Positions 1-37,702 of a stretch of DNA of 37,702 nt are shown one piece after another (within the stretch, counting starts at the first letter, position 1; every line of letters starts with the position of its first letter). A program made the position numbers and the translations under genes. Under the pieces are notes generated by a model. It saw only the letters and a list, made by a program, of their open reading frames with translations. It did not search any database and was not told the origin of the DNA. This DNA comes from Oscillospiraceae bacterium (lineage in GTDB: Bacteria > Bacillota > Clostridia > Oscillospirales > Ruminococcaceae): assembly GCA_017472965.1 (NCBI GenBank), contig JAFUNR010000043.1:1-37702 (forward strand), written 5' to 3'.

Positions 1-1
1 C

Positions 2-535
<534 letters not shown>

Positions 536-569
536 TTCTTACCGCCCCGGCAAAACTGCTTGAAACAGC

Positions 570-605
570 AAGGGCCCGCTGCAGCCGCAGCGGGCCCTTT
601 TCTGT
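570..605 (+). terminator. Intrinsic terminator of gap
   Basis: A perfect 13-bp GC-rich stem (570-582 with 587-599) closes a 4-nt loop and runs into a TTTTCTGTT tract. It lies 35 bases after the gap stop codon. Confidence 0.93.
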
Positions 606-637
606 TGCGACGAGCCGGAAAATCCGGTCAAAATAGG

Positions 638-666
638 TTTACTTTTGTGCGGTATCGTGGTATCCT
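638..666 (+). promoter_or_regulatory. Possible sigma-A promoter for the PHP gene
   Basis: TTTACT and TATCCT are separated by 17 nt, about 44 nt upstream of the PHP gene start. Both hexamers are imperfect, so the call is tentative. The strong terminator just upstream means the gene needs its own promoter. Confidence 0.4.
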
Positions 667-709
667 TGTGCTGGATGACCCATATTTGTCGCTGTAAGGA
701 GGCTGTACC

Positions 710-1513
710 ATGAAATTTGTCATCGATCACGATTTTCACATCCACTCCTTCCTTTCGCTGTGCAGCAAGGATGAAAACCAGACCAAGGAAGCGATCCTTG
801 CCTACGCCAAAAAGAACGGGCTGAAAAAGATCTGCCTCACCGACCATGTGTGGGATACAAACGTCTGCAGCTTTACCGGCACCCATTTTTATGCATACCA
901 GACGATCCCCCACATCCGGCAGGCGCTGCCGCTGCCGCAGGCCGAAGGCGTGGAGTTTTACTTCGGCTGCGAAACGGATATGGATAAATTCCTGCGGGTG
1001 GGTATGGCGCGGGAGAGCTTTGACCAGTTCGATTTCGTCATCATCCCCACCACCCATATGCATATGGGCGGCTTTGTGATCGAATGGGAGGATGACTCCG
1101 TGGAGCGCCGCGCCGAGCTGTATATCAAACGTCTGGATGCGCTGCTGGATATGGATCTGCCCTTTGAAAAAATCGGCATCGCCCATCTGACCTGCAGCTG
1201 TATTGCCGCTCCGGTGGAAAAGCAGCTGGCGGTGCTGCAGGCCATTCCGGATGCTGAGCTGTACCGTGTGTTCGGCCGCATTGCCAGGGCGGGCGCAGGT
1301 TTTGAGCTCAACGAGGAGATCGCCGATTACACCGCGGAGCAGCTGCCCCACATTGCGCGGTATTACCGCATCGCCAAGGAGTGCGGCTGTAAATTCTATC
1401 TGGGCAGCGACGCTCACAACGGCAGGGCTTTGGATGGCGCAATGAAGAAATTCGAGCGTATGGTCGACCTGTTCGGTCTGGAGGAAAGCGATAAATTCCG
1501 TCCGCTGGGCTGA
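710..1513 (+). CDS. PHP-domain phosphoesterase (histidinol-phosphatase-like)
   Basis: This 267-residue protein belongs to the PHP superfamily of metal-dependent phosphoesterases. Metal-binding signatures appear in the usual order: DHDFHIHS near the N-terminus (HxH), LTDHVWD, GCETDMD, TTHMHM, IAHLTC and GSDAHNGR near the C-terminus (DxH). The length and arrangement fit stand-alone PHP hydrolases of the HisK/YcdX type, which have several substrates. No his genes lie nearby, so assignment to histidinol phosphate is not supported. A good ribosome-binding site (TAAGGAGG) precedes the chosen ATG. The gene is a single transcription unit between two terminators. The fold is certain; the substrate is unknown. 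Confidence 0.85.
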   Translation: MKFVIDHDFHIHSFLSLCSKDENQTKEAILAYAKKNGLKKICLTDHVWDTNVCSFTGTHFYAYQTIPHIRQALPLPQAEGVEFYFGCETDMDKFLRVGMARESFDQFDFVIIPTTHMHMGGFVIEWEDDSVERRAELYIKRLDALLDMDLPFEKIGIAHLTCSCIAAPVEKQLAVLQAIPDAELYRVFGRIARAGAGFELNEEIADYTAEQLPHIARYYRIAKECGCKFYLGSDAHNGRALDGAMKKFERMVDLFGLEESDKFRPLG

Positions 1514-1552
1514 GGCTGCGCATGGGCAGCAAATGATTGCATGATACAAAAT

Positions 1553-1592
1553 AAAAACCTTCGGCGCGCATATAAGCGCCGAAGGTTTTTTG
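1553..1592 (+). terminator. Bidirectional intrinsic terminator between convergent genes
   Basis: A 14-bp stem (1554-1567 with 1576-1589) has an A tract on its left and a T tract on its right. It can therefore stop the PHP transcript on the plus strand and the membrane-protein transcript on the minus strand. Confidence 0.92.
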
Positions 1593-1643
1593 TGCAATAA
1601 GGCAGGCGGTTTTATCCGGTGCGTACCGGAAACAGGCTGCTTT

Positions 1644-2981
1644 TCAGCGGCGGAACACCCATTTTTCGCCGTCGGCAGTCTCGGACTGTCCGGCCGGTGC
1701 AGCGGGCTTTTTGTCTGCCAGCAGGTTCAGATCGGCCAGCACATCGTCCACTGTGTCGCGGCCGGCATCGGTGCCGATGCGATCCAGCAGGCTGTCCAGA
1801 CGCTCCATGGTACCGGCAGGAGCTTTTTCCGGCTCGGCAGCCGGTCTTTCGCGAATAACGGGCACGGGGATGGGCTGCGGCTTCTGGGTGACGGGAGGAA
1901 CATTGACCACAGGCACCGCAGTGGCGGGGGCTTTTTCAGGCTCTGCGGCACGGGGCTGCGGCTCGGCATCGGCAGAAACGACCGGCCCACCGTTCATTCT
2001 TTCTGCGGGTACGGATACTGTCGGTGCCGGTGCGGGGGGCTCGCTGATGGCGGTCTCCGAAGCGGAGCCGGCTGTGCTGATATTCGCTGCTTTTTTCACA
2101 GGTGTACCGTACAGTGCACTGGCAGCAGTACCCCAGCGCCCGGCAGCATCCTCGGCGGCATCTTCCTCCAGCTGGCGGCTGGCCGCTTCAAACAGCGCGG
2201 CGGGATCAACCTCAGTAAGCGGCTCGTCACCCTCGCGGCCCATGCACTGCAGCGCACAGACAAGGCCCGTGATGCCCAGCAGTGCTGCGGCAACGCCTTT
2301 CCCCGGCAGAAAGAAGGCGCTTACACCCTGTTTCATCTGCCAGAGCTCCTGCGGCAGCAGCAGGCAGAAGCCAAAGTAAAAGGCCAGCATTCCCCGGAAG
2401 AATAATGTCCGGCTGGTACGGGGGGCACCTGCAGCATAGACGCTGCGCAGCATACCGCACAGGAACAGCAGCATTGCAAGACTGCTCAGCAGTTCAATGA
2501 TAAAGGTAACATGGTGCACGCTGGCGGTGCGGGTGGCGAACAGTATCAGGCAGATCACCAGCCAGGAAGCCACCGGCAGCAGCCCGCCGAGAAACGAGGG
2601 ATCCTCTTTTCGCATGACCCAGGCGGCAAACCAAAGGCTGCCCAGTGCCATCAGCACGGCGGCGGCAAGCTCCCACAGGGAGGCATCCCCCAGAGCAAAG
2701 CGGCAGATACACACCGCACTGCTGAACAGCAGGCCGCAGAAGGCGTATATGCCCGAACTGCCGCCCTGCCGGTGCACGGCATTGGCGGGAATGGCAAAGG
2801 ATACGGCGGCGGCAAGCACAGGCGGCAGCGCAAGGATCAGGTAATGGATCAGCAGGGAGCCGCCGGGAAGAAAGCCCTCGGCGGGTTCGGTGCCGGACAG
2901 CAGTGCCAGCAGCCGCACCAGACCGGCCAGCACACAGGCAACGGCGGAAACAGCCCCCGCAGCGCGTCGGAATGTCATCAT
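1644..2981 (-). CDS. Multipass membrane protein with Pro/Ala-rich cytoplasmic tail, unknown function
   Basis: I do not recognise a named family. The N-terminal half (about residues 5-240) contains six to eight hydrophobic segments with short loops, as in an integral membrane protein. The C-terminal half (about 250-445) is hydrophilic, rich in Pro, Ala and Glu, and looks disordered, with repeated PVP/PAPAP-type patches. It ends in a short acidic helical stretch and KWVFRR. The start is placed at the ATGATG at 2981 because GGAAAGG lies 9 nt upstream; an upstream ATG at 3002 has no comparable site. It is divergent from spoIID and shares the intergenic region. A cell-envelope or sporulation-linked role would be a guess from position only. 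Confidence 0.7.
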   Translation of the reverse strand: MMTFRRAAGAVSAVACVLAGLVRLLALLSGTEPAEGFLPGGSLLIHYLILALPPVLAAAVSFAIPANAVHRQGGSSGIYAFCGLLFSSAVCICRFALGDASLWELAAAVLMALGSLWFAAWVMRKEDPSFLGGLLPVASWLVICLILFATRTASVHHVTFIIELLSSLAMLLFLCGMLRSVYAAGAPRTSRTLFFRGMLAFYFGFCLLLPQELWQMKQGVSAFFLPGKGVAAALLGITGLVCALQCMGREGDEPLTEVDPAALFEAASRQLEEDAAEDAAGRWGTAASALYGTPVKKAANISTAGSASETAISEPPAPAPTVSVPAERMNGGPVVSADAEPQPRAAEPEKAPATAVPVVNVPPVTQKPQPIPVPVIRERPAAEPEKAPAGTMERLDSLLDRIGTDAGRDTVDDVLADLNLLADKKPAAPAGQSETADGEKWVFRR

Positions 2982-3059
2982 ATATTGCATCCTTTCCGGC
3001 AAACGGCAGTTCTATATTTCTGCCGCGCCGCATATCGTTGAAAAAGAGGTAGCAAGAAT

Positions 3060-3089
3060 ATTGTACCACGATAGTTACCCTTTTGGCAA
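3060..3089 (-). promoter_or_regulatory. Sigma-A-type promoter of the membrane-protein gene
   Basis: On the minus strand TTGCCA and TACAAT are separated by 18 nt, about 80 nt upstream of the chosen start at 2981. Confidence 0.6.
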
Positions 3090-3162
3090 GATGCGGCACG
3101 GGCAAACTGCGGTCGCATCGGATAAAAACGGACAGGATGACCGGATGACGGAGGAAAAGAGG

Positions 3163-4209
3163 ATGGGAAACAGAAGGATGGCGCGTTTTTTCACCGTGCT
3201 TGCAGCGTATGCGGTGATCACTCTGGGGCTGCCGCTGCTGTGTGCGGCAATGGTGGCATTCTTTCAGAAAAACACCGTGCAGCTGCCGCAGGAGCAGCCC
3301 GGTTTTCCGGAAGCTGCCCAACAGACCCCGCTGCAGGATGAAACAGCCGGCGAGTCCGCCGCACAGACCGCACTTTTGTGGGATGCGGGTACGGACACGC
3401 TTCTGGAGCTTCCCATGCAGGAGTATCTGCTGGGGGCAGCGGCAAGCGAGATGCCCCAGAGCTTTCCCGATGAGGCCATCAAGGCGCAGATCATTGCGGC
3501 ACACAGCTATTATGAATACTGCCGGCGCAATGCTTGTTTTGATCTGGAACAGGGCGCAGTGCTGCAGGTGAACACCCAGCGGCGGGAGGGTTACCTGACA
3601 CCGCAGGTGCGGGAGCAGCTTTGGGGCGACTGGACACAGCAGAACACGCAGCGGATGCAGCAGCTGACGGATGCCGCCGGCGGCCTGCTGCTGACCTATG
3701 CGGGCGAGCCCGCCGCAGCCTGCTATCATGCCCAGAGCGCCGGCAGTACCGCTGCCGCACAGGATATCTGGGGCGAGGCGGTGCCCTATCTTGTCAGTGT
3801 GGATTCTTCACAGGATAAACAGGCTGACGGCTGGCAGCAGACCCTGACCTTCACCTATCAGCAGATGTACGATGTGCTGGCCGCCCGCTTTGTGGGGCCG
3901 GATCTCAGCGGAGATCCCACCACATGGTTCGACGGGGTACAGGCCACACCGCAGGGCTATGTGCAGAAGCTGCAGGCAGGCGGTGCGTGGATCGATGCTG
4001 CCGACCTGCGCGCCTGGCTTGGCCTGCGCAGCACCTGTATGGAGATCTCCGCGGGCAGCGGCGTATTTGCCGTCACCACCCGCGGCTATGGCCATGGTGT
4101 CGGTATGAGCCAGCACGGTGCGGCGGCCATGGCGCAGGCGGGGGCAAGCTTCGAACAGATCCTTTCGCACTATTACCCGGGCACGCAGCTGAGCGCCGCG
4201 GCACTGTGA
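3163..4209 (+). CDS. spoIID: SpoIID/LytB-domain protein (stage II sporulation protein D)
   Basis: SpoIID is a membrane-anchored lytic transglycosylase that degrades peptidoglycan lacking stem peptides during forespore engulfment, working with SpoIIM and SpoIIP. This 348-residue protein has a short basic N-terminus, one transmembrane anchor (about residues 8-29), a Pro/Gln-rich linker and the SpoIID domain. The domain begins near the MQEYLLGAAASEMPQSFPDE segment, which carries the expected catalytic Glu region, and ends with the family signature GYGHGVGMSQHGA. The start at 3163 is preferred because GGAGG sits about 9 nt upstream; ATGs at 3145 and 3178 are alternatives. The gene stands alone, divergent from the membrane protein and convergent with the MFS gene. 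It suggests a spore-forming ancestry. Confidence 0.88.
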   Translation: MGNRRMARFFTVLAAYAVITLGLPLLCAAMVAFFQKNTVQLPQEQPGFPEAAQQTPLQDETAGESAAQTALLWDAGTDTLLELPMQEYLLGAAASEMPQSFPDEAIKAQIIAAHSYYEYCRRNACFDLEQGAVLQVNTQRREGYLTPQVREQLWGDWTQQNTQRMQQLTDAAGGLLLTYAGEPAAACYHAQSAGSTAAAQDIWGEAVPYLVSVDSSQDKQADGWQQTLTFTYQQMYDVLAARFVGPDLSGDPTTWFDGVQATPQGYVQKLQAGGAWIDAADLRAWLGLRSTCMEISAGSGVFAVTTRGYGHGVGMSQHGAAAMAQAGASFEQILSHYYPGTQLSAAAL

Positions 4210-4228
4210 ATGTGTTGGATGCAGCGCA

Positions 4229-5449
4229 TCACTTTACCGCCTGTTTCCTGCCGTAAAAAAGCAGAAGAACAAAGCCTGCCGCCGCAGCGGACGCGGCGAT
4301 CCAGTGAGGGGCATTCTCTCCCTGCAGCATCCGTGCCAGCGGCGGAAAAATCAGGCTGCCTGCACTCATGCCCAGCGTCAGCAGGCCGTAGTTCAGTCCC
4401 GCCCGCTGCTGCCCGAACCGGTCAGTGGCAAAGGCGGGCAGCAGCGCCGCCTGCCCCGAATAGCAGAAGGTCAGACAGGCGTAGACGGCGATCACCCACC
4501 AGCCCTGTGCGAAAGTAAATGCGGCGGAAAAACCTGTCAGCGCCGCAAACAGCAGCAGATCGGTGCGGCGGCGGCCGATGCGGTCACTGAGCCACGGCAT
4601 CAGCAGCCGACCGCCCGCGCTCATCAGACTGCCGATGATGATGGCAAGGCTTGCGGTGTTTTCGTTAAGGCCCCGCTGCTGTGCCAGCGGCAGGATCACC
4701 GGGCTGAACAGCAGCACGGTGGGCGCGGCGGCGGCTACGGCGCAAACCAGCAGCCAGTAGTCTGCGGTGCGCAGCACCTGTAACGGGTGCTGTGCGCCGT
4801 TTTCTCTTTTGCTGCATCTTCCGGCTGTGCTGCCTTTGGCAAAAGAGGCGGCACCGCCGTCGGGCTTTGCGGCAGCGGGCGGGGGCTGCATGGTCAGTGC
4901 TCCCAGTGTGCACACCGCCGCCATCACACCACCCAGCACCCGAAAGCACACCGGCATGCCCCGACCTCCGCCCAGCCAGCGGGCGGCAAGGGTGAGTACG
5001 GCGCCGGAAAGCCCGGCCGCACAGCCGATCACGCCGGTGGCAAAGCCCTTTTTCTGCGGCCACCATTTCTGGGCACAGCTCATCACCGAAGGAGTGAGCA
5101 GAGCGCAGCCCAGCCCCACCGGTATGCTGAATGCCAGAAAAAACCACAGCGGCTGTCCGGCGGGAAAAAACGATGCGGCGAAAAAGCCGCCGCCAAGTCC
5201 GGCTGCCCCCAGCAGACAGCTGCGGCGTGCGCCCAGTGCATCCTGCAGTGCACCGCCCAGCACACAGCCGATGCCGAAGGCGCAGATGACAAAGCTGAAG
5301 ATCCATGTGGCCTGGTCCGTGGAAAGCGCATAATCCTGTTCCACTCCGGGTTGAAATGCACCCCATGCCGCCGGGATCCCGCTGAAGAGTTGAATGCCCG
5401 CCCCGCCTGCCAGCACCAGCCGACGGGCGTTTTTTCTTTGTACAGCCAT
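4229..5449 (-). CDS. MFS transporter, oxalate/formate antiporter (OFA)-like
   Basis: This roughly 406-residue protein has twelve predicted hydrophobic segments. The N-terminal region reads like the OFA family: AGGAGIQLFSGIPAAWGAF in TM1, the loop GGALQDALGARR (the MFS signature between TM2 and TM3), and GLGCALLTPSVMSCAQKWWP in the TM4-5 region. A second MFS-like loop, WLSDRIGRRRTD, lies in the C-terminal half. OFA members carry small carboxylates such as oxalate, formate or lactate; the substrate here cannot be read from sequence. The start at 5449 is chosen because AGGAGG lies 5 nt upstream, whereas the ATG at 5464 overlaps that site. The gene follows hisS on the same strand but is separated from it by a terminator. 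Confidence 0.8.
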   Translation of the reverse strand: MAVQRKNARRLVLAGGAGIQLFSGIPAAWGAFQPGVEQDYALSTDQATWIFSFVICAFGIGCVLGGALQDALGARRSCLLGAAGLGGGFFAASFFPAGQPLWFFLAFSIPVGLGCALLTPSVMSCAQKWWPQKKGFATGVIGCAAGLSGAVLTLAARWLGGGRGMPVCFRVLGGVMAAVCTLGALTMQPPPAAAKPDGGAASFAKGSTAGRCSKRENGAQHPLQVLRTADYWLLVCAVAAAAPTVLLFSPVILPLAQQRGLNENTASLAIIIGSLMSAGGRLLMPWLSDRIGRRRTDLLLFAALTGFSAAFTFAQGWWVIAVYACLTFCYSGQAALLPAFATDRFGQQRAGLNYGLLTLGMSAGSLIFPPLARMLQGENAPHWIAASAAAAGFVLLLFYGRKQAVK

Positions 5450-5511
5450 GAAAACCTCCTGCATACAGCAATTGATCTATTCCATTCTGTACAAATTGAT
5501 GATGATTATAC

Positions 5512-5562
5512 AAAAAACCGGATACGGAGCGGCGGGTTGCGCTCTCCGTATCCGGTTTTGCT
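5512..5562 (-). terminator. Intrinsic terminator of hisS
   Basis: A 16-bp stem (5514-5529 with 5544-5559), read on the minus strand, ends in a six-T tract 20 bases after the hisS stop codon. It separates hisS from the downstream MFS gene. Confidence 0.9.
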
Positions 5563-5578
5563 GTTCAAAGGGAAAAAA

Positions 5579-6838
5579 TCAATTCAGCGCGGCGATCAGA
5601 GCATCAAAGGCGGTGACGGTCTCCTTGCCGGTGGCCATATCCTTCAGGCGGGCCTCGCCCTTTGCCACTTCGTCATCGCCCAGCACCATGGTGTACTGTG
5701 CGCCGATCTTGTTGGCATACTTCATCTGTGCCTTCAGACCGCGGCCAACAATATCATACTCGGCATGGATGCCGGCGGTGCGCAGGGCGGCGCACAGCAC
5801 GGCGGCCTTTTTGCGGCCGGCCTCGCCGATGTTGGCCAGATACAGCCGTGGGCCGGGGATGGCAGGCAGCTGTACGCCCTCGTCCTCCAGCGCCAGCAGC
5901 AGGCGCTCGATGCCCATGCCGAAGCCGATGCCCGGGGTGGCGGGACCTTCAAAATCCTCGATCAGGCCGTTGTAGCGGCCGCCGCCGCAGATGGTGCCCT
6001 GTGTGCCCACACCGGTGTGGATGAATTCAAACACGGTGTTGGAGTAGTAATCCAGACCGCGCACGATGGTGGGATTGACCGTGTAGGCCACGCCCAGCTC
6101 ATCCAGACAGCTTTTGACGGTGTCGAAGTGGGCAACGCAGTCCTCGCACAGGTAATCCAGCATGACGGGTGCGCCCTCGCCGATGGCATGGCAGACCTCG
6201 CTCTTGCAGTCCAGAATGCGCATGGGGTTGCGATCCAGACGGTCAAGGCAGGTGGGGCACAGCTTGTCAGTGTACTGTGCAAAGTATTCCTTCAGTGCGG
6301 CGTGATAGGCGGGACGGCATTTTTTGCAGCCGATGGAGTTGATCTCCAGCCGCACATTCTTTACGCCGACTTCCTTCAGGATCTGATCGGCCACGGCGAT
6401 GACTTCGGCATCGGCAAACGGGTCGTTTGCACCGAAGCACTCAATGCCCAGCTGATGGAATTCACGCAGACGACCCTTCTGGGCCTTCTCATAGCGGAAG
6501 CAGCTCTGCAGATAGTAAGCCTTGAACGGCATGGCGGCGCTGCCCAGAATGCCGTTTTCCAGTACGGCACGGGCCACGCCGGCAGTGCCCTCGGGACGCA
6601 GGGTGATACTGCGGTCACCCTTGTCAAGGAAGGTGTACATCTCCTTGCCCACCACATCGGTGGTCTCGCCCACGCCGCGGGCAAAAACTTCGGTGTGCTC
6701 AAAGGTGGGCAGGCGGATCTCCCGATAGCCATACAGACCGACAGTGCGGCGCAGCGTTTCCTCCAGATACAGCCAGCTGCCGCTTGCTTCGGGCAGGATA
6801 TCCTGCGTTCCCTTGGGTTTTGCGTATTTTACAGCCAT
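5579..6838 (-). CDS. hisS: Histidyl-tRNA synthetase
   Basis: This class II aminoacyl-tRNA synthetase charges tRNA-His in the cytoplasm. The 419-residue length is standard. The protein begins with KPKGTQDILP (typical HisRS N-terminus and motif 1 region). It has motif 2 as CFRYEKAQKGRLREFHQLGIE, the HisA motif LDYYSNTVFEF, the glycine-rich ICGGGRYNGL, and motif 3 in GIGFGMGIERLLLAL. The C-terminal anticodon-binding domain occupies the last 95 or so residues. GAAAGAGGG lies upstream of the ATG. The upstream region shows a near-consensus promoter but no T-box, unlike many synthetase genes in this phylum. All catalytic motifs look intact. Confidence 0.97.
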   Translation of the reverse strand: MAVKYAKPKGTQDILPEASGSWLYLEETLRRTVGLYGYREIRLPTFEHTEVFARGVGETTDVVGKEMYTFLDKGDRSITLRPEGTAGVARAVLENGILGSAAMPFKAYYLQSCFRYEKAQKGRLREFHQLGIECFGANDPFADAEVIAVADQILKEVGVKNVRLEINSIGCKKCRPAYHAALKEYFAQYTDKLCPTCLDRLDRNPMRILDCKSEVCHAIGEGAPVMLDYLCEDCVAHFDTVKSCLDELGVAYTVNPTIVRGLDYYSNTVFEFIHTGVGTQGTICGGGRYNGLIEDFEGPATPGIGFGMGIERLLLALEDEGVQLPAIPGPRLYLANIGEAGRKKAAVLCAALRTAGIHAEYDIVGRGLKAQMKYANKIGAQYTMVLGDDEVAKGEARLKDMATGKETVTAFDALIAALN

Positions 6839-6900
6839 AGTCTCCCTCTTTCACACGGCGGCCTGTCAGGCGGCCGGAAATCATAATTTTACATCTTATA

Positions 6901-6929
6901 ATTATAATACGCTTTGCAGCAGAATACAA
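6901..6929 (-). promoter_or_regulatory. Sigma-A promoter of hisS
   Basis: On the minus strand TTGTAT and TATAAT are separated by exactly 17 nt, about 60 nt upstream of the hisS start. Confidence 0.7.
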
Positions 6930-7042
6930 GTCTGCATTTGTCCGGCGGTTGGATTCTTCCCGAAAAAAGCGCTGCCTGCGTTTTTTTTCGCCGCCATAAC
7001 CGGACATTTGGGTGAAAGTGACAGCCTTTTTGGCTGTCCGCC

Positions 7043-7071
7043 TTGCTTTTTGGCGCATTCTCATCTATAAT
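7043..7071 (+). promoter_or_regulatory. Sigma-A promoter of the LCP gene
   Basis: TTGCTT and TATAAT are separated by 17 nt, with the -10 about 47 nt before the LCP start codon. Confidence 0.65.
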
Positions 7072-7118
7072 AAAATAAATATTTCCTGCAAATAACTGCC
7101 CGAAAGGGGTTTTGATGT

Positions 7119-8252
7119 ATGAGCAGAGCCAATCCTGCCCGAAAGCGCAGAGTATGGCCATGGATCCTGGCGGCGGTGCTGGCCGTTGCCGCAGCGGTGA
7201 TCGGCTACTATGCCGTGCGTGTCTGGAGTGTGGTGGAGGAGACCAGAGAGATGGTCACCCAGATCCAGGATACCGGCGATTTCGGCGAGATCAAAGAGGA
7301 GGAGGTCGTGATGACCTACCCCGAATTCAAGGGCGATTATATCAATCTGCTGGTGGTGGGCATCGACCATGATGAAAGCGATCCCGACCGTACCTACGGC
7401 AGTGCCGAAAATGCCAAGACCGACCTGATCCTGTATATCCATTACAACATCAAAGACAACAAGATCGCCGTGCTGCAGATCCCGCGGGACTGTTATGTGG
7501 GCGATATCATGAGCAACTACCGTATCAACAGCATCTTTGCCGAGGGCGAAAACAAGCAGAGCCATATCACCAATCTGGCAAAGTATGTCAACGACGCCTT
7601 CGGTCTGCCGGTGGATGCATTTGTATCGCTGGATATGGCGGCCTTCAAGGAGATCGTGGATGTGTTCGGCGGCATCGATATCTATCTGCCGGAGGATATC
7701 TACATCTTTGACGATAACGGCAACGAAACGCTGTTTGCCTCTGCCGGCCACGGCCGCTTCAACGGCGCGGATGCCGAGATCGTGGTGCGGGCCCGCAAGC
7801 AGTTTGCACAGGGCGATGTGCAGCGACTGGTGCTGCAGCGGTATGTCTACGCCGCCATGTTCGAGATGATCACCAATGCCACCATGGAGAATATGTACCG
7901 GCACATTCTGCCCATCGTCAGCTGGCGGGTCAAATCCGATATGGATTTCAATACCATGCTGTCGCTGTGCGGCAGGCTGCTGGAGCTGGAGGGCGAGGAT
8001 GTCTACTTTGTTCGCGTGCCGGGCGGTCCGGTCACGGTGAACGGCAACTCGGTGTACGGGGTCAATGCAGCCAATCTGGTGCCCATCCTCAATGAACATT
8101 TTATCATTGCCGGTTCGCCGGAGCTGACGGCAGAGCAGCTGACCATTCCCACCGGCTGGGATTACCCGCTGGGCGAGATCATCGATAAGGGCAGCTACCT
8201 CTCCTCGCAGCTGGATGAGATGGCCGCCGCCGAAGAAAGCGAAGGGAACTGA
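7119..8252 (+). CDS. LytR-CpsA-Psr (LCP) family cell-wall ligase
   Basis: LCP proteins transfer undecaprenyl-linked glycopolymers, such as teichoic acid or capsule, onto peptidoglycan outside the membrane. This 377-residue protein has a basic cytoplasmic tail, one transmembrane helix (about residues 13-32) and a short helical stalk. The extracellular LCP domain starts near INLLVVGIDHDE. The conserved core is visible: KTDLILYIHYN, the phosphate-binding Arg in LQIPRDCYVGD, RINSIFAEG and the VFGGIDIYLPED segment. An AAAGGGG site lies about 10 nt upstream of the chosen ATG. A small membrane-protein gene starts 6 nt after the stop, so the two are probably cotranscribed. Which glycopolymer it handles is unknown. 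Confidence 0.88.
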   Translation: MSRANPARKRRVWPWILAAVLAVAAAVIGYYAVRVWSVVEETREMVTQIQDTGDFGEIKEEEVVMTYPEFKGDYINLLVVGIDHDESDPDRTYGSAENAKTDLILYIHYNIKDNKIAVLQIPRDCYVGDIMSNYRINSIFAEGENKQSHITNLAKYVNDAFGLPVDAFVSLDMAAFKEIVDVFGGIDIYLPEDIYIFDDNGNETLFASAGHGRFNGADAEIVVRARKQFAQGDVQRLVLQRYVYAAMFEMITNATMENMYRHILPIVSWRVKSDMDFNTMLSLCGRLLELEGEDVYFVRVPGGPVTVNGNSVYGVNAANLVPILNEHFIIAGSPELTAEQLTIPTGWDYPLGEIIDKGSYLSSQLDEMAAAEESEGN

Positions 8253-8258
8253 TACGCG

Positions 8259-8615
8259 ATGAAAAAAGCGTTGCTTTTTGTGCCGTCCGTCCTTGTGGGG
8301 CTGATCTACCTGTTCCTGCTGTTCGCAGTGGGCGGCTGGCAGGATGGAGAAAACTGGCTGGGCGCGGCGGCCTATGTGCTGCCCCTTCTGGCGGCGGATC
8401 TGCTGCTGGCAAAGGGGAAGTGGTTCGGCGGCATTCCGGGCGCGGCGATGGGTATTTACTGGATCGTGTCATATCTGCAGCAGCCGTGGCCCGTCAGCAA
8501 CCCGCTGAACTGGCAGCTGGGCGCGGCATTTGTCGTCTGGTATCTGGTCCTTGCCGTGACGGTTGGTGTGAAAGCCGCAAAAAGAAAAAAGAACATCGGC
8601 CGTGTAAACCAATAA
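8259..8615 (+). CDS. Small membrane protein, unknown function
   Basis: This 118-residue protein has about four hydrophobic segments: residues 5-25, 35-50, 57-70 and 85-105. It ends in a short basic tail (KAAKRKKNIGR). No family is recognised. It begins 6 nt after the LCP stop codon and shares that gene's terminator, which suggests an operon and perhaps an accessory envelope role. The ribosome-binding site is weak (GAAGGGAA about 15 nt upstream), so expression may depend on translation of the LCP gene. Confidence 0.65.
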   Translation: MKKALLFVPSVLVGLIYLFLLFAVGGWQDGENWLGAAAYVLPLLAADLLLAKGKWFGGIPGAAMGIYWIVSYLQQPWPVSNPLNWQLGAAFVVWYLVLAVTVGVKAAKRKKNIGRVNQ

Positions 8616-8671
8616 AAAGACCGTCCGCAGGATGCCTGCTGTATAAGCAGAGCACTGCGGACGGTTTTTTG
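8615..8671 (+). terminator. Bidirectional terminator between the small membrane protein and gpsA-like genes
   Basis: A perfect 10-bp stem (8621-8630 with 8655-8664) contains an inner CTGCT/AGCAG hairpin. It is flanked by a T6 tract on the right and an A5 tract on the left, so it serves both convergent genes. Confidence 0.88.
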
Positions 8672-8703
8672 TGCTTTTTTCCGGGGGCGGGTGAAAGGGA
8701 AAT

Positions 8704-9753
8704 TTATGCTTTTACGAAGCGGAAATCGTTCCAGGGAAGCTCCACGGCAGCTTTTTTGGTCAGGATATCGTCGATGTGCAGCAGCAGGGGGAAATCCTCC
8801 AGTTTCAGCACACCGGCATCGGCGCTTATCCGGACAGCACGGGCCACACGCTCGGCTACCACCAGTGATTCCAGCGTTACACCGTTCAGCTCGGCTTTCG
8901 CCTCATCAATGTTCAGGCCGCGGCCCAGCAGAATACCCACCAGACGGGTACGCCCGCCGTACACGGTGACATACAGATCGCCCAGACCAACGCTCAGATT
9001 TTCCAGCGTACCGGCCTTCTGGAAGGCCAGCAGCTTTGCCATCTCCTTGACGCTCTGGCCGAAGATCGCCGCCTGTGAATTGAAGTGCAGCTCACTGTCG
9101 ATGCCAAAGACCTTCTGGTTCAGGCCGACAGTCAGTGCAATGCCCAGCGCGTAGCCGTTTTTCAGCGCCACGGCGCTTTCGATGCCGATGACATCGGTGG
9201 AAAGGCTGATGTGGTAATAATCCGTCTCCATGATGGCGCGCAGCTTTTCCAGAATGGCCATATCCTTGCCGCAGAAGGCCACCTCGGTCTGGTCATGCGC
9301 CACCAGCTCATAGCTGGTGCAGGGGCCGCCCACGGCGTTCAGCGGCACATTTTTGCCCAGCGCATCCAGCTTTTTCTGCCAGTAGTCGGGGTAGCAGATC
9401 AGGGTGCCGTCGGCCATATCCATCAGGCCCTTGGTCACCGTCAGTACCGGCATACCGTCGGGGATCTTCGGCAGGATCACATCGCCGAACCACTCCACGC
9501 CGAAACTGCTCACGCCGCCGATGATCATGTCTGCGCCGGCAATGGCTGCATCCACATCCTCGATCTGGTAATATTTCACTCCGGCGGGGAAATCCTTTGT
9601 GAATTTGGGGTGACGGCCGGTGGCGATGGAGGTGCTGATGATCTCGCGGTCCAGATGGGTGCCCACCAGACGCACCTCGTGACCGTTTTCTCTTGCGGGG
9701 AATGCCAGCGCCGAGCCCATCATGCCCGAGCCGATGATCGTTACAATTGCCAT
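8704..9753 (-). CDS. Glycerol-3-phosphate dehydrogenase family protein (NAD(P)-dependent, divergent)
   Basis: This 349-residue protein has the GpsA layout. An N-terminal Rossmann fold with dinucleotide motif IGSGMMGSA (residues 7-15) is followed by the substrate domain, which contains VTKGLMDM and the catalytic-Lys segment AVALKNGYALGIALTVGL. GpsA reduces dihydroxyacetone phosphate to sn-glycerol 3-phosphate for phospholipid synthesis. The nucleotide motif differs from the usual GAGSWGTA, and the region around GVSSFGVEWF is unusual, so this is either a divergent GpsA or a relative acting on another phosphate. A clear AAGGAG lies upstream of the start. It is an isolated gene between a bidirectional terminator and an extended -10 promoter. 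Confidence 0.8.
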   Translation of the reverse strand: MAIVTIIGSGMMGSALAFPARENGHEVRLVGTHLDREIISTSIATGRHPKFTKDFPAGVKYYQIEDVDAAIAGADMIIGGVSSFGVEWFGDVILPKIPDGMPVLTVTKGLMDMADGTLICYPDYWQKKLDALGKNVPLNAVGGPCTSYELVAHDQTEVAFCGKDMAILEKLRAIMETDYYHISLSTDVIGIESAVALKNGYALGIALTVGLNQKVFGIDSELHFNSQAAIFGQSVKEMAKLLAFQKAGTLENLSVGLGDLYVTVYGGRTRLVGILLGRGLNIDEAKAELNGVTLESLVVAERVARAVRISADAGVLKLEDFPLLLHIDDILTKKAAVELPWNDFRFVKA

Positions 9754-9827
9754 AGTGATGCTCCTTACTTTGTCTGAGATGATACGAATAAAGGAATACA
9801 GGTGAAAAAGGATACTTTCCGGATGTC

Positions 9828-9856
9828 AGTATACCAGAAAACCGCGTAAAGGAAAA
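9828..9856 (-). promoter_or_regulatory. Extended -10 promoter of the gpsA-like gene
   Basis: The minus strand carries TGGTATACT (extended -10). A weak TTTTCC lies 17 nt further upstream in the -35 position. Confidence 0.55.
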
Positions 9857-9905
9857 GTGTTTTCCGCGGGGATTTTCTTGCGAAGAAAGGTTTTTCTGCA
9901 GGTGT

Positions 9906-10523
9906 TCAGCGGGCAAACTGCTCCAGCCAGGCGCGGGCGATCAGCTCGTGACCGGCGGGGGTGGGGTGCACGCCGTCGGCCAGCCAGTATTCCGGCGGAG
10001 CCAGACGGCAGGCAGCGTCGAATTTCTCCTGCAGCGGAATGTACTCCAGCCCGTGCTTTTCGGCCACCCGCTTTGCGGCGGCGGCGCGCAGGGGCACCTC
10101 GGCGGAAAATTCATCAAAGGCTGCCTCGGTGGCGCTGCCGCGCAGCACAAACGGCTCCAGGATCAGAATGCGGATTTCCGGCAGCGCAGCCTTCACCTCG
10201 GCGATCAGCACATCGTACAGCGTTTCGTACAGCGCGGTGTGCACGCCGTTTTGACAGGCGGCCTCGTGCCAGACATCGTTGACGCCGATCAGGATGCTCA
10301 GCACATCCGGCTGCAGATTGATGATATCGACTTTGATGCGGGCCAGCAGATCGCTGATGCGGTTGCCGCTGATGCCGCGGTTGAGGAATTCATAGGCGCC
10401 GGGGGCTTCATAGCCCAGCTGTGCGGCGATCAGCGTGGGGTAGCCGCTGCCCGAAAGCCGCTCCACCTCGCGGCTGCGGCCGACATCGGTGATGGAATCG
10501 CCCTGAAACAGGATTTTCTGCAT
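9906..10523 (-). CDS. SGNH/GDSL-family esterase
   Basis: This 205-residue protein has the four SGNH blocks. GDSITD near residue 8 holds the nucleophile Ser in block I. NRGISGNRISDLL is block II with Gly. LIGVNDVWHE is block III with Asn. DGVHPTPAGHELIA near the C-terminus holds the catalytic Asp and His of block V. There is no signal peptide, so it should act in the cytoplasm, like the small acyl-esterase or deacetylase members (TesA/rhamnogalacturonan acetylesterase fold). The start at 10523 is preceded by AAGGAG at suitable spacing. The substrate cannot be read. It is a single gene with its own promoter, divergent from the ECF operon. Confidence 0.85.
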   Translation of the reverse strand: MQKILFQGDSITDVGRSREVERLSGSGYPTLIAAQLGYEAPGAYEFLNRGISGNRISDLLARIKVDIINLQPDVLSILIGVNDVWHEAACQNGVHTALYETLYDVLIAEVKAALPEIRILILEPFVLRGSATEAAFDEFSAEVPLRAAAAKRVAEKHGLEYIPLQEKFDAACRLAPPEYWLADGVHPTPAGHELIARAWLEQFAR

Positions 10524-10571
10524 AGCCGTTCTCCTTTTGATCCCTGCACCCGAACGGGTGCGTTTTTCTTT

Positions 10572-10600
10572 ACTATACCGCAAGGCACGGGTTTCGTCAA
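10572..10600 (-). promoter_or_regulatory. Sigma-A promoter of the SGNH esterase gene
   Basis: On the minus strand TTGACG and TATAGT are separated by 17 nt, about 50 nt upstream of the start. Confidence 0.72.
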
Positions 10601-10653
10601 GGCGAAAAAACCGCAAAACCGCCGCTTTTCGGGGCGAAATACGCCGTCGATTC

Positions 10654-10682
10654 TTGACAATCCGCGCTGTGTTCTGTATACT
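10654..10682 (+). promoter_or_regulatory. Strong sigma-A promoter of the ECF transporter operon
   Basis: A perfect TTGACA and TATACT are separated by 17 nt. The short 5' untranslated region contains a small hairpin (10695-10713, 7-bp stem) but is too short for a known vitamin or methionine riboswitch. Confidence 0.82.
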
Positions 10683-10747
10683 GTGAGTGTACGGGTGCGC
10701 CTTGCGGGCGCACACGGTATTTTTTGAGAAAAGAGAGAGTACGAATC

Positions 10748-11296
10748 ATGAAAAAGTTTTCTGTCAAGACCATCGTCGCCATCGGTATTGGCGCTGCGCT
10801 GTTCTTCGTGCTGGGTCGTTTCGTGTCCATTCCCAGCCCTGTGCCCAACACCACCATCAACCTGCAGTACGGCCTGCTGGCCTTCATGAGCGTTGTTTAC
10901 GGCCCTGTCGCCGGCGCTCTGATCGGTCTGATCGGCCATGCTCTGATCGACTTCAGCTGGGGCTGGGGCATCTGGTGGAGCTGGGTCATCGCTTCCGCTG
11001 TGTACGGTGCTCTGGTGGGTCTGTCCGCCAAGGTGTTCAAGATGCAGGAGAATGAGCTGGGCAAGAAGGGCCTGATCAAGTTCAACATTGCGCAGGTCGT
11101 CGGCCATATCATCTGCTGGGGCGTTGTCGCTCCCGTGCTGGATATCGTGATCTACAGCGAGCCTCTGGAGAAGCTGTTCGCTCAGGGTCTGTTCGCCGGC
11201 ATCAGCAATGCTGTCACCACCGCCATCGTGGGCACCCTGCTGTGCATCGCCTACGCCGCTGCCAAGCCCAAGGCCGGCAGCCTGACCAAGGAGTAA
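10748..11296 (+). CDS. ECF transporter substrate-binding (S) component, UPF0397-like
   Basis: This 182-residue protein has five to six hydrophobic segments and the look of the UPF0397/ECF S-component family. Typical features are IGIGAALFFVLGRF in the first helix, the Pro-rich IPSPVPNTTINLQYGL, and YGPVAGALIGLIGHALIDFSW. S components capture a vitamin or other micronutrient at the membrane and dock on the shared energising module. The two following genes encode that module, so this looks like a dedicated group I ECF system. No riboswitch was seen in the leader, and the substrate is unknown. The start at 10748 follows a GAGAGAG purine tract. A hairpin terminator lies between this gene and the ATPase gene. 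Confidence 0.85.
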   Translation: MKKFSVKTIVAIGIGAALFFVLGRFVSIPSPVPNTTINLQYGLLAFMSVVYGPVAGALIGLIGHALIDFSWGWGIWWSWVIASAVYGALVGLSAKVFKMQENELGKKGLIKFNIAQVVGHIICWGVVAPVLDIVIYSEPLEKLFAQGLFAGISNAVTTAIVGTLLCIAYAAAKPKAGSLTKE

Positions 11297-11319
11297 TCTC
11301 TCCCCGCATACTAGAACAG

Positions 11320-11349
11320 AAGGCAGGCGGCAAACGCCTGCCTTTGTTT
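11320..11349 (+). terminator. Intercistronic hairpin (possible attenuator) within the ECF operon
   Basis: A perfect 10-bp stem (11320-11329 with 11335-11344) is followed by a short TTTGTTTC tract, 24 nt after the S-component stop and 16 nt before the next start. It may partly terminate transcripts so that the S component is made in excess, or protect the upstream mRNA. Confidence 0.6.
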
Positions 11350-11364
11350 CATAGGAGGCTTCTT

Positions 11365-13077
11365 TTGGATAAGGATATCGTCATCTCTTTTGATAAATTC
11401 GGTTTTCAGTATACCGCGCAGGCGGAGCCCACTCTGTATGATATCAACCTGACCGTCCGCAAGGGCGAAAAGGTACTGATCGCGGGGCCCTCCGGCTGCG
11501 GTAAATCCACGCTGGCGCACTGCATCAACGGCCTGATCCCCGCGGCCTATCCCGGCAGGATCATCGGCAGTCTGACGGTGGGCGGCAGGGATGCAGTGGA
11601 ACAGGGGTTGTTCGGTCTGAGCAAAACGGTCGGCACCGTGCTGCAGGATTCGGACGGCCAGTTCATCGGCCTGACGGTGGCGGAGGATATTGCCTTTGCG
11701 CTGGAAAATGACGGTGTGGATACTGCCGAAATGCATGAACAGGTGAAAAAAGCCGCCGCGCTGGTGGGCGTGGAGAAGGTGCTTTCCCATGCCCCGCACG
11801 AAATTTCCGGCGGGCAGAAGCAGCGCGTGGGGCTGGCGGGCGTGATGGTCAACAGCGTGGATGTGCTGCTGTTTGATGAGCCTCTGGCCAATCTGGATCC
11901 CGCCACCGGCAAGCAGACCATTCAGTTCATCGAGGAGATCCAGCAGCGCACCGGCTGTGCGGTGGTGATCATCGAGCACCGTCTGGAGGATGTGCTCTGG
12001 CGCAAGGTGGATCGCGTGGTGGTGATGGGCGAGGGCCGCATCGTGTATGACGGCAGCCCGGATGAGCTGCTGTGCGCGGGACTGCTGCAGAGTGCCGGCA
12101 TCCGTGAGCCGCTGTATGTCACCGCGCTCAAATACGCAGGCGTTCAGCTGACACCGGAGATGCACCCCGCCTTTCTGCCGGAGCTGCAGCTCTCCGATGC
12201 CCAGAAGCAGCAGGTGCGGGAATGGTTCGAAAGCCGCCCCGCCCCCGCCGAAAAAGCGCAGACCCCGGTGCTGCTGCAGACACAAGGCGTGGATTTCACC
12301 TACGATAAGGGCCATCACGCACTGAAGGGCATCGATGTTACGGTGCGCCGCGGCGAGATGCTCAGTATCGTGGGCACCAACGGCGCGGGCAAATCCACCT
12401 TTTCCAAGGCGGTGTGCGGTTTTGTGCGGCCGCAGGGCGGCAGCATGATGCTGGACGGCGAGGATCTTTCCTCTCTGAGCATCAAGGAGCGTGCCGACCG
12501 CATCGGCTATGTGATGCAGAACCCCAACCAGATGCTGTGCAAGCCCATGATTTTTGACGAGGTGGCCTTCGGCCTGCGCAACCGCGGTATCCCCGAGGAG
12601 GAGGTCCGCCCCCGTGTGGAGGAAGCGCTGCGCATCTGCGGACTGTACCCCTTCCGCAACTGGCCGGTTTCAGCGCTGAGCTACGGTCAGAAAAAGCGGG
12701 TGACCATCGCCTCCATTCTGGTGCTGCGCCCGCAGCTGATTTTGCTGGACGAGCCCACCGCCGGACAGGATCTGGCCCATTACACCGAGATCATGGAATT
12801 CCTGCGCAGCCTGAATGAGCAGGGGGTCACCGTGGTGCTCATTACCCATGATATGCACCTGATGCTGGAGTACACCCCCCGTGCGGTGGTGTTCCACGAC
12901 GGCCGCATCATTGCCGACTGCTCCGCTGCCGAGGTGCTCAATTCACCTGAGATCGTGGCGGCGGCCAATCTGAAGGAGACCTCTCTCTACCATCTTTCCA
13001 TGCTGTGCGGCATCGATAAGCCGGAGGCCTTTACCCGCTGCTTTATCGCCCGGGATCAGGAGGTGCGCGGAAAATGA
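11365..13077 (+). CDS. ECF transporter ATPase, two fused ABC domains (YkoD-like)
   Basis: This 570-residue protein contains two complete ABC ATPase domains in one chain and supplies energy for the ECF transporter. Domain 1 has Walker A GPSGCGKST near residue 41, signature ISGGQKQRVG and Walker B VLLFDEPLANLD. Domain 2 has Walker A GTNGAGKST near residue 337, signature LSYGQKKRVT (Tyr replacing the usual Gly) and Walker B LILLDEPTAGQD. The likely start is TTG at 11365, since AGGAGG lies 6 nt upstream; a longer open frame upstream runs through the hairpin and has no site. The stop overlaps the T-component ATG by 4 nt, giving translational coupling. Confidence 0.88.
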   Translation: MDKDIVISFDKFGFQYTAQAEPTLYDINLTVRKGEKVLIAGPSGCGKSTLAHCINGLIPAAYPGRIIGSLTVGGRDAVEQGLFGLSKTVGTVLQDSDGQFIGLTVAEDIAFALENDGVDTAEMHEQVKKAAALVGVEKVLSHAPHEISGGQKQRVGLAGVMVNSVDVLLFDEPLANLDPATGKQTIQFIEEIQQRTGCAVVIIEHRLEDVLWRKVDRVVVMGEGRIVYDGSPDELLCAGLLQSAGIREPLYVTALKYAGVQLTPEMHPAFLPELQLSDAQKQQVREWFESRPAPAEKAQTPVLLQTQGVDFTYDKGHHALKGIDVTVRRGEMLSIVGTNGAGKSTFSKAVCGFVRPQGGSMMLDGEDLSSLSIKERADRIGYVMQNPNQMLCKPMIFDEVAFGLRNRGIPEEEVRPRVEEALRICGLYPFRNWPVSALSYGQKKRVTIASILVLRPQLILLDEPTAGQDLAHYTEIMEFLRSLNEQGVTVVLITHDMHLMLEYTPRAVVFHDGRIIADCSAAEVLNSPEIVAAANLKETSLYHLSMLCGIDKPEAFTRCFIARDQEVRGK

Positions 13078-13901
13078 CCAATCTTTTCAACTATATCGAG
13101 CGCTCCTCGCCCATTCACCGCATGACGGGTGCGGCCAAGCTGGCCTGTCTGCTGCTGTGGAGCTTTGCCGCCATGAGCGGCTTCCACACCCTGCTGCTGG
13201 CGGCGCTCACCGTGGCGGCAGTGGTGCTGTTCCGCATCTCCCGCATCAGGGTAAAGGATATCAGCTTCATGCTGGGCTTCACCTTCACCTTCATGATCGT
13301 GAACAATCTGCTGATTTATCTGATCAGCCCGGAGCACGGCGTTTCCATCTATGGCAGCCGCACCGTGCTGCTGGAGCTTTTCGGCCCGTATGTGATCACG
13401 GCAGAACAGCTTTTCTACCATCTGAATGTGGCGCTGAAGTACACCTGCACCATCCCCATCGTGCTGCTGTTCATCTGTACCACCGATCCCTCTGAATTTG
13501 CAGCCTCGCTCAACCGCATCGGTGTCAGCTACCGCATCAGCTACGCGGTGGCGCTGGCGCTACGCTACATTCCGGATGTGCAGCGTGCCTATACCGAGAT
13601 CGCCAATGCCCAGCAGGCCCGCGGTGTGGAGATGAGCAAAAAGGCCAGCCTGATCGAGCGGCTGAAAAATGTCAGCGCCATCCTGATCCCGCTGATCCTC
13701 TCCAGTATGGAGCGTATCGATACCATCTCCAACGCCATGGAGCTGCGCGGCTTCGGCAAGAATAAAAAGCGCAGCTGGTATTCGGCGCGGCCCTTCGGTG
13801 CGTGGGACTGGATATCCATGGCCGTGTGCGGCGCGCTGGTGGTGCTGTCTTTGGTGCTCACCGCGCTCAACGGCAGCCGGTTTTTCAATCCCTTTGTGTG
13901 A
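13074..13901 (+). CDS. ECF transporter transmembrane (T) component
   Basis: EcfT/CbiQ-family proteins couple ATP hydrolysis to toppling of the S component in the membrane. This 275-residue protein opens with the family-like IERSSPIHRMTGAAKL segment. It has four to five membrane helices and the two Ala-Arg-Gly-type coupling motifs: AQQARGVEM in the cytoplasmic loop and AMELRGFGKNKKR near the C-terminus. These Arg-containing helices dock on the ATPase. It overlaps the double-ATPase gene by ATGA and is followed by a terminator, so it closes the three-gene operon. Confidence 0.88.
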   Translation: MTNLFNYIERSSPIHRMTGAAKLACLLLWSFAAMSGFHTLLLAALTVAAVVLFRISRIRVKDISFMLGFTFTFMIVNNLLIYLISPEHGVSIYGSRTVLLELFGPYVITAEQLFYHLNVALKYTCTIPIVLLFICTTDPSEFAASLNRIGVSYRISYAVALALRYIPDVQRAYTEIANAQQARGVEMSKKASLIERLKNVSAILIPLILSSMERIDTISNAMELRGFGKNKKRSWYSARPFGAWDWISMAVCGALVVLSLVLTALNGSRFFNPFV

Positions 13902-13913
13902 AAAATTCAGGAT

Positions 13914-13951
13914 AGCGGAAACGGGCGGCAGCCTGTTTCCGCTGTTTTATT
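13914..13951 (+). terminator. Terminator of the ECF operon
   Basis: A 13-bp stem with one G-T pair (13914-13926 with 13931-13943) and a 4-nt loop is followed by GTTTTATTT. Confidence 0.9.
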
Positions 13952-13972
13952 TACGAAACATTTTCGCTGCGC

Positions 13973-14001
13973 TTGCTTCCGCAGTTTTTTTGGTGTATAG
14001 T
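13973..14001 (+). promoter_or_regulatory. Sigma-A promoter of the LacI-family gene
   Basis: TTGCTT and TATAGT are separated by 17 nt, about 40 nt before the start codon. Confidence 0.7.
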
Positions 14002-14040
14002 CAGTTACATTGACCGATGAGACGGAAAGGAAGATGTGCC

Positions 14041-15012
14041 ATGACAATGCGGGAGCTGGCAGGGCTTGCCAATGTATCGGTTTCCACCGTGAGCAAGGCG
14101 TTTCACGGCGGGCCGGATATCAGCGCCGAAACGCGGGAGCGGATCTTTGCGCTGGCGCGGCAGCACGGCTGCTACGGCAGGTTTTTTCGGGGAAAATACC
14201 CGCGGAAAGTGATCGCCATCATCTGCCCGGAGCTTGGCAGCGCCCATTACATCGATTATGTGGAGCGGCTGAAAAACGCCATCGAAGCCGACGGCGGTAT
14301 TGCCGTGGTGGCCTCATACCAGTTTGACGAGGCGTATCAGGCGGAGCTGGTGGAGTATTTTGCATCGTATCTGCAGGTGGACGGGATCTTTGTGATCCAT
14401 CTGAAATGCGAACTGAAAAAGGGCTATGATGTGCCTATTGTGGCGCTGGCCTCCCGGGAGCAGGAGCTGGATTCGGTAAATGCCGATATCGGCGCGGCGC
14501 TGGCCGAAGCGCTGGCAGAGCTGCGGCGGCTGGGGCATACCTCGGTGACCTTTGTGGGCGAAAGCCTGACCGCAGGCAAGCAGCAGCAGTTCGAGGAGCT
14601 GGTGCAGGCAGATGCACAGCTGCAGGGCACCGTCATCGTCAGCGAGGAGCGGTTTGAAAAAGCCGGTGCGGACGGCGTGCGCCGGCTGCTGGAACAGGCA
14701 CCGGAATGCACCGCGCTTGTGTGCGCTTACGACGATATCGCCCTTGGCGCGATCCGGGCACTGACGCAGCGCGGGCTGCGGGTGCCGCAGGATATTTCGG
14801 TGATGGGTATCGACAATATCGTCCATTCTGCCTATGCGCAGACGGCGCTCACCACCATTGGCTGCGATATGGACGGAATGTGCGCGGCGGCATGGCGTAT
14901 TATGGCGCACAAGCTGAAAAACCGCTATTACAAAAACCGGCAGAGCATTGTCCTGCCGGGGCGGCTGATCCTGCGGGATACTGTGGGAAAAGCGCCGGAA
15001 AAAAGAGGATGA
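14041..15012 (+). CDS. LacI-family transcriptional regulator
   Basis: This 323-residue protein has a standard N-terminal LacI helix-turn-helix (MTMRELAGLANVSVSTVSKA), a hinge and a periplasmic-binding-protein-like effector domain. The domain contains the usual segments: IAIICPE at its start, a TFVGE-type strand in the middle, and the region VPQDISVMGIDNIVHSAYAQ with LTTIG before the C-terminal arm. It probably represses a sugar-use operon and is released by a sugar effector. The nearest candidate targets are the sialidase-like and aldolase genes downstream, but those already have a divergent AraC regulator. The chosen start has GGAAAGGAAG about 9 nt upstream. It is a single gene ending in a long bidirectional terminator. 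Confidence 0.9.
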   Translation: MTMRELAGLANVSVSTVSKAFHGGPDISAETRERIFALARQHGCYGRFFRGKYPRKVIAIICPELGSAHYIDYVERLKNAIEADGGIAVVASYQFDEAYQAELVEYFASYLQVDGIFVIHLKCELKKGYDVPIVALASREQELDSVNADIGAALAEALAELRRLGHTSVTFVGESLTAGKQQQFEELVQADAQLQGTVIVSEERFEKAGADGVRRLLEQAPECTALVCAYDDIALGAIRALTQRGLRVPQDISVMGIDNIVHSAYAQTALTTIGCDMDGMCAAAWRIMAHKLKNRYYKNRQSIVLPGRLILRDTVGKAPEKRG

Positions 15013-15013
15013 T

Positions 15014-15060
15014 AAAAAAGGGCGCACTGCAAAGGGGTATTTTGCAGTGCGCCCTTTTTG
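15014..15060 (+). terminator. Long bidirectional terminator between lacI-type and sialidase-like genes
   Basis: A nearly perfect 18- to 19-bp stem (15015-15033 with 15041-15059) has an A6 tract on the left arm and a T5 tract on the right. It can terminate transcripts from both strands. Confidence 0.92.
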
Positions 15061-15151
15061 TGTGAACAGACAGAACGGCAGAAGCTGCAGCGCTCAAGCC
15101 CCGGAATATGCAGCACGGAGCTCCTTATCCGATATTGGGAGCGCAGCGGCA

Positions 15152-16540
15152 TCAGTTCCCGCTTGTATTCGTCAGCGATACCCGCCCGAAGGTGGAGTAG
15201 TTGGCGTCGTGGAAATTGTGGGCGTTGTTGATGGCGGTACGGCACAGGTACAGGATCTCGCCGTTTTCGATGAGAAAATCCACATACTGGAAGCCCACTT
15301 TGGCGGGGTCCTCGCCGCGGCGGTCGGCCAGATCCCGCAGCACCTGCCAGTGCAGTCCGTCCGCGGAGACCATCAGCGAAAGCAGGTTGCGGTGACCGAT
15401 GCATTCCGGCCCCGTGATGCGGCTGGCGATGGAATAGTATTTTTGGGTCAGCGGGTCGTATTTGATGGAAAATTTGGAATGGTTTGCGGGAAAATCGATG
15501 CAGCGGTCATAGGTAAGCGGCGCTTCGGGCTCATCGGTGTTCACCTTATAGGCGATCACCTTGCCGTAGTTGGGGGTGGTACGGGTCATATCGTAGCGCA
15601 TCACATTGTAAAGCGCGCCGTTTATCACCGTCAGCGCACCCTCGATGTTGCCGCTGCTGGGGCCTGCGGGCAGGCCGGGCCAGCCGGGATCGTATTTCAC
15701 CGGCTCGCTGAAAAGCCAGCTGTCCGCATCCAGCAGATCGGCATCGGCGGCAGCGCTCATCACCATGGGGGCATGGTAGCCGCGCCCCCACGCGCCCCAT
15801 TCCAGCGTGTTCCACAGCCGTCCGGCGTATTCCACCACCGGCTGGGGATTCTTGTGTACGCCCGCCTCGCCGTTTTTGCCGCCGCCGCCCCGCAGCAGCA
15901 CCGTCGGCTCGCCGAAGGTATAGCCGCCGTCATCCGAGCGACCGATGAGCAGATCGCCGTATTCGGTGTTCACCGCCAGCATATACAGCGCGCCGCCATG
16001 AACAAACAGCTTGCCCCAGAAGCAGGGGAAAAGTTCGCTGATATACCGCCAGCTGCGGCCGTCATCCTCCGAACGGAAGATAAGGCTCAGATTCTGGGGG
16101 CAGTTTCCGGCAAAAAGATCCATCGAGGCCAGCAGTGCGCCGTCCGGCAGCCGCACCAGCGAGGGGCTGCACAGATACCGGCCGGAGAAGGCATAGGCCT
16201 CGTCCTCCGGATGCAGGTAGTTCACCACCGTGTCAAAGGGGGCGGCGCACAGAGCCAGCCGGATGCGGCTGCGCTTTTCCTCCGCCTGCACATAGAATTC
16301 ATACTCTTTTCCCTCACACAGCTGCCCGATCACGGCGCTGTCACCGCCGGTGGTCAGCACGGGCAGGAATTCGCCTTCGCCCCGCACGCGGCAAAAGACG
16401 GTGTACTCCGCTGCACCGCAGGGCAGCCACTGCAGAGCGATGGCATCGGCGGCGGGTGCAACACGGCAGATGTATGGCTCGCCCACCTCGGTGAACGGCG
16501 GGCGGTAAGGGGCGTAGCTCCAGTTTTTATGTGCTTTCAT
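15152..16540 (-). CDS. Sialidase-fold (Asp-box/BNR) protein with N-terminal fibronectin-III-like domain
   Basis: This 462-residue protein appears cytoplasmic because no signal peptide is seen. About residues 18-95 resemble a fibronectin type III domain (YICRVAPAADAIALQW through KEYEFYVQA). The rest resembles a six-bladed beta-propeller. Asp-boxes SEDDGRSW and SDDGGYTF are visible, and the N-terminal blade has SPSLVRLPDG in place of the classic RIP motif of GH33 sialidases. Related proteins hydrolyse or bind sialic-acid-like or other anionic sugars, but activity here is unproven. The start at 16540 has AAAGGAG upstream. It lies 23 nt after the NanA/DapA-like gene on the same strand, so the two form an operon. 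Confidence 0.75.
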   Translation of the reverse strand: MKAHKNWSYAPYRPPFTEVGEPYICRVAPAADAIALQWLPCGAAEYTVFCRVRGEGEFLPVLTTGGDSAVIGQLCEGKEYEFYVQAEEKRSRIRLALCAAPFDTVVNYLHPEDEAYAFSGRYLCSPSLVRLPDGALLASMDLFAGNCPQNLSLIFRSEDDGRSWRYISELFPCFWGKLFVHGGALYMLAVNTEYGDLLIGRSDDGGYTFGEPTVLLRGGGGKNGEAGVHKNPQPVVEYAGRLWNTLEWGAWGRGYHAPMVMSAAADADLLDADSWLFSEPVKYDPGWPGLPAGPSSGNIEGALTVINGALYNVMRYDMTRTTPNYGKVIAYKVNTDEPEAPLTYDRCIDFPANHSKFSIKYDPLTQKYYSIASRITGPECIGHRNLLSLMVSADGLHWQVLRDLADRRGEDPAKVGFQYVDFLIENGEILYLCRTAINNAHNFHDANYSTFGRVSLTNTSGN

Positions 16541-16563
16541 GGGGGCTCCTTTCCGCGGGTGCA

Positions 16564-17490
16564 TCACAGCCCGAGCTCTTTTTCCAGCGTATCGGTCAGC
16601 AGCTTCATCTGTTCCATGCAGCTGCGGACGTAATCGGTCATCTCATCGGCTTTGCGGCTGCGGGAGATATTTTCGGTGGGGATGCCGCACAGGTTCATGT
16701 GGTATTTTGCCGTCAGCGGATAGGCAAGGCATTCGGTGAAGGCAAAGGCGCTCAGCGCCGCTGCCACCAGATCGGCTTTTTCCGGCTGAGTCGCGTAGTT
16801 CTGCTTCAGCCACGCATACAGCTTCGGGTGGAAATTGCACATGATGCCGCAGTAGCCCTGTGCGCCGCTGCGCATGGTCTCCAGCAGAGTTTGTGCATTG
16901 GCATTCAGCAGCCGGAAACCGCTGCCCTCCAGCTGCGCACAGCGGCGGGCGATCTCGGCGGCATCGCAGCAGGTGTCCTTCATATAGGCAAAGCGCCCGG
17001 TGCTGCGGCACCATTCCAGAATTTTCGGTGTTACCAGCCGTTTGTAGGGATAGGGACATTCGTAAAAGCCCAGCGGGATATCCGCCGGCAGCGCTGCCAG
17101 CAGCTTTTCGCCGTTGGCGATGAATACATCGTCCCCCTCGTTGTCGGGGTCAAGGCGGTTGGTGATCAGGATCAGCGCATCCGTGCCGGAGGCGGCCACG
17201 GCGTTCAGTTCCTCGATCTGACCCTCAAGCGTGTCGGAGATATGCCCCGAGGAGACCACAGTAAAGGGCCGGCCGCCGGCGGCTTCCAGCTGCTTTGCAC
17301 GGGCGTAGACGCGGCGGTTCAGCTCCACCCGCTCCTCCAGCGTCAGGTAAAAGATCTCGCTGGACTGGCACACGGCAAAAATGCCGTCAATGCCGCTTTC
17401 GTAGTACCAGTCCACATATTTTTCTGCGGTGTCGTAATCCACGCTGCCGTCTTTTTTATACGGGGTAATCATGGTCGTTAAAATTTCCAT
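16564..17490 (-). CDS. NanA/DapA-family aldolase (class I, Schiff-base lyase)
   Basis: This 308-residue TIM-barrel protein belongs to the N-acetylneuraminate lyase/dihydrodipicolinate synthase family. These enzymes cleave or form 2-keto-3-deoxy acids through a lysine Schiff base. The catalytic Lys is K171 in FAYMKDTC and the proton-relay Tyr is Y143 in FYECPYP. Their 28-residue separation matches E. coli DapA (Y133/K161). The pyruvate-carboxylate loop is QSSEIFYLT, close to the usual GTTGE/GSTGE. The pairing with a sialidase-fold gene points to sialic acid or another keto-deoxy sugar acid rather than lysine synthesis. The start at 17490 has GAAAGGA upstream. It is probably regulated by the divergent AraC-type protein. 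Confidence 0.85.
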   Translation of the reverse strand: MEILTTMITPYKKDGSVDYDTAEKYVDWYYESGIDGIFAVCQSSEIFYLTLEERVELNRRVYARAKQLEAAGGRPFTVVSSGHISDTLEGQIEELNAVAASGTDALILITNRLDPDNEGDDVFIANGEKLLAALPADIPLGFYECPYPYKRLVTPKILEWCRSTGRFAYMKDTCCDAAEIARRCAQLEGSGFRLLNANAQTLLETMRSGAQGYCGIMCNFHPKLYAWLKQNYATQPEKADLVAAALSAFAFTECLAYPLTAKYHMNLCGIPTENISRSRKADEMTDYVRSCMEQMKLLTDTLEKELGL

Positions 17491-17512
17491 TCTGCACCAT
17501 CCTTTCAATCAA

Positions 17513-17541
17513 ATTATAATTTCGGCAGCCGGGAAAGACAA
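17513..17541 (-). promoter_or_regulatory. Promoter of the aldolase/sialidase-like operon
   Basis: On the minus strand TTGTCT and TATAAT are separated by 17 nt. The -10 lies inside a 12-bp palindrome, AAATTATAATTT (17511-17522), a possible operator. Confidence 0.7.
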
Positions 17542-17583
17542 TATAAAATGCAGACTGAATTTTATAATTTTGGGACATTTGTG

Positions 17584-17612
17584 TTGTCCGGTAAGGGCAG
17601 GGCTGTTATAAT
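17584..17612 (+). promoter_or_regulatory. Promoter of the AraC-family gene
   Basis: TTGTCC and TATAAT are separated by 17 nt. A second AT-rich near-palindrome (17559-17572) sits directly upstream of the -35. The ATG overlapping this -10 (17611) cannot be the start, which places it at 17635. Confidence 0.7.
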
Positions 17613-17634
17613 GGTAGAACGGGACGGTGAGAAA

Positions 17635-18459
17635 ATGAAGATACTTTACAAGCAGCCGAAGCAGGATCCGCAAGGCAGCCTGCGGCTTTTCGGCGTGCAG
17701 AACTGTTATTGCAAAAGGCTGGTTTTCAAACAGGATCAGAAAAGCGTTACCAAAAAGCCCCATCATCATACAGGGTTTGAGCTGCACATTCTTACCGAGG
17801 GCTTTCAGCAATACCGGGTGAACGGAAAGGACTATACGCTCGAAAGCGGAAAGTTTCTGCTGATCTATCCGAATGTCAGCCATACGGTACTGGCGTCGGC
17901 GCCGCAAACGCAGAAATATTCCATCACCTTCGATAAGCAGACGGAGAGCTCGCAGGCCTGTTTTTTTGGCGCAATAACCGGACGCATCGCGGATGACCTT
18001 GCTTGTATTTCGGGGGAGGCGCAGCTGAAAAAGGAGATCTCTGCCGCACTGATCGAAAACAGCGTTCTGGAGATCCTTGTCCGGATCTTCCGGCTGGCCG
18101 GAATGGAGGAAAAGGAAAACACGGAAAAGCAGGATGAAAACGCGGTCGTTTCTCTGGCCAAACGGTATATCGAGGACAACATTGATGCAGCGCCCGGTGT
18201 GGCGGAGGTGTCGGAATACTGCAATTTAAGCGTCAAGCAGCTGACGCGCGTTTTCCGCAAATTTGAAGGGATCTCTCCGGGAGAATATATCATGAAAAAA
18301 CGTATCGAAGCGATCGCAAAGCTCCTTGCGAAGGACTCCCTCTCTTTAAAGCAGATCAGCGAGATCATGAATTTCAACAACGAATATTACTTCAACGCCT
18401 TTTTCAAAAAGCATTTCGGCATGCCGCCCGGCGAATACAGAAAAATGCTGGGGCAATAA
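17635..18459 (+). CDS. AraC-family transcriptional regulator with cupin sensor domain
   Basis: This 274-residue protein has an N-terminal AraC-type cupin (about residues 20-125), containing KPHHHTGFELHILTEGFQQY and KFLLIYPNVSHTV. A C-terminal double helix-turn-helix (about 170-272) includes YCNLSVKQLTRVFRKFEGIS and the family signature LKQISEIMNFNNEYYFNAFF. The cupin probably binds a sugar. The position divergent from the aldolase/sialidase-like operon, with AT-rich repeats between, makes that operon the likely target. Base composition (more A and T, more Lys and Asn codons) is lower in GC than its neighbours, which hints at acquisition or relaxed codon selection. The start follows GGTGAG and lies just downstream of the promoter. 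Confidence 0.87.
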   Translation: MKILYKQPKQDPQGSLRLFGVQNCYCKRLVFKQDQKSVTKKPHHHTGFELHILTEGFQQYRVNGKDYTLESGKFLLIYPNVSHTVLASAPQTQKYSITFDKQTESSQACFFGAITGRIADDLACISGEAQLKKEISAALIENSVLEILVRIFRLAGMEEKENTEKQDENAVVSLAKRYIEDNIDAAPGVAEVSEYCNLSVKQLTRVFRKFEGISPGEYIMKKRIEAIAKLLAKDSLSLKQISEIMNFNNEYYFNAFFKKHFGMPPGEYRKMLGQ

Positions 18460-18488
18460 GCTGCGACCGGTGCCGCGAAGAAACCGAT

Positions 18489-18526
18489 AAAAAAGAAGCA
18501 GGCATGACCGTGATCACGCCTGCTTC
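18489..18526 (-). terminator. Terminator of the amidohydrolase gene
   Basis: A 9-bp stem (18495-18503 with 18518-18526), read on the minus strand, is followed by a T6 tract. The plus-strand side lacks a T run, so it serves the amidohydrolase transcript better than the araC-type one. Confidence 0.8.
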
Positions 18527-18588
18527 GGGAAAATTCACATATTGCGTTTTGCCGCCGCGCGGTTTCTTCTTCGCGGCGGGAGCTGCGG

Positions 18589-19842
18589 TCAGAAAAGCTT
18601 ATACAGCCGGGCGGCGTTCTCCCGCAGGATGCCGCGGGCGCAGGCGAGCGCCTGTGCGTGGTCCAGAATGCCCTCCCGGATAAAGCCGTTGAGCACATCC
18701 AGAATGCAGCGGTGCGCCGCCAGCCGGGCACCCATGCTTTCCTCACAGGTCCAGGTGTCGCAGCCCCACAGCAGCCGGCCGGCGTTCACCAGCTCCAGAG
18801 CCTCCCGCAGGAAGGCCTGCGCGCGGGCGGTGGAGATCAGCGGCAGCCAGCACAGATCCAGATAGACATTGGGATATTTGTGCGCCAGTCCCAGCACATC
18901 CGCGCACCAGGGGTAGCTTGCGTGGAAAAGATCGAAGCGGGTGGCGGGGTTTGCATGGATCAGCGGCTGCAGCCCGATGGCGCGGCTGCCGTCCATACCG
19001 CCAAGCCCTGTGTGGATCTGGATGGGTACATCCAGCTTTGCGGCCACCCCTGCCAGAAAGAACATCATGTGGTCGCCGAAGGCGCGGATATCCTCCGGGG
19101 AGGCATTGCTGTCGCCAAAGGCTCTTTCGGCAGCGGCGCGTGTGCCGGGGCGAAAATCCAGCGGGCGCTCGTAGGCGATGGCGATCTTGAGCCCTACAGC
19201 GCCGTTTTGCACGGCGCGGGCCACCGCCTGCTCTGTCATGACCTCGTATTCTGCCAGCGAGGCGGGCACGGCAGGGAAAAAGTCGTAGGCGTTGTTGTGA
19301 TTTTCATCCGTTTTACCCGGTGCGTAACCGCACAAAAACATGTCGCAGCGGAAAACCGGCCGCATCAGCTCCGGCGAATCGTGGCAGCTGCCGGGGGCCA
19401 TATAGTCATCCAGCAGAATGGCATCGTAGGCGCATTTTTCCCTCAGCGCAGAAAGATTGTGTCCGGGGCTGCTGTAGGCCTGCCGCACCCGTTCATCAAA
19501 GGCATCCCAGTTTTCCGGCGTCAGGGTCTCGCCGCCGCCGTGCAGAGCCTCGACCCCCTGCTTCCACCAGCGGAAATAGCTGTTGGCGCCCATCTCGTCA
19601 AAGTAAAAACGGTGTCCCTGCGGCGTGTCGCCGGCATCCGGCACGATCCAGCTGACATAAGTCATCTGCAGCAGCCGGTGCAGGGTGATATCCTCGAACC
19701 AGTGCGGCAGCAGATTGTGGCAATGGGTGTTGACGGCGCGGATCTCCCACAGCTCCTGCTGCGATAATTCCTGCTGCGCCGGCGGCTTTGTTGTATGGTT
19801 GGGCTGAGCCTGTCGGTCATCTGTCAAAAGCTGCTTTGTCAT
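18589..19842 (-). CDS. Amidohydrolase-superfamily protein (COG2159/uronate-isomerase-like)
   Basis: This 417-residue metal-dependent TIM-barrel protein carries the amidohydrolase metal motif HxH as VNTHCHNLLPHW (H40, H42). It also has a strand-5 His in IQIHTGLGG (H277), FDLFHASYPW, and the late Asp in LLWGCDTWTCEES. The NTHCH start and the overall spacing resemble glucuronate isomerase and COG2159 decarboxylase/lactonase relatives. The reaction might be isomerisation, hydrolysis or decarboxylation of a sugar acid, in keeping with the neighbouring aldolase and sialidase-like genes. The first 30 residues are Gln-rich and poorly conserved. The start has GAGAGG upstream. It is a single gene with its own promoter and terminator. 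Confidence 0.78.
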   Translation of the reverse strand: MTKQLLTDDRQAQPNHTTKPPAQQELSQQELWEIRAVNTHCHNLLPHWFEDITLHRLLQMTYVSWIVPDAGDTPQGHRFYFDEMGANSYFRWWKQGVEALHGGGETLTPENWDAFDERVRQAYSSPGHNLSALREKCAYDAILLDDYMAPGSCHDSPELMRPVFRCDMFLCGYAPGKTDENHNNAYDFFPAVPASLAEYEVMTEQAVARAVQNGAVGLKIAIAYERPLDFRPGTRAAAERAFGDSNASPEDIRAFGDHMMFFLAGVAAKLDVPIQIHTGLGGMDGSRAIGLQPLIHANPATRFDLFHASYPWCADVLGLAHKYPNVYLDLCWLPLISTARAQAFLREALELVNAGRLLWGCDTWTCEESMGARLAAHRCILDVLNGFIREGILDHAQALACARGILRENAARLYKLF

Positions 19843-19887
19843 AGCTGCACCTCTCTTGCGGGAAACAATAGTCCCGTTGATAGCTTC

Positions 19888-19916
19888 AGTATATAGAAAT
19901 CCTGCGGCGTATGCAA
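19888..19916 (-). promoter_or_regulatory. Promoter of the amidohydrolase gene
   Basis: On the minus strand TTGCAT and TATACT are separated by 17 nt, about 45 nt before the start. Confidence 0.72.
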
Positions 19917-19970
19917 GCCGCATTCAGCTTTTTTGTGCGGAATCGTATCTGTTTTGCCGAGGATATTGCC

Positions 19971-19999
19971 TTGTGCGGGGTGCAAAAAAAGAATATACT
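19971..19999 (+). promoter_or_regulatory. Promoter of the epimerase-like gene
   Basis: TTGTGC and TATACT are separated by 17 nt. The start codon follows about 28 nt after the -10. Confidence 0.68.
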
Positions 20000-20027
20000 G
20001 GGAAAAAACGGGAAAGGGTGGGCAGAT

Positions 20028-20984
20028 ATGGATAAAAAGGTTCTTTTGATCGCGGGCGGCGGCACGCTGGGCACTCACGTGGGCGAAGAGCTGCTGCGTA
20101 TGGGCTGCAGCGTGGAGGTGATCTGTCCGGAGGAAAAGACCTCCGGTGATCCCCGGCTGCGGTTTTACCGTACAAAAGCCACAACGGAGTTTCTGCAGGA
20201 ACTGTTTGCGGCAAATCACTACGACGGCATTGTGAATTTTATTCACTATCCGGATGTGCGTGAATATGAAAAGGTGCATTTTATGCTGTCGGCAGCCACA
20301 GAGCACCTGATCTTCCTGTCCTCCTACCGCATCTATGCGGATGAGCAGCACCCCATCACCGAGAGTGCTCCCCAGCTGCTGGATACCTCCCGCGATGCGG
20401 ATTTTTTGCAAAATGAAAGCTACGCGCTGGCAAAGGCCAGAGGTGAGCGCTTTCTGCGCAGCGCAGACCCGGACGGCCACTGGACGGCGGTGCGGCCGGT
20501 GATCTCCTTCTCCCGCTACCGGTTCGATATCGTCAACTGCTCCGGCCGCACCGTGCTGGAGCGTGCAGCGGACGGCAAGCCGGTGATCCTGCCGGAAAAG
20601 GCACGGCTGCTGACGGCAGGTCTGGACTGGGCGGGAAATACCGGCAAGCTGATTGCTCATCTGCTGTTCAAACCCCGGACCTTCGGTGAAAGCTATACCG
20701 TCAGCGGTGCACCGCAGATGACATGGGAGCAGGTGGCGGCACTGTATACCCGCATCCTCGGCGTGCGGTTTGAATGGATGGATACGCAGGAATACCTGCG
20801 CCGGTATGCACCGGCTGGTGCAGCCAACTGGATCCTGACCTGCGACCGTTTCTTTGAACGCCGCATCGACAACAGCAGGATCCTGGCTGCTGCGGGCCTT
20901 ACGGAGAAGGATCTGCTCTCCATCGAAGAGGGGCTGCGCATCGAGCTTGCCTGCGCCGGTGCGCAGGGGCTGATCCGGGGCTGA
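20028..20984 (+). CDS. NAD-dependent epimerase/dehydratase-like (extended/atypical SDR) protein
   Basis: This 318-residue Rossmann protein has an N-terminal dinucleotide motif, IAGGGTLGTHVGEEL. A catalytic region is recognisable as LSSYRIYAD followed by the YALAK (YxxxK) pair, and ITESAP is typical of sugar-nucleotide epimerases. The C-terminal region, with TWEQVAALYTRILG and GLTEKDLLSIEEGLR, is like that of nucleoside-diphosphate-sugar epimerases. It may oxidise or epimerise a sugar produced by the neighbouring enzymes, but the substrate is unknown. The start is set at 20028 after AAAGGG. Its promoter is divergent from that of the amidohydrolase gene, and a strong symmetrical hairpin follows. 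Confidence 0.8.
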   Translation: MDKKVLLIAGGGTLGTHVGEELLRMGCSVEVICPEEKTSGDPRLRFYRTKATTEFLQELFAANHYDGIVNFIHYPDVREYEKVHFMLSAATEHLIFLSSYRIYADEQHPITESAPQLLDTSRDADFLQNESYALAKARGERFLRSADPDGHWTAVRPVISFSRYRFDIVNCSGRTVLERAADGKPVILPEKARLLTAGLDWAGNTGKLIAHLLFKPRTFGESYTVSGAPQMTWEQVAALYTRILGVRFEWMDTQEYLRRYAPAGAANWILTCDRFFERRIDNSRILAAAGLTEKDLLSIEEGLRIELACAGAQGLIRG

Positions 20985-21038
20985 GACTGAAAAATTGCAG
21001 AGAGACAAAAGGAACGGTTGCAAAACTGTAAAACAACA

Positions 21039-21067
21039 GGAGGCAACACGAAAATCGTGTTGCCTCC
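21039..21067 (+). terminator. Symmetric hairpin between convergent genes
   Basis: A perfect 13-bp stem (21039-21051 with 21055-21067) closes a 3-nt loop. Flanking T runs are weak on the plus strand (GTCAGATTT) and moderate on the minus strand (TGTTGTTTT), so it probably ends the sialidase-like transcript and possibly both. Confidence 0.72.
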
Positions 21068-21127
21068 GTCAGATTTGATTTGGCGGCCCGGGCAGGGCCG
21101 CCGCATTTTCTGCGGCGGCTTTTCGGC

Positions 21128-22348
21128 TTATCCGTTTTCCACCACCGTGATGCGGCGTACCAGAAGGCTCTTCATCGGGGTGCCGTCCGGCCCGGGCAGA
21201 CGAAAATCGCTGTAGGCCAGCAGCGCGGTGTGATCGTCCAGCGCCAGCATGCTGGTGTATCCGCAGGAGGTCATGCCGGTGTAGCTTTCGTCGCCGTCGG
21301 CGGTCACGGGAATGTGGATGTGCTCCTGCCAGTCGATACCGGCGGCATCGCCGGTGGCGCGCAGCCAGATGGGGGCGCGGCCGTAGCTTGCCAGCGTCAC
21401 ACCGCATTCCAGCGTCAGCAGCTGGGGGAAAACGCCGTTTTCGTCAAATAACTCCGGTGTGCTCCAGCTGCGGCAGTTATCGGCGGAACGGGTGATGTAG
21501 CAGGGCAGGAAGCTGCCGGAGCGCATCAGCATGATCACGGTGCCGTCAGCGGTCTTTGTCATCATCGGTTCACACAGGCCCTCATAGCCGGGCGCATCGC
21601 TGAAAAGATCCCTGCCGGGGGAGACCTGCGAAACATAATCCCATGTGCGGCCGCAGTCGGTGGAACGGAAGATGTACACGCTGTAGTGACCGCTGACGGG
21701 GACATCCTCGCCGGTGGCGGAATCAAAGCCCACGGTGTATTTGCACAGATACAGACCGTCATCCAGCTGCAGCATACAGCCGTCGCTGTCATTGGGCAGG
21801 GAGGGCGGCATAAGCGTGTTATCGGGATATACCCACAGCGGCAGATGCGGCCAGTTGACCTGCACATCGAAGGCGGAGCGTTCGCCGGTGACGGGGTCGG
21901 CCTCGCGTGCGGTGTAGGAGGGGGTGAATTCCTTCACTTTTTCGGCGCGGTAGATGCGCAGGTGCATCGAGCCCTGATCGCGCATCAGGAATTTGCCCGC
22001 CGGAGAAAGTGCATCCGGGGTGTATTTATCAATGAAATCCGCATGGATGCCGGGCAGCGGCACAAAGTCGGAGAAAACCTTGCCGTTGCCCAGCGGGTGG
22101 GGCGAAAGGCTGATATCGGCATCGGTTTTTTCGCGCCAGGTGAGGCCGCCGTCCTCCGATACGGCATAGCTTGTTGTGCCGTGGTAACGGTAATCGTCGT
22201 AATGCATGGCCCATTCATACAGGATGTTGCCCCCGGTGGTGCGGGTCAGGTGTGGAAACTGGTAATGTCCCCAGATGTCGCTTTCGCCCTGTCCCACCAC
22301 GGCCGGCTCACTGATTTCCAGATGAAAACGGTTGTCACTGATTTTCAT
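21128..22348 (-). CDS. Sialidase-fold (Asp-box/BNR) protein, second copy type
   Basis: This 406-residue protein is predicted to be cytoplasmic and to form a six-bladed propeller. Three Asp-box-like motifs are visible: SEDGGLTWRE, STDCGRTWDY and SADNCRSWST (the last imperfect). It is only distantly similar to the sialidase-fold protein encoded at 15152-16540 and lacks that protein's fibronectin-like domain. A typical GH33 RIP motif is not apparent, so the activity may be on another glycan or absent. The start is supported by AAGGAGG 8 nt upstream. It is a single gene with its own promoter, divergent from the TIGR00300 gene. Confidence 0.75.
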   Translation of the reverse strand: MKISDNRFHLEISEPAVVGQGESDIWGHYQFPHLTRTTGGNILYEWAMHYDDYRYHGTTSYAVSEDGGLTWREKTDADISLSPHPLGNGKVFSDFVPLPGIHADFIDKYTPDALSPAGKFLMRDQGSMHLRIYRAEKVKEFTPSYTAREADPVTGERSAFDVQVNWPHLPLWVYPDNTLMPPSLPNDSDGCMLQLDDGLYLCKYTVGFDSATGEDVPVSGHYSVYIFRSTDCGRTWDYVSQVSPGRDLFSDAPGYEGLCEPMMTKTADGTVIMLMRSGSFLPCYITRSADNCRSWSTPELFDENGVFPQLLTLECGVTLASYGRAPIWLRATGDAAGIDWQEHIHIPVTADGDESYTGMTSCGYTSMLALDDHTALLAYSDFRLPGPDGTPMKSLLVRRITVVENG

Positions 22349-22400
22349 GGCAGTGTCCTCCTTGCTGTCCATACGGCGCGCGCCGCGCCTTTCCGAGGAA

Positions 22401-22429
22401 AGAATACCACGGCAATGACGAAAAAACAA
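22401..22429 (-). promoter_or_regulatory. Promoter of the second sialidase-like gene
   Basis: On the minus strand TTGTTT and TATTCT are separated by 17 nt, about 50 nt upstream of the start. Confidence 0.62.
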
Positions 22430-22486
22430 GACACAGAAACGGACATCTTGGCGGCGAAAATGTCCGAAAACGGTACACGGCGGGGG

Positions 22487-22515
22487 TTGTGCCGCTGCCG
22501 GAATGCTGGTATAAT
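22487..22515 (+). promoter_or_regulatory. Promoter of the TIGR00300/GH36 operon
   Basis: TTGTGC and TATAAT are separated by 17 nt, with a TGG before the -10, about 47 nt before the start at 22563. Confidence 0.72.
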
Positions 22516-22562
22516 GGGTAAAAAGCCGCATGGGCCGCCGTGCTGCATCAGGGGGGACTGTT

Positions 22563-23675
22563 ATGCCTTTTCAGCTGCCGGAGTACCGGCATCCGGATTT
22601 TTCACAGGAGCATTTTGCAAAAGCGCCCGATGCGGCGTGGAGCGCCGCACCGCAGGACGGCGTTGCGCCGGAGGGCTTTCACAGCACCTCCATGTATCCC
22701 GAATACTTCAAGGTGAACGGCGAATGGCGCCTTGCACAGGAGAGCCGCATGGATTCCTGTGTGGTGCTCGCCGCCGACGGCAGCCTTGCCGTGACGGAGC
22801 CGCGCAGCCTGAAAAAGGGGGATCGGGTCATCCTTGGCCGTACCGAGCGGGGCGAGGAGGGTATCTATCTGCATGCGGGCGGCTTTGCCGCAGCGGAACA
22901 GGCGATGGAGGATCAGTTTGTCTTTCGTCAGGGCCGCAGCCGGGAGACCTCCTATGCGCGGGATTACGATGAGCTGATCTCGCTGCTGCGCCACGAAAAG
23001 GAGTGCGGCAATGTGCTGTGGGTGATGGGCCCGGCCTTCGCCTTTGATGCCGGTGCCCGTCAGGCGATGCAGCTGCTGGTGGAAAACGGCTATGTGCACG
23101 GGGTGCTGGCCGGCAACGCCCTTGCCACCCATGATCTGGAGGCCGCGCTGCTGCATACGGCGCTGGGGCAGGATATCTACACCCAGCGCTCGCAGCCGAA
23201 CGGTCATTACAACCATCTGGATATCTGCAACCGGGTACGGGCCTGCGGCTCCATCCCGCAGTTTATCGAAGAATACGGACTGGATGACGGTATCATGTGC
23301 AGCTGCGTGAAAAAGGGCGTGCCCTTTGTGCTGGCGGGCTCCATCCGGGATGACGGCCCGCTGCCGGAGGTCATCGGCGATGTATACGCTGCCGCTGCCG
23401 CCATGCGCGGTCTGGTGAAAAAAGCCACCACCGTCATCTGTATGGCCACCATGCTGCACACCATTGCCACCGGCAATATGACCCCCTCCTTCCGCGTGCT
23501 GGCGGACGGTACCGTTCGTCCGCTGTACCTTTATGCCGTGGATGCGGATGAATTTGTGGTGAACAAGCTGCTGGATCGCGGCAGCCTGTGCGCCACAACG
23601 ATGGTGACCAATGTGCAGGATTTCATCACCCATGTCGCCCGCGGGCTGGGACTTGCCGCGCCGCAGCCACGCTGA
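22563..23675 (+). CDS. TIGR00300-type LOR/SDH protein (ArgZ/AgrE C-terminal, archaeal ornithine cyclodeaminase-like)
   Basis: This 370-residue protein matches the family named for its link to lysine-oxoglutarate reductase/saccharopine dehydrogenase. The N-terminal domain includes YPEYFKVNGEWRLAQESRMD, whose WxxxxxxRMD core is typical, and SLKKGDRVILGR. The C-terminal Rossmann-like part has VMGPAFAFDAGARQAM, VLAGNALATHDLEAALLHTA, the GSIRDDGPLPEV loop and the ATMLHTIATGNMTPS motif. Characterised relatives are archaeal NAD-dependent ornithine cyclodeaminase and the cyclodeaminase half of cyanobacterial ArgZ/AgrE; many bacterial members are uncharacterised. It lies 39 nt before a GH36 gene with no hairpin between, so the two appear cotranscribed. 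The start at 22563 follows a G-rich ribosome-binding site. Confidence 0.8.
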   Translation: MPFQLPEYRHPDFSQEHFAKAPDAAWSAAPQDGVAPEGFHSTSMYPEYFKVNGEWRLAQESRMDSCVVLAADGSLAVTEPRSLKKGDRVILGRTERGEEGIYLHAGGFAAAEQAMEDQFVFRQGRSRETSYARDYDELISLLRHEKECGNVLWVMGPAFAFDAGARQAMQLLVENGYVHGVLAGNALATHDLEAALLHTALGQDIYTQRSQPNGHYNHLDICNRVRACGSIPQFIEEYGLDDGIMCSCVKKGVPFVLAGSIRDDGPLPEVIGDVYAAAAAMRGLVKKATTVICMATMLHTIATGNMTPSFRVLADGTVRPLYLYAVDADEFVVNKLLDRGSLCATTMVTNVQDFITHVARGLGLAAPQPR

Positions 23676-23714
23676 AAGCCTTTTGTGTCATATTCAAAAC
23701 AAAGGGGAAGAATA

Positions 23715-25460
23715 ATGGAACTTCAGCTTGACCGTTTTACCGTGCAGCTGCAGCAGGGACAGAGCTGCACCCTTGCCGCCATCCGCGAGGATGACGGTGT
23801 GATGGAATACGATTTTCAGTTCCGCTGGACGCCGGAAAACGCCGCAAGGGATGATGCCTTCACTGTTTTCTGGATGGAACGCATCGGCGGAACGATGTAC
23901 AAATGGGATGCAGGCTGCCAGCTGAACCGGGATCTTACGCCGGCATGGGACGATACATTTTCTTCCATGCTCTCCATGCATGCGCCGGTGAGCTGTTTTT
24001 TTGACGGAAGGGATGCAAACCGCTTCTGCTGGGCGCTTTCCGAGTGCCGCAAGCTGGTGCAGCTGCGCAACGGCATACATGATCAGACCTGTACGATGAT
24101 CCCGCAGTTTGCTTTTCATACCCGGCAGTTCACCAACCGGTATGAAACGCAGATCACGCTGCGCATCGATAAACGCCCCGTCCCCATGCGGCGGGCTGTG
24201 GAGGATGTGGCAGCGTGGTGGGCGCAGATGCCCGGCAGAACGCCTATGCGTGTGCCTGACGCCGCGCGGGAGTCTCTGTACTCCTTCTGGTATTCCTTTC
24301 ATCAGGATATAAATGAAGTCGCGGTGGAGGAGGAGTGCCGCCGTGCCAAACAGCTGGGCTTTGAAGTATGCATCGTGGATGACGGCTGGCAGACGGAGGA
24401 CAGCGGGGGCGGGTACGCATTCTGCGGCGATTGGCAGCCCGCCCGCGGCAAATTCCCCGATATGGCTGCCCATGTAAAGCGGGTACATGACATCGGCATG
24501 AAATACATCCTGTGGTACGCTGTGCCGCTGATCGGTTACCAAAGTGCCCATTACCGGCATTTTCATGATACGTTGCTGCGGGATGTACCCTCACTTTCCG
24601 CCTCGCTGCTGGATCCCCGCTATCCGGAAGCCCGTGCCTTTTTGGCCGATACCTACAAAAAAGCGCTGTTGGAGTGGGATCTGGACGGCTTCAAGCTGGA
24701 TTTCATCGATACCTGGACGGATTCCCCCGATAACGCTCCTTTCAACGAGCGGATGGATATTCCCGCGCTGCAGGATGCGGTGGATGTGTGCATGACAGAG
24801 ATCGCCCGCGAGCTGCGGCAGATCAAGCCGGATATTCTGTTGGAATTCCGTCAGGCCTACATCGGCCCTCATATGAAGCAGTTCGGCAATATGTTCCGTG
24901 TCAGCGACTGTGCGGGCGACTATCTGAAAAACCGCGCCTCCATTCTGGATCTGCGCATGATGATGGGCGATCAGGCAGTACACTCCGATATGCTGATGCT
25001 GGCACCCTATGAGCAGCCGCAGATCAACGCGCTGCAGATCATCAGCTGTATGTTCGGCGTGCTGCAGTTTTCCGGCCGTCTGGATAAGCTGGATGAGCAG
25101 AGCCTGCGGATGTCCCGCTTCTGGCTGACCTTCTTTAAGGAGCACCGGGCGCTGCTGCAAAGCAAAAACCTGCAGACATACGAATCTCATCTGCTTTATA
25201 CCTGGGCCAAGGCGGCGCTGGGCAGTGAGTGCGCGGTGGGCGTGTACGCCATCGACAAATGCGTTCAGCCGGATGCGGCAGATACCGTTTACATCGCCAA
25301 CGGCTGCATGGGTGAACGGCTGCTCGTGGAGTTGGAGGGCAGTTACCGGGTGCAGGTGTTTGATTGCTTCGGCGAGGAGCAGGCCAGCTTTGAAAAGACC
25401 TTTGCCGGTGTGGAGTGTCTGGCTGTGCCGGTCGGCGGTCTGGTCATCCTGAAGAAGTAA
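23715..25460 (+). CDS. GH36-type alpha-galactosidase (melibiase-like)
   Basis: This 581-residue protein has a small beta-sandwich N-terminal domain and a TIM-barrel glycosidase domain. Clan GH-D signatures are present: CIVDDGWQTE at strand 2, the nucleophile in DGFKLDFID (D329) and the acid/base candidate in RVSDCAGDY (D398). Retaining enzymes of this group remove alpha-linked galactose or N-acetylgalactosamine from oligosaccharides such as raffinose or melibiose. It is shorter than classic GH36 (about 720 residues), so the exact subfamily is uncertain. There is no signal peptide, so it acts on imported sugars, yet no transporter is adjacent. The start follows AAAGGGGAAG. Confidence 0.85.
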   Translation: MELQLDRFTVQLQQGQSCTLAAIREDDGVMEYDFQFRWTPENAARDDAFTVFWMERIGGTMYKWDAGCQLNRDLTPAWDDTFSSMLSMHAPVSCFFDGRDANRFCWALSECRKLVQLRNGIHDQTCTMIPQFAFHTRQFTNRYETQITLRIDKRPVPMRRAVEDVAAWWAQMPGRTPMRVPDAARESLYSFWYSFHQDINEVAVEEECRRAKQLGFEVCIVDDGWQTEDSGGGYAFCGDWQPARGKFPDMAAHVKRVHDIGMKYILWYAVPLIGYQSAHYRHFHDTLLRDVPSLSASLLDPRYPEARAFLADTYKKALLEWDLDGFKLDFIDTWTDSPDNAPFNERMDIPALQDAVDVCMTEIARELRQIKPDILLEFRQAYIGPHMKQFGNMFRVSDCAGDYLKNRASILDLRMMMGDQAVHSDMLMLAPYEQPQINALQIISCMFGVLQFSGRLDKLDEQSLRMSRFWLTFFKEHRALLQSKNLQTYESHLLYTWAKAALGSECAVGVYAIDKCVQPDAADTVYIANGCMGERLLVELEGSYRVQVFDCFGEEQASFEKTFAGVECLAVPVGGLVILKK

Positions 25461-25528
25461 GACTTCTGCGGGGCAGAGCCTGTAAAAAGGGCAGCTGCGG
25501 CTGCCGTATCAAAGTTATACATCGAGAA

Positions 25529-25569
25529 CAAAAACCTCTGTGCGGCGCGTACCGTACAGAGGTTTTTGT
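25529..25569 (+). terminator. Bidirectional terminator between the GH36 and ligase genes
   Basis: A 16-bp stem with one G-T pair (25530-25545 with 25552-25567) has five A on its left arm and five T on its right. It serves both convergent transcription units. Confidence 0.9.
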
Positions 25570-25601
25570 TGGTGATTCATGGGTTTTGCGCCGGTGCCGC
25601 G

Positions 25602-28115
25602 TTATTTGTCCGCCGGACCGGCGGTGTCCGCGCCATCGCCGGTCAGACCCAGCGCGGCGGCGGCATCCTGCCGCATTTTGTATTTCAGGATCTTGCCCGC
25701 GGCGTTCATGGGGAAGCTGTCCACAAAGCGGATATAGCGGGGCACCTTGTGGCGTGCCATGCTGGCCTTGATGTAATCCGTCATCTCTTCGGCGGTGACC
25801 GAGCCGGGCTGCTTGAGGATGATGCAGGCCATGATCTCCTCGCCGTATTTTTTATCCGGCACACCGATGACCTGTACATCCTGCACTGCGGGATGGGTGT
25901 AGATGAATTCCTCGATCTCTTTGGGGTAGATGTTTTCGCCGCCGCGGATGATCATGTCCTTCAGCCGTCCGGTGATGCGATAGTTTCCGGCGGCATCGCG
26001 GCAGGCAAGGTCACCGGAATGCAGCCAGCCATCCGCATCCACCGTGTCCTTGGTGGCCTGCGGCATTTTGTAGTAGCCCTTCATGGTGTTGTAGCCCTTG
26101 GAGCAGAATTCGCCGTTGACGCCGTCAGGCACCTCGGCGCCGGTCTCGGGATCCACGATCTTGCAGCGCACATGGGGAAAAGCATAGCCTACCGTGTCGG
26201 TGCGCACATCCAGTGGATCCGTCCATGCGGACATGGTGGAGCCGGGGGCGGATTCCGTCTGGCCGTACACACTGACGATGCCGGTCATATTCATCTCGTC
26301 GGGGCGGGCGGCGCGGCGCATCAGCTCCGGCGGACAGCCTGCGCCGGCCATGATGCCGGTGCGCATATGGGAAAAATCGGTGGAGCGGTAGTCCGGGTGG
26401 TTGAACATGGCGATGAACATGGTGGGTACGCCGTTGAAGCAGGTGATCTTCTCCTGATTGATGCACGCCAGCGACGATTTGGCCGAGAAATACGGCAGCG
26501 GGCACAGCGTGGCACCGTGGGTCATGGAGGAGGTCATGGAGAGCACCATGCCGAAGCAGTGGAACATAGGCACCTGGATCATCATGCGGTCGGCGGTGGA
26601 AAGCCCCATGCGGTCGCCGATGCACTTGCCGTTGTTCACCACATTGTAGTGGGTGAGCATGACACCCTTGGGAAAGCCGGTGGTGCCGGAGGTGTACTGC
26701 ATATTGCACACATCGTTGGGTCTGACCGCCGCTGCCATACGGGCGATCTGCTCGGCGGGCACCAGCGTGCTGCGGGCCATGGCCTCGTCAAAGGTCAGAC
26801 AGCCCGGCTGACGGAAGCCCACCGTGACCACATTGCGCAGGAACGGCAGCCGCTTGCAGTGCAGCGGCTCGCCGGGCTTTGCTCCGGCGATCTCGGGGCA
26901 AAGCTCGTTGATGATGCCGCGGTAGTCGGAATCCAGACACGATTCGATCATCACCAGCGTGTGGGTGTCGGACTGGCGCAGCAGATACTCCGCCTCGTGA
27001 ATTTTATACGCGGTGTTCACCGTCACCAGCACCGCGCCGATTTTAGTGGCCGCCCAGAAGGTAATGTACCACGCGGGCACATTGGTGGCCCAGATGGCCA
27101 CCTTGCTGCCGGCCTTCACTCCCATGGACACCAGCGCCCGGGCAAAGCGATCCACATCCTGCCGGAATTCCTCGTAGGTGCGGGTGTAATCCAGCGTGGT
27201 GTATTTGAAGCAGTACTGGTCGGGGAATTCGTCCGCCACCCGGTCCAGCACCTGCGAGAAGGTCAGATCCAGCAGCTCGTCCTTTTTCCAGATGTACTGG
27301 CCGGTGCCGTCGTGATTGAAGTACAGGGTGCGCTTCATATCCCGGGTGGAGTGGAACCGGCTCATGTAGTTGACAAAGTAGGGGAAGATGACCTCGGGAT
27401 CCTGCAGATCCTCCAGCCATTCCGGCTTCCATTCCAGTGAGATGAAGCCGTCGTAGTTCACCGAGGAAAGCGCCCGCATCACATCGTCGATGGGCATGGA
27501 GCCTTCGCCGATCAGCTGGTAGACGCCCGCATCGTCGGAATCCCGCATATGCACATGGCAGACATAGCTGCCCAGATTCTTGATGGTGGCATCGCCGCTT
27601 TCGCCGTGGTCGCGGTAGGGATGGTGCACATCCCACAGCGCGGCCAGATGATCACTGGCAAAGTGATCCAGCAGGCTGCGCAGCCGGGCGGTATCGGCAT
27701 AGATGCCGCTGGTCTTGATCAGGATGCACACATCCAGCTCTTCTGCGGCGGCAAGCAGCTGCTCCAGTGCGGCGTATACCTGCGGCTCGTTATCCTGCAG
27801 GGCGCAGGCCACCACATAGGGCACCTGCATATTATGGGCGGTCTCCAGCAGCGGCAGCAGGGCGCCGGCCGCATCTTCGCCGGCGGAAAGATCGCAGGAG
27901 GTGTCGAAGCAGGGAATGGCCAGCTTCTTTTCGCGCAGCTGGCGCACGGTGGCGGTGGACTGGTATTTGTGGAACGGCCCGCCGCGTCCGGTCAGCTCCT
28001 GCTGCCGGTGCGGGTTGTACACCTCCACGCCGGCAAAGCCCATGTCCAGCGCGGTATCCAGCAGCTCGTCCCAGGCAAGTCCCGGCCAGCCGCGGGTGGA
28101 AAAGGAAAGCTTCAT
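25602..28115 (-). CDS. Fusion of a sugar-isomerase-like TIM barrel with an AMP-forming acyl-CoA ligase
   Basis: This 837-residue protein joins two normally separate families. Residues 1 to about 240 form an AP-endonuclease-2/sugar phosphate isomerase-epimerase type TIM barrel with DVHHPY, CHVHMRDSDD, IGEGSMPIDDV and FISLEW (E228). The position usually held by the first metal-binding Glu reads ILIKTSG, with Lys instead. Residues from about 275 form a complete acyl-CoA synthetase with YTSGTTGFPKG (about 470), VYGQTESAP, SGDLACRD, GRLKDMIIRGGENIYPKEIE and the C-terminal AAGKILKYKM lysine. The gene overlaps the LeuA-like gene by ATGA and lies under its Leu-type T-box. I infer activation of a carboxylic acid tied to leucine supply, with isovalerate the leading candidate. 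Confidence 0.85.
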   Translation of the reverse strand: MKLSFSTRGWPGLAWDELLDTALDMGFAGVEVYNPHRQQELTGRGGPFHKYQSTATVRQLREKKLAIPCFDTSCDLSAGEDAAGALLPLLETAHNMQVPYVVACALQDNEPQVYAALEQLLAAAEELDVCILIKTSGIYADTARLRSLLDHFASDHLAALWDVHHPYRDHGESGDATIKNLGSYVCHVHMRDSDDAGVYQLIGEGSMPIDDVMRALSSVNYDGFISLEWKPEWLEDLQDPEVIFPYFVNYMSRFHSTRDMKRTLYFNHDGTGQYIWKKDELLDLTFSQVLDRVADEFPDQYCFKYTTLDYTRTYEEFRQDVDRFARALVSMGVKAGSKVAIWATNVPAWYITFWAATKIGAVLVTVNTAYKIHEAEYLLRQSDTHTLVMIESCLDSDYRGIINELCPEIAGAKPGEPLHCKRLPFLRNVVTVGFRQPGCLTFDEAMARSTLVPAEQIARMAAAVRPNDVCNMQYTSGTTGFPKGVMLTHYNVVNNGKCIGDRMGLSTADRMMIQVPMFHCFGMVLSMTSSMTHGATLCPLPYFSAKSSLACINQEKITCFNGVPTMFIAMFNHPDYRSTDFSHMRTGIMAGAGCPPELMRRAARPDEMNMTGIVSVYGQTESAPGSTMSAWTDPLDVRTDTVGYAFPHVRCKIVDPETGAEVPDGVNGEFCSKGYNTMKGYYKMPQATKDTVDADGWLHSGDLACRDAAGNYRITGRLKDMIIRGGENIYPKEIEEFIYTHPAVQDVQVIGVPDKKYGEEIMACIILKQPGSVTAEEMTDYIKASMARHKVPRYIRFVDSFPMNAAGKILKYKMRQDAAAALGLTGDGADTAGPADK

Positions 28116-29521
28116 ACCTCATCCTCCTCGTAAACGATCTTGTTCAGAGCGCTCAGATAGGCATGGATGCCCGCGCCGATGATATCGGTGGAGATGCCCC
28201 GGCCGGAGTATACCTTGCCGCCGGAGCGCAGCTTGACCACGGTCTGACCCATGGCCTCGCGGCCTTCGGTGACGGCCTGCAGCTGGAAATCATCCAGCTC
28301 GTAGTGGCAGCCGGTGATCTTCTCGATGGCGAGGAAGGCCGCATCGATGGGGCCGTCGCCGATGGTCACGCCCTCCACAGGCACGCCGTTTTTCAGCAGC
28401 TTGATATGGGCGGTGGCGGAGATGGTGTTGCCGGAGGTGACCACATAGGTGTCCAGCTTGTAGGTGGAGGGCACCTGCATGGCGGCGGAGGCCACGATCA
28501 CATCCAGCTCTCTGGCGCTGACGCGGTCGCGCTTTTCGGCAATGCTGCGGAAGGCGTCGTATACGCGGACAGCATCCTCTTCCGAAAGATCGTAGCCAAG
28601 TGCCTGTACCGCCTTGGTCACGGCGGCGATGTCATCGTGGACAGTCAGCCAGATGCCGGGATCTTCGGTGGAAACGCCGCCGAACAGCGAGTTTTTATTC
28701 TTGCCGGACTGGCACATCCATGTGATCTGCTCCGCAATGCGGCTCAGCTGGGTTACGCGGATGCCGGTGGAAGCCCCCACGGCCTCGCCTTTGGCGGCCA
28801 GCAGCCGGGCAATGCTGGCGAGGTTGGCGCTGCCAAGCGGGTAGGCGGCGGTTTTCAGCTCGCCCGCGCCTGCGCCCGCGGCAGCCACGGCACAGGCATT
28901 GGCCATGGCCAGCGTATCCGCACAGGAAACGCCCAGCGTCACATCCTGCAGCGCCGGCAGCGCGGCATACAGCTGCTGAATGAACCGGGTGAATTCGGCC
29001 GGCAGCATGGTGCCGGCGGTATCGCACAGCGTGATGGTGGCGGCGCCCGCCTCAATGGCGGTCTGCACCGCCTGCTGCAGAAAGGCGGGCTCACTGCGGG
29101 TGGCATCATCCGCCACAAATTCCACATCCGCGCACAGCGCACGGCAGGCGGCGACTGTTTCGCGTACAGCGGTCAGCATGGCCTCCGGCTTTTTGTGGAA
29201 AAGATATTCCATCTGCACCGGGCTCACCGGGGCACACACCTGCAGGCGGGGATGTCTTGCCTGCTGCAGTGCGCTCCAGGTCTGCTGCACGCTCTGGGCG
29301 TTCAGCTGTACCGGCACGGCCACGGCACTGTCCTGCACGGCGGCGGCGATGGATTTGATGCGCAGCGCATCGATGCGGGCATTCCGGATGCCCTCCAGCT
29401 CGATGAGATCCACGCCCAGCCGATCCAGCAGCTTGGCAAGCTCGATCTTTTCTTTGAAGGAAAGGGCGAAGCCCTCGCCGGTCTGCTTCATCGTGACGTC
29501 GCTGATGCGGATGTGTTTCAT
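28112..29521 (-). CDS. 2-isopropylmalate-synthase-like protein lacking canonical metal ligands
   Basis: This 469-residue protein has the LeuA layout: a DRE-TIM catalytic barrel (1 to about 290), a linker, and a C-terminal LeuA-type regulatory domain (about 335-460, VASAAMQVPSTYKLDTYVV onward). Family landmarks align without gaps, for example EDATRS as DDATRS and PDTVG as CDTAG, but the active-site residues are changed. The TLRDGEQ motif reads TMKQTGE, so the essential Arg becomes Lys and the metal Asp becomes Gln. The HCHND metal site reads SCADT. GxGERAGN reads YPLGSANL. Classical acetyl-CoA condensation is therefore doubtful. The ATG at 29521 follows AAAGGAG, and a T-box with a CTG (Leu) specifier precedes it. 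The protein could sense leucine or have a changed chemistry. Confidence 0.85.
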   Translation of the reverse strand: MKHIRISDVTMKQTGEGFALSFKEKIELAKLLDRLGVDLIELEGIRNARIDALRIKSIAAAVQDSAVAVPVQLNAQSVQQTWSALQQARHPRLQVCAPVSPVQMEYLFHKKPEAMLTAVRETVAACRALCADVEFVADDATRSEPAFLQQAVQTAIEAGAATITLCDTAGTMLPAEFTRFIQQLYAALPALQDVTLGVSCADTLAMANACAVAAAGAGAGELKTAAYPLGSANLASIARLLAAKGEAVGASTGIRVTQLSRIAEQITWMCQSGKNKNSLFGGVSTEDPGIWLTVHDDIAAVTKAVQALGYDLSEEDAVRVYDAFRSIAEKRDRVSARELDVIVASAAMQVPSTYKLDTYVVTSGNTISATAHIKLLKNGVPVEGVTIGDGPIDAAFLAIEKITGCHYELDDFQLQAVTEGREAMGQTVVKLRSGGKVYSGRGISTDIIGAGIHAYLSALNKIVYEEDEV

Positions 29522-29550
29522 GGTGTTGCTCCTTTGGGTCGTGTTTTGAT

Positions 29551-29834
29551 AAAAAAATCCCCGAGACCGCAGCTGCTGCGGTCTCAGGGACGAAACTGTG
29601 TTCGCGGTACCACCCTGATTATCCTTCCCGAAGCGGAAGGATCCCTCTCGGACTCCAACAAGTCCCAGCCTGTAACGGAGGCATCCGGACCCCATTACTG
29701 GCTTGCGCGTTCACAGGGCCGACTCGGGAACCAGACCGCACCGATCCTCTGCGCCGGCTCACACCTGCCGCCGGCTCTCTGGGGCGTTGAAAGGGAACGG
29801 GTTTTCCGTCATTGTCGTTTATGTATATGGGTAT
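29551..29834 (-). promoter_or_regulatory. T-box leader reading Leu (CTG)
   Basis: Read on the minus strand, this is a full T-box riboswitch. Stem I starts with GAC/GTC (GAC at 29816-29814), an internal loop, and GGAA/TTCC. The specifier CTG (29734-29732) sits one purine away from that helix. The AG bulge and GGTGTGAG terminal loop follow the family. The antiterminator box GGGTGGTACCGCG (29615-29603) has UGGU, matching a tRNA ending ACCA. A terminator stem (29561-29572 with 29576-29587) with a T7 run ends the leader. Low charged tRNA-Leu should allow read-through into the LeuA-like and ligase genes. The base after the specifier is G rather than the usual A. Confidence 0.88.
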
Positions 29835-29841
29835 ATGTGGC

Positions 29842-29870
29842 ATTTAACCACAAACAGCGGCCTTTGTCAA
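29842..29870 (-). promoter_or_regulatory. Promoter of the Leu T-box operon
   Basis: On the minus strand a perfect TTGACA and TTAAAT are separated by 17 nt. Transcription would start near 29834, just before Stem I. Confidence 0.68.
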
Positions 29871-29955
29871 TAAAAAAACCGGCGAAAAACAGGATATTTG
29901 ATAAAATTTACAAAAGACAGTATGAAAAAAGTGTCAGACTTTGTCAAAAAAATAT

Positions 29956-29984
29956 TTGACATTTGGGCGCGGAAGTGATAAAGT
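29956..29984 (+). promoter_or_regulatory. Promoter of the Ile T-box operon
   Basis: A perfect TTGACA and a weaker TAAAGT are separated by 17 nt, a few bases before Stem I of the T-box leader. Confidence 0.65.
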
Positions 29985-29990
29985 TATGCC

Positions 29991-30262
29991 AATACGAAAA
30001 AGGCTTTGACGAAGACGGTACGGCAGCAAAGCTTTCAGAGAGCCGGCGGCAGGTGTGAGCCGGCAGCAATGTGCCAGTGTACCCATCACTTCCGAGCCGG
30101 AGCGCCGAGTGTTCCGATACGCCAGGTGTTCCCGTCTGCCCGCGTTAAGGGCTAGGGCTTACTGGAGCCTAAAGGGACGGCGGAATGCCGTAATTTGAGT
30201 GGTACCGCGGGTTAGATACTCGTCTCATGGATGAAGTTTTTCCATGAGGCGGGTATTTTTTG
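29991..30262 (+). promoter_or_regulatory. T-box leader reading Ile (ATC)
   Basis: Stem I has GGCT (30002-30005) paired with AGCC (30095-30098), and GAAG (30011-30014) paired with CTTC (30089-30092). The specifier ATC (30085-30087) is followed by the conserved A. The AG bulge and GGTGTGAG apical loop are present. The antiterminator element GAGTGGTACCGCGG is at 30197-30210, with UGGU for an ACCA tRNA end. A terminator (CTCATGG 30224-30230 with CCATGAG 30242-30248) is followed by a T run. Shortage of charged tRNA-Ile should switch on the downstream ligase. A 28-nt apical stretch is identical to the divergent Leu leader. Confidence 0.93.
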
Positions 30263-30286
30263 ATTTTCAGGAAAGGGATGAGCATT

Positions 30287-32554
30287 ATGACGAACAAATC
30301 CACTGTGAGCCAGCTGCAGGAGATTGCCCAGCGAATTCGCGAGATGCGCGAGATCCTCGGCTTCAGCATGCAGAAGATGGCGGATATGACCGAGGTCTCC
30401 GAGGAGGCCTACCGCCAGTATGAGACCGGCACGGTCGATCTGCCTTTTACATTCCTTCATAAATGCGCCAAGGCCTTCGGTCTGGAGCTGACCGTTCTGC
30501 TGGAGGGCCACAGCGGCAAGCTGTCCGGTTACACCGTCACCCGCAAGGGCAAGGGTCTTGTCACCGCCAGTGAGGACGGCATCACCATTCAGGATATGGC
30601 CCCCATGTTCCGCAAAAAGCTGGCCACGCCCTATTGGGTCACCTACCAGTATTCCGAAGAGCTGCAGGGGCTGCCCATCCACACCACCACCCACACCGGT
30701 CAGGAATTTGATCTGGTGCTCAAGGGTGCCATGCGCATCCGCGTGGGCGACCATGAGGAGGTGCTGCGCGAGGGTGACAGCATCTTCTACAAATCCTCCG
30801 TGCCCCACGGCATGATCGCCATCGAGGGGCAGGACTGTGTCTTCCTTGCTATGATCATGGCGAGCGATACAACGGATCAGCCGCTGTACATCGGCCAGTC
30901 CCGCAGGGAGCAGACCCGTCACCCGCTGCTGTGCGAGAAATTCGTGCACGCCACCGAGGATGAGCGCGGTGCGCTGACGGATATCCGTTTTGAGGATGCG
31001 GATACCTACAACTTCGCCTTTGATACGGTGGATGCCATTGCCCGCCGTGAGCCGGAAAAGCTGGCGATGATCCATGTGGCGGACGATCTCACCGAGCGCC
31101 GCTTCACCTTCAAGGATATCAAGGATGCCTCCTCTCAGTGCGCAAACTATTTCAAGTCGCTGGGCATCAAACGGGGCGACCGTGTCATGCTGGTGCTCAA
31201 GCGGCATTACCAGTTCTGGTTTGCCATTCTGGGCCTGCACAAGCTGGGTGCAGTGGCGATCCCCGCCACCAATCAGCTGGTGGAGCATGACTTTACCTAC
31301 CGCTTCAAGGCGGCGGAAGTCAGTGCCGTGCTGTGCACTGCCGACGGCGATACCGCCCGTCAGATCGAGCTGGCCGAAGCCGCCAGCGGCTGCAGCCTGA
31401 CAAAGATCTCCGTCAACGGCCGCCGTGACGGCTGGCATAATTTTGATGAGGAATACAGTCTGTTCAGCCGCCGCTATAACCGGGAGGACGATGCCCCCTG
31501 CGGCGACGATCCCATGCTGATGTTCTTCACCTCCGGCACCACCGGCTATCCCAAGATCGCCATGCACAGCTACAAGTATGCGCTGGGCCACTATGTCACC
31601 GCCAAATACTGGCATCTGGCCGAGCGCGACGGCCTGCACTTCACCATCTCCGAGACCGGCTGGGGCAAGGCGCTGTGGGGCAAGCTGTACGGCCAGTGGC
31701 TGTGCGAAAGCGCCGTCTTTACCTACGATTTCGACCGCTTCGATGCCGAAAAGATCCTGCCCATGTTCGCCAAATACAACATCACCACCTTCTGCGCACC
31801 GCCCACCATGTACCGGATGCTCATCAAGCAGGATCTGAGCCGCTTCGATCTGTCCAGCATCCACCACGCCACCACTGCGGGCGAGGCGCTCAACCCCGAG
31901 GTGTTCCATCAGTTTGAAAAGGCTACCGGTCTGCAGATCGCCGAGGGCTTCGGCCAGACCGAGATGACCCTTGGCATCGCCAACCTGCTCGGCACCATGC
32001 TCAAGCCCGGCGCCATGGGCAAGCCGGTGCCCGGCTACGGCATCGATCTGGTGGATACCGACGGCAATCCCGTGGAGGACGGTGTCAACGGCGAGATCGT
32101 CATCCGCACCGGCGATTCCCCCGCCTGCGGCGTGTTCCTCGGTTACTACCACGATCCCGAGCGCACCGCCGCCGTATGGCATGACGGCATCTATCACACC
32201 GGCGATCTTGCATGGCGTGATGAGGACGGCTACTACTGGTATGTGGGCCGTGCGGACGATGTCATCAAATCCTCCGGCTACCGTATCGGACCCTTTGAGA
32301 TCGAAAGCACCATTATGGAGCTGCCCTATGTTCTGGAGTGCGGTGTCTGCGCCGCGCCGGACGAGGTGCGCGGACAGGTGGTCAAGGCCTGCATCGTGCT
32401 GGTGCCGGGCACCGAGGGCACCGAAGAGCTGAAGAAGGAGATCCAGACCTACGTCAAGCACCACACCGCGCCCTACAAGTATCCGCGTATCGTGGAGTTC
32501 CGCACAGAGCTGCCCAAGACCATCAGCGGCAAGATCATCCGAAACAAACTGTAA
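30287..32554 (+). CDS. XRE-HTH / cupin / acyl-CoA ligase fusion, Ile T-box controlled
   Basis: This 755-residue protein has three parts. Residues 9-72 form an XRE-type helix-turn-helix (IREMREILGFSMQKMADMTE and so on). Residues about 115-190 form a cupin with a likely metal site, H136, E140 and H174 (HTGQE and VPHGM). Residues from about 220 form an AMP-forming acyl-CoA synthetase of the acetyl/medium-chain type, with FFTSGTTGYPK from residue 413, EGFGQTE, TGDLAWRDEDG, GRADDVIKSSGYRIGPFEIE and the C-terminal PKTISGKIIR with its catalytic Lys. The enzyme half looks fully active. HTH-cupin regulators are normally separate proteins, so this may be a ligase that also binds DNA or senses its ligand. 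Likely substrate by context: 2-methylbutyrate (inference). The start at 30287 follows GAAAGGG. Confidence 0.9.
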   Translation: MTNKSTVSQLQEIAQRIREMREILGFSMQKMADMTEVSEEAYRQYETGTVDLPFTFLHKCAKAFGLELTVLLEGHSGKLSGYTVTRKGKGLVTASEDGITIQDMAPMFRKKLATPYWVTYQYSEELQGLPIHTTTHTGQEFDLVLKGAMRIRVGDHEEVLREGDSIFYKSSVPHGMIAIEGQDCVFLAMIMASDTTDQPLYIGQSRREQTRHPLLCEKFVHATEDERGALTDIRFEDADTYNFAFDTVDAIARREPEKLAMIHVADDLTERRFTFKDIKDASSQCANYFKSLGIKRGDRVMLVLKRHYQFWFAILGLHKLGAVAIPATNQLVEHDFTYRFKAAEVSAVLCTADGDTARQIELAEAASGCSLTKISVNGRRDGWHNFDEEYSLFSRRYNREDDAPCGDDPMLMFFTSGTTGYPKIAMHSYKYALGHYVTAKYWHLAERDGLHFTISETGWGKALWGKLYGQWLCESAVFTYDFDRFDAEKILPMFAKYNITTFCAPPTMYRMLIKQDLSRFDLSSIHHATTAGEALNPEVFHQFEKATGLQIAEGFGQTEMTLGIANLLGTMLKPGAMGKPVPGYGIDLVDTDGNPVEDGVNGEIVIRTGDSPACGVFLGYYHDPERTAAVWHDGIYHTGDLAWRDEDGYYWYVGRADDVIKSSGYRIGPFEIESTIMELPYVLECGVCAAPDEVRGQVVKACIVLVPGTEGTEELKKEIQTYVKHHTAPYKYPRIVEFRTELPKTISGKIIRNKL

Positions 32555-32561
32555 AAATTTG

Positions 32562-32590
32562 TTGACAATTGCATAGAAAAATGTTAAGAT
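32562..32590 (+). promoter_or_regulatory. Promoter of the Val T-box operon
   Basis: A perfect TTGACA and TAAGAT are separated by 17 nt. The -35 begins only 8 nt after the stop codon of the Ile-controlled ligase, with no terminator between the units. Confidence 0.75.
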
Positions 32591-32596
32591 TCCAGT

Positions 32597-32872
32597 CAAA
32601 GGCATCGATGGAGAAAAGCCGCTGTGCCCTCTGTCCGCAGAGAAATGGCGTTTGGTGCAAGCCATGACAGAAGCAGCCCGCTTGTCACTCCGGAGCCGGG
32701 AGGAAGAAAGCTTCGGCAAATAGAACCTCCCCGCGTCAGCTGCGTCAGTGTTTAGGGCGTTATAGCGCCCAATGAGCGGCAGACCGCTGCAAGGCGGCTG
32801 CAATTTGAGTGGTACCGCGGGTTGTGAACACAGCTCGTCTCAAGGAATCTTTTCTTTGAGACGGGCTTTTTG
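32597..32872 (+). promoter_or_regulatory. T-box leader reading Val (GTC)
   Basis: Stem I has GGC (32601-32603) paired with GCC (32695-32697), and GGAG (32610-32613) paired with CTCC (32688-32691). The specifier GTC (32684-32686) is followed by the conserved A. The apical loop contains TTGGTGCAAGCC. The antiterminator element GAGTGGTACCGCGG is at 32807-32820, and the terminator (32833-32843 with 32856-32866) ends in T5. It should induce the second ligase and the downstream oxidoreductase genes when charged tRNA-Val is short. Confidence 0.92.
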
Positions 32873-32889
32873 CTTTTTCGAGGTGTGAT

Positions 32890-35181
32890 ATGGAACAACA
32901 GATGACTGGAATTACCTATAAAATCAAAGAGATGGCGCGCCGTATCCGCGAGCTGCGCGAGATTACCGGCCTGACGGTGGAGGAGATGGCTGCGCGCACG
33001 GATCTTTCCGTGGAGGAGTACATCCAGTGCGAGGAGGGCAACCGCAACCTGAGCATCGCCTTCCTGTATCGCTGCACCCTGAGCTTCGGCGTGGATATGG
33101 GCGATCTGCTGGAGGGCAGCAGCCCCAAGCTGCGCTCCTATGCGCTGACGCGCAAAGGTGAGGGCCAGCGCATCGAGGAGGCACACCATATGGTGGGCTT
33201 CAACCTTGCGGCGGATTTCCGTAACCGCATCGCCCTGCCGCTGTATATGGAGCTGAAATACCGTCCCGGCGCGGAGTATGAGGATATCGAGCTGGTCACC
33301 CATGAGGGACAGGAGTGCGATATCGTCATCAGCGGTCATATGCGCATCCAGATCGGCGGCCATACCGAGATCCTGCACGCCGGCGACTGTATCTATTACG
33401 ACAGCTCCACGCCCCACGGCATGATTGCGGTGGAAGGGGAGGACTGCTCTTTCTACGCCATCGTGCTGAGCAACTCCGCCGCCCGCACCGGCGAACAGGC
33501 CGCTGCCGTGGCCAAGCCCGCCGCAAAGCAGCAGGCCGCCGACCCCGAGAGCCGCATTTACAATGAATTCATCATCCCCACCGAGGATGCACAGGGCCGG
33601 CTTACCGCCATCGCCTTCAAAAACGAGGAAAAATTCAACTTTGCCTTTGATGTGGTGGATGCGCTGGGCACCGCCAAGCCCGACCGCCGCGCCATGCTCC
33701 ATGTGAGCAATGACGGCACCGAGCACACCTTTACCTTCCAGGATATGAAGCGGGAATCCGCCCGCGCCGCCAACTATTTCAAGGCCATGGGCATCAAGCG
33801 GGGCGACCGGGTCATGCTGGTGCTCAAACGGCATTACCAGTTCTGGTTTGCCATTCTGGGTCTGCACAAGCTGGGCGCGGTGGCCATCCCCGCCACCAAC
33901 CAGCTGATGGCCAAGGATTTTGCCTACCGCTTCCAGGCCGCCGATGTGCGCGCCGTGCTGTGCACCGCCGACGGCGAGACCGCCGCCGCCGTGGACGAGG
34001 CCGCCGCGCAGTGTCCGGGGCTTGCGCACCGCATCCTTGTGGGCGGCTCCCGCGAGGGCTGGCACGATTTCAACGAGGAATACACCCTGTACAGCAGCCA
34101 TTTCTTCCGCACGGAGGATTCCCCCTGCGGCAGCGATCCCATGCTGATGTTCTTCACCTCCGGCACCTCCGGCTATCCCAAGCTGGCGGCGCATAACTAC
34201 AAATATCCGCTGGGACATTTTATCACCGCCAAATACTGGCACTGCGTGCGGCCGGACGGTCTGCATCTGACCATCTCCGATACCGGCTGGGCAAAATCCC
34301 TGTGGGGCAAGCTGTACGGCCAGTGGCTGTGCGAGGCCGGTCTGTTCGTCTATGATTTCGACCGCTTCGATGCCGAAAAGATCCTGCCCATGTTCGCCAG
34401 ATACAATATCACCACCTTCTGTGCCCCGCCCACCATGTACCGGATGCTCATCAAGCAGGATCTGAGCCGCTTCGATCTGTCCAGCATCCAGCATGCCTCC
34501 ATCGCCGGCGAGGCGCTCAACCCCGAGGTGTTCCGCCAGTTCCAGAAGGCAACAGGGCTGGAGATCATGGAGGGCTTCGGCCAGTCCGAAAGCACGCTGA
34601 TCATCGGCAATCTGACCGGCGACAGCCACAAGATCGGTTCTATGGGCAAGCCGGTGCCGCTGTATAATGTGCAGCTGCTTTCCGCCGAGGGAGAGCCGGT
34701 GGATCCCGGCGAGACCGGCGAGATCTGCATTGATATTTCCAACGGTCTGCCCTGCGGCCTGAGCTATGCCTACGAGGGCAGCCCCGAAACCACCGCAAAG
34801 ACATGGCACGACGGCTTCTACCACACCGGGGATCTGGCGTGGAAGGACGAGGACGGCTTCTACTGGTATGTGGGCCGCACCGATGATGTCATCAAATCCT
34901 CCGGCTACCGCATCGGACCCTTCGAGATCGAAAACGTCATCATGGAGCTGCCCTATGTGCTGGAGTGCGGCGTTTCCGCCGCGCCGGACGAGGTGCGCGG
35001 TCAGGTGGTCAAGGCCAGCATCGTGCTGGTGAAGGATTTCAAGGGCACCGACGAGCTGCGCAAGCAGATCCAGGATTATGTCAAATCCCGTACTGCGCCC
35101 TATAAATATCCGCGCATCGTGGAATTCCGGGAAAGTCTGCCCAAGACCACCAGCGGCAAGATCATCCGCAAGCAGCTGTAA
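32890..35181 (+). CDS. XRE-HTH / cupin / acyl-CoA ligase fusion, Val T-box controlled
   Basis: This 763-residue paralogue of the upstream ligase has the same three-part layout. The XRE helix-turn-helix spans about residues 12-75 (IRELREITGLTVEEMAARTD). The cupin spans about 120-195 and has HEGQE and TPHGM metal motifs. An Ala/Gln-rich linker (about 197-222) leads to the AMP-forming acyl-CoA synthetase. Ligase motifs include FFTSGTSGYPK from residue 421, EGFGQSE, TGDLAWKDEDG, GRTDDVIKSSGYRIGPFEIE and PKTTSGKIIRKQL. Long blocks are identical to the upstream paralogue while the HTH half has diverged, which indicates duplication. It is the first gene of an operon with a MinD-like ATPase and VOR subunits. 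Inferred substrate: isobutyrate, whose CoA ester is the VOR partner of 2-oxoisovalerate. Confidence 0.9.
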   Translation: MEQQMTGITYKIKEMARRIRELREITGLTVEEMAARTDLSVEEYIQCEEGNRNLSIAFLYRCTLSFGVDMGDLLEGSSPKLRSYALTRKGEGQRIEEAHHMVGFNLAADFRNRIALPLYMELKYRPGAEYEDIELVTHEGQECDIVISGHMRIQIGGHTEILHAGDCIYYDSSTPHGMIAVEGEDCSFYAIVLSNSAARTGEQAAAVAKPAAKQQAADPESRIYNEFIIPTEDAQGRLTAIAFKNEEKFNFAFDVVDALGTAKPDRRAMLHVSNDGTEHTFTFQDMKRESARAANYFKAMGIKRGDRVMLVLKRHYQFWFAILGLHKLGAVAIPATNQLMAKDFAYRFQAADVRAVLCTADGETAAAVDEAAAQCPGLAHRILVGGSREGWHDFNEEYTLYSSHFFRTEDSPCGSDPMLMFFTSGTSGYPKLAAHNYKYPLGHFITAKYWHCVRPDGLHLTISDTGWAKSLWGKLYGQWLCEAGLFVYDFDRFDAEKILPMFARYNITTFCAPPTMYRMLIKQDLSRFDLSSIQHASIAGEALNPEVFRQFQKATGLEIMEGFGQSESTLIIGNLTGDSHKIGSMGKPVPLYNVQLLSAEGEPVDPGETGEICIDISNGLPCGLSYAYEGSPETTAKTWHDGFYHTGDLAWKDEDGFYWYVGRTDDVIKSSGYRIGPFEIENVIMELPYVLECGVSAAPDEVRGQVVKASIVLVKDFKGTDELRKQIQDYVKSRTAPYKYPRIVEFRESLPKTTSGKIIRKQL

Positions 35182-35190
35182 GGAGCACCC

Positions 35191-35895
35191 ATGGAGCACA
35201 AACGCTTAACGCTTTTCGCAGGGCATTACGGCAGCGGCAAGACCAATATCGCCGTGAACTATGCGCTGCTTCTGGCGGGAGAGGGCAGGGCCGTCTCCAT
35301 CGCCGATCTGGATATCGTCAACCCGTATTTCCGCACGGCGGACAGCGCCGCCGAGCTGGAGGCCGCCGGTGTGCGGCTGATCCGCCCGCAGTTCGCCAAT
35401 TCCAATGTGGATCTGCCCGCGCTGCCCGCCGAGGCCTACAGTCTGGTGCAGGATAAAAGCCGCTTCGGCGTGATGGATATCGGCGGTGACGACCGCGGCG
35501 CCTATGCGCTGGGCCGCTACGTGCCGTTTATCCGGCAGGAAAACGATTACCGCATGGTGTTCGTGGCCAATTTCTGCCGGCCGCTCACCCGTACCGCGCC
35601 CGAGGCACTGGAGGTGATGCGGGAGATCGAGGCTGCCTGCGGCCTTGCCTTCACCTGCATCGTCAACAACACCAATCTTGCCGGCATGACGGATGCCGCC
35701 ACGGTTCTCGATTCGCTGCCGCAGGTGCAGCAGCTTTCAGAGCTTTCTGGTCTGCCGGTCTGGCTGCACACCGCACAGCAGCAGGTGGCCGAAGCACTGA
35801 AGGGCCGGCTTGCGCCGGTGCTGCCCATGCAGCTGCAGAAAAAATACTTCGACCTGCCGTCCCATAAGCCGGAAAACCGGCCGCTGTGGGGTTAA
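35191..35895 (+). CDS. ParA/MinD/CobQ-type P-loop ATPase in the VOR operon
   Basis: This 234-residue protein opens with a Walker A loop, GHYGSGKTN, at residues 11-19. IADLDIVNPYFRT follows, a switch-like segment resembling the MinD/Mrp group, and then VMDIGGDDRGA as a Walker B-type region. Similar ATPases are used in metallocluster assembly, partitioning or cofactor insertion. It starts 9 nt after the ligase stop with AAGGAG upstream and is followed 27 nt later by a ferredoxin gene, so it is cotranscribed with the 2-oxoacid oxidoreductase. A role in maturing or regulating that iron-sulfur enzyme is possible but not shown. Confidence 0.75.
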   Translation: MEHKRLTLFAGHYGSGKTNIAVNYALLLAGEGRAVSIADLDIVNPYFRTADSAAELEAAGVRLIRPQFANSNVDLPALPAEAYSLVQDKSRFGVMDIGGDDRGAYALGRYVPFIRQENDYRMVFVANFCRPLTRTAPEALEVMREIEAACGLAFTCIVNNTNLAGMTDAATVLDSLPQVQQLSELSGLPVWLHTAQQQVAEALKGRLAPVLPMQLQKKYFDLPSHKPENRPLWG

Positions 35896-35922
35896 TGCAA
35901 TACTGTAAGGAGGGGATTCTCT

Positions 35923-36129
35923 ATGGCAAAAGTAACGTTTGAGACCGATCTTTGCAAGGGCTGCGGCCTGTGCGTGGATGCCTGTCCCAAGGGCATTCTG
36001 GCCATTGCTTCCGAAAAGATCAACAAAAAGGGCTATTCGCCCGCGTACATGACGGATCAGGAAAAATGCATCGGCTGCGCCTTCTGCGCGACCATGTGTC
36101 CGGATTGCATCATCACGGTGGAAAAGTAA
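35923..36129 (+). CDS. vorD: Two-[4Fe-4S] ferredoxin subunit of 2-oxoacid oxidoreductase (delta/VorD type)
   Basis: This 68-residue protein has two CxxCxxCxxxCP-type clusters: CKGCGLCVDACP near residue 11 and CIGCAFCATMCP near residue 49. It carries electrons between the thiamine-diphosphate enzyme and external ferredoxin. The order ferredoxin, alpha, beta is usual for VOR/KOR-type 2-oxoacid:ferredoxin oxidoreductases. A strong AAGGAGGGG precedes the ATG, and the alpha-subunit gene starts 11 nt downstream. The family assignment is firm; the VOR label depends on the neighbours. Confidence 0.88.
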   Translation: MAKVTFETDLCKGCGLCVDACPKGILAIASEKINKKGYSPAYMTDQEKCIGCAFCATMCPDCIITVEK

Positions 36130-36140
36130 GGAGGCGCATC

Positions 36141-37202
36141 ATGGCACAAAGAGTTCTGATGAAAGGCAACGAGGCCATCGCGGAAGCCGCGATCCGTGCC
36201 GGCTGCCGACACTATTTCGGCTATCCCATCACCCCGCAGACCGAGATCGCCGCATACATGGCAAAAAAGATGCCCAAGATCGGCGGTGTGTTCCTGCAGG
36301 CGGAAAGCGAGATCGCTTCCATCAATATGGTCTACGGCGCGGCTGCCGCCGGTATGCGCGTCATGACCTCCTCCTCCAGCCCGGGCATCTCGCTGAAAAC
36401 CGAGGGCCTGAGCTATATCGCCGGTTCCGATGTGCCTGCGCTGGTGGTCAATGTGCAGCGCGGCGGTCCGGGTCTGGGCGGCATCCAGCCCTCCCAGTCG
36501 GATTATTTTCAGGCGACCAAGGGCGGCGGTCACGGCGATTACCGCATGATCGTGCTGGCGCCCGCCTCCGTGCAGGAGATGGCCAGCCTCACCGTCAAGG
36601 GTTTCAATCTGGCGGATAAATACCTGATGACCGCCATGATCCTTGCCGACGGCACCATCGGTCAGATGATGGAGCCCATCTCCTTTGAGGATGTGGAGGT
36701 CGAGGAATACGAAAAGCCGTGGGCTCTCACCGGCACCAACGGCGAAAGAAAGCACAACATCGTCAACTCCCTGTATCTTAAGCCCGACGAGCTGGAGGCC
36801 AAGAACTTCAGCCGCTACGAGCGCTACAAGCTGGTCGAGGAAAACGAGACCATGTGGGAGGAATACATGATGGAGGATGCCGAGCTGTGTGTGGTGGCTT
36901 TCGGCATCGCCGCCCGTGTGGCTAAAAACGCGGTGGCCGCCGCCCGCAGCGAGGGCATCCGCGTGGGTCTGATCCGTCCCATCACCCTGTGGCCGTTCCC
37001 CTCCGCACCGCTGCTCAAGGCCGCAGAGCAGGTCAAGGGCTTTGTCAGCGTGGAGCTGAATATGGGCCAGATGATCGAGGATATCCGTCTTGCCACCCAG
37101 TGCAAGCGCCCCGTTTCCCTGTGCAACCGCTGCGGCGGTATGATCCCCAGCCCCGAAGAGGTGCTGGCTTCCATCCGCAAGGCGCAGAAAGGAGAGTTCT
37201 GA
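36141..37202 (+). CDS. vorB: 2-oxoacid:ferredoxin oxidoreductase alpha subunit, VorB-like
   Basis: This 353-residue subunit opens with [20 protein letters not shown] and has the family signature [29 protein letters not shown] and [20 protein letters not shown] follow, and a C-terminal transketolase-like domain contains [14 protein letters not shown]. It resembles the 3-methyl-2-oxobutanoate (2-oxoisovalerate) branch of the family, which interconverts branched 2-oxoacids with acyl-CoA, CO2 and reduced ferredoxin. A 2-oxoglutarate enzyme (KorA) is the main alternative and cannot be excluded by reading. The Val-type T-box and the ligase upstream favour the branched-chain role. The start at 36141 follows AAGGAGG. 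Confidence 0.85.
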
Positions 37203-37204
37203 TC

Positions 37205-37702
37205 ATGGCAGTTGTATTTCAAAAACCCAAATCTCTGACGGATGCGCCGTTCCACTACTGCCCCGGCTGCCCCCACGGCATCATCCACCGTCTGGTGGCC
37301 GAGGTGCTGGATGAGCTGGGCATCGAGGGCAAGGCCATCGGCGTTGCGCCGGTGGGCTGCGCCGTTATGGCGTACGATTATTTCGCCTGCGATATGATCG
37401 AGGCCGCCCACGGCCGTGCGCCCGCAGTGGCCACCGGCATCAAGCGCTGCCGTCCCGAAAATATCGTCTTTACTTATCAGGGCGACGGCGATCTGGCCTC
37501 CATCGGTATGGCCGAGACCGTCCACAGCGCCGCCCGCAACGAAAACATCACCGTCATCTTCGTCAACAATGCCATCTACGGCATGACCGGCGGCCAGATG
37601 GCCCCCACCAGCCTCCCCGGCCAGGTGACCCAGACCAGCCCCTATGGCCGCGACGTCAACCACTGCGGCTGGCCCATCAAGGTCTGCGAGCTGCTGGCTA
37701 CC
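37205..37702 (+). CDS. vorA: 2-oxoacid:ferredoxin oxidoreductase beta (thiamine diphosphate) subunit, 3' end outside window
   Basis: The open frame from the ATG at 37205 runs 166 codons to the window edge. It starts 2 nt after the alpha stop, and GAAAGGAG lies within the end of the alpha gene. [14 protein letters not shown] matches the conserved N-terminal Cys region. [11 protein letters not shown] through [12 protein letters not shown] is the thiamine-diphosphate motif (GDG to NN). The [15 protein letters not shown] segment is typical of VOR/KOR beta subunits. It completes the catalytic core with the alpha subunit. A gamma subunit gene is expected downstream but is not in the window. Confidence 0.88.

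Follow-up and report, generated by a model that had tools for sequence, protein, structure and literature searches.

A gene cluster of an Oscillospiraceae gut bacterium very probably encodes a reductive salvage route to leucine, isoleucine and valine from branched short-chain acids that other microbes excrete, and this route would replace a de novo pathway that is apparently lost; the acids used and the direction of the reactions are predictions. This reading, already put forward in a first-pass annotation of the DNA, is supported by the concordance of T-box specifiers with ligase clades, by genes for a VOR (2-oxoisovalerate:ferredoxin oxidoreductase) and an ilvE-type aminotransferase in the cluster, by the loss of ilvC and ilvD, and by the substrate preference of the protein with structure 3ETC.

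Gene layout and T-box leaders

The window, i.e. the whole stretch of DNA analysed (37,702 nucleotides), is an entire contig. It contains three units, each consisting of a promoter-like site, a T-box leader and a gene for an AMP-forming ligase, with the specifiers CTG, ATC and GTC. The proposed placement of three ligase genes behind three such T-boxes was confirmed by RF00230 matches, by a specifier-reading script and by Pfam AMP-binding matches of the three ligases (E 2e-90 to 4e-57).

On the reverse strand, the Leu unit begins with a promoter-like site (29919..29947; TTGACA, 17 nt, CATACT) that emerged from a consensus scan and represents a consensus match only. It is followed by the T-box leader (29583..29821), in which the script read the specifier CTG (Leu) at 29734-29732, and by an intrinsic terminator with a 16-pair stem and a T run (29557..29591). 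The T-box and the ligase assigned to this unit were borne out, but the ligase gene comes second. The first gene (28112..29521) encodes a LeuA-like protein with an HMGL barrel and a LeuA_dimer domain; its start codon is our choice, and an in-frame ATG lies upstream at 29695, inside the leader. The second (25602..28115) codes for a xylose-isomerase-like barrel fused to an AMP-forming acyl-CoA ligase, as judged from Pfam and NCBIfam.

The other two units are located on the forward strand. In the Ile unit, a TTGACA-type promoter-like site (29956..29984, consensus scan) precedes the T-box leader (29997..30230; specifier ATC for Ile at 30085-30087, by script) and a gene for an HTH-cupin-AMP ligase of the Ile type (30287..32554), for which we chose the ATG at 30287 over in-frame upstream starts at 30260 (TTG) and 30278 (ATG). 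The Val unit likewise comprises a TTGACA-type site from the consensus scan (32562..32590), a T-box leader (32596..32845; specifier GTC for Val at 32684-32686), an intrinsic terminator with a 16-pair stem and a T run (32832..32867) and the gene for an HTH-cupin-AMP ligase of the Val type (32890..35181). Both fusion proteins were assigned using Pfam and NCBIfam. Downstream are a gene for a ParA/NUBPL-like P-loop NTPase (35191..35895), recognised by a weak Pfam match below the cut-off and present in 62 of 80 related loci, and the VOR genes. VorD, the two-cluster ferredoxin or delta subunit (35923..36129), has 2-oxoacid oxidoreductase delta subunits as its best NCBIfam matches, below their cut-offs. 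VorB, the alpha subunit (36141..37202), scores 544.7 bits with PRK07119 against a cut-off of 399, so that the VOR-type enzyme proposed for this unit could be verified. VorA, the beta subunit (37205..37702), shows partial matches below cut-off to NCBIfam 2-oxoacid ferredoxin oxidoreductase beta subunits. It is incomplete, and VorC (gamma) is missing from the window, because the contig end cuts the VOR operon. The earlier account of the locus mentioned neither the LeuA-like gene nor the fused domains, nor ilvE.

The Leu and Ile leaders (101.1 and 98.3 bits) exceed the RF00230 gathering score of 93 bits. The Val leader scores 74.2 bits, which is below gathering, with E = 3e-16 in a local search and all 219 positions matched; none of the Val leaders tested (window and five loci) reached the Rfam gathering score, those of loci L047, L055 and L068 giving 79-84 bits (E 2e-15 or better). 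Despite its low score, we regard the Val leader of the window as a T-box that matches the family model weakly. The idea that it is a recent copy of the Ile T-box was rejected, since it shares 66-70% identity with Val-ligase leaders from four relatives versus 54% with the Ile leader of the window. The terminator scan was positive for the Leu and Val leaders, and the Ile terminator hairpin was recognised by eye only. All three specifiers sit at a fixed stem I position. As a control, the script was applied to eight aminoacyl-tRNA synthetase leaders from the window's own genome: it called seven of them, each with the correct amino acid (pheS TTC, tyrS TAC, valS GTC, metG ATG on two contigs, alaS GCC and thrS ACC); the uncalled ileS leader reads ATC by eye. 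From these T-boxes and specifiers, each leader would be expected to let transcription through in the presence of its uncharged tRNA.

VOR, ilvE and the de novo pathway

Profile searches in the 80 related loci detected VorB in 59, VorA in 56, VorC in 53 and ilvE in 43, in 42 of these together with VorB. The ilvE gene directly follows VorC in 31 of the 47 loci with room for it, its family having been checked on one representative; this arrangement was not seen in seven of the window's nearest relatives, and ilvE had no match in the window's own assembly. Judging from the gene content, an ilvE-type aminotransferase in the cluster would complete the sequence from acid via acyl-CoA and 2-oxoacid to amino acid. 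With the adjacent VorD, VorB and VorA genes the system resembles known VOR enzymes, but here they are linked to acid-activating ligases, often to ilvE, and to T-box control.

No match to ilvC, ilvD or leuB was found in the draft genome of the window, and the source bacterium seems to have lost the usual route to leucine, isoleucine and valine. Both ilvC and ilvD are missing from 14 of 17 genomes that carry the HTH-cupin module together with the ligase, compared with 8 of 44 others (p 6e-6, kinship ignored). In this comparison, a ligase match starting at residue 12 or earlier counted as having the module, including matches that run through a stop (5 of the 17), and presence was entered by hand, G012 (ilvC in two fragments) as present and G055 (25 bits) as absent. 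In a second set of 81 genomes, ilvD is absent from 23 of 28 carriers of the fused gene versus 20 of 53 others (p 2e-4, kinship again ignored), where "fused" denotes an open frame of at least 740 residues with an HTH-cupin match, the search having covered the HTH-cupin part of the frame, and ilvD-like matches below the cut-off (G078, G107) were scored as absent. The fused gene is not always a replacement, because 6 of 38 carriers keep ilvD. An assembly gap as the sole cause of the missing ilvC and ilvD is unlikely, since the same-genus genome G001 and 9 of 12 carriers that are at least 90% complete lack both genes too. Eleven of the 14 carriers without ilvC and ilvD retain ilvE, and the remaining three are 85-86% complete.

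This loss bears on the least probable alternative, which we consider extremely unlikely: VOR enzymes are commonly described in the oxidative direction, and VOR could oxidise 2-oxoacids derived from branched-chain amino acids to acyl-CoA, from which the ligases would free the acids with energy gain, but AMP-forming ligases normally run toward the CoA ester, a breakdown system induced by uncharged tRNA would consume amino acids just when they are scarce, and most carriers have neither ilvC nor ilvD.

Ligase clades, candidate substrates and the Leu unit

Ligases from the window and the 80 loci were collected into a set of 136, from which sequences below 700 bits were excluded. The Ile and Val ligases form two clades, the split having a support of 100 (SH-aLRT). 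In all 109 script-read cases the specifier matches the clade, with 73 ATC in the Ile clade and 36 GTA or GTC in the Val clade. Outside these 109 are three misreads by the script, i.e. the Val-type L021 and L038 (called CAA, GTC by eye) and the Ile-type L039 (called GAG, ATC by eye), and 24 ligases without a readable T-box, 20 of which lack an antiterminator and four a specifier, some of them at contig ends. The claim of one T-box-controlled ligase per amino acid therefore holds as a conserved layout but not as a universal one, because no T-box was found before the Val ligase in 12 of the 14 nearest relatives of the window's Val ligase. The co-occurrence of ligases, T-boxes and VOR that had been suggested as a check was recovered in the relatives, as documented by the 80 loci, the 59 of them with VorB and the concordance of the script-read Ile and Val specifiers. 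A further clade-specific feature is the variable position of the motif TGW[G/A]K, which is Gly in 81/81 Ile-type ligases, including that of the window, and Ala in 55/55 Val-type ligases, again including the window's. The fusion partner in the Ile and Val ligases is an HTH-cupin module; in the Leu ligase, a member of a different subfamily, it is the xylose-isomerase-like barrel.

The best NCBIfam match of the Ile and Val ligases is MbcS (NF047394), with 434 and 417 bits, far short of the curated cut-off of 850. MbcS of Staphylococcus aureus is reported to activate 2-methylbutyrate and isobutyrate and to make little use of isovalerate (PMC10026030), and this poor use of isovalerate fits the separate ligase class in the Leu unit. 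MbcS thus resembles the window ligases as their best family, acting on two of the expected acids; it differs in that it is described as serving branched fatty acid synthesis and in that the window ligases stay under the family cut-off. The likeness is also the main argument for an alternative in which the ligases supply acyl-CoA starters to FabH for branched membrane lipids, as MbcS does in Staphylococcus (PMC10026030), the T-boxes responding since amino acids usually are the source of such starters. We consider this explanation unlikely, given that VOR and ilvE occur in the same cluster, that most carriers are devoid of ilvC and ilvD, and that three switches, each specific for one tRNA, would be an unusual way to control the supply of a lipid primer. 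Lipid-primer and salvage uses could also coexist.

The nearest solved structure of the Ile ligase is 3ETC (615 bits), the match spanning only query residues 242-761, i.e. the ligase part. This protein, MacsMa of Methanosarcina acetivorans, is described as favouring 2-methylbutyrate, as forming acyl-AMP from a wide range of C3 to C8 acids, and as having a Gly in place of Acs Trp416 together with an alternate Trp259 (PMC10455477). The Trp of the motif TAKYW, which aligns with residue 260 of the 3ETC chain sequence and was taken as Trp259, is present in 136/136 ligases. So is the Gly of the motif EGFGQTE, which we take to correspond to Acs Trp416. MacsMa is therefore similar as the closest solved relative and in this retained pocket Trp, but the matched 3ETC chain lacks the HTH-cupin module present in the window's Ile ligase. 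We know of no T-box or VOR link of MacsMa. We propose that the Ile ligase is a 2-methylbutyrate ligase and the Val ligase an isobutyrate ligase.

The broad acyl-AMP formation by MacsMa from C3 to C8 acids (PMC10455477) could also mean that the ligases act on other acids, e.g. propionate, phenylacetate or longer ones, and that the T-boxes were taken on for a different function. In line with this, the cupin/ligase pair of Bacteroidota adjoins genes of proline or arginine metabolism in two annotated records, neither of which has VOR nearby. These come from a search for plasmid-borne named relatives that matched 117 records, four of which, all from Bacteroidota, cover at least 80% of the query at about 45% identity; three of the four were inspected, the third being unannotated. 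However, the specifier tracks the ligase clade in every script-read Ile and Val case, and VOR and a branched-chain aminotransferase are neighbours, which makes this explanation highly unlikely. An anti-phage role was also considered and set aside, as the HTH matches are only weak.

In the Leu unit, both domains of 2-isopropylmalate synthase LeuA are recognisable in the LeuA-like protein, but the best NCBIfam LeuA model gives 306 bits against a cut-off of 532. An alignment to 3rmj and 3ewb revealed that the window protein keeps none of the four residues presumed to serve catalysis or metal binding in LeuA (the catalytic Arg, the metal Asp and both His of His-x-His). They are gone in most relatives as well: in 45 rows, the Arg is kept in five, the Asp in one, the first His in one and the second in two. 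An active synthase was therefore rejected. The LeuA_dimer regulatory domain is the better conserved part (103.8 bits, positions 2-130 of 131), and the protein is probably, from its sequence, a leucine-sensing pseudoenzyme. In a set of 40 LeuA-like genes, from which frames of up to 1,000 bases were excluded, 14 are exceptions, 11 without a readable T-box and three with another codon (AGC, ACA, GAA). For the ligase fused to the barrel we propose isovalerate as substrate. Isomerase activity of its barrel is doubtful because 25 of 33 rows have Lys at what we take to be the position of the first metal Glu.

Proposed salvage route and its relation to known systems

In the proposed salvage route, uncharged tRNA-Leu, tRNA-Ile or tRNA-Val would cause the matching T-box to permit read-through. 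The ligase, whose class is observed, would then use ATP to form the CoA ester of 2-methylbutyrate (Ile unit), isobutyrate (Val unit) or isovalerate (Leu unit). A single shared VOR, encoded in the cluster, would combine acyl-CoA, CO2 and reduced ferredoxin to the 2-oxoacid, and a branched-chain aminotransferase, with its gene inside the cluster in 43 of the 80 loci, would yield the amino acid. A second, protein-based control layer may be provided in the Leu unit by the catalytically dead LeuA with its well-conserved LeuA_dimer domain, and the HTH-cupin module on the Ile and Val ligases looks regulatory.

We only tentatively suggest, as a possibility, the wider reading that a T-box-gated reductive route replaced de novo synthesis of branched-chain amino acids across gut and rumen Oscillospirales, hence their dependence on the branched acids of others, that the Ile/Val specificity comes largely from one pocket residue (Gly/Ala), that the dead LeuA is a leucine sensor for the isovalerate ligase, and that the HTH-cupin ligases are "trigger enzymes" that may bind DNA.

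From 1962 on, Allison and co-workers reported that rumen anaerobes carboxylate isovalerate, 2-methylbutyrate and isobutyrate to leucine, isoleucine and valine, and branched acids are described as growth factors for ruminococci (both cited in PMC7356843). The overall conversion is the same as proposed here. The Allison-era work is not known to have involved genes and is physiological; the present work adds a set of genes, their control by RNA and candidates for the enzymes. Leader architecture and specifier logic are those of the T-boxes known from genes for amino acid biosynthesis and for aminoacyl-tRNA synthetases, but in our case the T-boxes would govern salvage by carboxylation, and parallel ligases have specifiers of their own. 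A T-box survey (PMC2494555) does not use the words ferredoxin, CoA ligase or acyl-CoA in its main text. While the rumen physiology is old, we found no description of the gene system among the matches listed in the openly licensed PMC literature, in agreement with the initial impression that the layout is undescribed.

For the growth requirement recognised in the rumen in the 1960s, the cluster provides candidate genes, together with a possible substrate-switch residue and three RNA switches, each of which is open to separate testing. If the salvage reading is true, the dependence of gut bacteria on branched acids would become predictable from genome sequence, a cross-feeding link in the microbiome would be revealed, and caution would be advised against scoring such genomes as plain auxotrophs for branched-chain amino acids. 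The LeuA pseudoenzyme could represent a new kind of leucine sensor. Branched volatile acids are used as a ruminant feed additive, and ruminant guts are named in many of the 80 record titles.

T-box-led ligase units and their specifiers

The window spans an entire contig of a 2.9 Mb draft genome (85% complete). On the minus strand, the Leu unit consists of a T-box with a CTG specifier, a LeuA-like gene and, overlapping the latter, a barrel-ligase gene, i.e. a xylose-isomerase-like barrel fused to an AMP-forming ligase. The plus-strand units begin 176 bases from it. In the Ile unit, a T-box with an ATC specifier precedes an HTH-cupin-ligase fusion; the Val unit (GTC specifier) encodes a second HTH-cupin-ligase, a ParA-like P-loop protein and the delta, alpha and beta subunits (VorD, VorB, VorA) of a 2-oxoacid:ferredoxin oxidoreductase (VOR). 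A consensus scan revealed a TTGACA-type promoter-like site at each of the three leaders. The terminators of the Leu and Val leaders were detected by scan, and the Ile terminator was seen in the sequence by eye. These T-box, gene and family calls bear out the first-pass annotation, which had placed three AMP-forming ligases behind T-boxes reading CTG, ATC and GTC. A ligase directly behind each T-box holds for the Ile and Val units, but not for the Leu unit, where the LeuA-like gene intervenes. Of the VOR assigned to the Val unit, VorD, VorB and part of VorA are present, VorA being interrupted by the contig end.

The specifier codon was taken at a fixed distance before the stem I GAG, blind to codon meaning. 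As a control, the final script was applied to the genome's own eight synthetase leaders; seven received a call, each for the correct amino acid (Phe, Tyr, Val, Met twice, Ala, Thr). The ileS leader, uncalled by the script, reads ATC by eye. At the Rfam gathering threshold, 8 of 15 script-read cluster leaders from 6 of the 80 related loci were confirmed (Leu 4/4, Ile 4/6, Val 0/5). With an E-value threshold, all seven script-read cluster leaders of three of these six loci (L047, L055, L068) were recovered at E 2e-15 or better, the Val leaders scoring 79-84 bits with the Rfam T-box model. This recovery argues that the Val leaders, including that of the window, are genuine T-boxes but weak Rfam scorers.

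Conservation of specifiers, ligases and VOR operon

A genome-contig scan yielded at least 582 relatives, and the analysis used the best 80 of them, a sample biased to close relatives; many of their record titles name ruminant guts. From the window and these loci we collected 136 ligases scoring above 700 bits. In a tree built by a quick method they split into groups of 81 and 55 (SH-aLRT support 100). The T-box call rule is independent of the tree, and all 73 ATC specifiers fall within the 81-member (Ile) group and all 36 GTA (33) or GTC (3) specifiers within the 55-member (Val) group. A readable T-box is missing for 24 of the 136 ligases; in three further cases the script read other codons, which inspection changed to ATC, GTC and GTC. 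Of 40 LeuA-like genes, counting that of the window, 26 carry a Leu codon (CTG 15, CTC 10, CTT 1) and 3 another codon; no readable T-box precedes the other 11. Co-occurrence of ligases, T-boxes and VOR in related genomes was looked for and found among the 136 ligases and the best 80 of at least 582 loci.

One T-box per ligase, as the first-pass annotation had it, describes the window but is not a general rule. Within the window's clade of 15 Val ligases, only the window has a script-called Val T-box; L021 reads GTC on inspection, L028 gives a weak antiterminator match only, and no T-box was found before the Val ligase in the other 12 members. In this clade, a Val ligase without its own T-box probably lies on the same transcript as the Ile ligase.

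A profile search of the best 80 of at least 582 loci, with the window excluded from the counts, detected a ParA-like gene in 62, VorB in 59, VorA in 56, VorC (the gamma subunit) in 53, an ilvE-type aminotransferase in 43, the barrel-ligase in 41 and the LeuA-like gene in 39. VOR lies on the ligase strand in every VOR-bearing locus except L059. In the 47 loci with a same-strand VorC and sufficient room, ilvE comes next after VorC in 31 and elsewhere in the locus in 6, and none was found within the available stretch in 10. Seven of these 10 are among the nearest relatives of the window, and therefore the aminotransferase of the window itself is only putative. One representative ilvE matches branched-chain aminotransferase with 436 bits (cut-off 307). 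The ParA/NUBPL-like P-loop NTPase (window 35191-35895) belongs regularly to the VOR operon and is perhaps a candidate for metal or Fe-S cluster delivery. Two related genomes have THF and TPP riboswitches close to the salvage cluster (L038, 3248-3348, and L047, 1431-1550).

Among solved structures, the best match to the Ile ligase is the Methanosarcina acetivorans acyl-CoA synthetase MacsMa (3ETC, 615 bits). Its description gives 2-methylbutyrate as the preferred acid and, as key pocket residues, a Gly replacing Acs Trp416 and an alternate Trp259 (PMC10455477). The Trp matched to MacsMa Trp259 is conserved in 136/136 ligases. We take an equally invariant Gly (136/136) to be at the Acs Trp416 position. 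At the cut-offs used, 21 positions separate the Ile and Val groups, one of them invariant within both: the motif is TGW[G]K in 81/81 Ile-type and TGW[A]K in 55/55 Val-type ligases, and MacsMa has Gly here. In acetyl-CoA synthetase this position presumably forms part of the acyl-pocket lining, so that Ala would suit the smaller isobutyrate. The nearest named family of the window's Ile and Val ligases is MbcS of Staphylococcus aureus, which, according to its study, uses 2-methylbutyrate and isobutyrate, and isovalerate hardly (PMC10026030). A separate ligase class in the Leu unit would fit this poor isovalerate use.

Loss of the ordinary route and a proposed salvage pathway

Matches above the cut-off were obtained for ilvC in 37 of 61 genomes, and likewise for ilvD. 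Seventeen of the 61 are carriers of the HTH-cupin plus ligase, although five of these matched across a stop, so that the parts are possibly adjacent genes. Both ilvC and ilvD are absent in 14/17 carriers versus 8/44 others (p 6e-6, assuming independent genomes, though the genomes are related), and in 9/12 versus 5/35 when only genomes at least 90% complete are considered. In 107 genomes drawn in a second round, ilvD is absent in 32/38 with the fused frame versus 25/69 without; for the 81 previously unseen genomes the values are 23/28 versus 20/53 (p 2e-4, on the same assumption of independence). The window's genome, an 85% complete draft, gave no ilvC, ilvD, leuB or ilvE match. ilvE is retained in 11 of the 14 carriers without both genes, the remaining three being 85-86% complete. 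Loss of the preceding steps with retention of the aminotransferase is what salvage predicts, yet it is also seen in non-carriers: among the eight without ilvC and ilvD, ilvE gave a match in G010, G018, G035 and G041 and none in G004, G005, G053 (97-100% complete) and G040 (55%).

Parts, control elements and their co-occurrence are evident from the sequences. Most likely they constitute a reductive salvage route, T-box-gated per amino acid, that replaces lost branched-chain amino acid synthesis; its substrates, direction and growth effect we infer. The T-boxes would gate the route separately for each amino acid. A ligase would convert the branched acid, ATP and CoA into the acyl-CoA, the presumed substrate for carboxylation by VOR with ferredoxin, and transamination would then give the amino acid. 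The rumen carboxylation route, which the first-pass annotation regarded as established, is known from 1962 on through descriptions of these acid-to-amino-acid conversions, as cited in PMC7356843. That the layout seems undescribed is consistent with a search confined to openly licensed PMC papers, in which no paper with this gene system was among the matches listed.

LeuA-like protein, cupin module and further observations

Along its barrel, the LeuA-like protein can be aligned with 2-isopropylmalate synthases, but in the window's copy the catalytic Arg, the metal Asp and the two His are gone. Among 45 LeuA-like rows, the Arg is kept in 5, the Asp in 1 and the His in 1 and 2. Mean identity over 39 rows is 68% in the LeuA_dimer domain versus 45% in the barrel. 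Such better conservation of LeuA_dimer, together with the loss of catalytic residues, suggests a retained leucine-sensing role, perhaps acting on the neighbouring ligase. The His, Glu and His of the cupin, typical cupin metal ligands, are conserved in 136/136 ligase fusions. Two Bacteroidota records have a cupin protein of 184 residues and the ligase as adjoining separate genes near proline or arginine genes; therefore, the pairing is not confined to this pathway.

Elsewhere in the window, 22530-23675 encodes a putative nickel-pincer-nucleotide-dependent ornithine cyclodeaminase (NF052526, 610 bits, cut-off 440), and 11242-13901 an ABC ATPase with DUF3744 and a CbiQ-type protein, resembling an ECF vitamin or metal transporter. 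The same genome harbors further T-box loci. On C24, a TGG (Trp, by script) T-box precedes an ABC-transporter substrate-binding-like protein (L010, family checked); on C46, a TTC (Phe) T-box, seen by eye and uncalled by the script, precedes a putative protein of this kind (L005). Both targets might perhaps serve aromatic amino acid uptake. Also on C24, a GCA (Ala) T-box is followed by an Lrp/AsnC-like regulator and an aminotransferase (L002, genes named by eye). A glycoside hydrolase 123-type protein on C50 (L014, 1724-3220) is an unexpected target: the T-box-like leader in front of it (1501-1720), with the Pro codon CCA, scores 60.7 bits, which is below gathering, and is possibly a chance match or a decayed T-box. 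Finally, a metG T-box and gene start occur with identical leaders near the ends of two contigs (L008 on C50, L009 on C56), probably an assembly duplicate.
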